IMG/VR virus record: IMGVR_UViG_3300042865_000288
Coordinates: 1 to 42,649 of that record
Source of the DNA: a virus
Reading direction: 5' to 3' (one strand)
Length of the DNA stretch: 42,649 bases
Part shown: positions 1-42,649 of the stretch, piece after piece
Numbering within the stretch: position 1 is the stretch's first letter
How the letters are laid out: each line of letters starts with the position of its first letter
Made by a program: the position numbers and the translations under genes
The notes under the pieces: generated by a model
Seen by the model: the letters and a program-made list of their open reading frames with translations, nothing else
Told to the model about the DNA's origin: nothing
Databases searched by the model: none

Positions 1-2
1 AT

Positions 3-1283
3 AATTTTGGAGAATACTTAGATAAACAATCAAATAAGTTCTTAGCTGAAAACATAAGTGATGAAGCTTTTAAAAAATACTTAGCCAAAGATGTTTATGA
101 GTATAATAAAAGTGTAGATGAAAGAAGAAAAGCTTTTGAAAAAAGATCACCTGCCGGAGATAGATATAATAAAGGAGAGTTTAATTTAAAAAAGAAAAAG
201 TCTCCTTATGAATATACAAAAGAAGAACTTGCCCAAGCAAAAAGAGCATACTTAAAAAATCTTGATAAACAAAATGTTGGACATGCTCAGTTAAATGAAA
301 GTCTTCCTAAAGGACGTATAAGCTTTGAAGAAAAGACCGGATTTGATATTGATGATATATATAGTACATTATCTGAGTCATATTTAAAAACTACAAATCA
401 AACAGGGCCTGATGGCTTACTTAGTTATCATGGTGTAGTTAGAACAAAAGATGGTAGATATTCACTTGGTGCTAATGATGTTACAGCAAAAGATGTTAGA
501 TTAAACAGACCAGGATGGGGAGGATTTAAAGACTTCCAAGAAGGTATGGCTGATATAAACAGAATAAGATTTGCTCAAGATCCTAGTAAATTTGCTGTTA
601 GTTATGGAGGATTAACAAAAACAGCAGTAAAAGATTTTGCTCTTGATCCTGCTGAAACAAAAGCAATGCTTAGAGAATTGCAAATGTCTGCTGGTAAAAA
701 AAGTAAGACAGCTCCATTTAAAATTGCACGTTCTCCAATAGCTATGGAGAATCCAAATCTTAAAGCTTTCATAGTTATTCCTTCTCAAGCTTTCTTAGAG
801 AAACATATTAAAACTGATGAAGGCAAAACTGATTGGGCAAAAATTAAAATGATTAAAGCAAATGGTATTAGCTTTATTGCACCAAAAGAACAATGGACAA
901 ATAGTTTCATTCATGAAAATGAACTTACTCCAACAGAGCAGTTAATTAATGCTAAAGGTTCTTTTGAATATCAACATGGTAGTGGAGCTGGTTCATATAA
1001 AATTGAAAAAGTTAAGAATGTACCTGGTGTTGATTACTCAATTACTTATAACTATAACTGGATTGAAGAAGATGGTACTGTAAGTAAAAAAACTGATTAT
1101 GTACCTTTTCAAAAGACTGGTAATAAAATTGATGACAGCCAAGAAGAACTTTTCAGCCGCATTCAAGATGTAAATACTCATAATAGTGAAATGTTTAGAA
1201 GGTTCCAACAAAATGGAGATCAAGATGCAATGGCAAGAGTTCAAAGAGATTATAAAAAACCAAGTTGGTCAGGCTTTAAATAA
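3..1283 (+). CDS. Virion-block protein, C-terminal part (5' end outside window)
   Basis: The frame is open from base 3 through the ATG at 546 to TAA at 1281-1283, so the gene begins upstream of the window and 426 C-terminal residues are visible; the Met at 546 is internal. I do not recognise a family. The visible part is Lys- and Glu-rich at its start (a KKKKSPYEYTKEEL stretch), then mixed alpha/beta-looking sequence, with no cysteine, no membrane segment and no obvious catalytic motif. A Gly/Trp phrase, RPGWGGFKDF (about base 508), is echoed by the C-terminal end KPSWSGFK, which may be a short repeated binding element. It lies 8 bp upstream of the 1916-aa gene and is on the same strand as the RNA polymerase, so by position it is probably a virion or cargo protein of the crAss-like type. 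That role is inferred only from context. Confidence 0.8.
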   Translation, partial: NFGEYLDKQSNKFLAENISDEAFKKYLAKDVYEYNKSVDERRKAFEKRSPAGDRYNKGEFNLKKKKSPYEYTKEELAQAKRAYLKNLDKQNVGHAQLNESLPKGRISFEEKTGFDIDDIYSTLSESYLKTTNQTGPDGLLSYHGVVRTKDGRYSLGANDVTAKDVRLNRPGWGGFKDFQEGMADINRIRFAQDPSKFAVSYGGLTKTAVKDFALDPAETKAMLRELQMSAGKKSKTAPFKIARSPIAMENPNLKAFIVIPSQAFLEKHIKTDEGKTDWAKIKMIKANGISFIAPKEQWTNSFIHENELTPTEQLINAKGSFEYQHGSGAGSYKIEKVKNVPGVDYSITYNYNWIEEDGTVSKKTDYVPFQKTGNKIDDSQEELFSRIQDVNTHNSEMFRRFQQNGDQDAMARVQRDYKKPSWSGFK

Positions 1284-1291
1284 TAAGTATA

Positions 1292-4200
1292 ATGGCAGAA
1301 GAAACAAATGTACCACAAGATAGTGTAGATAAACTAACTGAGAAAAGTGAATTTATTGGACCTGCTCAAATTGGTGTGAATGAATATAAACCTATTCAAG
1401 CACCTACATTTGATCTTAATAAAATAGCTGCGCCAGTTAAAGCTGATATATCAAATCCTACATTAAGAATTAAAGATGGTGTCACAGGTTCCGCACCTTA
1501 CCATCCAAATCCTGTACGTTCTGGTAAATCTCCTAAGTATAGTGGTCTAGATGCATTTATGAAAGAAACTAAAGCTGCACTTGTAGCTAATCAAGATAAG
1601 AATGCATACAATAAACTATACTCTTATGACTCTTCACCTAAAGGAGCACATAAAGCTAGATATAAAGCTTATGGTCAAGCTACTTATGATAAGATTGGAT
1701 TCAGTCCTGAAATAGATAATGAAACTTGGTTCAATGCTAATACTACTATGTATGATGACTGGAAGCGTATGGCAACGCATGCTGCTTGGCCAATGCTTAA
1801 GTTAGGTTTTATGAGCCCAATTCATTCTTATGGTAAATTATTTGGTCAAGCTGATATTGGTCAAGATTTAGCTGAGGCAAGAGATTATGAAGAATATAAT
1901 GCTATTGGTTACTCTACTAAAGGTGGTATAGGTGGATTTGCTATCAACTTACAAAACTCTGCCGCATACTCAGTTGGTATTCTAACAGAGAGTGTTGTGG
2001 AAGGTGCTATGATCGGAGCCGCGGTTGGTGCAGTATCTGGTGAAGGTGTTGGTGCAGTTCCAGGAGCAGCTCTTGGTGGTATCTTTGAAGGAGCGAGTGC
2101 ACTATTAAGATTACCTAAGACTTTATTCAACATGAGTAAAAATCTTGGTAAGATGACCATGAATCTTAAAAAATTTCAAAACATATCTGAAGTTAGAAAC
2201 TTATTTGGAAATGCAGGAAAAGCTATGGGAGATTTTGTAAATCCTATTAGCAACACTACTGAAGCTGCTATGAAGTATGTATTTAGTAATCCTGATGACC
2301 TTACTAACTTAGCAAGATCTGCAAGAACTGTAGGTGCATTATGGCATGATGTAAAGAACATAAATGCTGCATTATCTGAAGGAAGACTTGAGGGCGGTTT
2401 TACTGAGCAAAGAGTTTATGATGATCTATATAATAAATACTACAACAAGTATGGTGTAGCTCCATCTGATGTTTTACAGAAAGATATGCGCAAACAAGCT
2501 AAGGTAGCCGGTTTCCAAAATACTTTTAAAAATACTTTGCTTGTACATTACAGTAATAACATTGCTTTTCCTTCAATCAACAAAGCCGGTTTCCTAAAAG
2601 GTCTTCCAACCTTTAGTAAAACTATGGGTAAAGTTGGACCATTTCAGTTAGTTTATGATCCAGCTAAAAGAGCTGCTGGTGAACTAGCTTATTCTGCAGA
2701 AAAAATATCTTTAAAAAATGCAGCAAAAGCCTTGACTAAACCTGCTACATACGGTAAGACAGCATTAAATTACTTTAAAGCAAACTTAGTAGAAGGTTTT
2801 CAAGAGACTGCTCAGGATGTTTTAGCAAATGCTACAGAAGAATACTACATTAATAGCTTTAAGAATAAAGACCGTCAGAATTTTGAATACTCTATGGCCA
2901 CTCTTAATGCAGCTATGAAGAAGCAAATAAGTGCTCAAGGAGCTGAAACATTTGCTTCAGGTTTTGCAATGGGTACTATATTGGGAATTCCGGGCGGAGT
3001 AAAAAATTTCTTAAGTGTTGGATATAATAAGTACTTTAAGTATAGAAACAACTATGATCAATACATAGGAGAAAGACAAGCTGAAGTAGATAAGATTGTA
3101 GGAGCCTTAAATACAATGGACAAAGGAGCCAGACACTTCTTTGATCCTAGACTATCTAACTATTCTACTCAAATGCTTGCTGGTAAAGTTGCAGATGATC
3201 CAGAGAATGTATCTACAAAAGAAGCAAGAGATACAAGCTTTGCTGCTTTTCAATCTGCAGTTAGAACATCACTAAGAACAGGAACCTTTGATACATTCAT
3301 TAAAAACTATGAAGGATATAAGCAAGCTACTCCTGAAGAGTTAGAAGAAGCATGGAGATTAGAACCAGGAGAAGGTCAAAAAGCACTAATGAATATTGAT
3401 AAGGCAGTAGCTAATGCTAAATCAATGGCAGCTAAATGGCAGTATGTTAAAAATAAAATGAAGTATGCTGTTAATCCACAGAACTATGCAGAGAATACAC
3501 CGGAAAGAGAAATAGCAGAAATATATAATGAAGCTTACTTAACAGGATTAGATAATCTTGTATTTATGGGGGCTGCTTTTGATAACAATTCTGACAGATT
3601 GGATTCTATGTATAGTAAGTTATCTTCATTACCTACTATACAGAACTCAAGATTTTCTGAATTCTCATCAATTACAGACCCTGCAAGGTTGCAGAAAGAG
3701 ATTGCAATGCTGCGTACTGAAGTTCAGATGGGTAAAGATGCTACAACTCCGGAAGGTAAAGAGCAATATGAAAAACAAAAAGTATTGCTTGAAAAACTAG
3801 AGGGTTATCAAAAAGAACAAAATGGTGTTACAGTTGACTTTATCCAAAGAATAAAGAATGCTCAGAAAGATATAATGAAATCTGAAGGTGTCTCAGCTAG
3901 AGAGGCCCAGGAAAAAGCTGTTGATCAAGTAGTTGATGAATATAAGAAAGAAGGACTTGATCCTTTCCAGACTTATAGAGATAGCTTTGTAGACTTACTA
4001 AACACTATTGCAGGAACTGAAGAAAACAAAGTTAAGCTAGGAAGAGAGATAGATGATGCCGGAGGTATAGATGATTTATTTGAAACACTGATGGATACTC
4101 ATATTCTTAGAAATGAGAATATGAACCTTAATAAGTATATCAATCTTCTTAATAGCCCTAATGATTTCTTTGAGCATGTTCAAAGAAACTTTGAGTGGAT

Positions 4201-7042
4201 GAAAAAGCTTTATGATAATAGAGCTGATCATTACAATGAAGTTGTAAACAACTCAATCACAGCTATCCAAAGAAATACACTTTTGGAAGAACTAGCTGAA
4301 GACGGTATCTATGTAGACCTAGAAGAGTTTGCTGAATGGTGTGAGGACAAAACACAACTCCCAACTTATTTTATTGATCAACCAAATCAGAGAATTATCA
4401 ATAAGGATAGTTACCTGTATGATCAGTATATAGAAATGTTTAAGACAGCAGAGAATGCTGAGACAGTTAATCCTCCGGTTCCAAAAACAGATGCTGAAGA
4501 AAAGCTACAGAAAATTATTGATGGTTACAATGAGCAAAAGGACGGAGAGCTAGAAACAGTTAAAGAAGTATTTGATAATAGTCTAAAGCAACTCATTGGT
4601 TATACCCAAGAAGATATAGATACAATGAGAGCTGAGTCAATGATTGAAGCGGACATGACTGAAGAAGAAATTCTAGAAGAAATTTCTCTTGCAGAAAAGT
4701 CAATTGCTCAACTTGAGTCAGATAATGCTATTGATATTGAAGCAGTCTTTGAACTAGCTACTGAAAAAGAAATGTTTACTCCGCAAGAATATAATCTTGC
4801 AAAAGAAGATTTATTTAGTAGTGAAGCAGCAGCTGAAGAAGTAGCTTCTATTGCTCAAAAATTTACTGATGCTGAAGAAGAAGAAGCCTATGATGCAGCA
4901 GCTAATGTCCTAATACTTAAACCAATACTTGAAAAAAGATTAGAAACATTAAACAATCAAAAAGATGGTAAAGGAATAGAAGGCTTACCTACATATGAAG
5001 ATACAAGACCATATGAAGACTATACAAAGTCTGTTGATGAGATTAATAAAAAGTATGAGGATTTAATTGCTAAAGCTATTGCAAATTTTGAGGCTGAAGC
5101 TAAAGCTGATATAGAGTCCAAGAGACCTGAAGCAATGAAAAAAGCAATCAAGGAAGTACAAGACTTGTTTGCAGAAAAAGAAGATATTGTTCAGACTAAG
5201 AGAAACTATATAGTTGAAGGTGAGCTTCATGATAGAATGTCAAACAGAATTAAAACTGGATATGATACTTATGGTTATACTGGTGAAGCTGATTTAGTTG
5301 ATGTTTATGATAGAACAATTGGTGCTGCGCTAGATGCTAAGGAAGAGTTGAATCAAGATCTAATTGATAATTTTATACAAGAGTTAGTAGATGCAGACTT
5401 GCCAGGTGTAAACACTAATAAATACACTGTAGATATAGTAAGAGATGAGTTAGAAACTATAATAGCTCCTAAAGATACTAGACTAACCAAGAAAACTCAG
5501 AGAAATATCTCTAAGTTAAAAGATCAGTTAAATAATGTAGAAAGAAATTTAGAAGCTTCTAAAACTAAGAAAAGAACTGAAAGGCTTGAGAAACAAAAAG
5601 CTCAGTTAGAAGCTGCTATCAAAGAAGAAGAGTCAGGTAAATATGAACCAGCATTTGAATTAACTAATGAAAATGTCAAATCATTTGTCCTTAACACAGT
5701 TAAAGAAAATGCCTTTGAAGAATCTAGAGATGCCGGGAATATTATTGACCCAATGCTCAAAGATTACTTGGATACAGCTACATCAACTAAACCAAAGTTT
5801 GATCCTACTAAGATGTCTAAAGAAGCATATGATGAGCTCTTTGATGATGAGACAGGGTACTTAACTCAACTTAAAAAGCTAGCTGATGCCGGTGAGATAT
5901 ACATCTTTACAAAAGATCTTATTGTTCACTCTAATAACTTAGTAGATAGCAATGGTAAGAAGCTTGATCCGGTTGCCGGTGAGATTGATATGATCATTGT
6001 TGACAAGAATGGCGGTAAACATATTGTGGATTTAAAGACTGGAAAATTATCCAAGTGGTTAAATTATAAAACAGTAGGTACACCATCATTTAAAAAACAA
6101 CTTGAGAATACATTACAGCAAACAGGTTATGCAAACTTAGCTGAGAATATGTCAGGTATCAAGTTTGATATAATGATATTCCCTCTTGAAGTTGAGTTTG
6201 ACGGTAAAGGTTTTATTACTAGAGCCGGTAAACCAACTAATCCATCTTTATTTGCTGGGGAAGAACAACTTGCTGGTGAGAATACAGAACCTTTTACAAT
6301 TAAGCTTGATAAAGGAAACATGCTTCAAGTAAAAGATGAAGATACTGGAACGTATGAAAATCTTTCTATAGATGAATTCATGCAAAAACTTATCCCGGTA
6401 AAAGGTAAAAAAGCTTCTGAAGTAAAAACTAAACCTAAGGAAACTAAAAATATTCCTGAAGAAGAAAGAGAATTTGTTGATGCATTTATGACAAGATTAG
6501 CTGCTGAAGATAAGATGGATAACTTATTTAATTTCTATGATGAACTTGAGCAAGCTAGAGCAACTTTAAGTAAAGACTCATATGAAATGCTAAAAGAACA
6601 GATCTCTGTAAGAGCTTCATCATTGTTTGATAATACTGGAAAGATTATTCTAATGCCAGGAGAAATTTATATCTTTACACAACCTGTAAAAGCAGAAAAA
6701 ATTCCTGAAGGTTATAGAGTAGTTTTAGATACATTTGATCCAGAAAATGGAATAGTTACATTATCTAAAGTAGGCCGCGGAAGAAAGAAAACTTTTGATA
6801 TGACAATTAATGATTTTAATTCTGTAGCAATGAGTGAAGAACAATTTAACAATCTACCAAAAGAAGAAGAGACATATACTCCTTCTCAAGAAGAACTAGA
6901 TCACTTATCTGAAAGTATGATTAATACTGGTGAAGAGCTTTCTGACTTTGTGCAACTTGCTAAATGGGAAGAAGAAGCATCTGCAGATAATGTAGACCTT
7001 GATACTTTAAAAAATAATTTCTTTGAATCCTTTAAATGCTAA
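1292..7042 (+). CDS. Giant virion-type protein with PD-(D/E)XK nuclease domain
   Basis: This 1916-residue protein sits directly upstream of the giant RNA polymerase and is probably a packaged cargo or ejection protein (inference from position and size). Seen directly: residues about 225-266 form a Gly/Ala-rich hydrophobic stretch (IGAAVGAVSG, VGAVPGAALGG), with a second such stretch near residue 550, both suitable for membrane insertion. Residues about 840-1470 are strongly charged and helical, probably coiled coil. Residues 1530-1620 carry a PD-(D/E)XK nuclease pattern: Glu1564 and Asp1566 in GEIDMIIVD, Asp1580-Leu-Lys1582, then a QLENTLQQTGY helix with the family's Gln/Tyr. The phrase GEIYIFT occurs twice (nt about 5891 and 6659), suggesting a small internal repeat around the nuclease. 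Only two cysteines are present, Cys1017 and the last residue Cys1916. The start ATG follows an A-rich leader; the stop TAA is 4 bases before the polymerase ATG. Confidence 0.85.
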   Translation: MAEETNVPQDSVDKLTEKSEFIGPAQIGVNEYKPIQAPTFDLNKIAAPVKADISNPTLRIKDGVTGSAPYHPNPVRSGKSPKYSGLDAFMKETKAALVANQDKNAYNKLYSYDSSPKGAHKARYKAYGQATYDKIGFSPEIDNETWFNANTTMYDDWKRMATHAAWPMLKLGFMSPIHSYGKLFGQADIGQDLAEARDYEEYNAIGYSTKGGIGGFAINLQNSAAYSVGILTESVVEGAMIGAAVGAVSGEGVGAVPGAALGGIFEGASALLRLPKTLFNMSKNLGKMTMNLKKFQNISEVRNLFGNAGKAMGDFVNPISNTTEAAMKYVFSNPDDLTNLARSARTVGALWHDVKNINAALSEGRLEGGFTEQRVYDDLYNKYYNKYGVAPSDVLQKDMRKQAKVAGFQNTFKNTLLVHYSNNIAFPSINKAGFLKGLPTFSKTMGKVGPFQLVYDPAKRAAGELAYSAEKISLKNAAKALTKPATYGKTALNYFKANLVEGFQETAQDVLANATEEYYINSFKNKDRQNFEYSMATLNAAMKKQISAQGAETFASGFAMGTILGIPGGVKNFLSVGYNKYFKYRNNYDQYIGERQAEVDKIVGALNTMDKGARHFFDPRLSNYSTQMLAGKVADDPENVSTKEARDTSFAAFQSAVRTSLRTGTFDTFIKNYEGYKQATPEELEEAWRLEPGEGQKALMNIDKAVANAKSMAAKWQYVKNKMKYAVNPQNYAENTPEREIAEIYNEAYLTGLDNLVFMGAAFDNNSDRLDSMYSKLSSLPTIQNSRFSEFSSITDPARLQKEIAMLRTEVQMGKDATTPEGKEQYEKQKVLLEKLEGYQKEQNGVTVDFIQRIKNAQKDIMKSEGVSAREAQEKAVDQVVDEYKKEGLDPFQTYRDSFVDLLNTIAGTEENKVKLGREIDDAGGIDDLFETLMDTHILRNENMNLNKYINLLNSPNDFFEHVQRNFEWMKKLYDNRADHYNEVVNNSITAIQRNTLLEELAEDGIYVDLEEFAEWCEDKTQLPTYFIDQPNQRIINKDSYLYDQYIEMFKTAENAETVNPPVPKTDAEEKLQKIIDGYNEQKDGELETVKEVFDNSLKQLIGYTQEDIDTMRAESMIEADMTEEEILEEISLAEKSIAQLESDNAIDIEAVFELATEKEMFTPQEYNLAKEDLFSSEAAAEEVASIAQKFTDAEEEEAYDAAANVLILKPILEKRLETLNNQKDGKGIEGLPTYEDTRPYEDYTKSVDEINKKYEDLIAKAIANFEAEAKADIESKRPEAMKKAIKEVQDLFAEKEDIVQTKRNYIVEGELHDRMSNRIKTGYDTYGYTGEADLVDVYDRTIGAALDAKEELNQDLIDNFIQELVDADLPGVNTNKYTVDIVRDELETIIAPKDTRLTKKTQRNISKLKDQLNNVERNLEASKTKKRTERLEKQKAQLEAAIKEEESGKYEPAFELTNENVKSFVLNTVKENAFEESRDAGNIIDPMLKDYLDTATSTKPKFDPTKMSKEAYDELFDDETGYLTQLKKLADAGEIYIFTKDLIVHSNNLVDSNGKKLDPVAGEIDMIIVDKNGGKHIVDLKTGKLSKWLNYKTVGTPSFKKQLENTLQQTGYANLAENMSGIKFDIMIFPLEVEFDGKGFITRAGKPTNPSLFAGEEQLAGENTEPFTIKLDKGNMLQVKDEDTGTYENLSIDEFMQKLIPVKGKKASEVKTKPKETKNIPEEEREFVDAFMTRLAAEDKMDNLFNFYDELEQARATLSKDSYEMLKEQISVRASSLFDNTGKIILMPGEIYIFTQPVKAEKIPEGYRVVLDTFDPENGIVTLSKVGRGRKKTFDMTINDFNSVAMSEEQFNNLPKEEETYTPSQEELDHLSESMINTGEELSDFVQLAKWEEEASADNVDLDTLKNNFFESFKC

Positions 7043-7046
7043 TTAG

Positions 7047-10000
7047 ATGATCAGTTGTCCAATTACTCAGTTACCTCTTGAAAATTTCTACAAGTATGTT
7101 TTCCGTGCTATTAAAGATAGACTAGGAAATGATAAGACCTTTGATGTAAATGATTTCATGGAGAAATTATTTGAAGAGTCTGTTAAAAATGCTGATCCAG
7201 AAACTGCAGCTAAATGGTTGCAGAGTACACCGCGTGTAATAAATCTAATTATCACAAAGTCATTTAGTGATAAAATTCCATTAGTAAAAGGCTTAGACAG
7301 TATCTATGGTTTAATGACTGATTTTGCAAAACCAAACGGTGAAGGATTTCAGAATGTACTTAAGAAGTATTCTAAACCTGTAGACACAAAAGATTTAAAA
7401 GAAACAGCTGCCCATCAGTTATCTCTTGAATTCAGTGATGAAGAAGAAGAAGATAGTGATGAAGAGAAGAATGAAGAAAAGACAACTAAACCTAATACTA
7501 CTGCAAGACTTAAGACTCCGGTAGTTATGTCTGGTACTTTACAATCATTTTTACCAGTAAAACCGGAAGAAAAAACAGATACTTATATTGAAAAGTTAGA
7601 TCAGCCAAGAGCTAAGATACTAACTAATCTAGGTATTTTAGGAGATGCTTTTAATATGTCAGATCCTTTTTCCGGAGACTTTACATATCAAGGGAAAAAG
7701 ATTAAAGTAAAAGCTACTAATCTATATGCATTTTCTCAGCAACACTTTAATGAATTAGATCCTACTACACAAGATGAGATAAGACAATCTGGTTTATTTA
7801 CTGCAATCAACAGAGCTCAAGAAGGTGTTACTCAAGCAGATAAGAGAGTGATTCTTGTTATAACTGATGATACAGGAGAGAACTTATATTTTGATGAAGA
7901 AGGAAACATTACCAGTAAAGGTAATGGATCTATGGTGTATCAATTTATGAGAGATGTGAGAAAGACACCAAAAGGATACACAGTAACTGATATCTACGGT
8001 AAAGAAGAACAGCTAATGCCTGTTGCCACATATGCAGCCATGACATATAATCCAAAGATAGATGGAGATATGGCTACTTATATTGAAACAGTAAAAGATC
8101 AAAGAGAAAAGGAGCTAAAGAGACTGTTTGAAATTAGAGAAAAAGCATTAGGTAATGAAGTTCAGTTAGAGTTTTCTGGTTTAAGCACCGGAATTACCTC
8201 AGATCTAACTGCTACAAAAATACCTTTATCTGATTTTTTAAAGATACCTGGTTCAACAAAGAAAAGTCTTAAGACTATTCGTACTCTTAAATTAGCAGAA
8301 GGTAACTTTAAAAAAGGTAGAGCTGTAATTAATTTAAATGGTACAGACTTTCAAGTAAATAGATCATCTATGCCGGATAGTATTGCTGATCAGATTGCTG
8401 CAGTAATGTTTGATCCTAATATTCCTTTTGAAACTAAGAAAGATTTTTATTCTCAGTTTATTCCGGAAGACAGTGAGACAAAATTAGCCTACACTATGCG
8501 TAAGCATGAGATTATTCCTGATACAGCAAAGGGCACATTCAGGATTAAACTATATGATACAGTTGGTGATTCATTTGGTTTTACTACTGAACCTATTTTT
8601 GACTTTGTAATTTCTAAATCTTCATTAACTAAAGCTAGTAAAGAGCAATTAGAAAAAGGCATTAAAACATTAAGTGATACATTAAAGACAGGTAGAAAAA
8701 ATAATAAGCCTACATACATGTCTTATAAGTCTGATCTACTTAATAGTGAAGACTATCTTGTATACAACAGCAATACTAAACAGATTGAGATTGGTAACTA
8801 TATAGATTTTCTAAGCACTCTTGATGGTTATGTTGATTTATTTGATGGAGACCCAGGGTTCTATAATAAGCACATGTTATTTAATGAGCCTACCAAGCTA
8901 GATAAAGAGATCAAGAAAGCTAATGAAGCTGTCACAAAAACATTTGAAGAAGAAGTTGCAGAGGCAATGCGTGAGGCTGATGAAAGAAGGGCCCTTGAAA
9001 ATGCTAATAAATCTCCTATAGAGCGTGAAGCTGATATCATAAAAGACAGAGCTTTAAGTTCAGAGTATAGAGATACTTTAGCTGCACAAGGAAGCCAAGG
9101 ACGGTATGATAGTTTTTACTATACAGCTAGCTTAATCCAATCAATAAATAACAACAGAGATATTAGATACACCAGAGAGTCTGCAGAGCAGCTCCGTGAC
9201 ATGTTTGTTGGTGCTAGATATATTTCTGGTAAACAAATTGATGCAGTTAATGCTGCTATTGATGCATTATTCCCTAAAGGAAATACCGAAGCACAGAATA
9301 CAGTAGAGATAATTCAAAAGACTGTTGAGCCTGAGATGCCAGATCCTACTAAGATAAATCCTGTTGCAACTAAAAAAGGAAGTTTACTTAGCCGTATACC
9401 TAAGACAGGTTCATTAGATAGATCAGGCTATATTGCTGATGAGATTGGTGAAGAAGATACAGCTAAAGTTTTAGACTGGTGGAACAATACAGAACTAGGT
9501 AAAGAACTACAAAAGCACATTGCTCTTGAGCATGCATACAATTTAGTTAACTCTGATGTATTTGCTAGGTTTATTATAGATGGTTCTACATTAACTAATC
9601 CGGATATAAAAGGTAAAATCCAAATCAACAAAGGCAAAGGAACCTTAGTAGATATATATCATGAAGCTTGGCATGCATTCAGTCAATTATACTTAACCCG
9701 CCAGGAAAAGTATGATCTTTATGATGAAGTAATAAACTATAAAGATAGCAAAGGGAAGCAGCCTTACAAGTCCATGAACTATAAAGAAGTTGATGAGTTA
9801 CTTGCTGAAGACCTTAGAACTTATATGAAGAGCAACTATATTAAGAAAGGCTCTCCTATGAGAAACAAGATCTTTAGAAAGATTATGAATTTCTTGAGAG
9901 CTTTGTTTGGACTACAGCCAATTAATGCTACTGAAGTTATCACAGATGTAATGAATGTTCCTGCGGTAAGAGAAATGTTTGAAAAGTTAAACTACTCATC

Positions 10001-13000
10001 AAACAAAAAATCTTTTGTAAGATCTTACCAAGCTAACATTAAGAATGTAGACTTCTTTGAACTTAACCGTGGTATCAGCAAGTTAAACAGACCAAGTGAT
10101 TCTGCATTGAGTGATCAAGACTCAAGAAAAGTTTCAGATGCTATGGACATGGTTATCTCAGATGTTATTGATGAGATGTATGAAGAGCGTTTGGCTGAAG
10201 CTGAAGAGACTGGAAACTATAATAGTCTTAAATCTGGAACAATAGGTATGCTATTAGATCCGGAGTTAAGGGCATTTACATATACTGTTGTTAAAGAAAG
10301 ACTTCAAGATAAGTTAGACTATTTTAAAAACAAACTTCATTCTGAACCTGGTATAGCTCCATTTAGTGAGATTAAAACTTTGGAAGACATAGAGTCTAAT
10401 GCGGTAGCTGTATTAAAATCAGCTAAAGGAGAAGATAAGTATGTATTCCTTAAGTCACAGATAGATGGCTTTGACAATCTTAATCCTGAAATGAAAAAAG
10501 GGACAAGAGTAAAAGGTGAGTCTTGGCATGGTATAAAAATAGTTGGTGACTTCTTTTCTCATAAAAGTATTAAGAAAGATGCTAAGCCTGTAAACATTAT
10601 TGTTGTTTCAAATCTTGAAGATGCACAGGTGCAATATGATAACTATGTTGCCGGAGGTGCTAAAGATTATATTGATATAGAACTTAAAGATATTCCAGAG
10701 TATAATATTTCTGCAGAGCAAGAACTTACTCTTGATAATGTAAGAATACTACAAGCTGCTATAGATAATTATGGTGATCCAGAATGGGATATAAAAGGAA
10801 TAGAGCCTACAGGTACCATTGCCTATCACTTACAAAATTCTGACTTTGATATTAGTAAAAACAAGTATGACCTAGAGTTAGATGAAGAAGGTGAAGAAAT
10901 TGATGCAGATGTTCAAGATCAAACTAGAGATAGTGAAACACAATTTGGTGGAGAAGCAGGTAATAAAAAATCACTACTGCAACTAGCATCTAAAGAAGTA
11001 ATATACATTCTAAAAAGCTTACATAAAGTTGATAGAAGCGGAGAGATTTCTTATGATAGATTTGGATTTAAAGAAAGAGCTGACTTTAGAAAAGTATGGA
11101 ATATAGTTACTAAAGCTATTGGTGGTATAAGAGATAGAGTAGAAGTTTATGACCGTTTAATGGCAGAGTCTGCTAACTTTCCTGAGATTGCTCAGTTAAT
11201 TAAGACTAAGTTTCCTAATCCAAAACTTATTACTAACTCCTTTGAGCAAGATGTAAGTAATTCATTTTGGCAAACATTTGCAAAACCTTCAGTTAAGTAT
11301 TATCAGTATACTGTGTTCCCGCAATATGCAGATGGTGCTGACATGTTTGGTAATCCAATAAATTACATTAAAGGCTATGAATCTGATGTAACTCAATCTT
11401 CAATTGAAGTTGATAGTACAATTAGAAAGTTTGAAGCATTATTCAAAGGTAGTATTGCAAATCAATTTATAGAAAAGAATGCTGATAACCAATCAATGTT
11501 AAAACTTGATAGTGTAATTGAGGCCTTTGAAAATAAAAAGTACCCAGGACAATTAGATACTAGTAAAGCATTTGAATTTGCTGCAGCACTAGGAATGAAA
11601 CTGGATAATCTTCCGGTAATTAAGAAAAGTCTACAAGATGAAGCTGAGTATTATGGTCTTCCATATTTCTATGACATTATTAAAGATTTTAATGCTATAC
11701 AGAAAGCACAGAAAGCTACTCCTGAACAAATAGAGTTTCTTAATAAGTTTATTAGTAATCCTGTTGGAACACTAAGAGGTGAGATACCTAAAGGAGTTTT
11801 AAAAAGCTTTAGAAAAGAAGTTGCTGAGAAAAACATATTAAAGAGAATTGCTGAATTGCAATCTCAATATGGATATGACTCTGCTAACCCAGGAATCTTA
11901 TTACCTGACGGTAATAGAGTATTTGAAAATGTAAATCACAGTCAAGTTACAGTTACTGTAGACACTATAAATAAAGTTGAAAATCTAGAAGATCTCTGGA
12001 CTAAACCTGAGTTTAAGTTTATGTCACACTGGAGACCAGGTAAATCATTCTTTACATTAAGATCTAAAGTTATTGGATCTATGTTTGATACTACCAATGG
12101 TACTTTTGAGAAAAAAGGTGATAAGTATTTAGAGTTCCTAATGACTGCAGGTACACAGTTTGCAGAGATAGAGGGAATAAATACAGCTGACTTAGATAAA
12201 TTAGGTAAGTTTCAGCAGGAGTTCCATACATTTACATTAGGTGGAATAGCTGAGTTTATCCGTCATGCTGAAAAGAAATCTGCATTTGGTATTAAGCAGG
12301 CAGGTGGCAAAATGAAAGTTATTGTTAATGGAATCACCAATGGTGTTGACCAAAACTTATATATTGACTTAAGTAAGTTTGCTCCAAAGCCTGGACAACA
12401 AATAACTGATGGAGAAATTGTTGCTGCGGGAGGTTATTTCTTTGACTATATAGCTGCAGAGTTTGATAGAATCAGATACTTTAAACAAAACCCTCAGGAT
12501 CTTAAAAACATTAAAGGTTACAACAGAGAAATTAAAGATGCTAATGGTAAGGTAATCGGTAGAGCCGGTGAATTCTTTACAGCATTTGATAATATCTTGA
12601 CTAAAGCTACAAAGAATAAACTTTATGAACTTGCAAATGACCCTGTAATTGATCTACCTATCTACATAAAAAATAATCAGGACTTATACCTTGATATTCA
12701 GAATGATATAGTAGCTTACTTCAATGAAAAAGTTATGTCTGTTAAAGAAAACTACTTTGATAAGATGACTTATATTGATGATAAGGTCTATGAAAAAGCA
12801 GGTGTTTCAAAAGCAGAAAATGAAATAGATGAAAGTAAAGAAGTTCTGATAAAAGGCTATCTATATAATGACTGGATTCACAAGTTTGAAATGTTTAACA
12901 TGTTCAATGGAGATCTTGCTCAGTTTAATCATGATAAGCAAGAAGCAAGTAAGCGTGCTCCTGGATCAACTTCTGATGGTGATGGATTTGTGAATGATAA

Positions 13001-16000
13001 ATACATGCATGAATTCATTAACAAAGTCTTTAATAAGAAGACTTATGCTCAAAAGTTAGCTAAAGAAACTGGATTAGACTTAGATAAGTTTGTAATGGAT
13101 GGTACCTTAAATACCGGAGTTATTGCAGATGCAGAAAGAAAATCTGTTTACTTAGATGATTATCTAAATGCATGGGAAGAACAATATCGTGCTAACCTAA
13201 CACCTATTATCAAAGACAAAGCTAAACTAGAAACAGAAATCAAAAGAAGATTAGCTAAAGATGCTAAGGCATATAAAGAAATGAAAGAATCTGATGGTGC
13301 AGCATTTATGACGCTTGATGCATACCGTACTATCAAAAAGATGGGTAATAACTGGGGTATTCCACAGGAAGCTTTATATCAACAGATTGTTAATGGAGAA
13401 GAGGTAGATCCTTTAAAAGTAAAAGAGTTTTTCCCTATATATAAACTTCATTACTACGGTTCCATTGCTAATGCTCCTATAGCAACAACAGCTATGCATA
13501 AGTTTGCAGTTGCACCTATTATTCCAACTATTGCTGTAAAAGGTACTGAGTTGTATAATCTACATGTAAAAATGCTCAAATCAAATATTCAGTATGTTAC
13601 ATTTGGTTCAGGCTCTAAAGTAGGAACACTTACCACTGATGGAAATTTTGATAACATTTTTGGTAATGAAGAACAGAATACAGTGTCAATGGATGCACCA
13701 ATTAAAAACAATCAGATTTATTTGGAGTATCTAAAAGATGTAACAAAGGTTGCTAGCAAACTTAAGAAAGAGATAAGCTACCCAACACAGAAACGTGTAT
13801 TACTATTAGATAGTTTATATAATGTTGGAGAGATCATGCATAAATCACATGAGAATATTGCCAATAATTATAAAGCATCTGTTGATGAATACACTAATAC
13901 ATTAACACTTGACTTATTAAATAAAATTGGGTATGAATATGATCCTAAGACTGAAAAGTATGTAGGTAAGTTAGACAAGTTTATTGAACTTATCAGAGAT
14001 GAATTAGGTATGAAAGAGGTACCTGAGCATTTAATTAAGCTTTTAGATGTAACTCTTGCAGATAATTTATCAATGGACTTCTCTATTCACCCGGAGGCGG
14101 ATACACTTGAAAAAATTATTGTAAATAGAATTCAGAAAAGTGTAGTAAAGCAAAAAACAAAAGGAGAATCATTAGTTCAGGCTCCATCTACTTTTTATAA
14201 TGGTGTATGGGACAGTGCTTATCAAAGAGATGAAGCCATCAAAAAGAATGATGAGTTAATTAAAAAGTATTTAGGTTCTAACAACCTACCTTTTTATATG
14301 ACATCCTTTGATGAAAATGGTAAAAGATTAGCTACTGCAGCTATGAAAGTTGCAATACCATTAAATGGTGACTTCTTGAACATACTTAAACTAAAACATC
14401 CTGATGGAAATCCTATTGGAACTAGAGACCGTTTGAATGATTTAATTAAGAATGAGGAATGGTTAAATGAAAACAGAGAACTAATTACTATTGTAGGACC
14501 AAGAATCCCAACCGATGCTGCTAATACAATGGAGTTTGCTGAGGTATGGCACTTTATTGATGCTTCTGCAGGTAACACAGTTATAGTACCTACTGAGATA
14601 GTTGCTAAAGCTGGATCTGACTTTGACGTAGATAAGATCTTCTTCATGATGCCAAATATAAATCCTGATGGTACAATGGTTAAGGCACCGGCAGAAAGTT
14701 TAAAAGAACTTACTGAGATGGTTAAAGAAGGTAACAAGCTTAATAAAAAACAAAGAAAAGAAAAAGGCTTAAAAAATCCTCAAGTATTGATTGATCAGTA
14801 TAAGAAAGCTGTTCAGAATAAGTTAATTAGAAATACCCGTGAGATACTTTCTTTGCCAGAAAACCTTGCTAACTTGACTAAACCAAATAATACTTATTTA
14901 GTAGAAGATCATGTTGACTTTTATGATAAGTATAACAGAGGATATGATAATAAAAAGAATGCTCATGAAGAACCTGTAAGGATAAATGATGACAAAGAAG
15001 TTATGAGTCCTACAAGAGTATTTGATATTGAGTATAACTTAAGTCAGCATGAGTCTAACCTTTCCGGTAGTTTACCATTAGGTATTATGGCCAAGAAGAA
15101 TAAGATACACACTTTATTTAAAAGCGTAGGTGCCATTATGCCTAAAAGCTATAAGGCTACTGTATGGAATGATGAAGCTAAGAAATATGATGAGCTTCCT
15201 GCAGAATACAATGTAGTTATCCGCATGCCGTATAACAAGACCCGTAATTCTGCTGGTCAAGAAGTTGTATCATTATCTAGTGAAGTTAATGTAGATGGTG
15301 AAAAGATTGGAGATATATTCTCTCATGGTTTACAAGGTTTGCTTGACCGTGCTAAAAATCCTTTTCCATTTAAATTGCAAATTGTAAAAGAAGCATTGAG
15401 TACTATCAATCACCTTATTGAAGCTGGTGTAGGTGTAGCAGAAACATTTGCTTTTGTTAATAATCCTTGGATTGTTAAATATATTCAAAGACAAATGCAG
15501 TATAGCGGGTCAACTTCTAAATTCTTAACTATACCTATACCAAAGAATCAAGTTAAGTCTCAAGCAATGAGAGATGTTATTGATGAACTAGCACAGTATG
15601 GCGGAAATGAAATGAAAAAAACAATATTCCAACTTGCTAATTATGCTAATGACCGTAGACTTTATGACATTATAGATGTAATAAAAAGTAAAGATAAAAA
15701 TATCAGATATGAGTTTACACTTGATAATGGTACAGAATTATCTAAACCATTATCCGCAACTGCTGAAAGAATACTTAGTAAAGATTTTCCATTAGATAAA
15801 ATTTTTACTTTAAAAGAATCTGAGCCAAACAAATCTTTTGATGATCAAAAAACATTGTTTCAAAGATCACCTGGTATTGCTAATAATGATAATTTCTATT
15901 ATGCTGCCGAGGCTGCATGGAGAAGGGCATTTGGGTATCAGACTGAACTTAAAGCGGATGATTTACAAAAGTTTGTAAGGGAAGGAAGCAGTCCTACGAT

Positions 16001-19000
16001 TCAAAACTTGGCAATTCTACTCCACATGGTACAGTTAGAAAAACAGTTTAGTGGTATGGATTCATTAGAAATGTCATTTAGTCCTGATACAGGGCTTATG
16101 GATACTACTCTTCAAGTTAAGAAAAGAGATGATGCATTCAAAATGTTTGATGAGTCATCCAAGATTGATTCTGATTTCTTGAAAAGACTTAGGCATAATT
16201 CACTTCTGTCATCATTCTATAAGAGTGATTTGATCATGGATCTTGTAGTTCCTTTGTTTTCATTAAGACTTAATGAATCTATCTCAGGTTTTATTGAGAA
16301 GAAGATTGAACAAAACAAAGACATGATTGCACAAAAATTTGGGCCAGGTTTACAAGGTCAAGAAAGATTTATCAATATGTACAATAATGCTGTGGTAAAT
16401 TACATCTTCCAAAATACTATGTCTAACTTCCCAGATAAGACTGGTAATCCAGTTATTCTTCCAGAAGAATTACATACTTATCCGGTAACTCAAGTTGAGA
16501 AAGGACCAGCTGTTGTTTTAAATGAAAAAGGTTTCAGAGTAAATATTAAACAAGCTGAAGAAGACTATGCAGCAAAAATCTTTTTAAGCAATAATAACAC
16601 AGATAACAGTTATGCTAGTACTGGTCAAGATACATTTGATGCCGGTCAAAATCCTTTCCCAACATTTGCTAGCTACTTAAAGTTTATAGTTGAGAAAGAA
16701 TATGCAAGCAGTGTTTATACTGATAAAGATGATAAGTTCATAACTGAAAGAGCTTTGATGAATAGCTTCAACCGCGCATACATTATGGGTACTACAAAGT
16801 ATTCATATACAACCTTGGTAATGGACACCATTAATGAGTTTGAAGATCAAAACATTAAAGAAAACTATCCTGTATTATCACAGATTGCTCCTGCAAAATT
16901 TGTTAAGGATGCAAATGTATTAGAGCTTAATGATAAAGCAACTGCCAAAGGTGCAATTGCAGATGACTATTATAAGAATCTAAAACAACTTGCTGACCCT
17001 ACTGTAAGAAAAGTACAGAACAAAGAAGATAACAAAAGAATCAGTGATGTATTTAAGAACTTCTCTATGCTTATGTTCTATCAACATGGAATGGGTTATT
17101 CTAAACTTGGATTCCCAAAAATCTTAGACCCAGAAGCATTTACTGAAGTAATGCAGAATGCAGCTAATAGTTTCTTAAATAATAACTTGGATGAACAAAC
17201 ATTTGAAAGAATCTATGCTAGACTTAATACTAAGAGTCAATTTAAAGATTATACAGTTGATCCAAGTAAAATGGATGAACCAGAAACTATTGAAGCTTTA
17301 CTAGATACACTATCAGATGATGCACTTGCAGAAATGGCTAATTTCCTAGGTACTGGAACATCTACACCATCTACTCAACCTACTGAAAGAAAAACCTACT
17401 CAGGTAAAGTAACTAATTTACAACCTAATCAAATATTTGTATTTGGAAGTAATCCTGAAGGAAGACATGGTGCTGGTGCTGCTAAATATGCAAAAGATAA
17501 TTTTGGGGCTATTTATGGACAGGGAGAAGGTCTTCAAGGGCAAAGTTATGCTTTACCTACTAAAGACTTAAGAGTAAAAGAGAATAATGGTTTAAGATCC
17601 ATTTCATCTAAAGACATAACTTCTAATATTAAAAAATTATATGATATTGCAAGGCAAAACCCTACTAAAGAATTTTTAGTATCAGATTATTCTGGAACTA
17701 ATCTTAATGGTTATACAGGCCAAGAAATGGCAGATATGTTTTCTGAGGCAGGACTTATACCTAATAATATTGTGTTTCATGAAAACTTTAATAAGTTAAT
17801 AACTACTCAACCTACTCAATCTACTGAAGCATCAGAATATATAAATTATTCTGGTGGAGCAATAGGTAGTGATACAATATGGTCAGAAATAGGTAAAGAA
17901 TTTGGAATAGGTAAACAAGTAGATTATAAACCACAAACTTTACAAAAACTCACTTCTGAACAAGTTAAAGAAGTTGAAGATGCTTATCAAAAAGCAGCAA
18001 GTGATTTAGGAAGAAAAGCATTAGAATATGATTGGAATAACCCTAATGCTAAAAATGCCGAAGGAAAAAGTATTTATTATTCAGGTGGTTTAGTAAGAAG
18101 AGATTATCTTCAAGCTAAAGCAGCAGATGCAGTATTTGCAGTGGGTAAAATTTTAGAACAAGGAGATACTAATAGTAAAGGTTATAAAGTAAAAGCTCTT
18201 CAAGTTGATGGTGGTACCGGATATGCTGTACAAATGGCCATTAATCTTGGTAAACCAGTATATGTATTTGATCTAAATTATAATGTTTGGATGAAATATA
18301 ATCCAGAAGGCCTTGTAGACTCAGATATACCAGGACAGAAAGGTAGATTTGAACAAACTGATACTCCTATTTTAACAAAGAAATTTGCTGGTGTTGGTAC
18401 TAGAGAAATAACTGAAGCTGGTAAACAAGCTATTAGAGATGTATATACTAATACATTTGCAACTCCTACCACTCAACCATCTACTCAACCTACTGAAGCT
18501 CCAGTAAGTAATACTAATAAACCTAAAGGTGAAGAAGTAGTACCTGGAATATATGTAAATCAAGCTGCTTTAACTAAAGAAGAACAACTTGAGTTATTTG
18601 ATTATTTAAAACCATATCTTGAAGAACAAGCTGCCAAAACTAATAAAGGAACACAAGCTAGTAAAATGATTGGTCTTGGTTTAAGATGGGATTACAAAAG
18701 TAATAATGTAGGAAGAACAGCAATTAATATTCCAGATGTAATTAATCCAGGTAATAAAAACAAATATGGATATTATGATGTATCTATTAATGATCAACCC
18801 CTTGGACAAATTACAGCAAGATTTAGAGAGCTAATGCAAAAAGCTACCGGAGTAGATATGACAAACTATGATGGTGCTATTATTAATCTTTATGAAAAAG
18901 ATACCTTTATATCTTCTCATAATGATGTAGATGAAAGCAAGTCAGCTATTAAGTATCCAGTTATTGGTATTAATCTAGGTGGTAAAGGTAATTTCTCAAT

Positions 19001-19436
19001 TGAAAGAATACCAGGAGCAGGTCAATTAAGTTTAGAAGCCGGAACAGGTTATATATTTGGTGTTGATGGTGTTAACAGAGAAGTATGGCATAGAACATTC
19101 CCAACTCCACAAGATACATTTTTACCAGAACTTACTACAAAAATTGATGGTAAAACATATCCTGCTGGTTCTTATAGAGTTACTATTACTATGAGAAGGG
19201 TTACACCTTTAGAACCTGGTATGCCTACAGCACCAGCTAAGATTACTACCCAACCTACAGCTATTGAGACTGCTGCAGCAACACCGTTAGATAAAATAAA
19301 TGAATTTTATAACAGTCTTACTCAGGAACAAAAAGATAAATTAGGTAACTTAGATGACTTGATTGCTGAGTATAATGATGTTCCGTTTGACTATCCGGTA
19401 GAAGATTATATTGAAAGTATTAAATGTAAGTTATAA
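7047..19436 (+). CDS. Giant single-chain phage RNA polymerase with extra peptidase, SLOG-like and AlkB-like modules
   Basis: This 4129-residue protein is the crAss-like phage RNA polymerase. The catalytic double-psi barrel is clear: an RIPT motif (residues 2486-2489) precedes DFDVD (2525-2529, nt 14619-14633), whose three Asp residues would hold Mg2+, matching DFDID of the characterised phi14:2 enzyme and NADFDGD of cellular beta-prime. A likely beta-type barrel lies upstream (MHK at 2150-2152, GSGSKVG at 2187-2193), Lys2152 and Lys2191 being candidate conserved lysines. Other parts: an acidic stretch near 133-145; a zincin-like HEAWH (872-876); and, beyond the polymerase, three modules joined by Thr-Gln-Pro linkers: a FVFGSN/GRHGAGAA family (3450-3585), a SLOG-like fold (YSGGAIGSD, DGGTGYAVQMA, FAGVGTRE; 3597-3805), and an AlkB-like 2-oxoglutarate/Fe dioxygenase (His3958, Asp3960, His4015, Arg4044/4050). 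Cys4 and Cys4127 are its only cysteines. Probably packaged to transcribe early genes after entry (inference). The downstream ATG overlaps its TAA. Confidence 0.93.
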   Translation: MISCPITQLPLENFYKYVFRAIKDRLGNDKTFDVNDFMEKLFEESVKNADPETAAKWLQSTPRVINLIITKSFSDKIPLVKGLDSIYGLMTDFAKPNGEGFQNVLKKYSKPVDTKDLKETAAHQLSLEFSDEEEEDSDEEKNEEKTTKPNTTARLKTPVVMSGTLQSFLPVKPEEKTDTYIEKLDQPRAKILTNLGILGDAFNMSDPFSGDFTYQGKKIKVKATNLYAFSQQHFNELDPTTQDEIRQSGLFTAINRAQEGVTQADKRVILVITDDTGENLYFDEEGNITSKGNGSMVYQFMRDVRKTPKGYTVTDIYGKEEQLMPVATYAAMTYNPKIDGDMATYIETVKDQREKELKRLFEIREKALGNEVQLEFSGLSTGITSDLTATKIPLSDFLKIPGSTKKSLKTIRTLKLAEGNFKKGRAVINLNGTDFQVNRSSMPDSIADQIAAVMFDPNIPFETKKDFYSQFIPEDSETKLAYTMRKHEIIPDTAKGTFRIKLYDTVGDSFGFTTEPIFDFVISKSSLTKASKEQLEKGIKTLSDTLKTGRKNNKPTYMSYKSDLLNSEDYLVYNSNTKQIEIGNYIDFLSTLDGYVDLFDGDPGFYNKHMLFNEPTKLDKEIKKANEAVTKTFEEEVAEAMREADERRALENANKSPIEREADIIKDRALSSEYRDTLAAQGSQGRYDSFYYTASLIQSINNNRDIRYTRESAEQLRDMFVGARYISGKQIDAVNAAIDALFPKGNTEAQNTVEIIQKTVEPEMPDPTKINPVATKKGSLLSRIPKTGSLDRSGYIADEIGEEDTAKVLDWWNNTELGKELQKHIALEHAYNLVNSDVFARFIIDGSTLTNPDIKGKIQINKGKGTLVDIYHEAWHAFSQLYLTRQEKYDLYDEVINYKDSKGKQPYKSMNYKEVDELLAEDLRTYMKSNYIKKGSPMRNKIFRKIMNFLRALFGLQPINATEVITDVMNVPAVREMFEKLNYSSNKKSFVRSYQANIKNVDFFELNRGISKLNRPSDSALSDQDSRKVSDAMDMVISDVIDEMYEERLAEAEETGNYNSLKSGTIGMLLDPELRAFTYTVVKERLQDKLDYFKNKLHSEPGIAPFSEIKTLEDIESNAVAVLKSAKGEDKYVFLKSQIDGFDNLNPEMKKGTRVKGESWHGIKIVGDFFSHKSIKKDAKPVNIIVVSNLEDAQVQYDNYVAGGAKDYIDIELKDIPEYNISAEQELTLDNVRILQAAIDNYGDPEWDIKGIEPTGTIAYHLQNSDFDISKNKYDLELDEEGEEIDADVQDQTRDSETQFGGEAGNKKSLLQLASKEVIYILKSLHKVDRSGEISYDRFGFKERADFRKVWNIVTKAIGGIRDRVEVYDRLMAESANFPEIAQLIKTKFPNPKLITNSFEQDVSNSFWQTFAKPSVKYYQYTVFPQYADGADMFGNPINYIKGYESDVTQSSIEVDSTIRKFEALFKGSIANQFIEKNADNQSMLKLDSVIEAFENKKYPGQLDTSKAFEFAAALGMKLDNLPVIKKSLQDEAEYYGLPYFYDIIKDFNAIQKAQKATPEQIEFLNKFISNPVGTLRGEIPKGVLKSFRKEVAEKNILKRIAELQSQYGYDSANPGILLPDGNRVFENVNHSQVTVTVDTINKVENLEDLWTKPEFKFMSHWRPGKSFFTLRSKVIGSMFDTTNGTFEKKGDKYLEFLMTAGTQFAEIEGINTADLDKLGKFQQEFHTFTLGGIAEFIRHAEKKSAFGIKQAGGKMKVIVNGITNGVDQNLYIDLSKFAPKPGQQITDGEIVAAGGYFFDYIAAEFDRIRYFKQNPQDLKNIKGYNREIKDANGKVIGRAGEFFTAFDNILTKATKNKLYELANDPVIDLPIYIKNNQDLYLDIQNDIVAYFNEKVMSVKENYFDKMTYIDDKVYEKAGVSKAENEIDESKEVLIKGYLYNDWIHKFEMFNMFNGDLAQFNHDKQEASKRAPGSTSDGDGFVNDKYMHEFINKVFNKKTYAQKLAKETGLDLDKFVMDGTLNTGVIADAERKSVYLDDYLNAWEEQYRANLTPIIKDKAKLETEIKRRLAKDAKAYKEMKESDGAAFMTLDAYRTIKKMGNNWGIPQEALYQQIVNGEEVDPLKVKEFFPIYKLHYYGSIANAPIATTAMHKFAVAPIIPTIAVKGTELYNLHVKMLKSNIQYVTFGSGSKVGTLTTDGNFDNIFGNEEQNTVSMDAPIKNNQIYLEYLKDVTKVASKLKKEISYPTQKRVLLLDSLYNVGEIMHKSHENIANNYKASVDEYTNTLTLDLLNKIGYEYDPKTEKYVGKLDKFIELIRDELGMKEVPEHLIKLLDVTLADNLSMDFSIHPEADTLEKIIVNRIQKSVVKQKTKGESLVQAPSTFYNGVWDSAYQRDEAIKKNDELIKKYLGSNNLPFYMTSFDENGKRLATAAMKVAIPLNGDFLNILKLKHPDGNPIGTRDRLNDLIKNEEWLNENRELITIVGPRIPTDAANTMEFAEVWHFIDASAGNTVIVPTEIVAKAGSDFDVDKIFFMMPNINPDGTMVKAPAESLKELTEMVKEGNKLNKKQRKEKGLKNPQVLIDQYKKAVQNKLIRNTREILSLPENLANLTKPNNTYLVEDHVDFYDKYNRGYDNKKNAHEEPVRINDDKEVMSPTRVFDIEYNLSQHESNLSGSLPLGIMAKKNKIHTLFKSVGAIMPKSYKATVWNDEAKKYDELPAEYNVVIRMPYNKTRNSAGQEVVSLSSEVNVDGEKIGDIFSHGLQGLLDRAKNPFPFKLQIVKEALSTINHLIEAGVGVAETFAFVNNPWIVKYIQRQMQYSGSTSKFLTIPIPKNQVKSQAMRDVIDELAQYGGNEMKKTIFQLANYANDRRLYDIIDVIKSKDKNIRYEFTLDNGTELSKPLSATAERILSKDFPLDKIFTLKESEPNKSFDDQKTLFQRSPGIANNDNFYYAAEAAWRRAFGYQTELKADDLQKFVREGSSPTIQNLAILLHMVQLEKQFSGMDSLEMSFSPDTGLMDTTLQVKKRDDAFKMFDESSKIDSDFLKRLRHNSLLSSFYKSDLIMDLVVPLFSLRLNESISGFIEKKIEQNKDMIAQKFGPGLQGQERFINMYNNAVVNYIFQNTMSNFPDKTGNPVILPEELHTYPVTQVEKGPAVVLNEKGFRVNIKQAEEDYAAKIFLSNNNTDNSYASTGQDTFDAGQNPFPTFASYLKFIVEKEYASSVYTDKDDKFITERALMNSFNRAYIMGTTKYSYTTLVMDTINEFEDQNIKENYPVLSQIAPAKFVKDANVLELNDKATAKGAIADDYYKNLKQLADPTVRKVQNKEDNKRISDVFKNFSMLMFYQHGMGYSKLGFPKILDPEAFTEVMQNAANSFLNNNLDEQTFERIYARLNTKSQFKDYTVDPSKMDEPETIEALLDTLSDDALAEMANFLGTGTSTPSTQPTERKTYSGKVTNLQPNQIFVFGSNPEGRHGAGAAKYAKDNFGAIYGQGEGLQGQSYALPTKDLRVKENNGLRSISSKDITSNIKKLYDIARQNPTKEFLVSDYSGTNLNGYTGQEMADMFSEAGLIPNNIVFHENFNKLITTQPTQSTEASEYINYSGGAIGSDTIWSEIGKEFGIGKQVDYKPQTLQKLTSEQVKEVEDAYQKAASDLGRKALEYDWNNPNAKNAEGKSIYYSGGLVRRDYLQAKAADAVFAVGKILEQGDTNSKGYKVKALQVDGGTGYAVQMAINLGKPVYVFDLNYNVWMKYNPEGLVDSDIPGQKGRFEQTDTPILTKKFAGVGTREITEAGKQAIRDVYTNTFATPTTQPSTQPTEAPVSNTNKPKGEEVVPGIYVNQAALTKEEQLELFDYLKPYLEEQAAKTNKGTQASKMIGLGLRWDYKSNNVGRTAINIPDVINPGNKNKYGYYDVSINDQPLGQITARFRELMQKATGVDMTNYDGAIINLYEKDTFISSHNDVDESKSAIKYPVIGINLGGKGNFSIERIPGAGQLSLEAGTGYIFGVDGVNREVWHRTFPTPQDTFLPELTTKIDGKTYPAGSYRVTITMRRVTPLEPGMPTAPAKITTQPTAIETAAATPLDKINEFYNSLTQEQKDKLGNLDDLIAEYNDVPFDYPVEDYIESIKCKL
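17361..19265 (+). repeat. Thr-Gln-Pro linker repeats separating RNA polymerase tail modules
   Basis: Four in-frame copies of a Thr/Gln/Pro-rich linker lie in the 3' end of the polymerase gene: nt about 17361-17387 (STPSTQPTE), 17803-17828 (TTQPTQSTE), 18468-18500 (TTQPSTQPTEA) and 19243-19265 (TTQPTAIE). The first three share the DNA phrase ctactcaacctactgaa or a near copy. They flank and separate the three accessory modules, so they look like flexible tethers and also like short homologies through which modules could be exchanged or lost. Confidence 0.85.
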
Positions 19437-20359
19437 TGAGTTGTATTAATAAGGCAGATAAAGCATATAAAGCATTGCAGAGTGTCTACGGAGATGCTCT
19501 TGCAGAAGCTTTTGTCCGGGCTCATCCTTTTAATAAAGGTAAGTCTGAAGATATGACCTTTGACATACCTAGCAAAAAGGAAGTCAAAGACTGGCTTACT
19601 CAACAGAAGTTAAACATTCCAAAGAATGTAAAGAGAGCTATGGAAATTAATCCATATCTATCAGAGAATGCTATCAAAAGTATGCTTAAAGGAGTTATTA
19701 GTAAGCACAAGGATGCTTACTTTATAACAACAGGTTGGATATTTTCTGGATCAACAACACTTGGTCAAGAAGTTTTTGAAACCATCTATAAACCTAACAT
19801 GCAGGTTATGGAAAAACTTCAAGATGAGTACCCAGATATATTCAGACTTAAAGGAACTAAAAATACATATACTACTGTTGTTGAAATAACACCAAGAGTA
19901 AAAGAGGAAACAGCTCCGGAAGAAGAAGACCTTGATGAAGAGATAGTTACTTCTGAAGAACCAGAAATAGCGGAAAGTCTCCGTACATATAGATCAATTG
20001 TAGACATGAATAATGGCCGTAAACCTGTAGAGTTTATGGCAGGTAACTTTAAATGGCAATTAAACAAAAATGGTTTATACAATCTAGTTGACAAGTTTAC
20101 CAATGATGTATATGTAAGAAATATGGATTTAGATACTGGAGAGATGATTCCGGAAATAGATCCTGGAACCCCGGCATCTGAAGAAAAAAGAGATAGAATA
20201 TTTAGATCAGTAATGCAAATGATTAGAGAACAAAAATTAGATGAGTATCTTGCTGTAAAAGGCATTGACACTGCAGATATCTATGAATCTCTAAGAGACG
20301 CAGAGACAGATAGAGATTTAAATAAAGTTATAGAAACATTATTAAAAGCAATATGTTAA
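19436..20359 (+). CDS. Unknown virion-block protein with terminal cysteines
   Basis: This 307-residue protein starts at an ATG whose A is the last base of the polymerase stop codon (TAATG), so translation is probably coupled. No known family is recognised. Residues 1-65 form a small helical domain with the motif DIPSKKEVKDWL (about 43-54), which recurs almost identically in a small minus-strand gene at 23967-24215. A Glu/Asp-rich linker lies at about 157-180, followed by a second helical domain. The only cysteines are Cys3 and the very last residue, Cys307. The last codons overlap the next gene: the TGT of Cys307 lies within the ATGTTAA that starts it. Context between the RNA polymerase and the 1144-aa protein suggests a virion or polymerase-associated role, which is inference. 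Confidence 0.85.
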   Translation: MSCINKADKAYKALQSVYGDALAEAFVRAHPFNKGKSEDMTFDIPSKKEVKDWLTQQKLNIPKNVKRAMEINPYLSENAIKSMLKGVISKHKDAYFITTGWIFSGSTTLGQEVFETIYKPNMQVMEKLQDEYPDIFRLKGTKNTYTTVVEITPRVKEETAPEEEDLDEEIVTSEEPEIAESLRTYRSIVDMNNGRKPVEFMAGNFKWQLNKNGLYNLVDKFTNDVYVRNMDLDTGEMIPEIDPGTPASEEKRDRIFRSVMQMIREQKLDEYLAVKGIDTADIYESLRDAETDRDLNKVIETLLKAIC

Positions 20360-23300
20360 GTTGTCCAAGAAAAACAAGTAGAGAATGGCAAGATGTTCTT
20401 GCAAGAGCTAACGGTAATGAAGATGAGGCAAGAAGAATCTGGATTGAAGAAGAGTTTGAATTCAATCCTGATTTAAATATTGAGGTTAATGATGATAACT
20501 ATGAAGATGAGCGTGAAGGTGAGCCCGGTCAAGAAGAGCTGGAGCCTAATGATGACTTCTCTAAACTAATCCAAAGAATCAAGATCTATATAAATAAGCA
20601 AATTGAGATACTTAATAGTAAGAAGATTGCTAATGTTAAGTACAAGCAAAGTAAATTGAATGAGCTACTTAATGCAGTAGAAACAATGGACGGTGTTGCA
20701 TCTATAAATGTCTTTATAAAAGATGCATATGATAAAGCAAAGCAAGTACAAACCAGATTTGCTAAGCTACTTGTAAATAAAAACAAGATGAGTTCTAAGG
20801 AAATCATGATAGAACTTACCGGTATAAATGACTTTGCAAACAGTTATTCAATATTAGATGAGATAGACTCAGCTGACATCATGAATTACTTTAGCACTAG
20901 TGATACTGAAGAAGGAGCTATTGGACCAATGACTCCTCAAAAAATGCTAGCTGAAGCAATAAAAATCCGTGACAAGGTAAAAAAGAAAGTTGTTACTGAA
21001 GCTATTCCACTCATGGCAGAGTATTTAGTTGAGTATAAATCTACTCTACAAGACAAAACCATTCCTGAAGAAATAGCCAGAATGGAACAACAAATAAAAG
21101 ATATTGAAGCTAATCCTAAAATGTCTGATAAAAGAAAAGAAAAAGAAATTAAAAAACTAGAAGATAGACTGAAGCTGTTTGAAGGATTTGATATTGACCA
21201 AGGATCAATGGAACAAATACTAAAAATGGCTAATAGAGATGAGGGTGTTATTGACTTTCTTATATCTCCACTTATTACATCTTCTGACAGTGCATTAGCT
21301 TTATTTGCTAAGTCAATCAAAAGCCAGTTAGAATTTGCAAGACAAAAAGATATCAAAGTAAGAGACAGATTAGTATCAGCTTTTGAAAAGTATAGAAACA
21401 CTGCTCCTGCTTCTTCTGATAATACTGCAAAATTTAATGAGGGTATTTATGATGAAGTTGAGATACCTGTATATGAAAAAGATGGTACTATTTCCGGAAC
21501 AAGAAAAGAACTACAGTTTGTACAGAAGTTTAACATGGGTGAGTTCAATAAAGCAAAGAAAGAGTTCTTTGATAAGTTAGGACCAATGCCACAAAAAGTA
21601 GGAGAAAAAGCTACTAAAGAAGAAGCAGCTAAAATAAAAGCTTGGTGGGAAGCTAGAAACAAATGGTATGCTGATAATACGCAACCAAGACCAAAAGCTG
21701 AAAGAGATGCTATCATTCTACAGATGCAGAAAGATAGAGACAATAAGCTGATAAGTGAAGATGATTACAATAACTGGCTTAGAAAGAATGTCAGAGAATA
21801 CAAAGGCGCAGTATCTTACTTTGATGATTTAGCAACTCCGTCTAATAAATATAAGAGTGATAAATGGAATGCTATGTATGACTCTAATGATGTTCCTAAG
21901 AATGAGAAAGGTAGATATCATGAAGAGTTACTTAAGATTTATTTTGAAGCCCAAGCTAAACTTCCAGAATCACAACAAAAAGGTTTTAGGCTACCTTCTA
22001 TTTCTAAGTCTGATCTAGAAAGAATAATGCAAAACGGTCTCAAAGATTTTGTTACTACAAATCTTAAAGAAGCTGTTAAAGTACAATCATGGGATACAGA
22101 GTTTGGATTAGGTAGCTTATCTGAAGAAGATGTTAAGTTCCTGCCGATATATTATACACAGCAGATGGATGTTAAGGATGTAACATTAGACTTAGCAATG
22201 TCAGTCCTTGTATTTAGTGCTATGGCTAATAAGTATGAGGCTATGAATAATGTAAATGCCGAGATATCACTTATGAAAACTATTGTTGGGGCCCGTAAAG
22301 TTCCGGAAACAAATAGTAAAGGTCAAGCTGTCTTAGATGCATTTGCAAAAAAGCTTGGTTATGAAGAGTATATCCGTCAGAATGGAGAGAGCTATTCTAA
22401 AAAACACTTAGATGCATTTATTGATATGGTCATCTATGGTGAGATGCAAAAAGCTGAAGAAATCTTTGGTGGTTTATCACTTACTAAGATAACTAATTCA
22501 GCTATGTCATATTCAGCAATTACTACAATTGCGGCTGACTTACTTAAAGGTGTAGCTAATAATCTACAGGGAAATATTCAGGTATTAATTGAGGCAGCTG
22601 GAGGCCAGTTCTTTAACCGTAAAAATTTAAGAAGAGGTAAAGCTTTTCTTGCTAAAAATCTACCAAGTGTATTAGCTGATTTTGGTAAGCCTGCACCCAC
22701 AAGTCTTCTAGGAAAACTAGTAGAGAAGTTTGATCCAATGCAAGGTAACTTCAAAGATAACTATGGTAAAAAGGTGAGTATGAGCAGATTAAATAAGCTT
22801 ATGCGAACTGATACTTTATTCTTTAACCAGCACTTTGGGGAGTATGAGATTCAAGTTTCTACTATGTTAGCCTTATTTGATAATATCAAAGTATTAGATA
22901 AAGCCACAGGAGAGGAAATAACTCTACTTCAAGCTTACAATACTTACGGTGCAGATGAAGCGCACAGCAAAATAAAAATTGCCAAGACCAATAGTAAAGG
23001 TGAAGTAGAAACTGATGATCAAGGTAATACTGTATACATTCCTTTTGGTGAAACTCAGAGACAGGATATACAAGCTAGACTTCACGGTTTGAATAAATAC
23101 ATGCATGGTGTTTATAATGACTTTGATAAAGGTACTTTGCAGAAATATTCTCTTGGTCGCTTAGTATTAATGTATAGAAAACATGTGGTACCTGGATACA
23201 AAAGAAGATTCAAACGCGTATCTATGGATCATGAGATTGGTACACCAACAGAAGGATACTACAGAACTTTTGCAGATACAATGCTCTCTGACATAAAACA

Positions 23301-23787
23301 GTACAAGTTTAATATAATTAAGAACTGGTCAACATACACTCCTTTTCAAAAAGCACAGATAGCAAAAGTACTTACTGAACTTACAATTATTCTTAGCTTA
23401 GCTACATTAGCATTTGTATTAACTAGACTACTAGTTAATCCAGATGATGATGAAAGAGATCCTATCCAAGATAACTTTGGTTACAACTTCCTATTGTATG
23501 AAACACTGAGGATGAGATCTGAAACTGCATCATACATTAATCCTATTGATGCTATCCGGGTTATGAGATCACCATCAGCTATGACTAGTACAATAGATAG
23601 GGTGATTAAATTTATGAATCAAGTAATGCCTTGGAATATTACTGAAGAGTATAAAAGAGAAACAGGAATATGGAATAAAGGAGATAATAAAGCTTGGGCA
23701 GCATTTATAAAACTTATGGGTTTCTCTGGATACAATACAAATCCAGAGCAAGCATGGAAATCATTTGAATCATCATTCTTTAAATAA
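20353..23787 (+). CDS. Giant virion-type protein with C-terminal membrane segment
   Basis: This 1144-residue protein begins MLSCPRKTSREWQDVLARA; the start overlaps the previous gene by seven bases (ATGTTAA). The N-terminal CP...EW...A...W pattern resembles, from memory, N-termini of other large crAss-like virion proteins; residues 4-45 probably form a small targeting or docking module. Residues about 70-300 are long charged helices, probably coiled coil. Residues about 1009-1032 (ELTIILSLATLAFVLTRLLV) form one convincing transmembrane helix, followed by an acidic NPDDDERD segment. Cys4 is its only cysteine. No catalytic motif is visible. It is the last large gene of the plus-strand block, so a packaged cargo or membrane-channel role during DNA entry is plausible but inferred. 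Confidence 0.85.
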   Translation: MLSCPRKTSREWQDVLARANGNEDEARRIWIEEEFEFNPDLNIEVNDDNYEDEREGEPGQEELEPNDDFSKLIQRIKIYINKQIEILNSKKIANVKYKQSKLNELLNAVETMDGVASINVFIKDAYDKAKQVQTRFAKLLVNKNKMSSKEIMIELTGINDFANSYSILDEIDSADIMNYFSTSDTEEGAIGPMTPQKMLAEAIKIRDKVKKKVVTEAIPLMAEYLVEYKSTLQDKTIPEEIARMEQQIKDIEANPKMSDKRKEKEIKKLEDRLKLFEGFDIDQGSMEQILKMANRDEGVIDFLISPLITSSDSALALFAKSIKSQLEFARQKDIKVRDRLVSAFEKYRNTAPASSDNTAKFNEGIYDEVEIPVYEKDGTISGTRKELQFVQKFNMGEFNKAKKEFFDKLGPMPQKVGEKATKEEAAKIKAWWEARNKWYADNTQPRPKAERDAIILQMQKDRDNKLISEDDYNNWLRKNVREYKGAVSYFDDLATPSNKYKSDKWNAMYDSNDVPKNEKGRYHEELLKIYFEAQAKLPESQQKGFRLPSISKSDLERIMQNGLKDFVTTNLKEAVKVQSWDTEFGLGSLSEEDVKFLPIYYTQQMDVKDVTLDLAMSVLVFSAMANKYEAMNNVNAEISLMKTIVGARKVPETNSKGQAVLDAFAKKLGYEEYIRQNGESYSKKHLDAFIDMVIYGEMQKAEEIFGGLSLTKITNSAMSYSAITTIAADLLKGVANNLQGNIQVLIEAAGGQFFNRKNLRRGKAFLAKNLPSVLADFGKPAPTSLLGKLVEKFDPMQGNFKDNYGKKVSMSRLNKLMRTDTLFFNQHFGEYEIQVSTMLALFDNIKVLDKATGEEITLLQAYNTYGADEAHSKIKIAKTNSKGEVETDDQGNTVYIPFGETQRQDIQARLHGLNKYMHGVYNDFDKGTLQKYSLGRLVLMYRKHVVPGYKRRFKRVSMDHEIGTPTEGYYRTFADTMLSDIKQYKFNIIKNWSTYTPFQKAQIAKVLTELTIILSLATLAFVLTRLLVNPDDDERDPIQDNFGYNFLLYETLRMRSETASYINPIDAIRVMRSPSAMTSTIDRVIKFMNQVMPWNITEEYKRETGIWNKGDNKAWAAFIKLMGFSGYNTNPEQAWKSFESSFFK

Positions 23788-23793
23788 ATAACA

Positions 23794-23934
23794 ATGGCAA
23801 AAACAGCAACCTCAACAGTAAAAGCATACGCAAAAGTTAAAGTCTCAAGACCGGGCGTGCATGCTAAATCTAAAAGTTCTAAACTAAAAAGTTCTAAGAA
23901 CTACAAGAAGGTCTATCGTAAGCAAGGTAGGTAA
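23794..23934 (+). CDS. Small very basic conserved phage protein (46 aa)
   Basis: Short ORF starting at ATG 23794, six bases after the preceding stop, ending TAA at 23932-23934. The product is extremely Lys/Arg/Ser-rich, with the motif RPGVHAKSKSSK in the middle and the C-terminus YKKVYRKQGR; it has no Asp or Glu. Tiny proteins with an RPGVHAK core and a Y-R-x-Q-G-R end are, as I recall, widespread in Bacteroidota phages and annotated as hypothetical. The composition fits nucleic-acid binding or a scaffold/DNA-condensing peptide. As last gene of the plus-strand block it is followed at once by the convergent terminator. Confidence 0.8.
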   Translation: MAKTATSTVKAYAKVKVSRPGVHAKSKSSKLKSSKNYKKVYRKQGR

Positions 23935-23935
23935 G

Positions 23936-23964
23936 AAAAAAAAAGGGGAACCCGAAGGCTCCCC
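23936..23964 (-). terminator. Intrinsic terminator at the convergent junction
   Basis: On the minus strand a G/C stem GGGGAGCC / GGTTCCCC (one G-U pair) closes a TTCG tetraloop and is followed by nine T residues. It stands immediately after the last minus-strand gene (stop at 23967). On the plus strand the same hairpin is followed only by AATTATTCTT, so it should work mainly on minus-strand transcripts, while possibly slowing plus-strand ones. Confidence 0.9.
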
Positions 23965-23966
23965 AA

Positions 23967-24215
23967 TTATTCTTCTGTATCTTCACAGCAGTCACATTCT
24001 TCTTCTGTAACTGTTAATCCGTACTCATTATCATACCAGTCCTTAGCTTCTTTCTTGCTAGGAATATCAACATCACCACTAGCCATTGCTTCTGCTCCGG
24101 CTATATAAGCTTCAATCATTGCTTTCCGGAATGCTACGGGATGCATCTGTGTCAACTTTAATAAATTTACTAATGTCTGGTCTGAAATATCCGGGGCCCT
24201 TAAGAATCTTTCCAT
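23967..24215 (-). CDS. Small acidic-tailed protein with DIPSKKExKDW motif
   Basis: Up to 82 residues from ATG at 24215; this start overlaps the MazG-like gene by 104 bases. Internal ATGs at 24146 and 24119 (the latter giving an 8-base ATGATTGA overlap with the MazG stop) are possible true starts. The helical part FRKAMIEAYIAGAEAMASG is followed by DVDIPSKKEAKDWYDNEYGL and an acidic Cys-rich end with four cysteines or neighbours (ECDCCEDTEE). The DIPSKKE-KDW phrase is shared with the N-terminal domain of the 307-aa virion-block protein at 19436-20359. Function unknown; last gene of the minus-strand block, directly before its terminator. Confidence 0.65.
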   Translation of the reverse strand: MERFLRAPDISDQTLVNLLKLTQMHPVAFRKAMIEAYIAGAEAMASGDVDIPSKKEAKDWYDNEYGLTVTEEECDCCEDTEE

Positions 24216-24534
24216 CTTCTCTCAGTACCGGTTTTCCATCTGCACCTAACTTACTCATATTACTTTCTTGTATTTCATCAAATACATCTTGTATAATATG
24301 CTGCATACCATGTTTAAGAATAGTACCGCAGAGAATGTATAACTGATCACCTAGGGCATCAGCAATTTCTACTAATGAATTTGCGTGACAAGCATCTAGA
24401 TACTCATCATTTTCTTCAGCCATAAGTCTGTGTCTTAGTACTGCTTCATCTTTCTCAAGATTCTGTGGCCATTGACCATCTACTTGTTTAAATGCTTTGT
24501 GGAACTCTGCCACAGCTTTTAATTGTTTTTCCAT
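24112..24534 (-). CDS. MazG-like / phosphoribosyl-ATP pyrophosphohydrolase-like protein
   Basis: The 140-residue product matches the all-alpha NTP pyrophosphohydrolase superfamily, close to HisE/PRA-PH-like phage proteins. Seen: an N-terminal helix EFHKAFKQ, an LRHRLMAEENDEYLDA segment carrying the metal-binding Glu cluster, EIADALGDQLYILCGT with the second Glu/Asp set, and the C-terminal SKLGADGKPVLREDGKILKG followed by GPGYFRPDI, which is typical of this subfamily. Family role: hydrolysis of non-canonical or regulatory nucleoside triphosphates to monophosphate and pyrophosphate, which would clean or tune the nucleotide pool during infection. The gene is a separate unit: a terminator lies just upstream (24546-24576), and its 3' end overlaps the small gene 23967-24215. 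Confidence 0.85.
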   Translation of the reverse strand: MEKQLKAVAEFHKAFKQVDGQWPQNLEKDEAVLRHRLMAEENDEYLDACHANSLVEIADALGDQLYILCGTILKHGMQHIIQDVFDEIQESNMSKLGADGKPVLREDGKILKGPGYFRPDISKFIKVDTDASRSIPESND

Positions 24535-24545
24535 AGTGTAAATTT

Positions 24546-24576
24546 AAAAAAAAAGGGGACACATTGCTGTATCCCC
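24546..24576 (-). terminator. Intrinsic terminator after the acidic-tailed DUF932-like gene
   Basis: Minus-strand stem GGGGATACA / TGTGTCCCC (one G-U pair) closing a GCAA tetraloop, followed by nine T residues. It lies between the gene ending at 24612 and the MazG-like start at 24534. Confidence 0.9.
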
Positions 24577-24611
24577 TGGATGATTATTGTTCCTATATTA
24601 ACTATAGGATC

Positions 24612-26003
24612 CTAGAAGAAATCAGGGATATCATCCGCTGATTCTTCAGTCTCATCACTTACATCAAAATCTAAATCAAATGAGTCTACAATAATCTCTT
24701 GTTTTTTTTCTACTGGAATATTATCCAGATTGGCTTCTGCCGGTGTACCTTCAGAAAATTCCATAGCTTCCATCATCTCATAATCTGCTGGTGTTGGTTG
24801 AATACTTGGTACTATAGGTGCTTCAAATGTATTACCTGCAGCATCAGTATATTTCATTACTGCTTCATCTAGTAATCCAGGTGGAAGTAAATCTTCTTCT
24901 ACTGTAATTTCAGGCTCCGGTTTTTCTATTGGAGTTAGTATTGCATCTAACACAGCATCATCATCAGCATCTATATCAAATGGAAGTTCCTCAGCTTCAT
25001 TTACTTCTTCAACTACTTCTTCAGACTGGTGCAAAACCTCTGCACTTTCAACCTCATCTTGCACCACCTCTTCTTCAGTTAACGGATATTGTGTAATTAT
25101 TTCATTAATACAGTCTTTAATTTCTTGTTCTGCAGGATGAATACTAGGTTCTAACACAGAGTCATCTCCTGTAACTTCAGCAATCTGCACTAGCAAGTTA
25201 GTCTGGTTCTCAGGTTGACCATAGTTATTAGCTAATGGATCAACTGGAGTTGCAGCAACAATTGGTGTTTGAACTGGAGCAGCCGGCTTATTAAAGTTAC
25301 CAATAGTGCTAATAAAATAATGAAGAATTCTCTGATCTTCCATCCAAGTCTTTGGATGTGATAGCTGCAAAGCAATAGTCACATAGTTATAGAAAGCCCA
25401 TAAACTACTACTATCTGCAAATACATGTGTAGGTTTCTTCATTTGATCTCTGACCATGCTAGCTTGTTCTGTAGTCAAAATACCATATTCAGCAAATAAA
25501 ACTCCAAGGAGCTGGGCCTGTTTTCTAGTATTAAGAGTTACTCCTTCCATAGTAGCTTTATCTAGACAAAGCTGATCATAATACATATTAGCATTACTGA
25601 TATACTTGTCTATTGTATCTTTTGTCTCAGTGTCTGCAGTTCCCATATGTTTTCTAACCCAGCTACCTACTTCACCGGAAATCATTACTGATCCAGTATC
25701 ATTAATATAGGCACCAACAACACACTTAAATTTTACTTGCTTATTATAACTGTTTGTCCAAGCAAACATCATAGACAACTCAGGATCACTATTATAGTGT
25801 AGTTTATAAATACCTTGAGCTATTTGTCCGTCAGCAGTACATCTGTACTCCTCATCTACAATCCCAAACCCAGCATTAGCTAGGGCTTGATATGCATAAT
25901 CAATTACAAACTGATGGCTAATTACAGTATAAGTAGCCGCGTGGTTTGGTAAAGGCACACTAATTAAATGTGCCTTTGTACATTCTGAAATCTTTTTTGG
26001 CAT
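24612..26003 (-). CDS. DUF932-like N-terminal domain protein with long acidic tail
   Basis: This 463-residue protein has two parts. Residues 1-245 form a globular domain with phrases such as FAWTNSYNKQVKFKCVVGAY and VMISGEVGSWVRKHMG that resemble phage/plasmid DUF932-type proteins of unknown function; this match is from memory and tentative. Residues about 250-463 are Glu/Asp/Pro-rich and probably disordered, with many EE and DD runs, ending SADDIPDFF, which looks like the acidic tip of bacterial SSB proteins (DDDIPF). It starts two bases after the DNA polymerase stop, suggesting co-transcription and perhaps a replication role. It ends in TAG, followed by a strong terminator, so TAG is used as a stop here. 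Confidence 0.7.
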   Translation of the reverse strand: MPKKISECTKAHLISVPLPNHAATYTVISHQFVIDYAYQALANAGFGIVDEEYRCTADGQIAQGIYKLHYNSDPELSMMFAWTNSYNKQVKFKCVVGAYINDTGSVMISGEVGSWVRKHMGTADTETKDTIDKYISNANMYYDQLCLDKATMEGVTLNTRKQAQLLGVLFAEYGILTTEQASMVRDQMKKPTHVFADSSSLWAFYNYVTIALQLSHPKTWMEDQRILHYFISTIGNFNKPAAPVQTPIVAATPVDPLANNYGQPENQTNLLVQIAEVTGDDSVLEPSIHPAEQEIKDCINEIITQYPLTEEEVVQDEVESAEVLHQSEEVVEEVNEAEELPFDIDADDDAVLDAILTPIEKPEPEITVEEDLLPPGLLDEAVMKYTDAAGNTFEAPIVPSIQPTPADYEMMEAMEFSEGTPAEANLDNIPVEKKQEIIVDSFDLDFDVSDETEESADDIPDFF

Positions 26004-26005
26004 AA

Positions 26006-27904
26006 TTAAAATAAACTTAATTGATTTGTACTAGGATCAAGAGACTCTATCTCTTTCCTAATTTTGTTTAGATAATAATCATAGTTAATATCATATTCAG
26101 AAATATCTTTCTCTTGGTGATCAATATAAACAGTTTGTAGCCATTTGCCGGCTTCTACCTGTATATCTCTACCATCTGAGTTATTTCTCTTTATAATCTT
26201 ACTACCGGTATTAGACATATAATACCTTAGTGTATGTTGCAGTGGTTTCTCTATGTATTCACCATTTACTATTGCATGTTCTTCAAATCTCCAATCACCT
26301 TTAATTTTAACACCTCCACAAAAATCAAAAATGTTTAAATTATCAGCTATAAACTTTTCAGGTTTAACACCCTCTACAAAGTAGGCATGTAAGGCTTTTG
26401 GGATAATTAAGAAACTTTTATTTTTATGAAGAGCAAGATTATCATATTCAAATCTACCTTTACATTTAGACTTACTATCTTCAGTTACAGCAATATAATT
26501 ATTGACATCACCTAGTACAATCTTAGAATAGGTGTCATGCTCAAGTTGCAGATTTGTGATTTGCTCCCACCTTGCACAGATCTCCATATATTTGTCAACA
26601 TACTCTCTAGGAATCATTGTCTCAAGACCATCTGTATTCTGCATGAGGGGAACTGCATTAGGTATCTCCTCACAAATCATTTCATACAGCATGCTGAGAC
26701 TTAACTGACCATTTATAGTAATCCTCATGGTAAACTCTGGATCATATAGAAAACTATTTTCATCATTGCTGAGTCCATAAGTTGAATTAAGAATAATCTT
26801 ATACACATAGTTCTTGGGATCTTTCTTTGGAATCTTTTTTCTCTCTTCAAAAAACCATTCATATAGAGCACAGAATTCTTCTTGTGGTAAATGTCCCGGA
26901 GCCCATTTATTTCTAATAGCTAAATTAGGATAGAAACTAGTAACATCACTAGTCATAATTACCATATCATCAGTAGCATTATAAACTTTACTTGCACGGG
27001 CACCATGAATACCACCTAGACCATAATCTGTTTTCACTCCTTTATATTGAACAGAATACTTAAAGCCTCCTTTAGTTTCACCCGGATAGATAACAACCTC
27101 TCTAAACTTTTTCAATAAGTGCTGAAATGTAGCTGTCTTAAATTCAATATAAGGCAGTATGATATTATCAACTGTAATTTTAGGTCTATGAGTTCTCATC
27201 TGTCTGAGATCATACTTCTTAATTCCAGTCTGCATACTGAGAAAGTGCAGGAATAATTCTTTGGATATTCTTGGTTCAGAAGCAGAGAATAAATCTATAT
27301 TGTATTCATCAGTCAAAGCCTTTCTTAGATTAATCTGCTCTTTACTTAGAATCATAATCTGTTTAGTTGACCTAACATCATTGATACAATAGTTGATTAT
27401 TTCCGGAATTTGATCTGCAGTAACTTCAGTAGTGTGATGAATAGGCATATCAATTATGTTCTTCCAATCCATACTAAACTGAATCCACTTTAGACTAGAT
27501 CTCTTTGCTGGATTATCCCAGTGATTAAGCTTAAATACATCTACTTGTCTTATACTTAAATCTTTTGAACTGAACTCAGAAAACTCTCCATTGTTTTGTC
27601 TTTGAATAATATCTTGAGCTTTTTCATACATAAACCGGGCAACTTCATCTCCCGTCATATCAAGAAGATCATTACCATTGTTTATAAAATGCTGTGTGAT
27701 TTGACTGTCAAAAGATAAACCGTTAAAACTTACATGCCACTCTTCATGTTTAACATTTCTTAGAAGAAAAGTTAGAAAAGGAACAAGATCATTTTGTGAT
27801 TCATGAATAATAAATATTTTTCTCTCTTCAGATTTAATATCCTCAAAGACACCAATGAAACAATTACTAAGAGTTTCATAGTCCATTACCCAATGTGTTC
27901 TCAT
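26006..27904 (-). CDS. Family B DNA polymerase
   Basis: Replicative DNA polymerase of 632 residues with 3'-5' exonuclease and polymerase domains. Exonuclease motifs: DYETL (Asp8, Glu10), FNGLSFDSQ (Asn61, Asp66) and YCIND (Tyr172, Asp176). A YGLGGIHGA motif (about 294-302) links the domains. Polymerase motif A is SDVTSFYPN (Asp320), motif B KIILNSTYG (Lys369, Asn373, Tyr376, Gly377), and motif C is QNTDGLE (Thr424-Asp425-Gly426), a variant of the usual DTD reported in compact phage-type PolB enzymes. The protein is shorter than cellular PolB but its active-site set looks complete. The start ATG is about 40 bases after a terminator that ends the previous transcript, so a promoter of its own or readthrough is needed; I see no host-type promoter in that gap. 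Confidence 0.95.
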   Translation of the reverse strand: MRTHWVMDYETLSNCFIGVFEDIKSEERKIFIIHESQNDLVPFLTFLLRNVKHEEWHVSFNGLSFDSQITQHFINNGNDLLDMTGDEVARFMYEKAQDIIQRQNNGEFSEFSSKDLSIRQVDVFKLNHWDNPAKRSSLKWIQFSMDWKNIIDMPIHHTTEVTADQIPEIINYCINDVRSTKQIMILSKEQINLRKALTDEYNIDLFSASEPRISKELFLHFLSMQTGIKKYDLRQMRTHRPKITVDNIILPYIEFKTATFQHLLKKFREVVIYPGETKGGFKYSVQYKGVKTDYGLGGIHGARASKVYNATDDMVIMTSDVTSFYPNLAIRNKWAPGHLPQEEFCALYEWFFEERKKIPKKDPKNYVYKIILNSTYGLSNDENSFLYDPEFTMRITINGQLSLSMLYEMICEEIPNAVPLMQNTDGLETMIPREYVDKYMEICARWEQITNLQLEHDTYSKIVLGDVNNYIAVTEDSKSKCKGRFEYDNLALHKNKSFLIIPKALHAYFVEGVKPEKFIADNLNIFDFCGGVKIKGDWRFEEHAIVNGEYIEKPLQHTLRYYMSNTGSKIIKRNNSDGRDIQVEAGKWLQTVYIDHQEKDISEYDINYDYYLNKIRKEIESLDPSTNQLSLF

Positions 27905-27942
27905 AGGCTAGTTCAGTTAAGCTGTTCCCCCATTTAAGTTAA

Positions 27943-27972
27943 TAAAAAAGGGAGGCCGGATAAAAGCCCCCC
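27943..27972 (-). terminator. Intrinsic terminator after the 132-aa gene
   Basis: Minus-strand stem GGGGGGC / GCCTCCC (one G-U pair) with a nine-base loop and six following T residues. It separates the promoter-driven gene 27994-28392 from the DNA polymerase gene. Confidence 0.85.
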
Positions 27973-27993
27973 TTATAATTAATACTACAACTA

Positions 27994-28392
27994 CTAAACA
28001 GTTGCTTCTTTACTTGCTTCAGACTTCTCAGCCCCCAAGAATTTTTTATAATCAAACTTCTTTGCATTAACTGCAAACACTTTAATCACCTCTTCCATAG
28101 CATCTTTATCTTCTACATAAAATTCTTGGAAAACTTCAATCTTATGTCTTTCTTCTCTAAAATTTCTACCATTAGTTCTTGCATGCTTAGTTGGCATTGG
28201 ATCACCGTTGTCATCCAATTTAGGTAACATATGCAAAGACTGCTTAGTTATTTTAGAAATTATTACAAAGACTTTTGTATCCGGATCAAAGATACATTCT
28301 ACATAAGGGCATGAGTCCGCTATAGGAATCATTCTAAAAGTTTGCTTGTCATTCCAAGTTGCTTGAACAAGCATCATTGTATTTTCACTCAT
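27994..28392 (-). CDS. Conserved phage protein of unknown function, own transcription unit
   Basis: 132 residues starting MSENTMMLVQATWNDKQTFR; the sequence CIFDPDTKVFVIISKITKQSL looks like beta strands, with a charged helical C-terminus ending in KSEASKEATV. No catalytic motif. I recall similar short proteins in Bacteroidota phages but no function. What stands out is its expression context: a near-consensus host-type promoter lies 21-55 bases upstream inside the end of the neighbouring gene, and a strong terminator follows its stop. It can therefore be made alone, by the host RNA polymerase, and in quantity, as expected for an early or abundantly needed protein (inference). Confidence 0.75.
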   Translation of the reverse strand: MSENTMMLVQATWNDKQTFRMIPIADSCPYVECIFDPDTKVFVIISKITKQSLHMLPKLDDNGDPMPTKHARTNGRNFREERHKIEVFQEFYVEDKDAMEEVIKVFAVNAKKFDYKKFLGAEKSEASKEATV

Positions 28393-28410
28393 TTTGATGG
28401 TTTTTAATTA

Positions 28411-28983
28411 TTACAAAGATAATCTAGAATCTGATATGTTTTCAAAATCTGCTACTTCAATTAGTAATTTTTCTTTTTCTAGATCTGGTTTGTCACAGAG
28501 TTCTCCAACATTCTCTAAGAGCTCTATACTTACATCTAAGAGTTCAGCATATCTTTTAAAGAATTTTTCCGGATATATATAGCTTGTAACATAAACATAA
28601 TTACCACTATGTTTATTAAAGAAATTTACTATTTTGCGCTTTATCTCATCACTTATTTTACTATACCTACCATTTATTAAATGGTTCCAATCATTCCCTA
28701 AATCAGAAAAGTCAAATACAAAAACTGTTTGATAAGAATTAACCTTATTAATTTGACATAACCTAGTATGTTTTAATAATACTGTTTTCTCAAACTCTTC
28801 ATATTCAGACACATTAGTTTCATACACACAAATAAGTTTTTTATCCTCAGGAGTATAAACATCATTCCAAGATAGATAAGTTTCTATTGGAACAATTTGG
28901 GTACCCCTTTTAATATCTAAGAGCGGATAAATAAAGATCTTAGATTTCTGAAAATACTTCTTATAAAGCGCGCTAATCACCAT
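28411..28983 (-). CDS. Hypothetical protein (190 aa)
   Basis: Lies 5 bases after the exonuclease gene and is probably in its operon. The sequence is mixed alpha/beta with many aromatic and Lys residues (VFVFDFSDLGNDWNHLI, YVYVTSYIYPEKFF); no recognised family, no membrane segment, no clear catalytic motif. The last codons contain the promoter for the next gene downstream. Confidence 0.7.
   Translation of the reverse strand: MVISALYKKYFQKSKIFIYPLLDIKRGTQIVPIETYLSWNDVYTPEDKKLICVYETNVSEYEEFEKTVLLKHTRLCQINKVNSYQTVFVFDFSDLGNDWNHLINGRYSKISDEIKRKIVNFFNKHSGNYVYVTSYIYPEKFFKRYAELLDVSIELLENVGELCDKPDLEKEKLLIEVADFENISDSRLSL
28414..28446 (-). promoter_or_regulatory. Bacteroidota-type promoter (TTTG - 21 bp - TATCTTTG)
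   Basis: On the minus strand TTTG (28446-28443) is followed after 21 bases by TATCTTTG (28421-28414), matching the Bacteroidota -33 TTTG and -7 TAnnTTTG elements with the usual 19-21-base spacing. The ATG of the 132-aa gene is at 28392, giving an untranslated leader of roughly 15 bases. It overlaps the 3' end of the 190-aa gene. Confidence 0.75.
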
Positions 28984-28988
28984 AAGTT

Positions 28989-30008
28989 TTACAATTTTAC
29001 ATTACCAACTGCCAGGTCATATGGAAGATCATATCTCTTGTTCTGATAATGCCATTCAGCAATTTTAAGAACTTCTCTAAAATCTTTCTTCCATTGAACC
29101 ATGGATTCTTCAGACACTTGGAATGGATAAACTAAATTGTATTTATCAATTACAATAAAGGTTACTTGAATATTCCATTCATGTCTGTCTGGTGCATCTT
29201 TCAAAAACTTTTCTGCAGCTAGTACAAGATAGATAACAGCTTGTATCCAATACTTATAGTATTCAACAGCTTCAGGAAAATCCTGAATAGACTTACCAGT
29301 TGTTTTTAAGTCATTAACAAAGATGGTTTTACTTTCTCTGTCAACAACCACATTATCAAGAAACCCATGAAGACCAAAAGGTAATTGATCATGATCCATT
29401 TGAATAAGCAACTCATTATAAACTTCAATGTGATCATCTTCCTCAGTTTTATCTAGTTGTAATAAAGCTCTAATATCTTTATTACTTTTCAGTACTTCAA
29501 CAGCAACTTTGCAGCCATCCAAAGTAGGTTGATCTACTACTGTTTTGTCTAGACTTTGCTTAAGGAATTCAAAATACTCTTTGTTCTCTTCAGTGAGAAT
29601 CTTGTCTAATCTTTGAATATCTGTTTTAAGATTCTGATAAAGATTTACTGTAATTAGCTGTGTGAGTATTTCCTGTGAGTAGTCATTCAAAGTTAATGAA
29701 TTATTTCCTACGGCCAAGTGATATTTAAAAATATTGTCAATAATTTTTCTTTGACTATCTGTAGGAAACTTTCCAGGCATGCTAAGAAACTTATCATTGT
29801 ATGCATCAGGTTCAAACAAGAGACAGTGCAGGACGCTACCACCTACTAGGTGTGCCTCCTTACTGTCTTCCCGCTGATTTAAAACATAGTGATTATAAAA
29901 TGCCGCTGGAGAAAATAGTAGTTTGTTAAGACCACTATAGCTGAAGTAAAACTTCTGTTTGTAAAATCTTTCTAGTTCATCAGAACCATTCAAAATCATC
30001 TCCGCCAT
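28989..30008 (-). CDS. PD-(D/E)XK exonuclease (RecB/phage exonuclease VIII-like)
   Basis: 339 residues. The N-terminus has YFSYSGLNKLLFSPAAFYNHY, the typical 'S-x-S-x-L' start of phage PD-(D/E)XK exonucleases, then VGGSVLHCLLFEP with His61. The catalytic part is HGFLDNVVVD (Asp218), FVNDLKTTG (Asp233-Leu-Lys235), and YKYWIQAVIY with Gln256 in the conserved helix. Families with this layout degrade DNA ends to make single strands for recombination or recycle host DNA. Together with the Sak4-like ATPase (38971-39696) and the SSB-like protein it would make a phage recombination set (inference). The start overlaps the end of the upstream acidic-tailed protein by 29 bases. Confidence 0.88.
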   Translation of the reverse strand: MAEMILNGSDELERFYKQKFYFSYSGLNKLLFSPAAFYNHYVLNQREDSKEAHLVGGSVLHCLLFEPDAYNDKFLSMPGKFPTDSQRKIIDNIFKYHLAVGNNSLTLNDYSQEILTQLITVNLYQNLKTDIQRLDKILTEENKEYFEFLKQSLDKTVVDQPTLDGCKVAVEVLKSNKDIRALLQLDKTEEDDHIEVYNELLIQMDHDQLPFGLHGFLDNVVVDRESKTIFVNDLKTTGKSIQDFPEAVEYYKYWIQAVIYLVLAAEKFLKDAPDRHEWNIQVTFIVIDKYNLVYPFQVSEESMVQWKKDFREVLKIAEWHYQNKRYDLPYDLAVGNVKL

Positions 30009-31332
30009 TTGTCTCTTCTATTTGATTGTTATTTGATACTGTATCAGAATCATTTTCTGGTTTATTTAATTCAGATTCGGAAACTACCGGTTCTGGTACT
30101 AAAACTATTTGATCTTCCTCAGCTTCATTAGTAGGTATTTCTTCTATTGAATCTATGTCAGCATCTTCAGCTGGTTTTTCATCAGGTATTAGATCTTCTC
30201 TAACTTCATCTGTATTAACATCTTCATGTGTATTAATTTCAGATTCAGGAACAGATGGTACAAAATCAGCCTGAGTTTGATAAGAATAGTTAACATTCAT
30301 TTCTTCAAGAAGCTCTGGATCTATAGTTACACTTTTCATTTTAAAGTATCTACTATTACCATTTCTTACTACATCATCTTGAATGTAACCTAGTACTTTG
30401 TCAAGTTTATCCGGAGTAAGTTGACCCTTTTCTCTTAAAATCTTAACAGCACTGTCCATATCAATATGAGGATTACTAGCAGTAATATCTAACCAGCTTA
30501 ATAAAGATTTGAAATTAACATGATTCTTAGTATGCATATTATATATTGCACTACCATGATTATAAAACAACATCATGAGATGAACTAGACTAGCACTATA
30601 CTTACAGTTAGCCATGACCTCCATTGCAAGAATCTTATTATCATTATCAGAACTATCAAGCATGGTAGATAGCTGTTTGTATATCTGATCATCAATAATA
30701 GCAGCATCATCACCATTTAACTGATCAATAATAGTTTCCTCATCATAGATAGTTAGACCATTTATAGCACTCATTATATCTACATAATCTTCTTTAATAA
30801 ACCATATTCTTTCAGAATCAGATCTAAATTCTTTCTTATTTCTTACATAGACATTAATAAGCATAGCGGTAGGTCTATCAGTATAAACATGCTGTTCAGT
30901 ATAAAATTCTAAAGCATCAACTATCTTTTTATAATGAAAAGTATCAAGTTTACTGTTAAACTCACTCATATTAACTAATGCTTTGAAATCATCAGTTTTT
31001 ACTTTATAGTCCCAATTAAAATCCAGTAATTTACTATAGCTATTATTGTTTGCAACAAATATATTTGCCTTAGCTACATCTCTTACAGTTCTAATACCTT
31101 TCTCATCACAAAGATTTTTGAACTTAACTCTTGGTACATTTACTCCAGGTAAAAAATAAATTCTGTCACCGTTCTGAGGAATATAATCTTTCTTCTCAAT
31201 AGTAAATACATCTTCTCTCTTAGAACTACCTGTTAGAACACCTATAGTATAAGTGTGTTCTTTACCCATGTCACTCCATTCATCAGTCCAGTGACCCATG
31301 TCTGAATTAAAATTTAAAATAGTTTTGCTCAT
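29980..31332 (-). CDS. Unknown protein with HEAT-like segment and acidic tail
   Basis: 450 residues. The N-terminal about 110 residues look beta-rich (HTYTIGVLTGSSKREDVFTI, GDRIYFLPGVNVPRVKF); residues 221-260 (LSTMLDSSDNDNK...FYNHG) match, without gaps, residues 14-53 of the 135-aa protein at 34077-34484 and look like a HEAT-type helical hairpin. From about residue 360 the chain is acidic and disordered, ending GGDDFEWF, reminiscent of SSB acidic tips. No known family or catalytic motif. It follows a terminator and is translationally coupled to the exonuclease gene by a 29-base overlap, so it may act with it (inference). Confidence 0.72.
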   Translation of the reverse strand: MSKTILNFNSDMGHWTDEWSDMGKEHTYTIGVLTGSSKREDVFTIEKKDYIPQNGDRIYFLPGVNVPRVKFKNLCDEKGIRTVRDVAKANIFVANNNSYSKLLDFNWDYKVKTDDFKALVNMSEFNSKLDTFHYKKIVDALEFYTEQHVYTDRPTAMLINVYVRNKKEFRSDSERIWFIKEDYVDIMSAINGLTIYDEETIIDQLNGDDAAIIDDQIYKQLSTMLDSSDNDNKILAMEVMANCKYSASLVHLMMLFYNHGSAIYNMHTKNHVNFKSLLSWLDITASNPHIDMDSAVKILREKGQLTPDKLDKVLGYIQDDVVRNGNSRYFKMKSVTIDPELLEEMNVNYSYQTQADFVPSVPESEINTHEDVNTDEVREDLIPDEKPAEDADIDSIEEIPTNEAEEDQIVLVPEPVVSESELNKPENDSDTVSNNNQIEETNGGDDFEWF

Positions 31333-31339
31333 AATAATA

Positions 31340-31370
31340 AAAATTAGAGAGGGACATTTACGTCCCCCTC
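31340..31370 (-). terminator. Intrinsic terminator after the MoxR-type ATPase gene
   Basis: Minus-strand stem GAGGGGGAC / GTCCCTCTC (one G-U pair) with a six-base loop, followed by TAATTTTTATTATT. The T-run is less pure than in the other four terminators. It sits between the ATPase stop (31429) and the start of the next gene (31332). Confidence 0.7.
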
Positions 31371-31428
31371 ATGTTTGTTTTTAAATAATTTTATGTGTCT
31401 TTAAAAGGAAAACTGCTTTAAGTTTCAA

Positions 31429-32619
31429 TTACTTAACAGCCATCTTCACCACGGTAGAATCAAGCATCAGCTTGGAAAACTTAAGTTTATTTCCGTTAAC
31501 TACCTCTTTAATGATATAATATTTTAAGTCATCAGTAAAAGAGTCACAGTCTGTAGTAAGTTTAATTAACCTTTTAATCATTGCATCTGGTACAGATTTA
31601 GTTTCTGCAAAGTGTAATGAATAATTAATTACCCTAGTTGCTATTACACTAGAAATATCTGCACGGAAGTCATCATCTTTACCAACAGCATTAACTAATG
31701 AATTCATTACATACTGCTCATCTTTGGTTAAGATATCTTCAGGACTAATAATTTTATCCAGTTTATTGTTAATAAACATAGTAAACATAGAACTGAAATC
31801 AATTCCTACAGAACCTTCACCAATCATTTGAATAAGAGGTAGCTTGTCTTCAAACTTAGGAATAGAACTAATAGAATCAAAGAACTTAGTAATAATCCTA
31901 GCATTAGTTTCCTTAGTAACTAACTCTGGATGCATTAGCATAAAGTTAATTGCTCTGGAATCTACATTGTTTCTCTCAGCCCACTTAGCCCATACATTTA
32001 CATCAAACTTAAAGTCAACAGAAATATATCTGGTTTGCTGAGCTAAATCCTGAGCATTTACCATATAATCTCCATCATCAGGATTCTGAGATAAAATGAT
32101 ATGCCAGTTCTTAGGAAGCTTCCAAGAAATATATTCTTGTCGGTCAATTAACTCCATACAAGCTTGAGTAAATCTAGTATCAGCTCTGTTGAAATCATCA
32201 ATTAACAAAATACCACCTTCACCCTTACCTTGAATCCATTCAGGAGCGGCATAAGCCATCCTCTTATTTACAATTTTATATCCTTTCTTTACAGCAGCAT
32301 CAATTTGTTGTTCTACAATCCAAGTAGTTTTACCCTCTGCATTCTGAATCTGAAATTCTTTTACTGGAAACCCAACCAAGTCACCAATCTCTTCTACCTG
32401 AGCTAAATTAATCTTAACTAAATCAAAGTTTAGTTCTTGAGCTAGCTCAATAATACTAGAAGTTTTACCTGTACCCGCTTCACCGGTAACACTCACACTT
32501 ACAGGAACTTTTCCTTGTAATTGAATATGCTGATTATTGTCTACAACATGTCTTAAGAAATCTTTTAATTCTTCAGAGTTTAACTGTACTTGTCTTTTCT
32601 CAACTTTTTTTCTTGCCAT
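31429..32619 (-). CDS. MoxR-type AAA+ ATPase
   Basis: 396 residues. Walker A is GEAGTGKT (46-53), Walker B LLIDDFN (138-144), sensor-1-like LSQNPDDG near 176-183, with an IQGKGEGG insertion just before Walker B, as in MoxR-family ATPases. Such ATPases act as chaperone-like remodelers together with VWA-domain proteins. Its partner is very probably encoded immediately upstream: a metallopeptidase-VWA protein (32786-34093), with a 50-aa hydrophobic protein in between. The gene has an A-rich leader and is followed by a terminator. What the pair remodels in a phage cannot be read from the sequence. Confidence 0.9.
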   Translation of the reverse strand: MARKKVEKRQVQLNSEELKDFLRHVVDNNQHIQLQGKVPVSVSVTGEAGTGKTSSIIELAQELNFDLVKINLAQVEEIGDLVGFPVKEFQIQNAEGKTTWIVEQQIDAAVKKGYKIVNKRMAYAAPEWIQGKGEGGILLIDDFNRADTRFTQACMELIDRQEYISWKLPKNWHIILSQNPDDGDYMVNAQDLAQQTRYISVDFKFDVNVWAKWAERNNVDSRAINFMLMHPELVTKETNARIITKFFDSISSIPKFEDKLPLIQMIGEGSVGIDFSSMFTMFINNKLDKIISPEDILTKDEQYVMNSLVNAVGKDDDFRADISSVIATRVINYSLHFAETKSVPDAMIKRLIKLTTDCDSFTDDLKYYIIKEVVNGNKLKFSKLMLDSTVVKMAVK

Positions 32620-32636
32620 TGTTTTTGTTTTTTAAA

Positions 32637-32789
32637 TTAATATTTCCAATTAAAACCTATTTCAAACAGAGGAGTAATATGTAAAGCATATACACTAGCT
32701 TTATCATCTACAGTACTCTTACTAACACCAATTAAGAATGGTATAATCCAAAAGAATTTTGTTTCTAGTTTTCCATTATATTTTTTCAT
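32637..32789 (-). CDS. Small hydrophobic protein between VWA and MoxR genes (50 aa)
   Basis: ATG at 32789-32787 overlaps the TGA of the VWA gene by four bases (ATGA), and the ORF ends TAA at 32639-32637, 17 bases before the ATPase ATG. The product starts MKKYNGKLETKFFWIIPFLIG, a basic N-terminus followed by a short hydrophobic stretch, and ends FEIGFNWKY. This could be a signal anchor or an exported peptide. No family recognised. The ATGA coupling and snug fit support it being a real gene. Confidence 0.6.
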   Translation of the reverse strand: MKKYNGKLETKFFWIIPFLIGVSKSTVDDKASVYALHITPLFEIGFNWKY

Positions 32790-34093
32790 AACTCAAGTTT
32801 TATGACCCTTCCCGGCAGGTCTGTGTTCATATGGGATCTTTCAGATAATACCCAAAGAGTTTTGCCCTTTGGAGTAATAGATGCTGTTGCTTCACCATCT
32901 GTAAAATATACAAGACTTGTAAATGTACCTAGATTATCATTAAAGAATTCTAAGACAGGATCAAAATATGTTCCTCCTCTACCTATTACATTCAATTCAA
33001 ACTCACCAGTATACTTTTCAATACTATTTATCCTGGTATCACATTGTATAATAGTAATGTCAACTCCTGCTCTATAGATATGATGTATCTCATTCATAAA
33101 TTCCATAAGCTCATCATTACTTACAGAACCAGAAGTATCTATTGCTAATAACATGTGCTGTCTCATCTTTATCTTAAGACCAGGATTCTCAGGAAACTTT
33201 CTGTTTTCTTTTCTCCGGATTTTCTTTGTAAAGACTCTTGTACTAACACCAGTAAATCTTCTGATATATCCGCGCCAGTCAAACTTAGGTGGTTCAATAT
33301 CTTCAATTTCTATGAGAGCTTCAACTTCTCCAGGAATAGTTCCCTGTTTCTTAATAGTTTGCTCCTTAGCATCAGACAATAATTTTTGTAACTGCTTGTC
33401 TAATAACTTTTGCTCAGCTTCACTAATTCCTTCAAAGTCTTCCCAGGTACCATGGTCAGGAGTGTTTCCTTGTTCCATATTATCAAGAAGTTGGTCTAGT
33501 GCTTCATTACCAGTGGTACCATTCTTCTCTTTTTCATCTTGAGCTTCTTTCAACTTGTCATAATAATATCTGCAACCAGCCTTAGCATCCCAACCCTTGT
33601 CAGCATAGTCTTCAAAGAGAATGCCTCTAGGAGGAATGTTCTTATATTCTTCTAATGCTTGTTCAGGAGTCATAGATTTATCTTCTAGACCTTGTGTTAT
33701 TTTATCTGTAATAGATTTAACAAGTGCTTGATACTGATCATGAGTATACTCATCTCCCGGAAGCCAACCTTTTTCAATATACTGGTTGATTTCCATATCC
33801 ATAGCTACATTAGCTCTTTTTCTATCGGAGAAGTTAAAATACATAGTTAAATGCCCAAATGCAATATGAAGTAACTCATGCTTTAGAATACCAAGTCTAT
33901 GGTCATCTGTAAGCTTAAGCCAGAACTCTTCATTAATTTCAAGTTGGTAGTTAATACCCATTTTACTTACTCCGGCTGTATCAAGACGGTCGCTCCAAAA
34001 CTTATTAAGCATAATAAGAAATATACCATAATAAGGTTCTTTGAGCATCAGGTCTTTACCTGCTTTACTCAGTAAATCATTTTTGTTCTGCAT
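32786..34093 (-). CDS. Metallopeptidase-like plus VWA-like domain protein (DUF2201 type)
   Basis: 435 residues with two recognisable halves. The N-terminal half has LKHELLHIAFGH (His72, Glu73, His76, His81), a zincin-type HExxH motif in the position usual for DUF2201-type putative metallopeptidases. The middle (about 180-265) is charged and helical. The C-terminal half has LLAIDTSGSVS (Asp319, Ser321, Ser323), the metal-ion-dependent adhesion site of VWA-like domains, plus ITIIQCDT and VYFTDGEA strands. In bacteria such proteins are paired with MoxR AAA+ ATPases, and a MoxR-type gene lies directly downstream here. The start overlaps the previous gene by 17 bases. Role in the phage unknown; possibly remodelling or processing of a large protein complex (inference). 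Confidence 0.87.
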   Translation of the reverse strand: MQNKNDLLSKAGKDLMLKEPYYGIFLIMLNKFWSDRLDTAGVSKMGINYQLEINEEFWLKLTDDHRLGILKHELLHIAFGHLTMYFNFSDRKRANVAMDMEINQYIEKGWLPGDEYTHDQYQALVKSITDKITQGLEDKSMTPEQALEEYKNIPPRGILFEDYADKGWDAKAGCRYYYDKLKEAQDEKEKNGTTGNEALDQLLDNMEQGNTPDHGTWEDFEGISEAEQKLLDKQLQKLLSDAKEQTIKKQGTIPGEVEALIEIEDIEPPKFDWRGYIRRFTGVSTRVFTKKIRRKENRKFPENPGLKIKMRQHMLLAIDTSGSVSNDELMEFMNEIHHIYRAGVDITIIQCDTRINSIEKYTGEFELNVIGRGGTYFDPVLEFFNDNLGTFTSLVYFTDGEATASITPKGKTLWVLSERSHMNTDLPGRVIKLEL

Positions 34094-34484
34094 CTTTAAG
34101 TGTTATATTAATTTCAAAACTACTTGTTGGGTACCCAATTTGTTCCAACATACTTGTCATATCTCTAACAAAATATTCCATAAACAACTCTATTGAAGTA
34201 TTAGAACCTTTATGTTCTGTAATAAGACTAAGAGTTCTTGGACTTGTCAGATTACCATCTCCAGTAATCTTTTTTAATTTATCATGTACTTTCTTTCCTG
34301 CTTCAGCCCACTCAGACTTTTGTACACCAGAATACTTATACATAACAAGTAATTCTCCTATGTATTTATCTATATCTACATTTTGCAATGCCTGCAATGC
34401 TACCACATGATTTTCTTTGTCAGAGGATTTCAACATATTAAGCAAATTTCTTGTTTCTTCTTTGTCAAAAATTAGTTTACCCAT
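34077..34484 (-). CDS. Small helical protein related to a segment of the 450-aa protein
   Basis: 135 residues. Residues 14-53 (LLNMLKSSDKENH...YKYSG) align without gaps to residues 221-260 of the 450-aa protein at 29980-31332, with 11 of 40 identical including the MLxSSDxxN core; the pattern resembles HEAT-type hairpins. The C-terminus looks beta-like (SSFEINITLKD). It is the first partner upstream of the VWA gene (17-base overlap) and is coupled to the 67-aa gene before it. No known family. Confidence 0.7.
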   Translation of the reverse strand: MGKLIFDKEETRNLLNMLKSSDKENHVVALQALQNVDIDKYIGELLVMYKYSGVQKSEWAEAGKKVHDKLKKITGDGNLTSPRTLSLITEHKGSNTSIELFMEYFVRDMTSMLEQIGYPTSSFEINITLKDAEQK

Positions 34485-34680
34485 TATTTTTTTCTTTTAA
34501 GAATTCTTCATCCAACCATCCTAATTCCATTAATGCACTATTTAAATCCATCATCGTTAAATATGCAGGATTATTAGTATCAGCTTTCTCCATGTCATAG
34601 TTTTCTTCTAAAACTGTTATAGCTTCATTAATCATATCCTCAACTCTTTCTCTAATTTTTTTTACTCTTACATTTTCCAT
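34477..34680 (-). CDS. Small helical protein (67 aa)
   Basis: Starts MENVRVKKIRERVEDMINEA and is mostly charged helix with an LMELGWLDEEFLKEK end. No family recognised. Its ATG overlaps the stop of the DUF6915-like gene (TAATG), and its stop overlaps the next start by 8 bases, so it is part of a tightly coupled run of small genes. Confidence 0.65.
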   Translation of the reverse strand: MENVRVKKIRERVEDMINEAITVLEENYDMEKADTNNPAYLTMMDLNSALMELGWLDEEFLKEKNNG

Positions 34681-35027
34681 TAGTCTTCAATTTTTAAAGT
34701 TTTTATTGCCCATTTCTCAGGTTTACCAGAAGCAATCATAGTAACCCATTCCTTTGCACTAGGAATGTAATTATTGCAATCTTCTTTAACATGCTGTTCT
34801 GCAACATATCTTGTATACACAGTTTTACCATCTGAATTAATAAAACTTTTACCAAATACTCTTTCACATTCAAATATACCTTCACTATGGTGCCGGAACA
34901 TTCTATGCATACTATGTCCAATCCAACTTTTAGTTTCATCAAGCCACTCATGAATAGCCTGATAATCAGATACTTGACCTTTCCATTTTCTGACAGATGA
35001 TTTACAATGTTCTAAAGGATGTGCCAT
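34680..35027 (-). CDS. DUF6915-like protein
   Basis: 115 residues. The pattern MAHPLEHCKSSVRKWKG at the N-terminus, then YQAIHEWLDETK, and HRMFRHHSEGIFECERVFG with a His cluster is characteristic of DUF6915, a family of unknown function found in phages and mobile elements. The several conserved His and Cys residues suggest metal binding. Coupled by TAATG overlaps to both neighbours. Confidence 0.75.
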   Translation of the reverse strand: MAHPLEHCKSSVRKWKGQVSDYQAIHEWLDETKSWIGHSMHRMFRHHSEGIFECERVFGKSFINSDGKTVYTRYVAEQHVKEDCNNYIPSAKEWVTMIASGKPEKWAIKTLKIED

Positions 35028-35191
35028 TACATACCTTCTAAATAATTAAACATATTATCTTTAGCTTCAGAGTACCCTTCTCCATAAGCATCCTGCTGTA
35101 CATCTTGTACTCTTTCTATTATTTCTTTTTTTAATTCATCAGTTAATGTCTGTGTGTCAAGATCATTTAACCAGTCTATAAAATCTTCCAT
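35027..35191 (-). CDS. Small acidic protein (54 aa)
   Basis: ATG at 35191-35189 overlaps the stop of the upstream gene (TAATG), and its TAA (35029-35027) overlaps the ATG of the DUF6915-like gene in the same way. The product starts MEDFIDWLNDLDTQTLTDEL and ends YSEAKDNMFNYLEGM; it is acidic and helical with no recognised family. The double one-base coupling and full use of the space between genes support it as real. Confidence 0.65.
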   Translation of the reverse strand: MEDFIDWLNDLDTQTLTDELKKEIIERVQDVQQDAYGEGYSEAKDNMFNYLEGM

Positions 35192-35595
35192 TATTCTTCT
35201 GTTTTACTTAATAAATCTCCATCATGAGAATAATCTTCAGTATCAGTAATTCTGATATGATTATTAATAATATACTTTCCTGAAGGAACACATATACATA
35301 AATCACCAAAACCACCGTCATTATTCCACCAGTCTTCTATATCATTAAGAATAGTTTCTTCTGCAAAGTTTTCAATTAAAGAATAAGCTTCTGAATCTAA
35401 CTGTGCTAAATTTGAATCATTTTCCCAATCATCTATATTATCATTTACATCTTCTGGAGTATTACACTTTTCTGTTGTATATCCAATCCACACTATAGAA
35501 CCGGAGTCTCCAGCACCATCATATTTTACTTTAACACCTGTAATACCAATATCAGCCAACCTAAATAGGAGGCTTGTCAATTCTACTTCTGTCAT
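35191..35595 (-). CDS. Phage protein with WWNNDGGFGD motif (DUF6878-like, tentative)
   Basis: 134 acidic residues. Two phrases are family-like: VKVKYDGAGDSGSIVWIGY near residue 22 and DIEDWWNNDGGFGDLCICV near 87, followed by a beta-strand end NNHIRITDTEDYSHDG. Similar D-G-x-G-D-S-G plus W-x-N-N-D-G proteins occur on phages and plasmids without known function; I link it to DUF6878 only tentatively. Its leader (minus strand aaaacaaaataattATG) is identical to that of the next gene upstream. Confidence 0.65.
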   Translation of the reverse strand: MTEVELTSLLFRLADIGITGVKVKYDGAGDSGSIVWIGYTTEKCNTPEDVNDNIDDWENDSNLAQLDSEAYSLIENFAEETILNDIEDWWNNDGGFGDLCICVPSGKYIINNHIRITDTEDYSHDGDLLSKTEE

Positions 35596-35597
35596 AA

Positions 35598-35864
35598 TTA
35601 TTTTGTTTTTTTCTTAAAACTTACTTTTATAAAATACTTTAAAGCATTCCAAAAAGAAGTAGCAATATAAATATCATATAAATAAATAGTTCTAGGAGCT
35701 ACAATAAATCCTTGGCTTAGTTTTTGTCTTTCTAAAAACCAATTGGGATCTTTATAAATCCAACATAACCAATACTTTTTACTTTTTAATATTACTCTAC
35801 CTTCTATAGGAAATTTTTGAGCATCTGCTGGTGGCAAACCTCTATAGTCATAAAATTTTCTCAT
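35598..35864 (-). CDS. Small basic hypothetical protein (88 aa)
   Basis: Starts MRKFYDYRGLPPADAQKF; Lys- and aromatic-rich (KYWLCWIYKDPNWFLERQK) with a basic end KVSFKKKTK. No recognised family; no convincing membrane helix although residues 60-80 are moderately hydrophobic. The leader repeats that of the downstream gene, and the 48 bases upstream of its ATG hold no promoter I can recognise. Confidence 0.55.
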   Translation of the reverse strand: MRKFYDYRGLPPADAQKFPIEGRVILKSKKYWLCWIYKDPNWFLERQKLSQGFIVAPRTIYLYDIYIATSFWNALKYFIKVSFKKKTK

Positions 35865-35912
35865 AATTATTTTGTTTTATAGAACCTATTTTCTTTTCAT
35901 TGTTCTTGTTGT

Positions 35913-36764
35913 TTAGTTAATAATTTCCAAGTACTTATTGTACTTTCTTGTTATATACATGTTATCTTTTAAATCTTCATAAAGAACATTTAATAGAGGT
36001 AAGTACATTTTACCTACAAAGTTTATTGAATATACTTCTATAGCAGATTTAATTTTATAAGGTTTAACCTTAACAGGTTTATCTAAGATAAATTCACAAA
36101 ACTTTTTAAATGTATCAATAGCATGTTTTGTACCAACTAAAGATACACCATAAGTTGTGTATTGTTTTTCATACTTAAATATACAGCCATCACCATCAAT
36201 CATTCCTCTCCAAAAGTGAGCATTATATAAATAAAAGTCTGGAACTTGATAGTCATGTGTTTTGTTTTTTACAACACCTCTTTTTTCAAAAAACTTTCTA
36301 AAATCATGATCAGAAATAGTTAATCTTATAGATTCTTTCATTGTATACAAAGGACCTGTATAGTTGAAATAACTACTTATTTTTTCAAGTATTTCTTTAT
36401 CTGTTGTTTGTAAACCAATTGAAATAGCAGACTTTTCATTTGAACCATCTGCTCCATATAAACCTGCTATATAAGCAGTTGTTTCATTATCTACTAGTTT
36501 GTCTACATTAACTGTATACTTTTTGTTTTTTACTCCAGTATGTTTTACAGCTTCTTTTTGTAAACAACCACATGATTGTACTTTTGATTTATTTAAAGAA
36601 GAAAAATCTGTAGTTGTAATATTACCACAGTCACATTGACACTTAATATAATAAGCACCCCATTTGTTTTTATGTGATAATTCTACTACTTGAAGTCTAC
36701 CAATCTTAGGTAAAGCTATTAACATATCTTTGTATGTTCTATAAGTTCCTGTTTGTGTTCTCAT
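35913..36764 (-). CDS. Free-standing LAGLIDADG homing endonuclease
   Basis: 283 residues from ATG at 36764; a TTG at 36779 would add five residues but ATG is preferred. The N-terminus has a small zinc-ribbon-like part (CQCDCGN ... SCGC, about 42-67). Two LAGLIDADG-type helices follow: AYIAGLYGADG (about 97-107) and FWRGMIDGDG (about 184-193), each ending in the acidic residue that binds catalytic metal. The gene stands alone between the primase/GIY-YIG genes and the small-gene run, with no intron or intein boundary visible, so it is probably a free-standing homing element. The sequence TATATTTG lies 5 bases before the ATG, matching a host-type -7 element without a -33 partner; if used it would give an almost leaderless transcript. 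Confidence 0.85.
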   Translation of the reverse strand: MRTQTGTYRTYKDMLIALPKIGRLQVVELSHKNKWGAYYIKCQCDCGNITTTDFSSLNKSKVQSCGCLQKEAVKHTGVKNKKYTVNVDKLVDNETTAYIAGLYGADGSNEKSAISIGLQTTDKEILEKISSYFNYTGPLYTMKESIRLTISDHDFRKFFEKRGVVKNKTHDYQVPDFYLYNAHFWRGMIDGDGCIFKYEKQYTTYGVSLVGTKHAIDTFKKFCEFILDKPVKVKPYKIKSAIEVYSINFVGKMYLPLLNVLYEDLKDNMYITRKYNKYLEIIN

Positions 36765-36807
36765 AGAACAAATATACAAAATAATATATTACATTCCTAA
36801 TATATTT

Positions 36808-37233
36808 TCATTTAGAACGGAAAAAGCGGCCTAATATGTTTCCATTTAGGAATTCTTCTTTTTCAAGAACCTCTCTAACAAACTGATACTTAGTTTCATA
36901 ATATGTAAGTTCCATTTTGGAAAAACATATCTTAACCATAAACCTTTTAATTTTTATACCAGCTTTGTGAGCTTCTTTAAGAACTGCATTACTACTGTAA
37001 TAGTTTTGATAACTAGGCTTAGAAACAGTATCATATTTTTTGTTTCTTTTATCTGTCATATTTACCAGAGCTTTTTTACCAAACTTTTTCTTTGTAGTAG
37101 AATAGAAATTCTTTTTTCCTACATATCTTACAGACTTTCCATCAATAACAGCTTCCATCTCATACACAAAACCTACGGCTCCATCTGGAATCATGCTATC
37201 ATTAAAAGGTCTTCCTTCATATAACCAACTCAT
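36808..37233 (-). CDS. GIY-YIG family endonuclease
   Basis: 141 residues. The GIY part is GFVYEMEAV (21-29), the YIG part RYVGKKNF (36-43), followed by a Lys-rich stretch, SYQNYYSSNAVLKEA, and MELTYYETKYQF with the probable catalytic Glu, ending GNILGRFFRS. This is the layout of phage GIY-YIG nucleases often associated with homing. The start overlaps the primase stop by four bases (ATGA), so it is translated with the primase. With the LAGLIDADG gene next door, this place looks like an insertion hot spot for homing nucleases. Confidence 0.8.
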   Translation of the reverse strand: MSWLYEGRPFNDSMIPDGAVGFVYEMEAVIDGKSVRYVGKKNFYSTTKKKFGKKALVNMTDKRNKKYDTVSKPSYQNYYSSNAVLKEAHKAGIKIKRFMVKICFSKMELTYYETKYQFVREVLEKEEFLNGNILGRFFRSK

Positions 37234-38210
37234 AGAACTTGTTTTAATAGTGGAAATAATTTTTCTCTAACTTTATCTACACCATGATCTTTTACTGAAT
37301 CAGAAAGATCCTTTTCCATCTCAAATTTAATATAATTAAACCCATACATGTTTTTGTATCTTTCTGCTGCTTTTAGACCCGGATCATCATTATCAAACAA
37401 CACAAGTATTTTTTGATAATGCTTTGATAATTCACTCATCACCCTCTCTCCAATCATTGTATTCTCACTATCCGGTGCAATTGCTTCAATATTATTTATT
37501 CCAAGCTTATTAAAACACATTAAGTCTTTAAGAGAAGAAGTAATCAAAAGATACTTGCAATCATATTTTAACTGATCCAAACCTTGTGTATAGTTCTCAA
37601 CCTTTATAAATTTTTTATCTGTGTTTTTTGGCATATAGATTTTATATAAACTTCCATCATTTCTAAAATAACCATACATATAAGGTCTTTTAAAAGTAAA
37701 TGAAGTTATAGTACTATCTGTTTCTGCTTTTTCCATTGTAAAAAATTCTAAAGGCACAACATTATATCTTTCAAGCATGTTTGAACCAATCTTAAAACCA
37801 ATCCAGTAATTTTTATCTAAGTTATTCCAATGTCTCATTTCATAATCCACAACTTTAAATTTGTCATGTATTACTATTTCTCTCTCCTTAACTACTGTAT
37901 TATGTTTAAGATACTCTTGATAATCATTCATGATTTTTTTAGCTGCATCTCCAGGTGATAAATTATAGAGATGCTGTACTAGATTCCAGGAGTTACCCTG
38001 ATAACCTGAAGAAAAATCTTTGAACTTATATATGTTAGATACTGAATCAAAATAAATAAACATTGATGGAACTTTATCTTTAGAGTTAAATGCAGACAGC
38101 ATCTTTATACTCTGACCGGTTAGTTTCTCATTTAAGTTTAGATAATATTCATAGACCCACTGATCTGGTACATCTTTAAAATAAGATATTATTCCTTTAG
38201 TTGAAATCAT
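37230..38210 (-). CDS. DNA primase, TOPRIM type
   Basis: 326 residues. The N-terminal half has SMFIYFDSVSNIYKFKDFSSG, the beta-hairpin that in DnaG-like proteins belongs to the CHC2 fold, but without zinc-binding cysteines. The TOPRIM domain is seen as YLLITSSLKDLMCFNKLGI (about 220-238) and ILVLFDNDDPGLKAA (about 268-282) with the DxD-type Asp273/Asp275. The first TOPRIM motif, normally with a catalytic Glu, reads ITSSLKD here; as I recall this form is seen in related Bacteroidota phages. Short primases of this type pair with DnaB-like helicases, and one lies upstream at 40378-41379. A terminator precedes the gene. Confidence 0.85.
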   Translation of the reverse strand: MISTKGIISYFKDVPDQWVYEYYLNLNEKLTGQSIKMLSAFNSKDKVPSMFIYFDSVSNIYKFKDFSSGYQGNSWNLVQHLYNLSPGDAAKKIMNDYQEYLKHNTVVKEREIVIHDKFKVVDYEMRHWNNLDKNYWIGFKIGSNMLERYNVVPLEFFTMEKAETDSTITSFTFKRPYMYGYFRNDGSLYKIYMPKNTDKKFIKVENYTQGLDQLKYDCKYLLITSSLKDLMCFNKLGINNIEAIAPDSENTMIGERVMSELSKHYQKILVLFDNDDPGLKAAERYKNMYGFNYIKFEMEKDLSDSVKDHGVDKVREKLFPLLKQVL

Positions 38211-38226
38211 AACACTTAATTAAAAT

Positions 38227-38256
38227 AAAAAAAGGGGTCAGAAATAAACTGACCCC
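38227..38256 (-). terminator. Intrinsic terminator after the SSB-like gene
   Basis: Minus-strand stem GGGGTCA / TGACCCC, all Watson-Crick, with a nine-base loop and seven T residues. It follows the SSB-like stop at 38273 and precedes the primase start at 38210. Confidence 0.9.
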
Positions 38257-38272
38257 TCTTTGACTAGTTTAA

Positions 38273-38959
38273 TTAGTCTAAGCTGAAATCAGTAGAAGTT
38301 TTAGTAGGAACTGATAAATCATCATCATCTCCAAAACTTTTAACTTCTTTTACTTCTGTTTTCTTTAAATGAATGTCTTCATTATAAGTCATAACCTTGC
38401 CTGCTTTTGCATCTCCAAAAGAATATTTACCTTTTTCACTCTTTGGCAAATACAAATCATAATTTGTATAACCTGTTTTAGCAATATATTCTTTACCAGC
38501 AATACAAAAATCCATATAGATATTTTTATACGGAGCTGTTTTGTTAAATGCATCAACAAAATCTTCAATAGTCTCATGCATATTGTCTTGGTTATCAAAC
38601 CAATCAGATATACCAAGATTATTAGATAATGTCTTTAAGAAAATCATTAAAGACTTATCTCTTTCAATCTTGATACCGCTTTTAGTTTCACCATCTGCAT
38701 ATGCATATTGACTAGCTTTAACTTTACCTATCTGACCAGCATGCCTACCTTTACTTTCATCATCTTTGTCAATCATAAAACCTTCAAAATCTTGAATAGG
38801 TTCAGTTTCAGTATGAAGAATCAGATGATATGCTCCAGGAATAAAAGAAAATTCTTCCAGTTCAATACTGTTAATTTTCAATTTGTGATTTCCAGGAGAA
38901 ATTGTTTTAGGTAAACCACTGCCACCAGCTGTGTTTAGATCTTTTGTGCTTAATGCCAT
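38273..38959 (-). CDS. Putative single-stranded DNA-binding protein
   Basis: 228 residues. The body looks like an OB-type beta fold (HKLKINSIELEEFSFIPGAY, LILHTETEP, then KVKASQYAYADGE), followed by a helical part and an acidic, low-complexity C-terminal tail (SFGDDDDLSVPTK ... FSLD). This size, tail and position between the Sak4-like ATPase and primase genes match the SSB assigned in crAss-like genomes; the OB fold itself is inferred, not proven. The strong terminator just downstream would allow high, separate expression, as expected for an SSB. Confidence 0.7.
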   Translation of the reverse strand: MALSTKDLNTAGGSGLPKTISPGNHKLKINSIELEEFSFIPGAYHLILHTETEPIQDFEGFMIDKDDESKGRHAGQIGKVKASQYAYADGETKSGIKIERDKSLMIFLKTLSNNLGISDWFDNQDNMHETIEDFVDAFNKTAPYKNIYMDFCIAGKEYIAKTGYTNYDLYLPKSEKGKYSFGDAKAGKVMTYNEDIHLKKTEVKEVKSFGDDDDLSVPTKTSTDFSLD

Positions 38960-38970
38960 TTTTATTTATT

Positions 38971-39696
38971 TTAATTATTAATGAATACTTTGTCCCATGA
39001 GGTGTTTAATACCCCATCAATCATTTCTGTAACTACTATCTCTTCATTACGTAAGTGTTCCGGTCTTGCGCCACAAGTAACTTCTTCATTTGTCTTAAAT
39101 GACAAAATAGTTTTGTTACCCTTTCTATACATATACCCAATGGCATCTGCATTAGCACAAATCAGAGACTTAATTTTACCTGTCAAATCAATATTTGCAG
39201 ACATTACCATCTCACCCTTATCATCTACTACCTTGTCTTTAATGTGACCAGATAAAATAATGTGGGGTGCTAAGGTATCAATAAAATCTAAAACTTGAAA
39301 GAATGCTTCACGGATATATAAATAACCGGCACCATTTGGTAGAACAGTTACATTATCACCTTGAAAACCTTTACCCATTGGAGTATTCTTATACAGTTTG
39401 ACTGCAAGCGGCATAATCATTGTTTCCAATGCAGTCACAGTATCTACTGTAACATATTTATAAGGTTTACCAGCTTCTTTAATAGCTTTACCAGTATCAA
39501 GTAATTCTTGTAAAGAATTTATTTTTACTTTAAGAGCATCAACATAATCTGAACCATTCTCAAGATCTAAGATTAGATTATTTTCTAACCCAGCAAAAGC
39601 AGTAGTCTTGCCTGTTTTAGGTTTTGAATAAATCAATAACCTTTTAGGATTTGTTTGACCAGCTTTAATTTTACTTGTTGGAAGTACTATACTCAT
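38971..39696 (-). CDS. Sak4-like RecA-fold ATPase (recombination)
   Basis: 241 residues. Walker A SKPKTGKTTA (24-33) follows RLLIYS; LILDLENGSDYVDAL and KYVTVDTVTALE (Walker B region) and HIILSGHIKDK follow in the order of phage Sak4/AAA_24 ATPases. These are RecA-core proteins that assist single-strand annealing together with SSB. Here the SSB-like gene lies directly downstream and an exonuclease is in the same block, which supports a recombination role. It is coupled to the upstream 224-aa gene by an ATGA overlap. Confidence 0.85.
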   Translation of the reverse strand: MSIVLPTSKIKAGQTNPKRLLIYSKPKTGKTTAFAGLENNLILDLENGSDYVDALKVKINSLQELLDTGKAIKEAGKPYKYVTVDTVTALETMIMPLAVKLYKNTPMGKGFQGDNVTVLPNGAGYLYIREAFFQVLDFIDTLAPHIILSGHIKDKVVDDKGEMVMSANIDLTGKIKSLICANADAIGYMYRKGNKTILSFKTNEEVTCGARPEHLRNEEIVVTEMIDGVLNTSWDKVFINN

Positions 39697-40367
39697 ATTT
39701 CACTTTTTGTTTGTTTAATCAAATCATTCAACCATGGTCTTGCACTTACTGGTTTCATCAACATAATTGCAGCAAGATCTCTAATTGTTATTTCAGATAA
39801 AGGTGCATCTGCAATTTCTGCATTGTAAATCTCATCAAGTGATCCCTCACGGTCTGTCTTAGGAAATTCCTCTTCAAAGTCAGGAAATAAAGACTTCTGT
39901 AATCTTGGTAATGAATCTTCTAAATCTTCTTTTACTGTTCCTGAAGCTTTTCTTTTTTCATACAACGCATAAGTAATTTCTGTTCCATCATCTAGAACAG
40001 CAACCAATTCAGATACAGGAATAGTATAAAGTATAAAAGGTTCACCTTTAAAGTTTGTACCTTCTTTATACTCATACTCTTCACCATAGAATGGGTTATA
40101 CTTATACTTAAATAACTGTCTGTCTTCAGAGAAAGGAACAACATCAATTAAGTTGCCTTTATCATCATTGACATTATCATAGAACTCAAGATAAATATCT
40201 TCACCTTTTCCTATCTCAGACTCAAAGAGCTGAAAATGTCTGCCGTACTTCCCTTTCTGGAAAAAAGCAGTTTTGATAAGAAAGAAAGGATCAGGATTAC
40301 CTAAAATTCTAAATATTTCCAAATGTTTTGTAAAAAATTCTTTTTCTTTTTCTTTTCTAATATTCAT
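39693..40367 (-). CDS. Conserved unknown protein in the replication cluster (224 aa)
   Basis: Begins with a basic helical segment MNIRKEKEKEFFTKHLEIFR; the middle is beta-rich with many aromatic and Gly residues (KYGRHFQLFESEIGKGEDIYL, YKYNPFYGEEYEYKEG), and the last 40 residues are a helical domain (SEITIRDLAAIMLMKPVSARPW). No known family. Lying between helicase and Sak4-like ATPase with a 4-base overlap to the latter, it probably belongs to replication or recombination. Confidence 0.7.
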   Translation of the reverse strand: MNIRKEKEKEFFTKHLEIFRILGNPDPFFLIKTAFFQKGKYGRHFQLFESEIGKGEDIYLEFYDNVNDDKGNLIDVVPFSEDRQLFKYKYNPFYGEEYEYKEGTNFKGEPFILYTIPVSELVAVLDDGTEITYALYEKRKASGTVKEDLEDSLPRLQKSLFPDFEEEFPKTDREGSLDEIYNAEIADAPLSEITIRDLAAIMLMKPVSARPWLNDLIKQTKSEI

Positions 40368-40377
40368 GACATGTTTT

Positions 40378-41379
40378 TTAAATAGACATTTTCTTTGTTG
40401 CTTGCCCAGGTGTATCTATCTCAACAATCCTCATAGTTGTTCTATCAAGCTTGAAGAAGCTTATCCTTGTGGTACCATTTCTAGATTTAAGAAAGTGAAA
40501 GACCAAAATGTCTTCATCATTAATAATAAATCTCTCTGGACCATATTGCCTTATTTTTCTAATAGAAGGTTTGTTTATACCTAATACTACATCAGCATGT
40601 TGTAATAAAGCATCTGAGCCATATATATCAGAGTCTAATACATAATTTCCATACTCTCCATCTCTTTGTCTATCTGGAGCATCTATGTTTCTATTTAGCT
40701 GGCTTAATACTACAAAGGCAACAGGATATTTCTTTTTCATCATAGTGAGTGCCTCGCCCAATGCATAGAGCATCTCAAATTTATCTTTCTGTCCCTTGCC
40801 AACTCTAAATAGTGCTGAGTGATCTATAGTGATCAGCATGTTACTATATGTTCCATCTTCCTTCTTGTACCTTTCCATTTCATAATGGATTGTAGCACAC
40901 ATCTCATCAATAGTACATGCATCATAAACCACATTGATAAAATCTTTATCAACTGATTTCTCATAGTACTCAATACATTTGTCATAGACTCTCTTATCTA
41001 CAAGATTTCCACCCTTACTCATTAATGTATTGTAATCAGAACCTGTATTCAGACTTAATTTTCTTATTCCATTGGTTTCATCAACCATTTCCATTTGGAA
41101 CTTTAATATTCTAAATTCTTGGTCTTGATTGTGTTGTATTATATCACTAATCAACTGTTCCATGAATAAAGTTTTTCCGGTTCCCGGTCTAGCACCAACT
41201 ACGGTGATAGTTCTCCACTCTAATCCATCACAAAATGCATCATTAAATTTGGGCCATGCACTAACTAGAGATTTCAGATCACCTTTTCTTCTTGCTTTAA
41301 TTTTCAGAATTGCTTTTCTTAAAGAGTCTCTTTCACTCACAGGCAGTAAGGGCCTGGCACCATTAAATAATTCAGCCAT
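40378..41379 (-). CDS. DnaB-type replicative helicase (SF4)
   Basis: 333 residues. RecA-type core with Walker A VGARPGTGKT (61-70), TITV strand before it, LITIDHSALF (Walker B), and AFVVLSQLNRNID (motif H3/Q) followed by YGSDALLQHADVVLGI, all typical of the DnaB C-terminal domain. There is little before the core, about 40 residues, so the N-terminal DnaB domain that normally binds primase and loader is missing. The gene follows a small membrane-protein gene with a four-base gap. Confidence 0.92.
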   Translation of the reverse strand: MAELFNGARPLLPVSERDSLRKAILKIKARRKGDLKSLVSAWPKFNDAFCDGLEWRTITVVGARPGTGKTLFMEQLISDIIQHNQDQEFRILKFQMEMVDETNGIRKLSLNTGSDYNTLMSKGGNLVDKRVYDKCIEYYEKSVDKDFINVVYDACTIDEMCATIHYEMERYKKEDGTYSNMLITIDHSALFRVGKGQKDKFEMLYALGEALTMMKKKYPVAFVVLSQLNRNIDAPDRQRDGEYGNYVLDSDIYGSDALLQHADVVLGINKPSIRKIRQYGPERFIINDEDILVFHFLKSRNGTTRISFFKLDRTTMRIVEIDTPGQATKKMSI

Positions 41380-41383
41380 TTTA

Positions 41384-41560
41384 TTAGGGATTAATAGTTA
41401 CGTGTTGTTTTGCTTGGTTATATAACTCATGCATAAATGTTATAGTAAGTTCAATAAGAAAGAACTTCCAAAATGGTATTTCTATAATGAATAAATCAGT
41501 TATAAAATATCCAATAAGTGTCCCTAATATTGCTACTAATAATAAAATTCCTTTTGTCAT
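41384..41560 (-). CDS. Small membrane protein (58 aa)
   Basis: ATG at 41560-41558 overlaps the stop of the upstream gene (ATGA), stop TAA at 41386-41384. The product MTKGILLLVAILGTLIGYFI begins with one hydrophobic helix, and a second, IPFWKFFLIELTITFM, follows after a short turn; the end is polar. Two membrane helices are plausible. No family recognised. It sits between the probable helicase-loader gene and the helicase. Confidence 0.65.
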   Translation of the reverse strand: MTKGILLLVAILGTLIGYFITDLFIIEIPFWKFFLIELTITFMHELYNQAKQHVTINP

Positions 41561-42147
41561 ACTACTCTTTCTTTAAAATAAGAATCTCCACCTTCATCAG
41601 GATTAGTGTTAATCAACTCACAGTAAGTAGCTAAATCAGATTCAAAAGACTTGTCAATATTTTGTCTTCTAATGAAATACTGAGAATTTCTCATGTATTC
41701 ATAATTCCTAATACTATATTCATCTACATACTTTTCAGTTGCTTTCATAATCAGATCCCAATCATAATCATAATTCTCAAAAAACCATTTAAAACCAGCT
41801 TCTAGATTTTTAGCATTTACTCTTGCATATTTACCGGAGTTGAGTTTCCTATTAGGAAATATTTCTATATACTCCTGTATCTTTTGCATAAAATCTGACC
41901 CCATTAAGGCTGCTGAAGTTTTCTTCTTAGATCTTTTAAAGAACCCATTAATTTCTTCTATAAAGATAATACTTTTAGAAGTAAGACGCAAATTTTCATC
42001 AAGCCATTGATTGTTTTGCAGCCTTTTGCATTCCAATTCTTTATTGACAAAATTATTAGGTACTACTTTTTCTTTTATACAATGCAATACATAGTAAGAA
42101 TTAGGTGTTAAATTCTCCTGTATCAATCTGTTAAATATTTCTGTCAT
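41557..42147 (-). CDS. Unknown replication-cluster protein, possible winged-helix helicase loader
   Basis: 196 residues from ATG at 42147, which overlaps the upstream UDG stop (TAATG); a TTG at 42153 would add two residues and is not needed. The N-terminus LTPNSYYVLHCIKEK, then a helical LECKRLQNNQWLDENLRLTSKS, has the look of a winged-helix start; the C-terminal half is helical and rich in aromatic residues (LEAGFKWFFENYDYDWDLIMKA). Position beside the DnaB gene suggests a loader or initiator, but this is inferred and no catalytic motif is visible. Confidence 0.6.
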   Translation of the reverse strand: MTEIFNRLIQENLTPNSYYVLHCIKEKVVPNNFVNKELECKRLQNNQWLDENLRLTSKSIIFIEEINGFFKRSKKKTSAALMGSDFMQKIQEYIEIFPNRKLNSGKYARVNAKNLEAGFKWFFENYDYDWDLIMKATEKYVDEYSIRNYEYMRNSQYFIRRQNIDKSFESDLATYCELINTNPDEGGDSYFKERVV

Positions 42148-42649
42148 TACCAAATAATTTTTGTGTTATACTGTGTACTGATAATCTCACTTGTCTTTAT
42201 AAATACATTTTCACAGTCCCAAGCTGTCTTATTATAGGCAGCACTTGCAGGATGAGAAACCATAAACTTGTAGTTATTATCATTTACTGTATCAGACCAT
42301 TCTTGAGCTTGTTTACCCATATAAATATAGACAAGTCCAGATTGATTCCAGGTTAAATAATCAAATAAAAATGCTAAGAAAGGCTTCCATATATTGTAAT
42401 GTTGTCCTATTTTACCAACAGTAGTAGTAAGAGCAGTGTTAAGCATTAAAATACCTTGATTAGCCCATCTTGTTAGGTCTGGATCTAAACTTCCAGGATG
42501 TCCTTTGTAAACAGTTTTGTTTACTGCATTTAAAATTTGTTCTAAACTTGGTTGTATTTCTTTTGTTTTACCACAGCTAAAAGCTATACCATCTGCCACT
42601 CCAAAATATGGATAGGGATCTTGTCCTACTATAACTACTTTAAGTTCAT
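42147..42649 (-). CDS. ung: Uracil-DNA glycosylase (5' end outside window)
   Basis: The frame is open to the window edge at 42649, so the N-terminus is missing; the Met at 42599 is internal. Visible family-1 UDG motifs: GQDPYP (nt 42626-42609, catalytic water loop), then YFGVADGIAFSC, LNTALTT, and a C-terminal SHPASAAYN (normally HPSPLS, the leucine intercalation loop). The enzyme removes uracil from DNA and would protect the phage genome or act in replication. It ends with TAA overlapping the next ATG. Confidence 0.9.
   Translation of the reverse strand, partial: ELKVVIVGQDPYPYFGVADGIAFSCGKTKEIQPSLEQILNAVNKTVYKGHPGSLDPDLTRWANQGILMLNTALTTTVGKIGQHYNIWKPFLAFLFDYLTWNQSGLVYIYMGKQAQEWSDTVNDNNYKFMVSHPASAAYNKTAWDCENVFIKTSEIISTQYNTKIIW

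Follow-up and report, generated by a model that had tools for sequence, protein, structure and literature searches.

A crAss-like virion-type RNA polymerase with an exchangeable, linker-borne cassette of macrodomain-type, SLOG and AlkB-like modules

A giant gene in the viral DNA analyzed here (IMG/VR record IMGVR_UViG_3300042865_000288, whose 42,649 bp we call the window) encodes a crAss-like virion-type RNA polymerase and three accessory modules within one unbroken 4,129-aa open reading frame (ORF; 7047-19436; Table 1). We think it probable that the module-bearing tail is an exchangeable, virion-delivered counter-defence effector cassette, a function that we infer; what the sequences themselves display is linker-borne modules, variable module sets and orders in one slot, swaps between near-identical loci and purifying selection on the AlkB-like module. 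The cassette-like swapping of modules among related phages suggests a second role for the polymerase, the delivery of tools against host defences. An earlier note on this DNA had described a polymerase and three modules on Thr-Gln-Pro (TQP) linkers in one ORF and had proposed a counter-defence role; the open frame, family matches and TQP counts bear out the former, and the latter is plausible. Its observation holds and exceeds what it had described, and its interpretation is partly supported.

Table 1. Features of the polymerase gene and its neighbors (window coordinates)
Feature	Position	Strand	Basis
Upstream neighbor, 1916 aa; final residue Cys, one more Cys at 1017	1292-7042	+	
Polymerase ORF, 4129 aa, with inserted module cassette	7047-19436	+	single open frame
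Codon of Cys 4 (N-terminal; one of only two Cys in the ORF)	7056-7058	+	
HExxH zincin-type metallopeptidase motif (YHEAWHAFSQL), N-terminal third of ORF	9660-9674	+	motif only
DFDVD, the DxDxD catalytic motif of the polymerase	14619-14633	+	alignment, motif
Linker 1, TQP at 17373	17352-17399	+	tripeptide count; DNA repeat 17371-17381
Module 1, A1S_2505-family domain, predicted macrodomain fold	17400-17804	+	NCBIfam, PHROG, AlphaFold
Linker 2, TQP at 17805	17805-17834	+	tripeptide and DNA repeat
Module 2, SLOG domain, circularly permuted YpsA (cpYpsA) type	17835-18458	+	phrog_768, AlphaFold, 3imk
Linker 3, TQP at 18471 and 18483	18459-18518	+	tripeptide and DNA repeat
Module 3, AlkB-like Fe(II)/2-oxoglutarate dioxygenase	18519-19220	+	PF13532, signature residues
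Linker 4, TQP at 19248	19221-19256	+	tripeptide and DNA repeat
Conserved C-terminal polymerase segment with Cys 4127 (19425-19427)	19257-19436	+	comparison of relatives
Downstream neighbor, 307 aa; Cys at residue 3 and final residue	19436-20359	+	
Next protein, 1144 aa; sole Cys at residue 4	20353-23787	+	

By core homology and its DxDxD motif, the window ORF is a member of the crAss-like virion RNA polymerase family. Searched against 12 reference stretches with 937 ORFs, a 72-sequence core profile finds phi14:2 gp077 at 7.1e-19 and the overlapping phi14:2 stretch L199 at 4.3e-22, and its only other matches are giant-gene pieces of cr109_1 and cr130_1 (L006 and L008). The profile has no match at E 1 to crAss001 gp50 or to the ORFs of L003, L004, L005 and L007, but short stretches of the last four do match by BLASTP. 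A tblastn search with the ORF finds crAss-like records, one of them from a phage with the annotation "putative RNAP catalytic subunit"; the core profile finds no PDB sequence. Residues D74, F75, D76 and D78 of the DFDVD region are invariant in 12 of 12 sequences (alignment A5), and DFDxD is also present in the phi14:2, crAss001, L003, L004 and L005 polymerases and was not found in that of L007. Drobysheva et al. reportedly described the crAss-like virion RNA polymerase of phi14:2, whose gp076-gp078 are annotated from MS/MS as virion proteins. Similarly, crAss001 gp47, gp49 and gp50 are listed in the virion by mass spectrometry (PMC10172136, in excerpt), and by analogy the window polymerase is probably carried in the phage particle.

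What are the three modules? Module 1 matches NCBIfam A1S_2505 (3.2e-34) and phrog_2072 (2.6e-37), and K55, which may correspond to the catalytic lysine K80 of DarG, is kept in at least 90% of 60 sequences. Its AlphaFold model (pLDDT 93.8) has a weak best Foldseek E-value (5.4e-3, prob 1.00); after structural realignment its best PDB match is TARG1 with ADP-ribose (2l8r; Z 11.0, rmsd 2.6, 120 residues aligned), and the DarG macrodomain 5m31 gives Z 9.9. The module's sequence profile finds no macrodomain and no convincing relative among PDB sequences (best 0.068). A macrodomain (ADP-ribose-binding type) fold is predicted by the model, and it replaces the label "GSN-GRHGAG" that the earlier note had given to what is an A1S_2505/phrog_2072 domain. 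Module 2, as judged from its model, is a SLOG domain of cpYpsA type, the identity (SLOG) that had been proposed. It matches phrog_768 (DprA-like) at 1e-5; searches of Pfam and NCBIfam at the limits used gave nothing beyond one chance-level hit (0.13), and Pfam cpYpsA does not match. Its AlphaFold model (pLDDT 94.8; weak best Foldseek E of 8.5e-2, prob 0.90) realigns to 3imk with Z 11.1 (rmsd 3.0, 125 residues aligned), the runner-up having Z 5.5, and its profile finds nothing convincing among PDB sequences (best 0.38). The structure 3imk is itself a cpYpsA relative: L031, which carries a Pfam cpYpsA domain (1.7e-23), matches it at 3.3e-12. SLOG domains are recognized by an SGG-rich nucleotide-binding loop, and the corresponding loop in module 2 is SGGAIGSD, where 9 sequences all keep S6, G7, A9 and D13. 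Because the Foldseek E-values are weak, both fold calls rest on AlphaFold and structural realignment, and neither module was placed in an unrelated fold by the structure search, which covered modules 1 and 2.

The identity of module 3 rests on Pfam and motifs. It matches Pfam 2OG-FeII_Oxy_2 (PF13532) at 1.5e-12 (48.6 bits against a cut-off of 31.2) and scores 24.9 bits with TIGR00568 alkb, far under the cut-off of 231.05, so we call it AlkB-like and not AlkB itself. The AlkB signature consists of NxY, HxD, a distal His and RxxxxxR, and all seven signature residues are present in the window copy, as had been stated. Across 26 copies of the module, NxY and HxD are kept in all, the distal His in 24 (two copies lack it), and the first and second Arg of RxxxxxR in 22 and 24, respectively. 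Its profile has one weak match among PDB sequences (2OG-Fe oxygenase 5xeg, 0.0098), and no relative of the module came up in a search through prokaryote genomes.

The linkers between these modules are repetitive in both protein and DNA. The tail contains five TQP tripeptides (aa 3443, 3587, 3809, 3813 and 4068) and the first 3,430 aa none, while 2,000 shuffled tails have a mean of 0.165 and a maximum of 3; the DNA sequence CYACYCAACCW occurs five times in the window, always at TQP linkers (expected 0.04). The modules had been placed at the very C-terminus of the protein; since the conserved C-terminal segment resumes after linker 4, they form an internal cassette, and that segment is 52-98% identical in the close group (L009-L012, L015 and L016) although the cassettes differ. 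Could separate genes have been joined here by a frameshift or a chimeric assembly? The window is a single metagenomic contig, and its exact macro-SLOG-AlkB order was seen once among 45 complete distinct ORFs (a separate set, partly fetched by module queries), but all four linkers are crossed without stop or frameshift, both flanks are syntenic with L010 (DNA identity 76.3% upstream and 81.1% downstream), in-frame modules lie at the same slot on independent contigs, base composition has no clear break (GC is 33.0% in the polymerase core and 30.9-32.2% in the modules) and the tail contains no Cys up to the terminal one. Such an artefact is exceedingly improbable, judged from the relatives and the open frame of this assembled contig.

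Prevalence was taken only from a core-fetched set, because the 45-ORF set was partly module-fetched. The best 80 of 199 core-fetched loci gave 72 distinct ORFs, and 56 were left when 16 with a cut C-terminus were dropped; near-copies such as L205 and L206 are still among them. At least one recognized module is present in 40 of these 56 complete polymerase ORFs and none in 16; there are 30 architecture strings including "none", and the tail ranges from 68 to 1860 aa. Recognition of a module meant likeness to one of 13 profiles taken from these very tails, which makes 40 of 56 a minimum for ORFs with any insert. Among the names first given to recurring modules, "ART-like" ones match PF18760 ART-PolyVal weakly (0.0028 and 0.032, below cut-off), "DUF4326-like" and "ASCH-like" were dropped (PF14216 and PF04266 each in 0 of 6 records) and "kinase-like" was not supported.

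The exchange of modules among crAss-like polymerases that had been suggested is clearest between close relatives. For example, L010 has the order NADAR-SLOG-AlkB, with NADAR in the macrodomain's place; L011 and L012 are 98.8% identical up to the linker, then differ in their modules and are 98.3% identical again; L030 and L040 have polymerases that are 99.8% identical and then AlkB in one and macro in the other; and L018/L132 (98.1%) and L137/L142 (97.6%) are similarly alike along the polymerase and then carry different modules. Joints were hand-picked from part of the close pairs, plus L014/L018 (90.6%); a TQP-type linker marks seven of the eight upstream joints, and only one of six downstream joints lies at a linker. 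The cr112_1 polymerase is 97.3% identical (2,348 aa) to that of crAss001 and has a macro-type module inserted after residue 60. None of the 13 profiles was found in the crAss001, phi14:2 (gp077 at E 0.01) and N4 stretches, and this together with the 16 module-free ORFs indicates that no module is essential.

Are such rapidly exchanged modules useful to the phage? The linker repeats might be a recombination hot spot that gathers any phage domain, most of them useless in infection, and the very fast turnover and the module-free ORFs among the best 80 of 199 loci fit this idea. However, dN/dS of the AlkB module relative to the window is 0.08-0.33 in the 16 close-group copies that gave a value (five copies have 0.37-0.53 and three divergent ones 0.70-0.94), NxY and HxD are invariant as noted above, and the slot holds few named families (NADAR, SLOG, macro and AlkB), though the profiles came from these tails; we regard the idea as very unlikely. 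The codon comparisons indicate that the AlkB module is under purifying selection, and it is 77-94% identical to the window's where the polymerase core is only 22-69% identical. Alternatively, the modules might sense NAD+, ADP-ribose or 2-oxoglutarate and tune the polymerase to the state of the host; they are tethered to it, and phage SLOG domains fused to nucleic-acid enzymes are read as sensors in an excerpt of PMC9503650. An allosteric sensor should hold its place, so it counts against this that such modules also turn up within an N4-like virion polymerase and, in another crAss-like polymerase, close to the N-terminus; near-identical polymerases differ, moreover, in the kind and order of their modules, and the AlkB-like module keeps its catalytic residues. 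A sensor role is, in our judgment, quite unlikely.

If the tail is a counter-defence cassette, the polymerase, a virion protein in cultured relatives, would enter the cell together with the DNA and bring the modules along; by analogy with homologues and from the cysteine patterns, the tail would enter attached to it. The delivered modules would act ahead of any phage gene expression, most likely in counter-defence: the macrodomain or its NADAR substitute might remove or bind ADP-ribose attached to phage DNA, or free signals of the ADP-ribose type, the SLOG domain might bind or cleave a nucleotide signal, and the AlkB domain might take oxidisable adducts off bases. For modules 1 and 2, the modeled macrodomain and SLOG folds are not proof of ADP-ribose chemistry. 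New cassettes would arise by recombination, often joined at the linker repeats. The polypeptide might instead be cut at the linkers, for example by its own metallopeptidase-like region, and the modules act free, which is compatible with a counter-defence cassette and differs in the last step only. All 62 related RNAP ORFs that begin inside their contig have HExxH within the first 2200 aa (shuffles expect 1.0), and metallopeptidase processing is proposed as a theme of polyvalent proteins, but the N4 virion polymerase also contains such a domain and yet is packaged without processing (both from excerpts of PMC5512222); the window polymerase has no known cleavage site, and its ORF has no Pfam peptidase or metallopeptidase match. 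We consider release by cleavage unlikely.

Related polymerases are almost free of Cys, save one near each end. A Cys lies within the last 12 aa of all 56 complete related ORFs (from the best 80 of 199 loci), and the macro, SLOG, AlkB and NADAR modules embedded in giant ORFs have no Cys in 22,249 aa. Free-standing relatives contain Cys in 19 of 33 (A1S) and 7 of 12 (SLOG) cases, the two families compared (for AlkB and NADAR there were no free copies fit for comparison), but this contrast is not independent of descent because the tree-aware A1S test, with only 4 supported pairs, is not significant. The terminal Cys on the polymerase and both neighbors, as placed in the sequences, suggest a head-to-tail cargo chain; among the literature matches listed, we recognized no description of this pattern. 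The DNA of window positions 24612-27904 had no similarity to phage records. A doubtful extension combines tethered erasers, with macro or NADAR acting on ADP-ribosylated bases and AlkB on adducts of the alkyl type, with disulfide-chained cargo entry. If true, the erasers would let the polymerase read incoming phage DNA already marked by host enzymes, and the polymerase would enter as one link in a train of cargo proteins whose terminal Cys form head-to-tail disulfides, to be released by the reducing state of the cytoplasm; such linkage would suggest how giant proteins exit the phage head in order.

Among viruses of the human gut, crAss-like phages are said to be the most abundant (PMC10172136, in excerpt), and such a cassette would bear on how they survive host defences before gene expression. 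A virion polymerase with a swappable cassette would list early counter-defence tools, and the polymerases of cr112_1 and cultured crAss001, with and without a macro-type module, are a natural experiment.

How does this protein compare with known systems? In outline its kind is known: N4-type virion polymerases with fused effector domains are polyvalent proteins (Iyer et al. 2017, PMC5512222, in excerpt), and the window ORF is one by the same definition, its polymerase, macro, SLOG and AlkB parts being disparate domains in one polypeptide. Like the N4-like polymerases it joins, in a giant polypeptide, a virion-type RNA polymerase, a zincin-type motif and unrelated activities, and polyvalent proteins including these polymerases are presumed to be injected with the DNA, as we suppose for the window protein; a zincin-like metallopeptidase domain is almost always present in them, and the fused domains named are metallopeptidase, ART, lysozyme and PBECR (all from excerpts of PMC5512222). 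The earlier note was not aware of a described RNA polymerase with this tail; fused effector domains are in print for N4-type polymerases, and a crAss-like, fast-swapping version is one that we did not recognize among the literature matches listed. Unlike N4-type proteins, the window polymerase is crAss-like, carries macro, SLOG and AlkB on repeated linkers and has near-identical loci that swap cassettes. It shares with phi14:2 gp077 its polymerase family, DxDxD and Cys near both ends, but gp077 is 2180 aa long and has none of the 13 module profiles at E 0.01. DarG antitoxins reverse thymidine or guanosine ADP-ribosylation of DNA with a macrodomain (DarTG2) or NADAR (DarTG1) (PMC11543638, in excerpt), and both hydrolase superfamilies are found in the module slot; the phage macro module, unlike DarG, belongs to the separate sequence family A1S_2505 and may have another substrate. 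Thoeris effectors also use SLOG or macro domains (PMC11204291, in excerpt). Phage NAD+/ADP-ribose networks, proposed to act against ADP-ribose immune signals, have an overlapping SLOG, Macro and NADAR repertoire (PMC9503650, in excerpt; "crAss" and "DprA" each occur 0 times in its main text), but there the domains typically stand alone, whereas here they lie inside a virion-type polymerase and AlkB is added. Finally, the virion polymerase of Klebsiella phage Pylas (N4-like, Schitoviridae) contains the same SLOG module (42% identical; profile 1.4e-69), at about residues 984-1158 of a 3819-aa N4-type polymerase and not in a C-terminal cassette.

The arrangement described in the earlier note, three accessory modules strung on Thr-Gln-Pro linkers in a phage RNA polymerase, is real; its anatomy is well supported, and its function we infer. 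The host ORF is a single open frame of 4,129 aa whose body is a crAss-like RNA polymerase. The body matches 12 records by tblastn, all weakly and the majority crAss-like (one is a phage protein labelled 'putative RNAP catalytic subunit'), and a profile built from the cores of 72 relatives hits gp077 of the cultured crAss-like phage phi14:2 at 7.1e-19. An HExxH motif like that of the window (table below) is present in 62/62 related ORFs whose start lies inside the contig, where 1.0 is expected. After the body come the three modules on TQP-containing linkers; TQP occurs 5 times in the tail and 0 times in the first 3,430 aa, and the linkers are encoded by CYACYCAACCW repeats, of which the window has 5, all at linkers (0.04 expected). 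Beyond the last linker the polymerase chain continues as a C-terminal segment, which keeps 52-98% identity within the close polymerase group despite differing cassettes. The 10 proteins scanned on the opposite strand include a DNA polymerase, primase, DnaB-like helicase, exonuclease, ATPase, HNH family protein and others. The record (42,649 bases) is without end repeats, and such records are often fragments.

Features of the polymerase ORF and its neighbours in the window
Feature	Position	Strand	Remark
Polymerase ORF	7047-19436	+	
Polymerase Cys codons	7056-7058, 19425-19427	+	window ORF 7047-19436
HExxH zincin-type motif	9660-9674	+	polymerase body; YHEAWHAFSQL, aa 872
DxDxD motif	14619	+	reads DFDVD
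Module 1, A1S_2505/macro	17400-17804	+	
Module 2, SLOG	17835-18458	+	
Module 3, AlkB-like	18519-19220	+	
Neighbouring ORFs in Cys pattern	1292-7042, 19436-20359, 20353-23787	+	

Module 1 matches A1S_2505 (3.2e-34), a family whose name says merely phage non-structural protein; a macrodomain was suspected from motifs and then checked with an AlphaFold model built from 60 sequences (pLDDT 93.8). The top PDB matches of the model are macrodomains, with TARG1 at TM 0.67 and probability 1.00, yet an E of just 5.4e-3. After structural realignment most of the 50 matches listed carry macrodomain or ADP-ribose hydrolase titles, led by TARG1 with ADP-ribose (Z 11.0) and including DarG (Z 9.9); the remaining rows, candidate macrodomain relatives, comprise designed hydrolases, Poa1p, YmdB, one protein from Thermus and two from Bacteroides of unknown function. 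For the module 2 model (pLDDT 94.8) 3imk alone stands out (Z 11.1, runner-up 5.5; Foldseek E weak, 0.085), and 3imk is a relative of the Pfam circularly permuted YpsA SLOG family. Module 3 is an AlkB-like dioxygenase; the window copy has NxY, HxD, the distal His and RxxxxxR, and over 26 copies NxY and HxD are kept in 26/26, the distal His in 24/26 and the two Arg in 22/26 and 24/26.

How common are such tails? Because bias was to be avoided, loci were fetched with the polymerase core alone (best 80 of 199). This gave 72 distinct ORFs, and the C-terminus is complete in 56 of them. Recognised modules are present in 40 of these 56 and absent from 16; there are 30 architecture strings ('none' included), and tail length runs from 68 to 1860 aa (median 749). 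AlkB is present in 14 ORFs, SLOG in 13, NADAR in 7 and macro in 2, the other tags being recurring unknown modules; names given by eye to several of the latter proved unsupported or weakly matched. A Pfam scan of 20 tails placed 2OG-FeII_Oxy_2 above cut-off in 17 (the majority of these 17 fetched by the AlkB query), NADAR above it in 2 and below it in 1, and cpYpsA and DUF7831 in 1 each. In three polymerase ORFs there is, besides, a superfamily 1 (AAA_30-type) helicase, which precedes AlkB in L021 and follows it in L024 and L029. Among the best 80 of 273 A1S_2505 loci, near-copies counted, the family lies within an ORF of at least 1,000 aa in 39, and in 5 it is joined to SLOG alone in a two-domain protein of 317-356 aa, pointing to a possible functional pair. 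These five are in L066, L067, L068, L074 and L075, and 4 of them sit on 219-361 kb contigs.

In loci whose polymerase cores are only 22-69% identical, the AlkB module shares 77-94% identity with the window copy; more remote copies fall in a deeper group at 60% and others at 24-51%. Close pairs give direct sight of module exchange. L011 and L012 are 98.8% identical over 11 kb up to ...EQGPTQP, past which L011 has NADAR-SLOG-divergent AlkB and L012 unknown-AlkB, and beyond these modules they return to 98.3% identity. For L030 and L040 identity is 99.8% until GPTQPSVRKT, followed by AlkB and macro, respectively; L039 and L040 have the macro module in common and diverge after it, and L018/L132 and L137/L142 show two switches per pair. 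Of 14 joints inspected, 7/8 upstream but just 1/6 downstream coincide with a TQP or TEP linker. By eye, similar ~75-aa stretches seem to flank the cassette on both sides in the tails of L014, L018, L020, L022 and L026 (e.g. ...GNYDLVDATTGEIYLRNINMETG...), and these are possible recombination arms. The cr112_1 polymerase (L005:1886-9574) is 97.3% identical to gp50 of the cultured phage crAss001 (L198:5486-12724), both phages being Kehishuvirus, but differs from it by a macro-type module near the N-terminus, inserted after residue 60. Thirteen module profiles gave no match at E 0.01 in the crAss001, phi14:2 and N4 stretches.

Cysteines mark the ends of the chain (ORF start taken as the first Met; some near-copies remain). 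In the core-fetched set, Cys lies within the last 12 aa of 56/56 polymerase ORFs and the first 8 aa of 61/62, within the last 12 aa of the upstream neighbour in 60/60, and in the first 10 aa of the downstream neighbour in 56/56, with just 10/55 at its far end. The interior of 47 complete polymerase ORFs has 7 Cys in 186,477 aa (40/47 are without any), and the window polymerase has precisely two, at 4 and 4127. Over all loci, 92/109 junctions have Cys on both sides and 13/109 on neither. The cargo proteins thus have almost no Cys away from their ends, and the ends match one after another: C-terminus of the upstream protein, both termini of the polymerase, N-terminus of the downstream protein; the crAss001 and phi14:2 loci L198, L200 and L201 show this too. 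The phi14:2 polymerase has the same terminal pattern, as does that of crAss001, but with one additional Cys in gp50 and with gp47 on the opposite strand. Looser, among more distant relatives, are the polymerases of L003 (7 Cys) and cr50_1 (L004; 3, none N-terminal, its upstream neighbour also without Cys). The virion polymerases of N4 and Klebsiella phage Pylas have 0. The pattern would fit a cargo train linked head to tail by disulfides and otherwise without thiols; tail proteins of crAss001 are known to contain disulfides (PMC10172136). Modules embedded in giant ORFs have 0 Cys in 22,249 aa against 26 in 4,340 aa for free-standing A1S relatives and 19 in 2,139 aa for SLOG, the A1S contrast not being significant after correction for descent (too few pairs). 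That the embedded modules follow the same Cys rule as the chain speaks for their travelling within it.

Relatives of the polymerase are virion proteins in phi14:2 (annotation from MS/MS) and crAss001 (PMC10172136), so the modules would most likely be carried into the host together with the DNA. The window order is macro-SLOG-AlkB and that of its close relative L010 is NADAR-SLOG-AlkB, macro and NADAR being the two DarG antitoxin types, which undo the ADP-ribosylation of thymidine and guanosine in DNA (PMC11543638; for NADAR specificity also PMC11125620). In the ADP-ribose signalling of the host defence Thoeris, the effectors work through SLOG or macro domains (PMC11204291), and phage AlkB-like enzymes have been proposed to reset the methyl marks that phage or host DNA carries (PMC7824862). 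From this NADAR/macro counterpart and these precedents we favour early counter-defence as the role of the modules, which might act by DNA cleaning or, equally open given the Thoeris effectors, by signal removal.

Polyvalent proteins have been published, as have N4-type polymerases that bear fused domains (PMC5512222), and the kind is therefore known; the N4-like phage Pylas has the same SLOG module inside its N4-type virion RNA polymerase (L002:14001-14546). Some such ORFs are named in public records after one module ('DprA-like'). For crAss-like phages, Yutin et al. described PDDEXK domains and large transcription proteins of several domains (PMC7886860), in passages that do not name the modules of the window (word counts: 'dioxygenase' 0, '2OG' 0). 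New beside these systems, as far as literature searches tell, are a crAss-like polymerase carrying these modules, AlkB as a frequent cassette member and linker-joined cassette swaps between near-identical loci.

Follow-up and report, generated by a model that had tools for sequence, protein, structure and literature searches.

Phage N4 and other Schitoviridae encode an ATPase (gp24 in N4) adjacent to a protein of DUF2201_N-DUF2201 architecture (gp25, labelled "HNH endonuclease"). Both genes are located in the middle region, on the replication side, and both proteins keep their catalytic residues. In a comparison of 25 N4-like phages, they are 2 of the 14 core genes and are listed as unknown and as a vWFA domain (PMC4193335). 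The same architecture, a MoxR ATPase with a zincin-VWA protein, is found in the Group 2.2 pair of jumbo phages, for which a role in virion assembly was proposed (Iyer et al. 2021, PMC7824862). The p618 (MoxR) and p892 (VWA) proteins of Acidianus two-tailed virus (ATV) are also a viral MoxR-VWA pair, and their ATPase activity and interaction have been demonstrated (PMC4124505). Unlike the pair analyzed here, however, the ATV pair has no peptidase domain, belongs to an archaeal virus, and is assigned to tail development.

Among cellular systems, Midasin/Rea1, NorQD, and RavA-ViaA likewise combine an AAA ring with a MIDAS domain, and Midasin ranked first in a PDB profile search with the MoxR protein studied here (1e-30; 2r44, McrB, and CobS were among the other matches). 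Midasin is one giant chain that acts on ribosome precursors, and none of these three systems is known to carry the zincin domain.

Here, we analyzed a window of 42,649 nucleotides (positions 1 to 42,649 of IMG/VR virus record IMGVR_UViG_3300042865_000288), in which an earlier note, made from the DNA letters, had pointed to a MoxR/VWA locus. The pair in this window belongs to a phage family that is already known and is an ordinary example of it. What is new is its context in a crAss-like lineage, and we found no report of a MoxR/VWA pair in crAss-like phages in the literature. The window proteins share 19-24% identity with those of N4. The gene order differs (MoxR -> VWA in N4, VWA -> MoxR in the window), Walker B reads DE in N4 and DD in the window, and relatives of g135 and gp450, the genes that adjoin the pair in the window, were not detected in N4. 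In contrast to the jumbo phages, the phage of the window is crAss-like, and contigs of 114-123 kb are its longest relatives.

The locus and its crAss-like genome

Three open reading frames are present where the earlier note had placed the gene block, all on the minus strand: from 34093 to 31429, the VWA gene is followed by a small open reading frame (p50) and by the MoxR gene, with a terminator after it (Table 1). Genes are transcribed in the order g135, VWA, p50, MoxR, terminator, gp450, PDDEXK nuclease and, further on, family B DNA polymerase, while the primase and DnaB genes are upstream of the locus. The pair, which is on the strand opposite to the giant genes, was rightly assigned to a phage replication block, as it sits between the PDDEXK/PolB and the primase/DnaB genes. 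The terminator that was said to close the unit is also present, and a terminator-like hairpin is found 3′ of MoxR in all 59 testable loci (window included) versus 31 of 400 random windows.

Table 1. Features of the MoxR/VWA locus in the window
Feature	Position	Strand	Remarks
g135, candidate adaptor	34077..34484	-	17-nt overlap with VWA start; domain in common with gp450
VWA protein, 435 aa	32786..34093	-	DUF2201_N (zincin-like metallopeptidase, N-terminal) + DUF2201 (VWA/MIDAS, C-terminal)
HELLHIAFGH zinc-site motif, VWA residues 72-81	33851..33880	-	H72, E73, H76, H81 invariant, 35 sequences
DTSGS MIDAS motif, VWA residues 319-323	33125..33139	-	D319, S321, S323 invariant
p50, accessory small ORF, 50 aa	32637..32789	-	ATGA overlap with VWA stop; real but optional gene
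Putative MoxR-type AAA+ ATPase, 396 aa	31429..32619	-	Profile and motif evidence
Walker A GEAGTGKT, MoxR residues 46-53	32461..32484	-	
Walker B ILLIDD, MoxR residues 137-142	32194..32211	-	DD replaces DE
Intrinsic terminator 3′ of MoxR	31347..31370	-	
gp450, candidate client or scaffold	29980..31332	-	Downstream of MoxR; central domain common to g135; acidic tail ending DFEWF

The taxonomic context of the window was examined through its giant proteins. The 1144-aa protein matches g65 of phage phi14:2, an RNA-polymerase-associated protein (E 1.8e-50). For the 4129-aa protein, the match is g66, the catalytic subunit of the phi14:2 RNA polymerase (E 4e-15), and includes the motif SDFDVDK/SDFDIDK. 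The large terminase subunit (TerL) and major capsid protein (MCP) of phi14:2 have matches in each of the seven long relatives that were tested. Given these matches in the RNA polymerase (RNAP) block, TerL, and MCP, we conclude that the window derives from a crAss-like phage of a related lineage. Neither the MoxR nor the VWA gene is present in phi14:2 (Crassvirales) or in crAss001, and the pair is therefore a trait of this lineage rather than a core trait of crAss-like phages. The earlier note had suggested giant multi-domain proteins as natural clients of the pair. This suggestion is unsupported: phi14:2 makes the counterpart giant proteins of the RNAP block without the pair, so such proteins do not require it, and we rejected them as an obligate client.

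The p50 gene had been described as an ATGA-coupled, hydrophobic 50-aa protein and as a member of a three-gene unit. The open reading frame and its ATGA overlap are there, but strong hydrophobicity is not (GRAVY 0.07; best 19-residue mean 0.89; best run FFWIIPFLIGV), and the weak hydrophobicity gives no support to p50 being a membrane protein. Values of pN/pS of about 0.11-0.29 indicate purifying selection, and p50 is therefore a real gene. It is complete between VWA and MoxR in just 3 of the best 80 relatives (L002, L036, and L048; in a further locus, L003, it is cut by the contig end), and in a dedicated scan three of its nine IMG/VR copies were located elsewhere than between VWA and MoxR. 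We therefore reject p50 as a third component of the unit; it is an optional, weakly hydrophobic accessory gene.

Conservation of the pair and of its motifs

At least 596 IMG/VR stretches encode a relative. Among the best 80 of these, every one of the 77 loci whose contig is long enough has MoxR downstream of VWA, at a spacing of roughly 11-71 nt where neither p50 nor an insertion intervenes. Of 13 isolate phages belonging to other groups, 11 (N4, EcP1, LIT1, nACB1, AR9, S-TIM5, XbC2, Muenster, phiFa, MTATph1, and Slicko01) have the two genes adjacent or with one to three small genes between them; the distance between the two is about 4.4 kb in phage G and about 45 kb in Vibrio phiKT1024. All 11 have the order MoxR -> VWA, whereas the window lineage has VWA -> MoxR. 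IMG/VR scans with N4 gp25 and AR9 g029 returned nothing beyond those phages and one close relative. Loss of co-conservation, which the earlier note had named as grounds for discarding its reading, is thus not what we observed.

The VWA protein matches DUF2201_N (E 4.6e-15, 56.4 bits, cut-off 23.2) and DUF2201 (E 1.4e-16, 61.1 bits, cut-off 26.4) in Pfam and phrog_1314 in PHROGs (E 1.5e-57). The HELLH and DxSGS motifs read in it earlier are present, and the MIDAS site further includes G373-T375 and D399. An alignment of 35 VWA sequences, among them those of N4, AR9, phage G, cyanophage S-TIM5, Thermus phiFa, and Moorella MTATph1, which are 22-28% identical to the window protein, is invariant at H72, E73, H76, H81, N95, A97, D99, N103, D319, S321, S323, G373, G374, T375, and D399, so loss of the HExxH or MIDAS residues, likewise named as a refutation, did not occur in these proteins. 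The motifs are kept in 86 of 86 VWA open reading frames picked by similarity and not by motif, and HExxH and DxSxS occur together in 0.1% of composition-matched shuffled proteins. Judged by these residues, the VWA protein carries a zinc-peptidase site that is intact, along with a site for metal-dependent binding, and a peptidase function is predicted. The database label of phrog_1314, HNH endonuclease, was rejected: the window protein has no HNH match in Pfam at E up to 1, and the label is equally unsupported in the homologues from N4 (gp25), AR9 (g029), LIT1, and MTATph1 (no HNH match at E up to 0.01).

An AlphaFold2 model of the VWA protein, built with few and distant alignment rows (mean pLDDT 77), aligns with VWA folds (Z up to 12.8), including that in the Rea1-MIDAS/Ytm1-UBL complex (Z 11.6, rmsd 3.6, 160 aligned). 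A Foldseek search with the model listed MDN1-MIDAS/NLE1-UBL and NorQD, with no match below E 0.001.

For the predicted MoxR-type protein, the best Pfam match is AAA_5 (E 1e-4, 22.8 bits, just over the cut-off of 22), while AAA_3 scores 20.4 bits, under its cut-off of 27; in PHROGs it matches phrog_1297 (E 2.4e-29). The previously noticed Walker A and B motifs are in place. P-loop residues G49 and K52, sensor N179, R197, and R241 are invariant in the alignment and D141 nearly so. All 64 ATPases picked by similarity rather than by motif keep the motifs, and Walker A occurs in 0.8% of composition-matched shuffled MoxR proteins. Walker B is DD in 64 of 64 near-complete relatives of the window lineage and DE in nearly all other phages; DD may slow ATP hydrolysis or turnover.

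CobS and NorQD among the distant matches raise the question of whether the pair could insert a metal cofactor, as a CobS/CobT chelatase-like or CbbQO/NorQD-like system with an auxiliary metabolic role for a host or phage metalloenzyme. We consider this highly improbable. The MoxR protein scores 15.6 bits against the CobS equivalog cut-off of 558.55 and so falls outside the CobS/CobT chelatases, no metalloenzyme or chelatase large-subunit gene was recognized beside the pair, and a MoxR-VWA match is general to the class.

Insertions, seven in all, split the MoxR gene in 6 of the best 80 loci. They lie within Walker A (..GDAGL/GKT) in L035, L039, and L066 and just after Walker B (..DDYTRAD/HRF) in L011, L038, L066, and L067, with L066 having both sites. 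The inserts encode GIY-YIG-type open reading frames (Pfam on two, L035 and L067). Four of the seven insertions match group I introns in Rfam at 72-80 bits; the inserts of L038, L039, and L067 have no match in Rfam. Among crAss-like phages, core genes rich in introns are already known (PMC7886860). The placement of group I introns at Walker A and just behind Walker B independently points to strong conservation of those sequences.

The neighbors g135 and gp450

In nearly all of the best 80 relatives with enough flank, g135 is directly upstream of VWA. The central part of gp450 and g135 have a common domain with the signature SSD-x-(D/E)N (hhalign probability 95.9, E 5.5e-9), the g135 HMM picks up gp450 proteins at E down to 4e-10, and no copy of the domain beyond these two was detected in the window. 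Across 22 dereplicated related loci, pairwise distances of the VWA protein correlate with those of gp450 (0.83), MoxR (0.78), g135 (0.63), PDDEXK (0.48), and g115 (0.11), with physical linkage contributing to these values. The correlation is strongest for gp450, although other genes lie closer to VWA. VWA, MoxR, g135, and gp450 are inherited together more than with their neighbors. The three-gene unit of the earlier note thus stands for the pair and its terminator, but not for p50 as a conserved third member, and its limits were too narrow because g135 and gp450 adjoin it; the unit is better drawn as g135-VWA-MoxR-gp450.

The AlphaFold2 model of gp450 is confident for approximately residues 1-330, and the acidic tail is disordered; in relatives the tail ends in (D/E)(F/I)(E/D)WF, with few exceptions. 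Foldseek found no significant match to the gp450 fold (best E 0.084). Structure comparison gave a BRCT-like N-terminal part (Z 5.9) and a HEAT/ARM-like center (Z 6.3), both below a trustworthy level. Relatives of gp450, g135, and p50 were absent from 50,697 isolate phage records searched with tblastn, and those of g135 and gp450 were detected solely in the window lineage; neither can therefore be the universal client of such pairs. Homology of g135 to the small genes that separate MoxR from VWA in LIT1 and nACB1 was considered and rejected, as there was no HMM match.

A speculative and rather doubtful scheme would make the MoxR/VWA-zincin pair the motor of the four-gene module. The gp450 protein would be a scaffold of the replication complex (BRCT-like N part, HEAT-like center, acidic aromatic-tipped tail) and g135 an adaptor or competitor. 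With the common domain gripped by MIDAS, the replisome would be remodeled or clipped by the AAA ring, making the module a phage Midasin-like switch.

Timing and role of the pair

That such pairs remodel protein complexes, as the earlier note had it, is the accepted reading and has already been published for phages (PMC7824862). Judging from MoxR-VWA and Midasin systems, the ATPase would form a ring, and the VWA protein would be its partner. The C-terminal MIDAS domain would grip a client through a metal-bridged acidic contact, and ATP turnover would pull on or rearrange it. The N-terminal zincin domain may also clip the client, if it acts as a protease. Both the identity of the client and the timing in the window phage would be as proposed below.

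The N4 homologues are middle transcripts (PMC4193335). In AR9, the pair (g028-g029) follows an annotated early promoter, while 41 of 43 virion proteins are late (PMC5312081). A promoter of this kind leaves room for late expression too. In EcP1, LIT1, and nACB1 the pair is located just before helicase and polymerase genes. The pair is absent from the covered rows of the LIT1 virion table, with numbering assumed as in GenBank (PMC3715699), and the main text of the CRISPRi-ART paper contains no N4 gp24/gp25 result.

We weighed these data against a role in the virion, in which the MoxR ring and VWA-zincin protein, as a chaperone-protease, would help to assemble structural proteins or to trim them during the late phase. 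Besides the proposal of Iyer et al. (2021) for the jumbo-phage pair, this explanation draws on ATV, where p618 is a virion component that binds p892 and structural proteins (PMC4124505), on one peptide of a homologous ATPase in particles of phage DC4 (PMC10638138), and on the structural genes that adjoin the pair in XbC2 and S-TIM5. Middle transcription in N4, the early promoter in AR9, the covered LIT1 virion rows, and the location of the window pair in a replication block all speak against it, as does phi14:2, which builds its virion with related giant proteins and without the pair. We regard a virion role as somewhat unlikely. Because of the N4 transcription, the AR9 promoter, and the replication-block location, infection-stage remodeling is favored over virion maturation, on balance by about two to one.

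Early or middle expression in relatives would also suit a remodeler-protease directed at the host, whose VWA protein recognizes a host complex (RNA polymerase, a defense assembly, or a protease) that the machine then dismantles. The fully conserved zincin site and the patchy spread of the pair over phages of different hosts are consistent with such counter-defense. However, very strong conservation and core status in N4-like phages are unusual for a gene of this kind, PADLOC returned no match for VWA and weak generic ATPase matches for MoxR, and a Lar-like anti-restriction neighbor occurs in EcP1 alone. We consider counter-defense unlikely.

The best explanation, to which we assign a probability of about 0.5, is that the pair is a phage-encoded MoxR/VWA AAA+ remodeling machine. 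It would act in the early or middle phase of infection on the replication or transcription assemblies of the phage itself, or on a host complex seized for them, rather than serve as a late protease of virion maturation. In this lineage, its likeliest direct partners would be g135 and gp450.

N4-like phages have the pair among their core components, many giant phages encode it too, and numerous public records give its VWA protein the label "HNH endonuclease". An intact pair in a crAss-like lineage, with invariant zinc and MIDAS sites and two co-diverging neighbors that have a domain in common, provides concrete partner candidates and argues for a role at the infection stage rather than in virion maturation.

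Mosaicism and insertions in the VWA-MoxR genes

Among related loci there is partial mosaicism of VWA (the DUF2201_N/DUF2201 zincin-VWA protein) and MoxR (its AAA+ ATPase neighbor). L005-L007 combine a window-like VWA (80%) with a MoxR of the other type (72%); L013 has a MoxR of the window-like type (82%) and a more distant VWA (73%).

The MoxR gene of some relatives is split by insertions at two sites, one inside Walker A and the other directly past Walker B. These seven insertions, spread over six loci, carry GIY-YIG-type ORFs, and Rfam calls four of them as group I introns. An ORF between VWA and MoxR in L077 ends in GQVIKLEL, a near-repeat of the final residues of the VWA protein (GQVIRLEL). 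This homing-type insertion seems to include a duplicate of its target gene's 3′ end.

Features in the window and in related loci
Feature	Locus	Position	Description
gp450	window	29980-31332	acidic, disordered tail of ~100 residues
4129-aa protein	window	7047-19436	giant crAss-type RNA polymerase relative
1144-aa protein	window	20353-23787	match to phi14:2 RNAP-associated protein g65
MoxR insertions, both sites	L066	5320-8645	
MoxR insertion	L035	3480-4590	
MoxR insertion	L039	1490-2590	
MoxR insertion	L011	7643-8719	
MoxR insertion	L067	9716-10791	
MoxR insertion	L038	2755-3830	
GIY-YIG/NUMOD1 ORF	L077	2531-3319	between VWA and MoxR

Sequences resembling p50, the 50-aa accessory ORF, occur apart from the VWA gene in L087, L088, and L089 (around 3779-4150), where the reading frame extends past p50's end.

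Other proteins of the window

The tail of gp450, a candidate client or scaffold, has an aromatic, conserved C-terminal tip, reminiscent of those seen on single-strand DNA-binding proteins. The 4129-aa protein contains SDFDVDK near residue ~2525.

Database label of the VWA family

DUF2201_N/DUF2201 proteins are labeled "HNH endonuclease" in PHROGs (phrog_1314) and RefSeq (many phage records), and the records so labeled include N4 gp25, LIT1 gp35, and phage G gp576. In the homologues tested, Pfam detects metallopeptidase and VWA domains and zero HNH domains.
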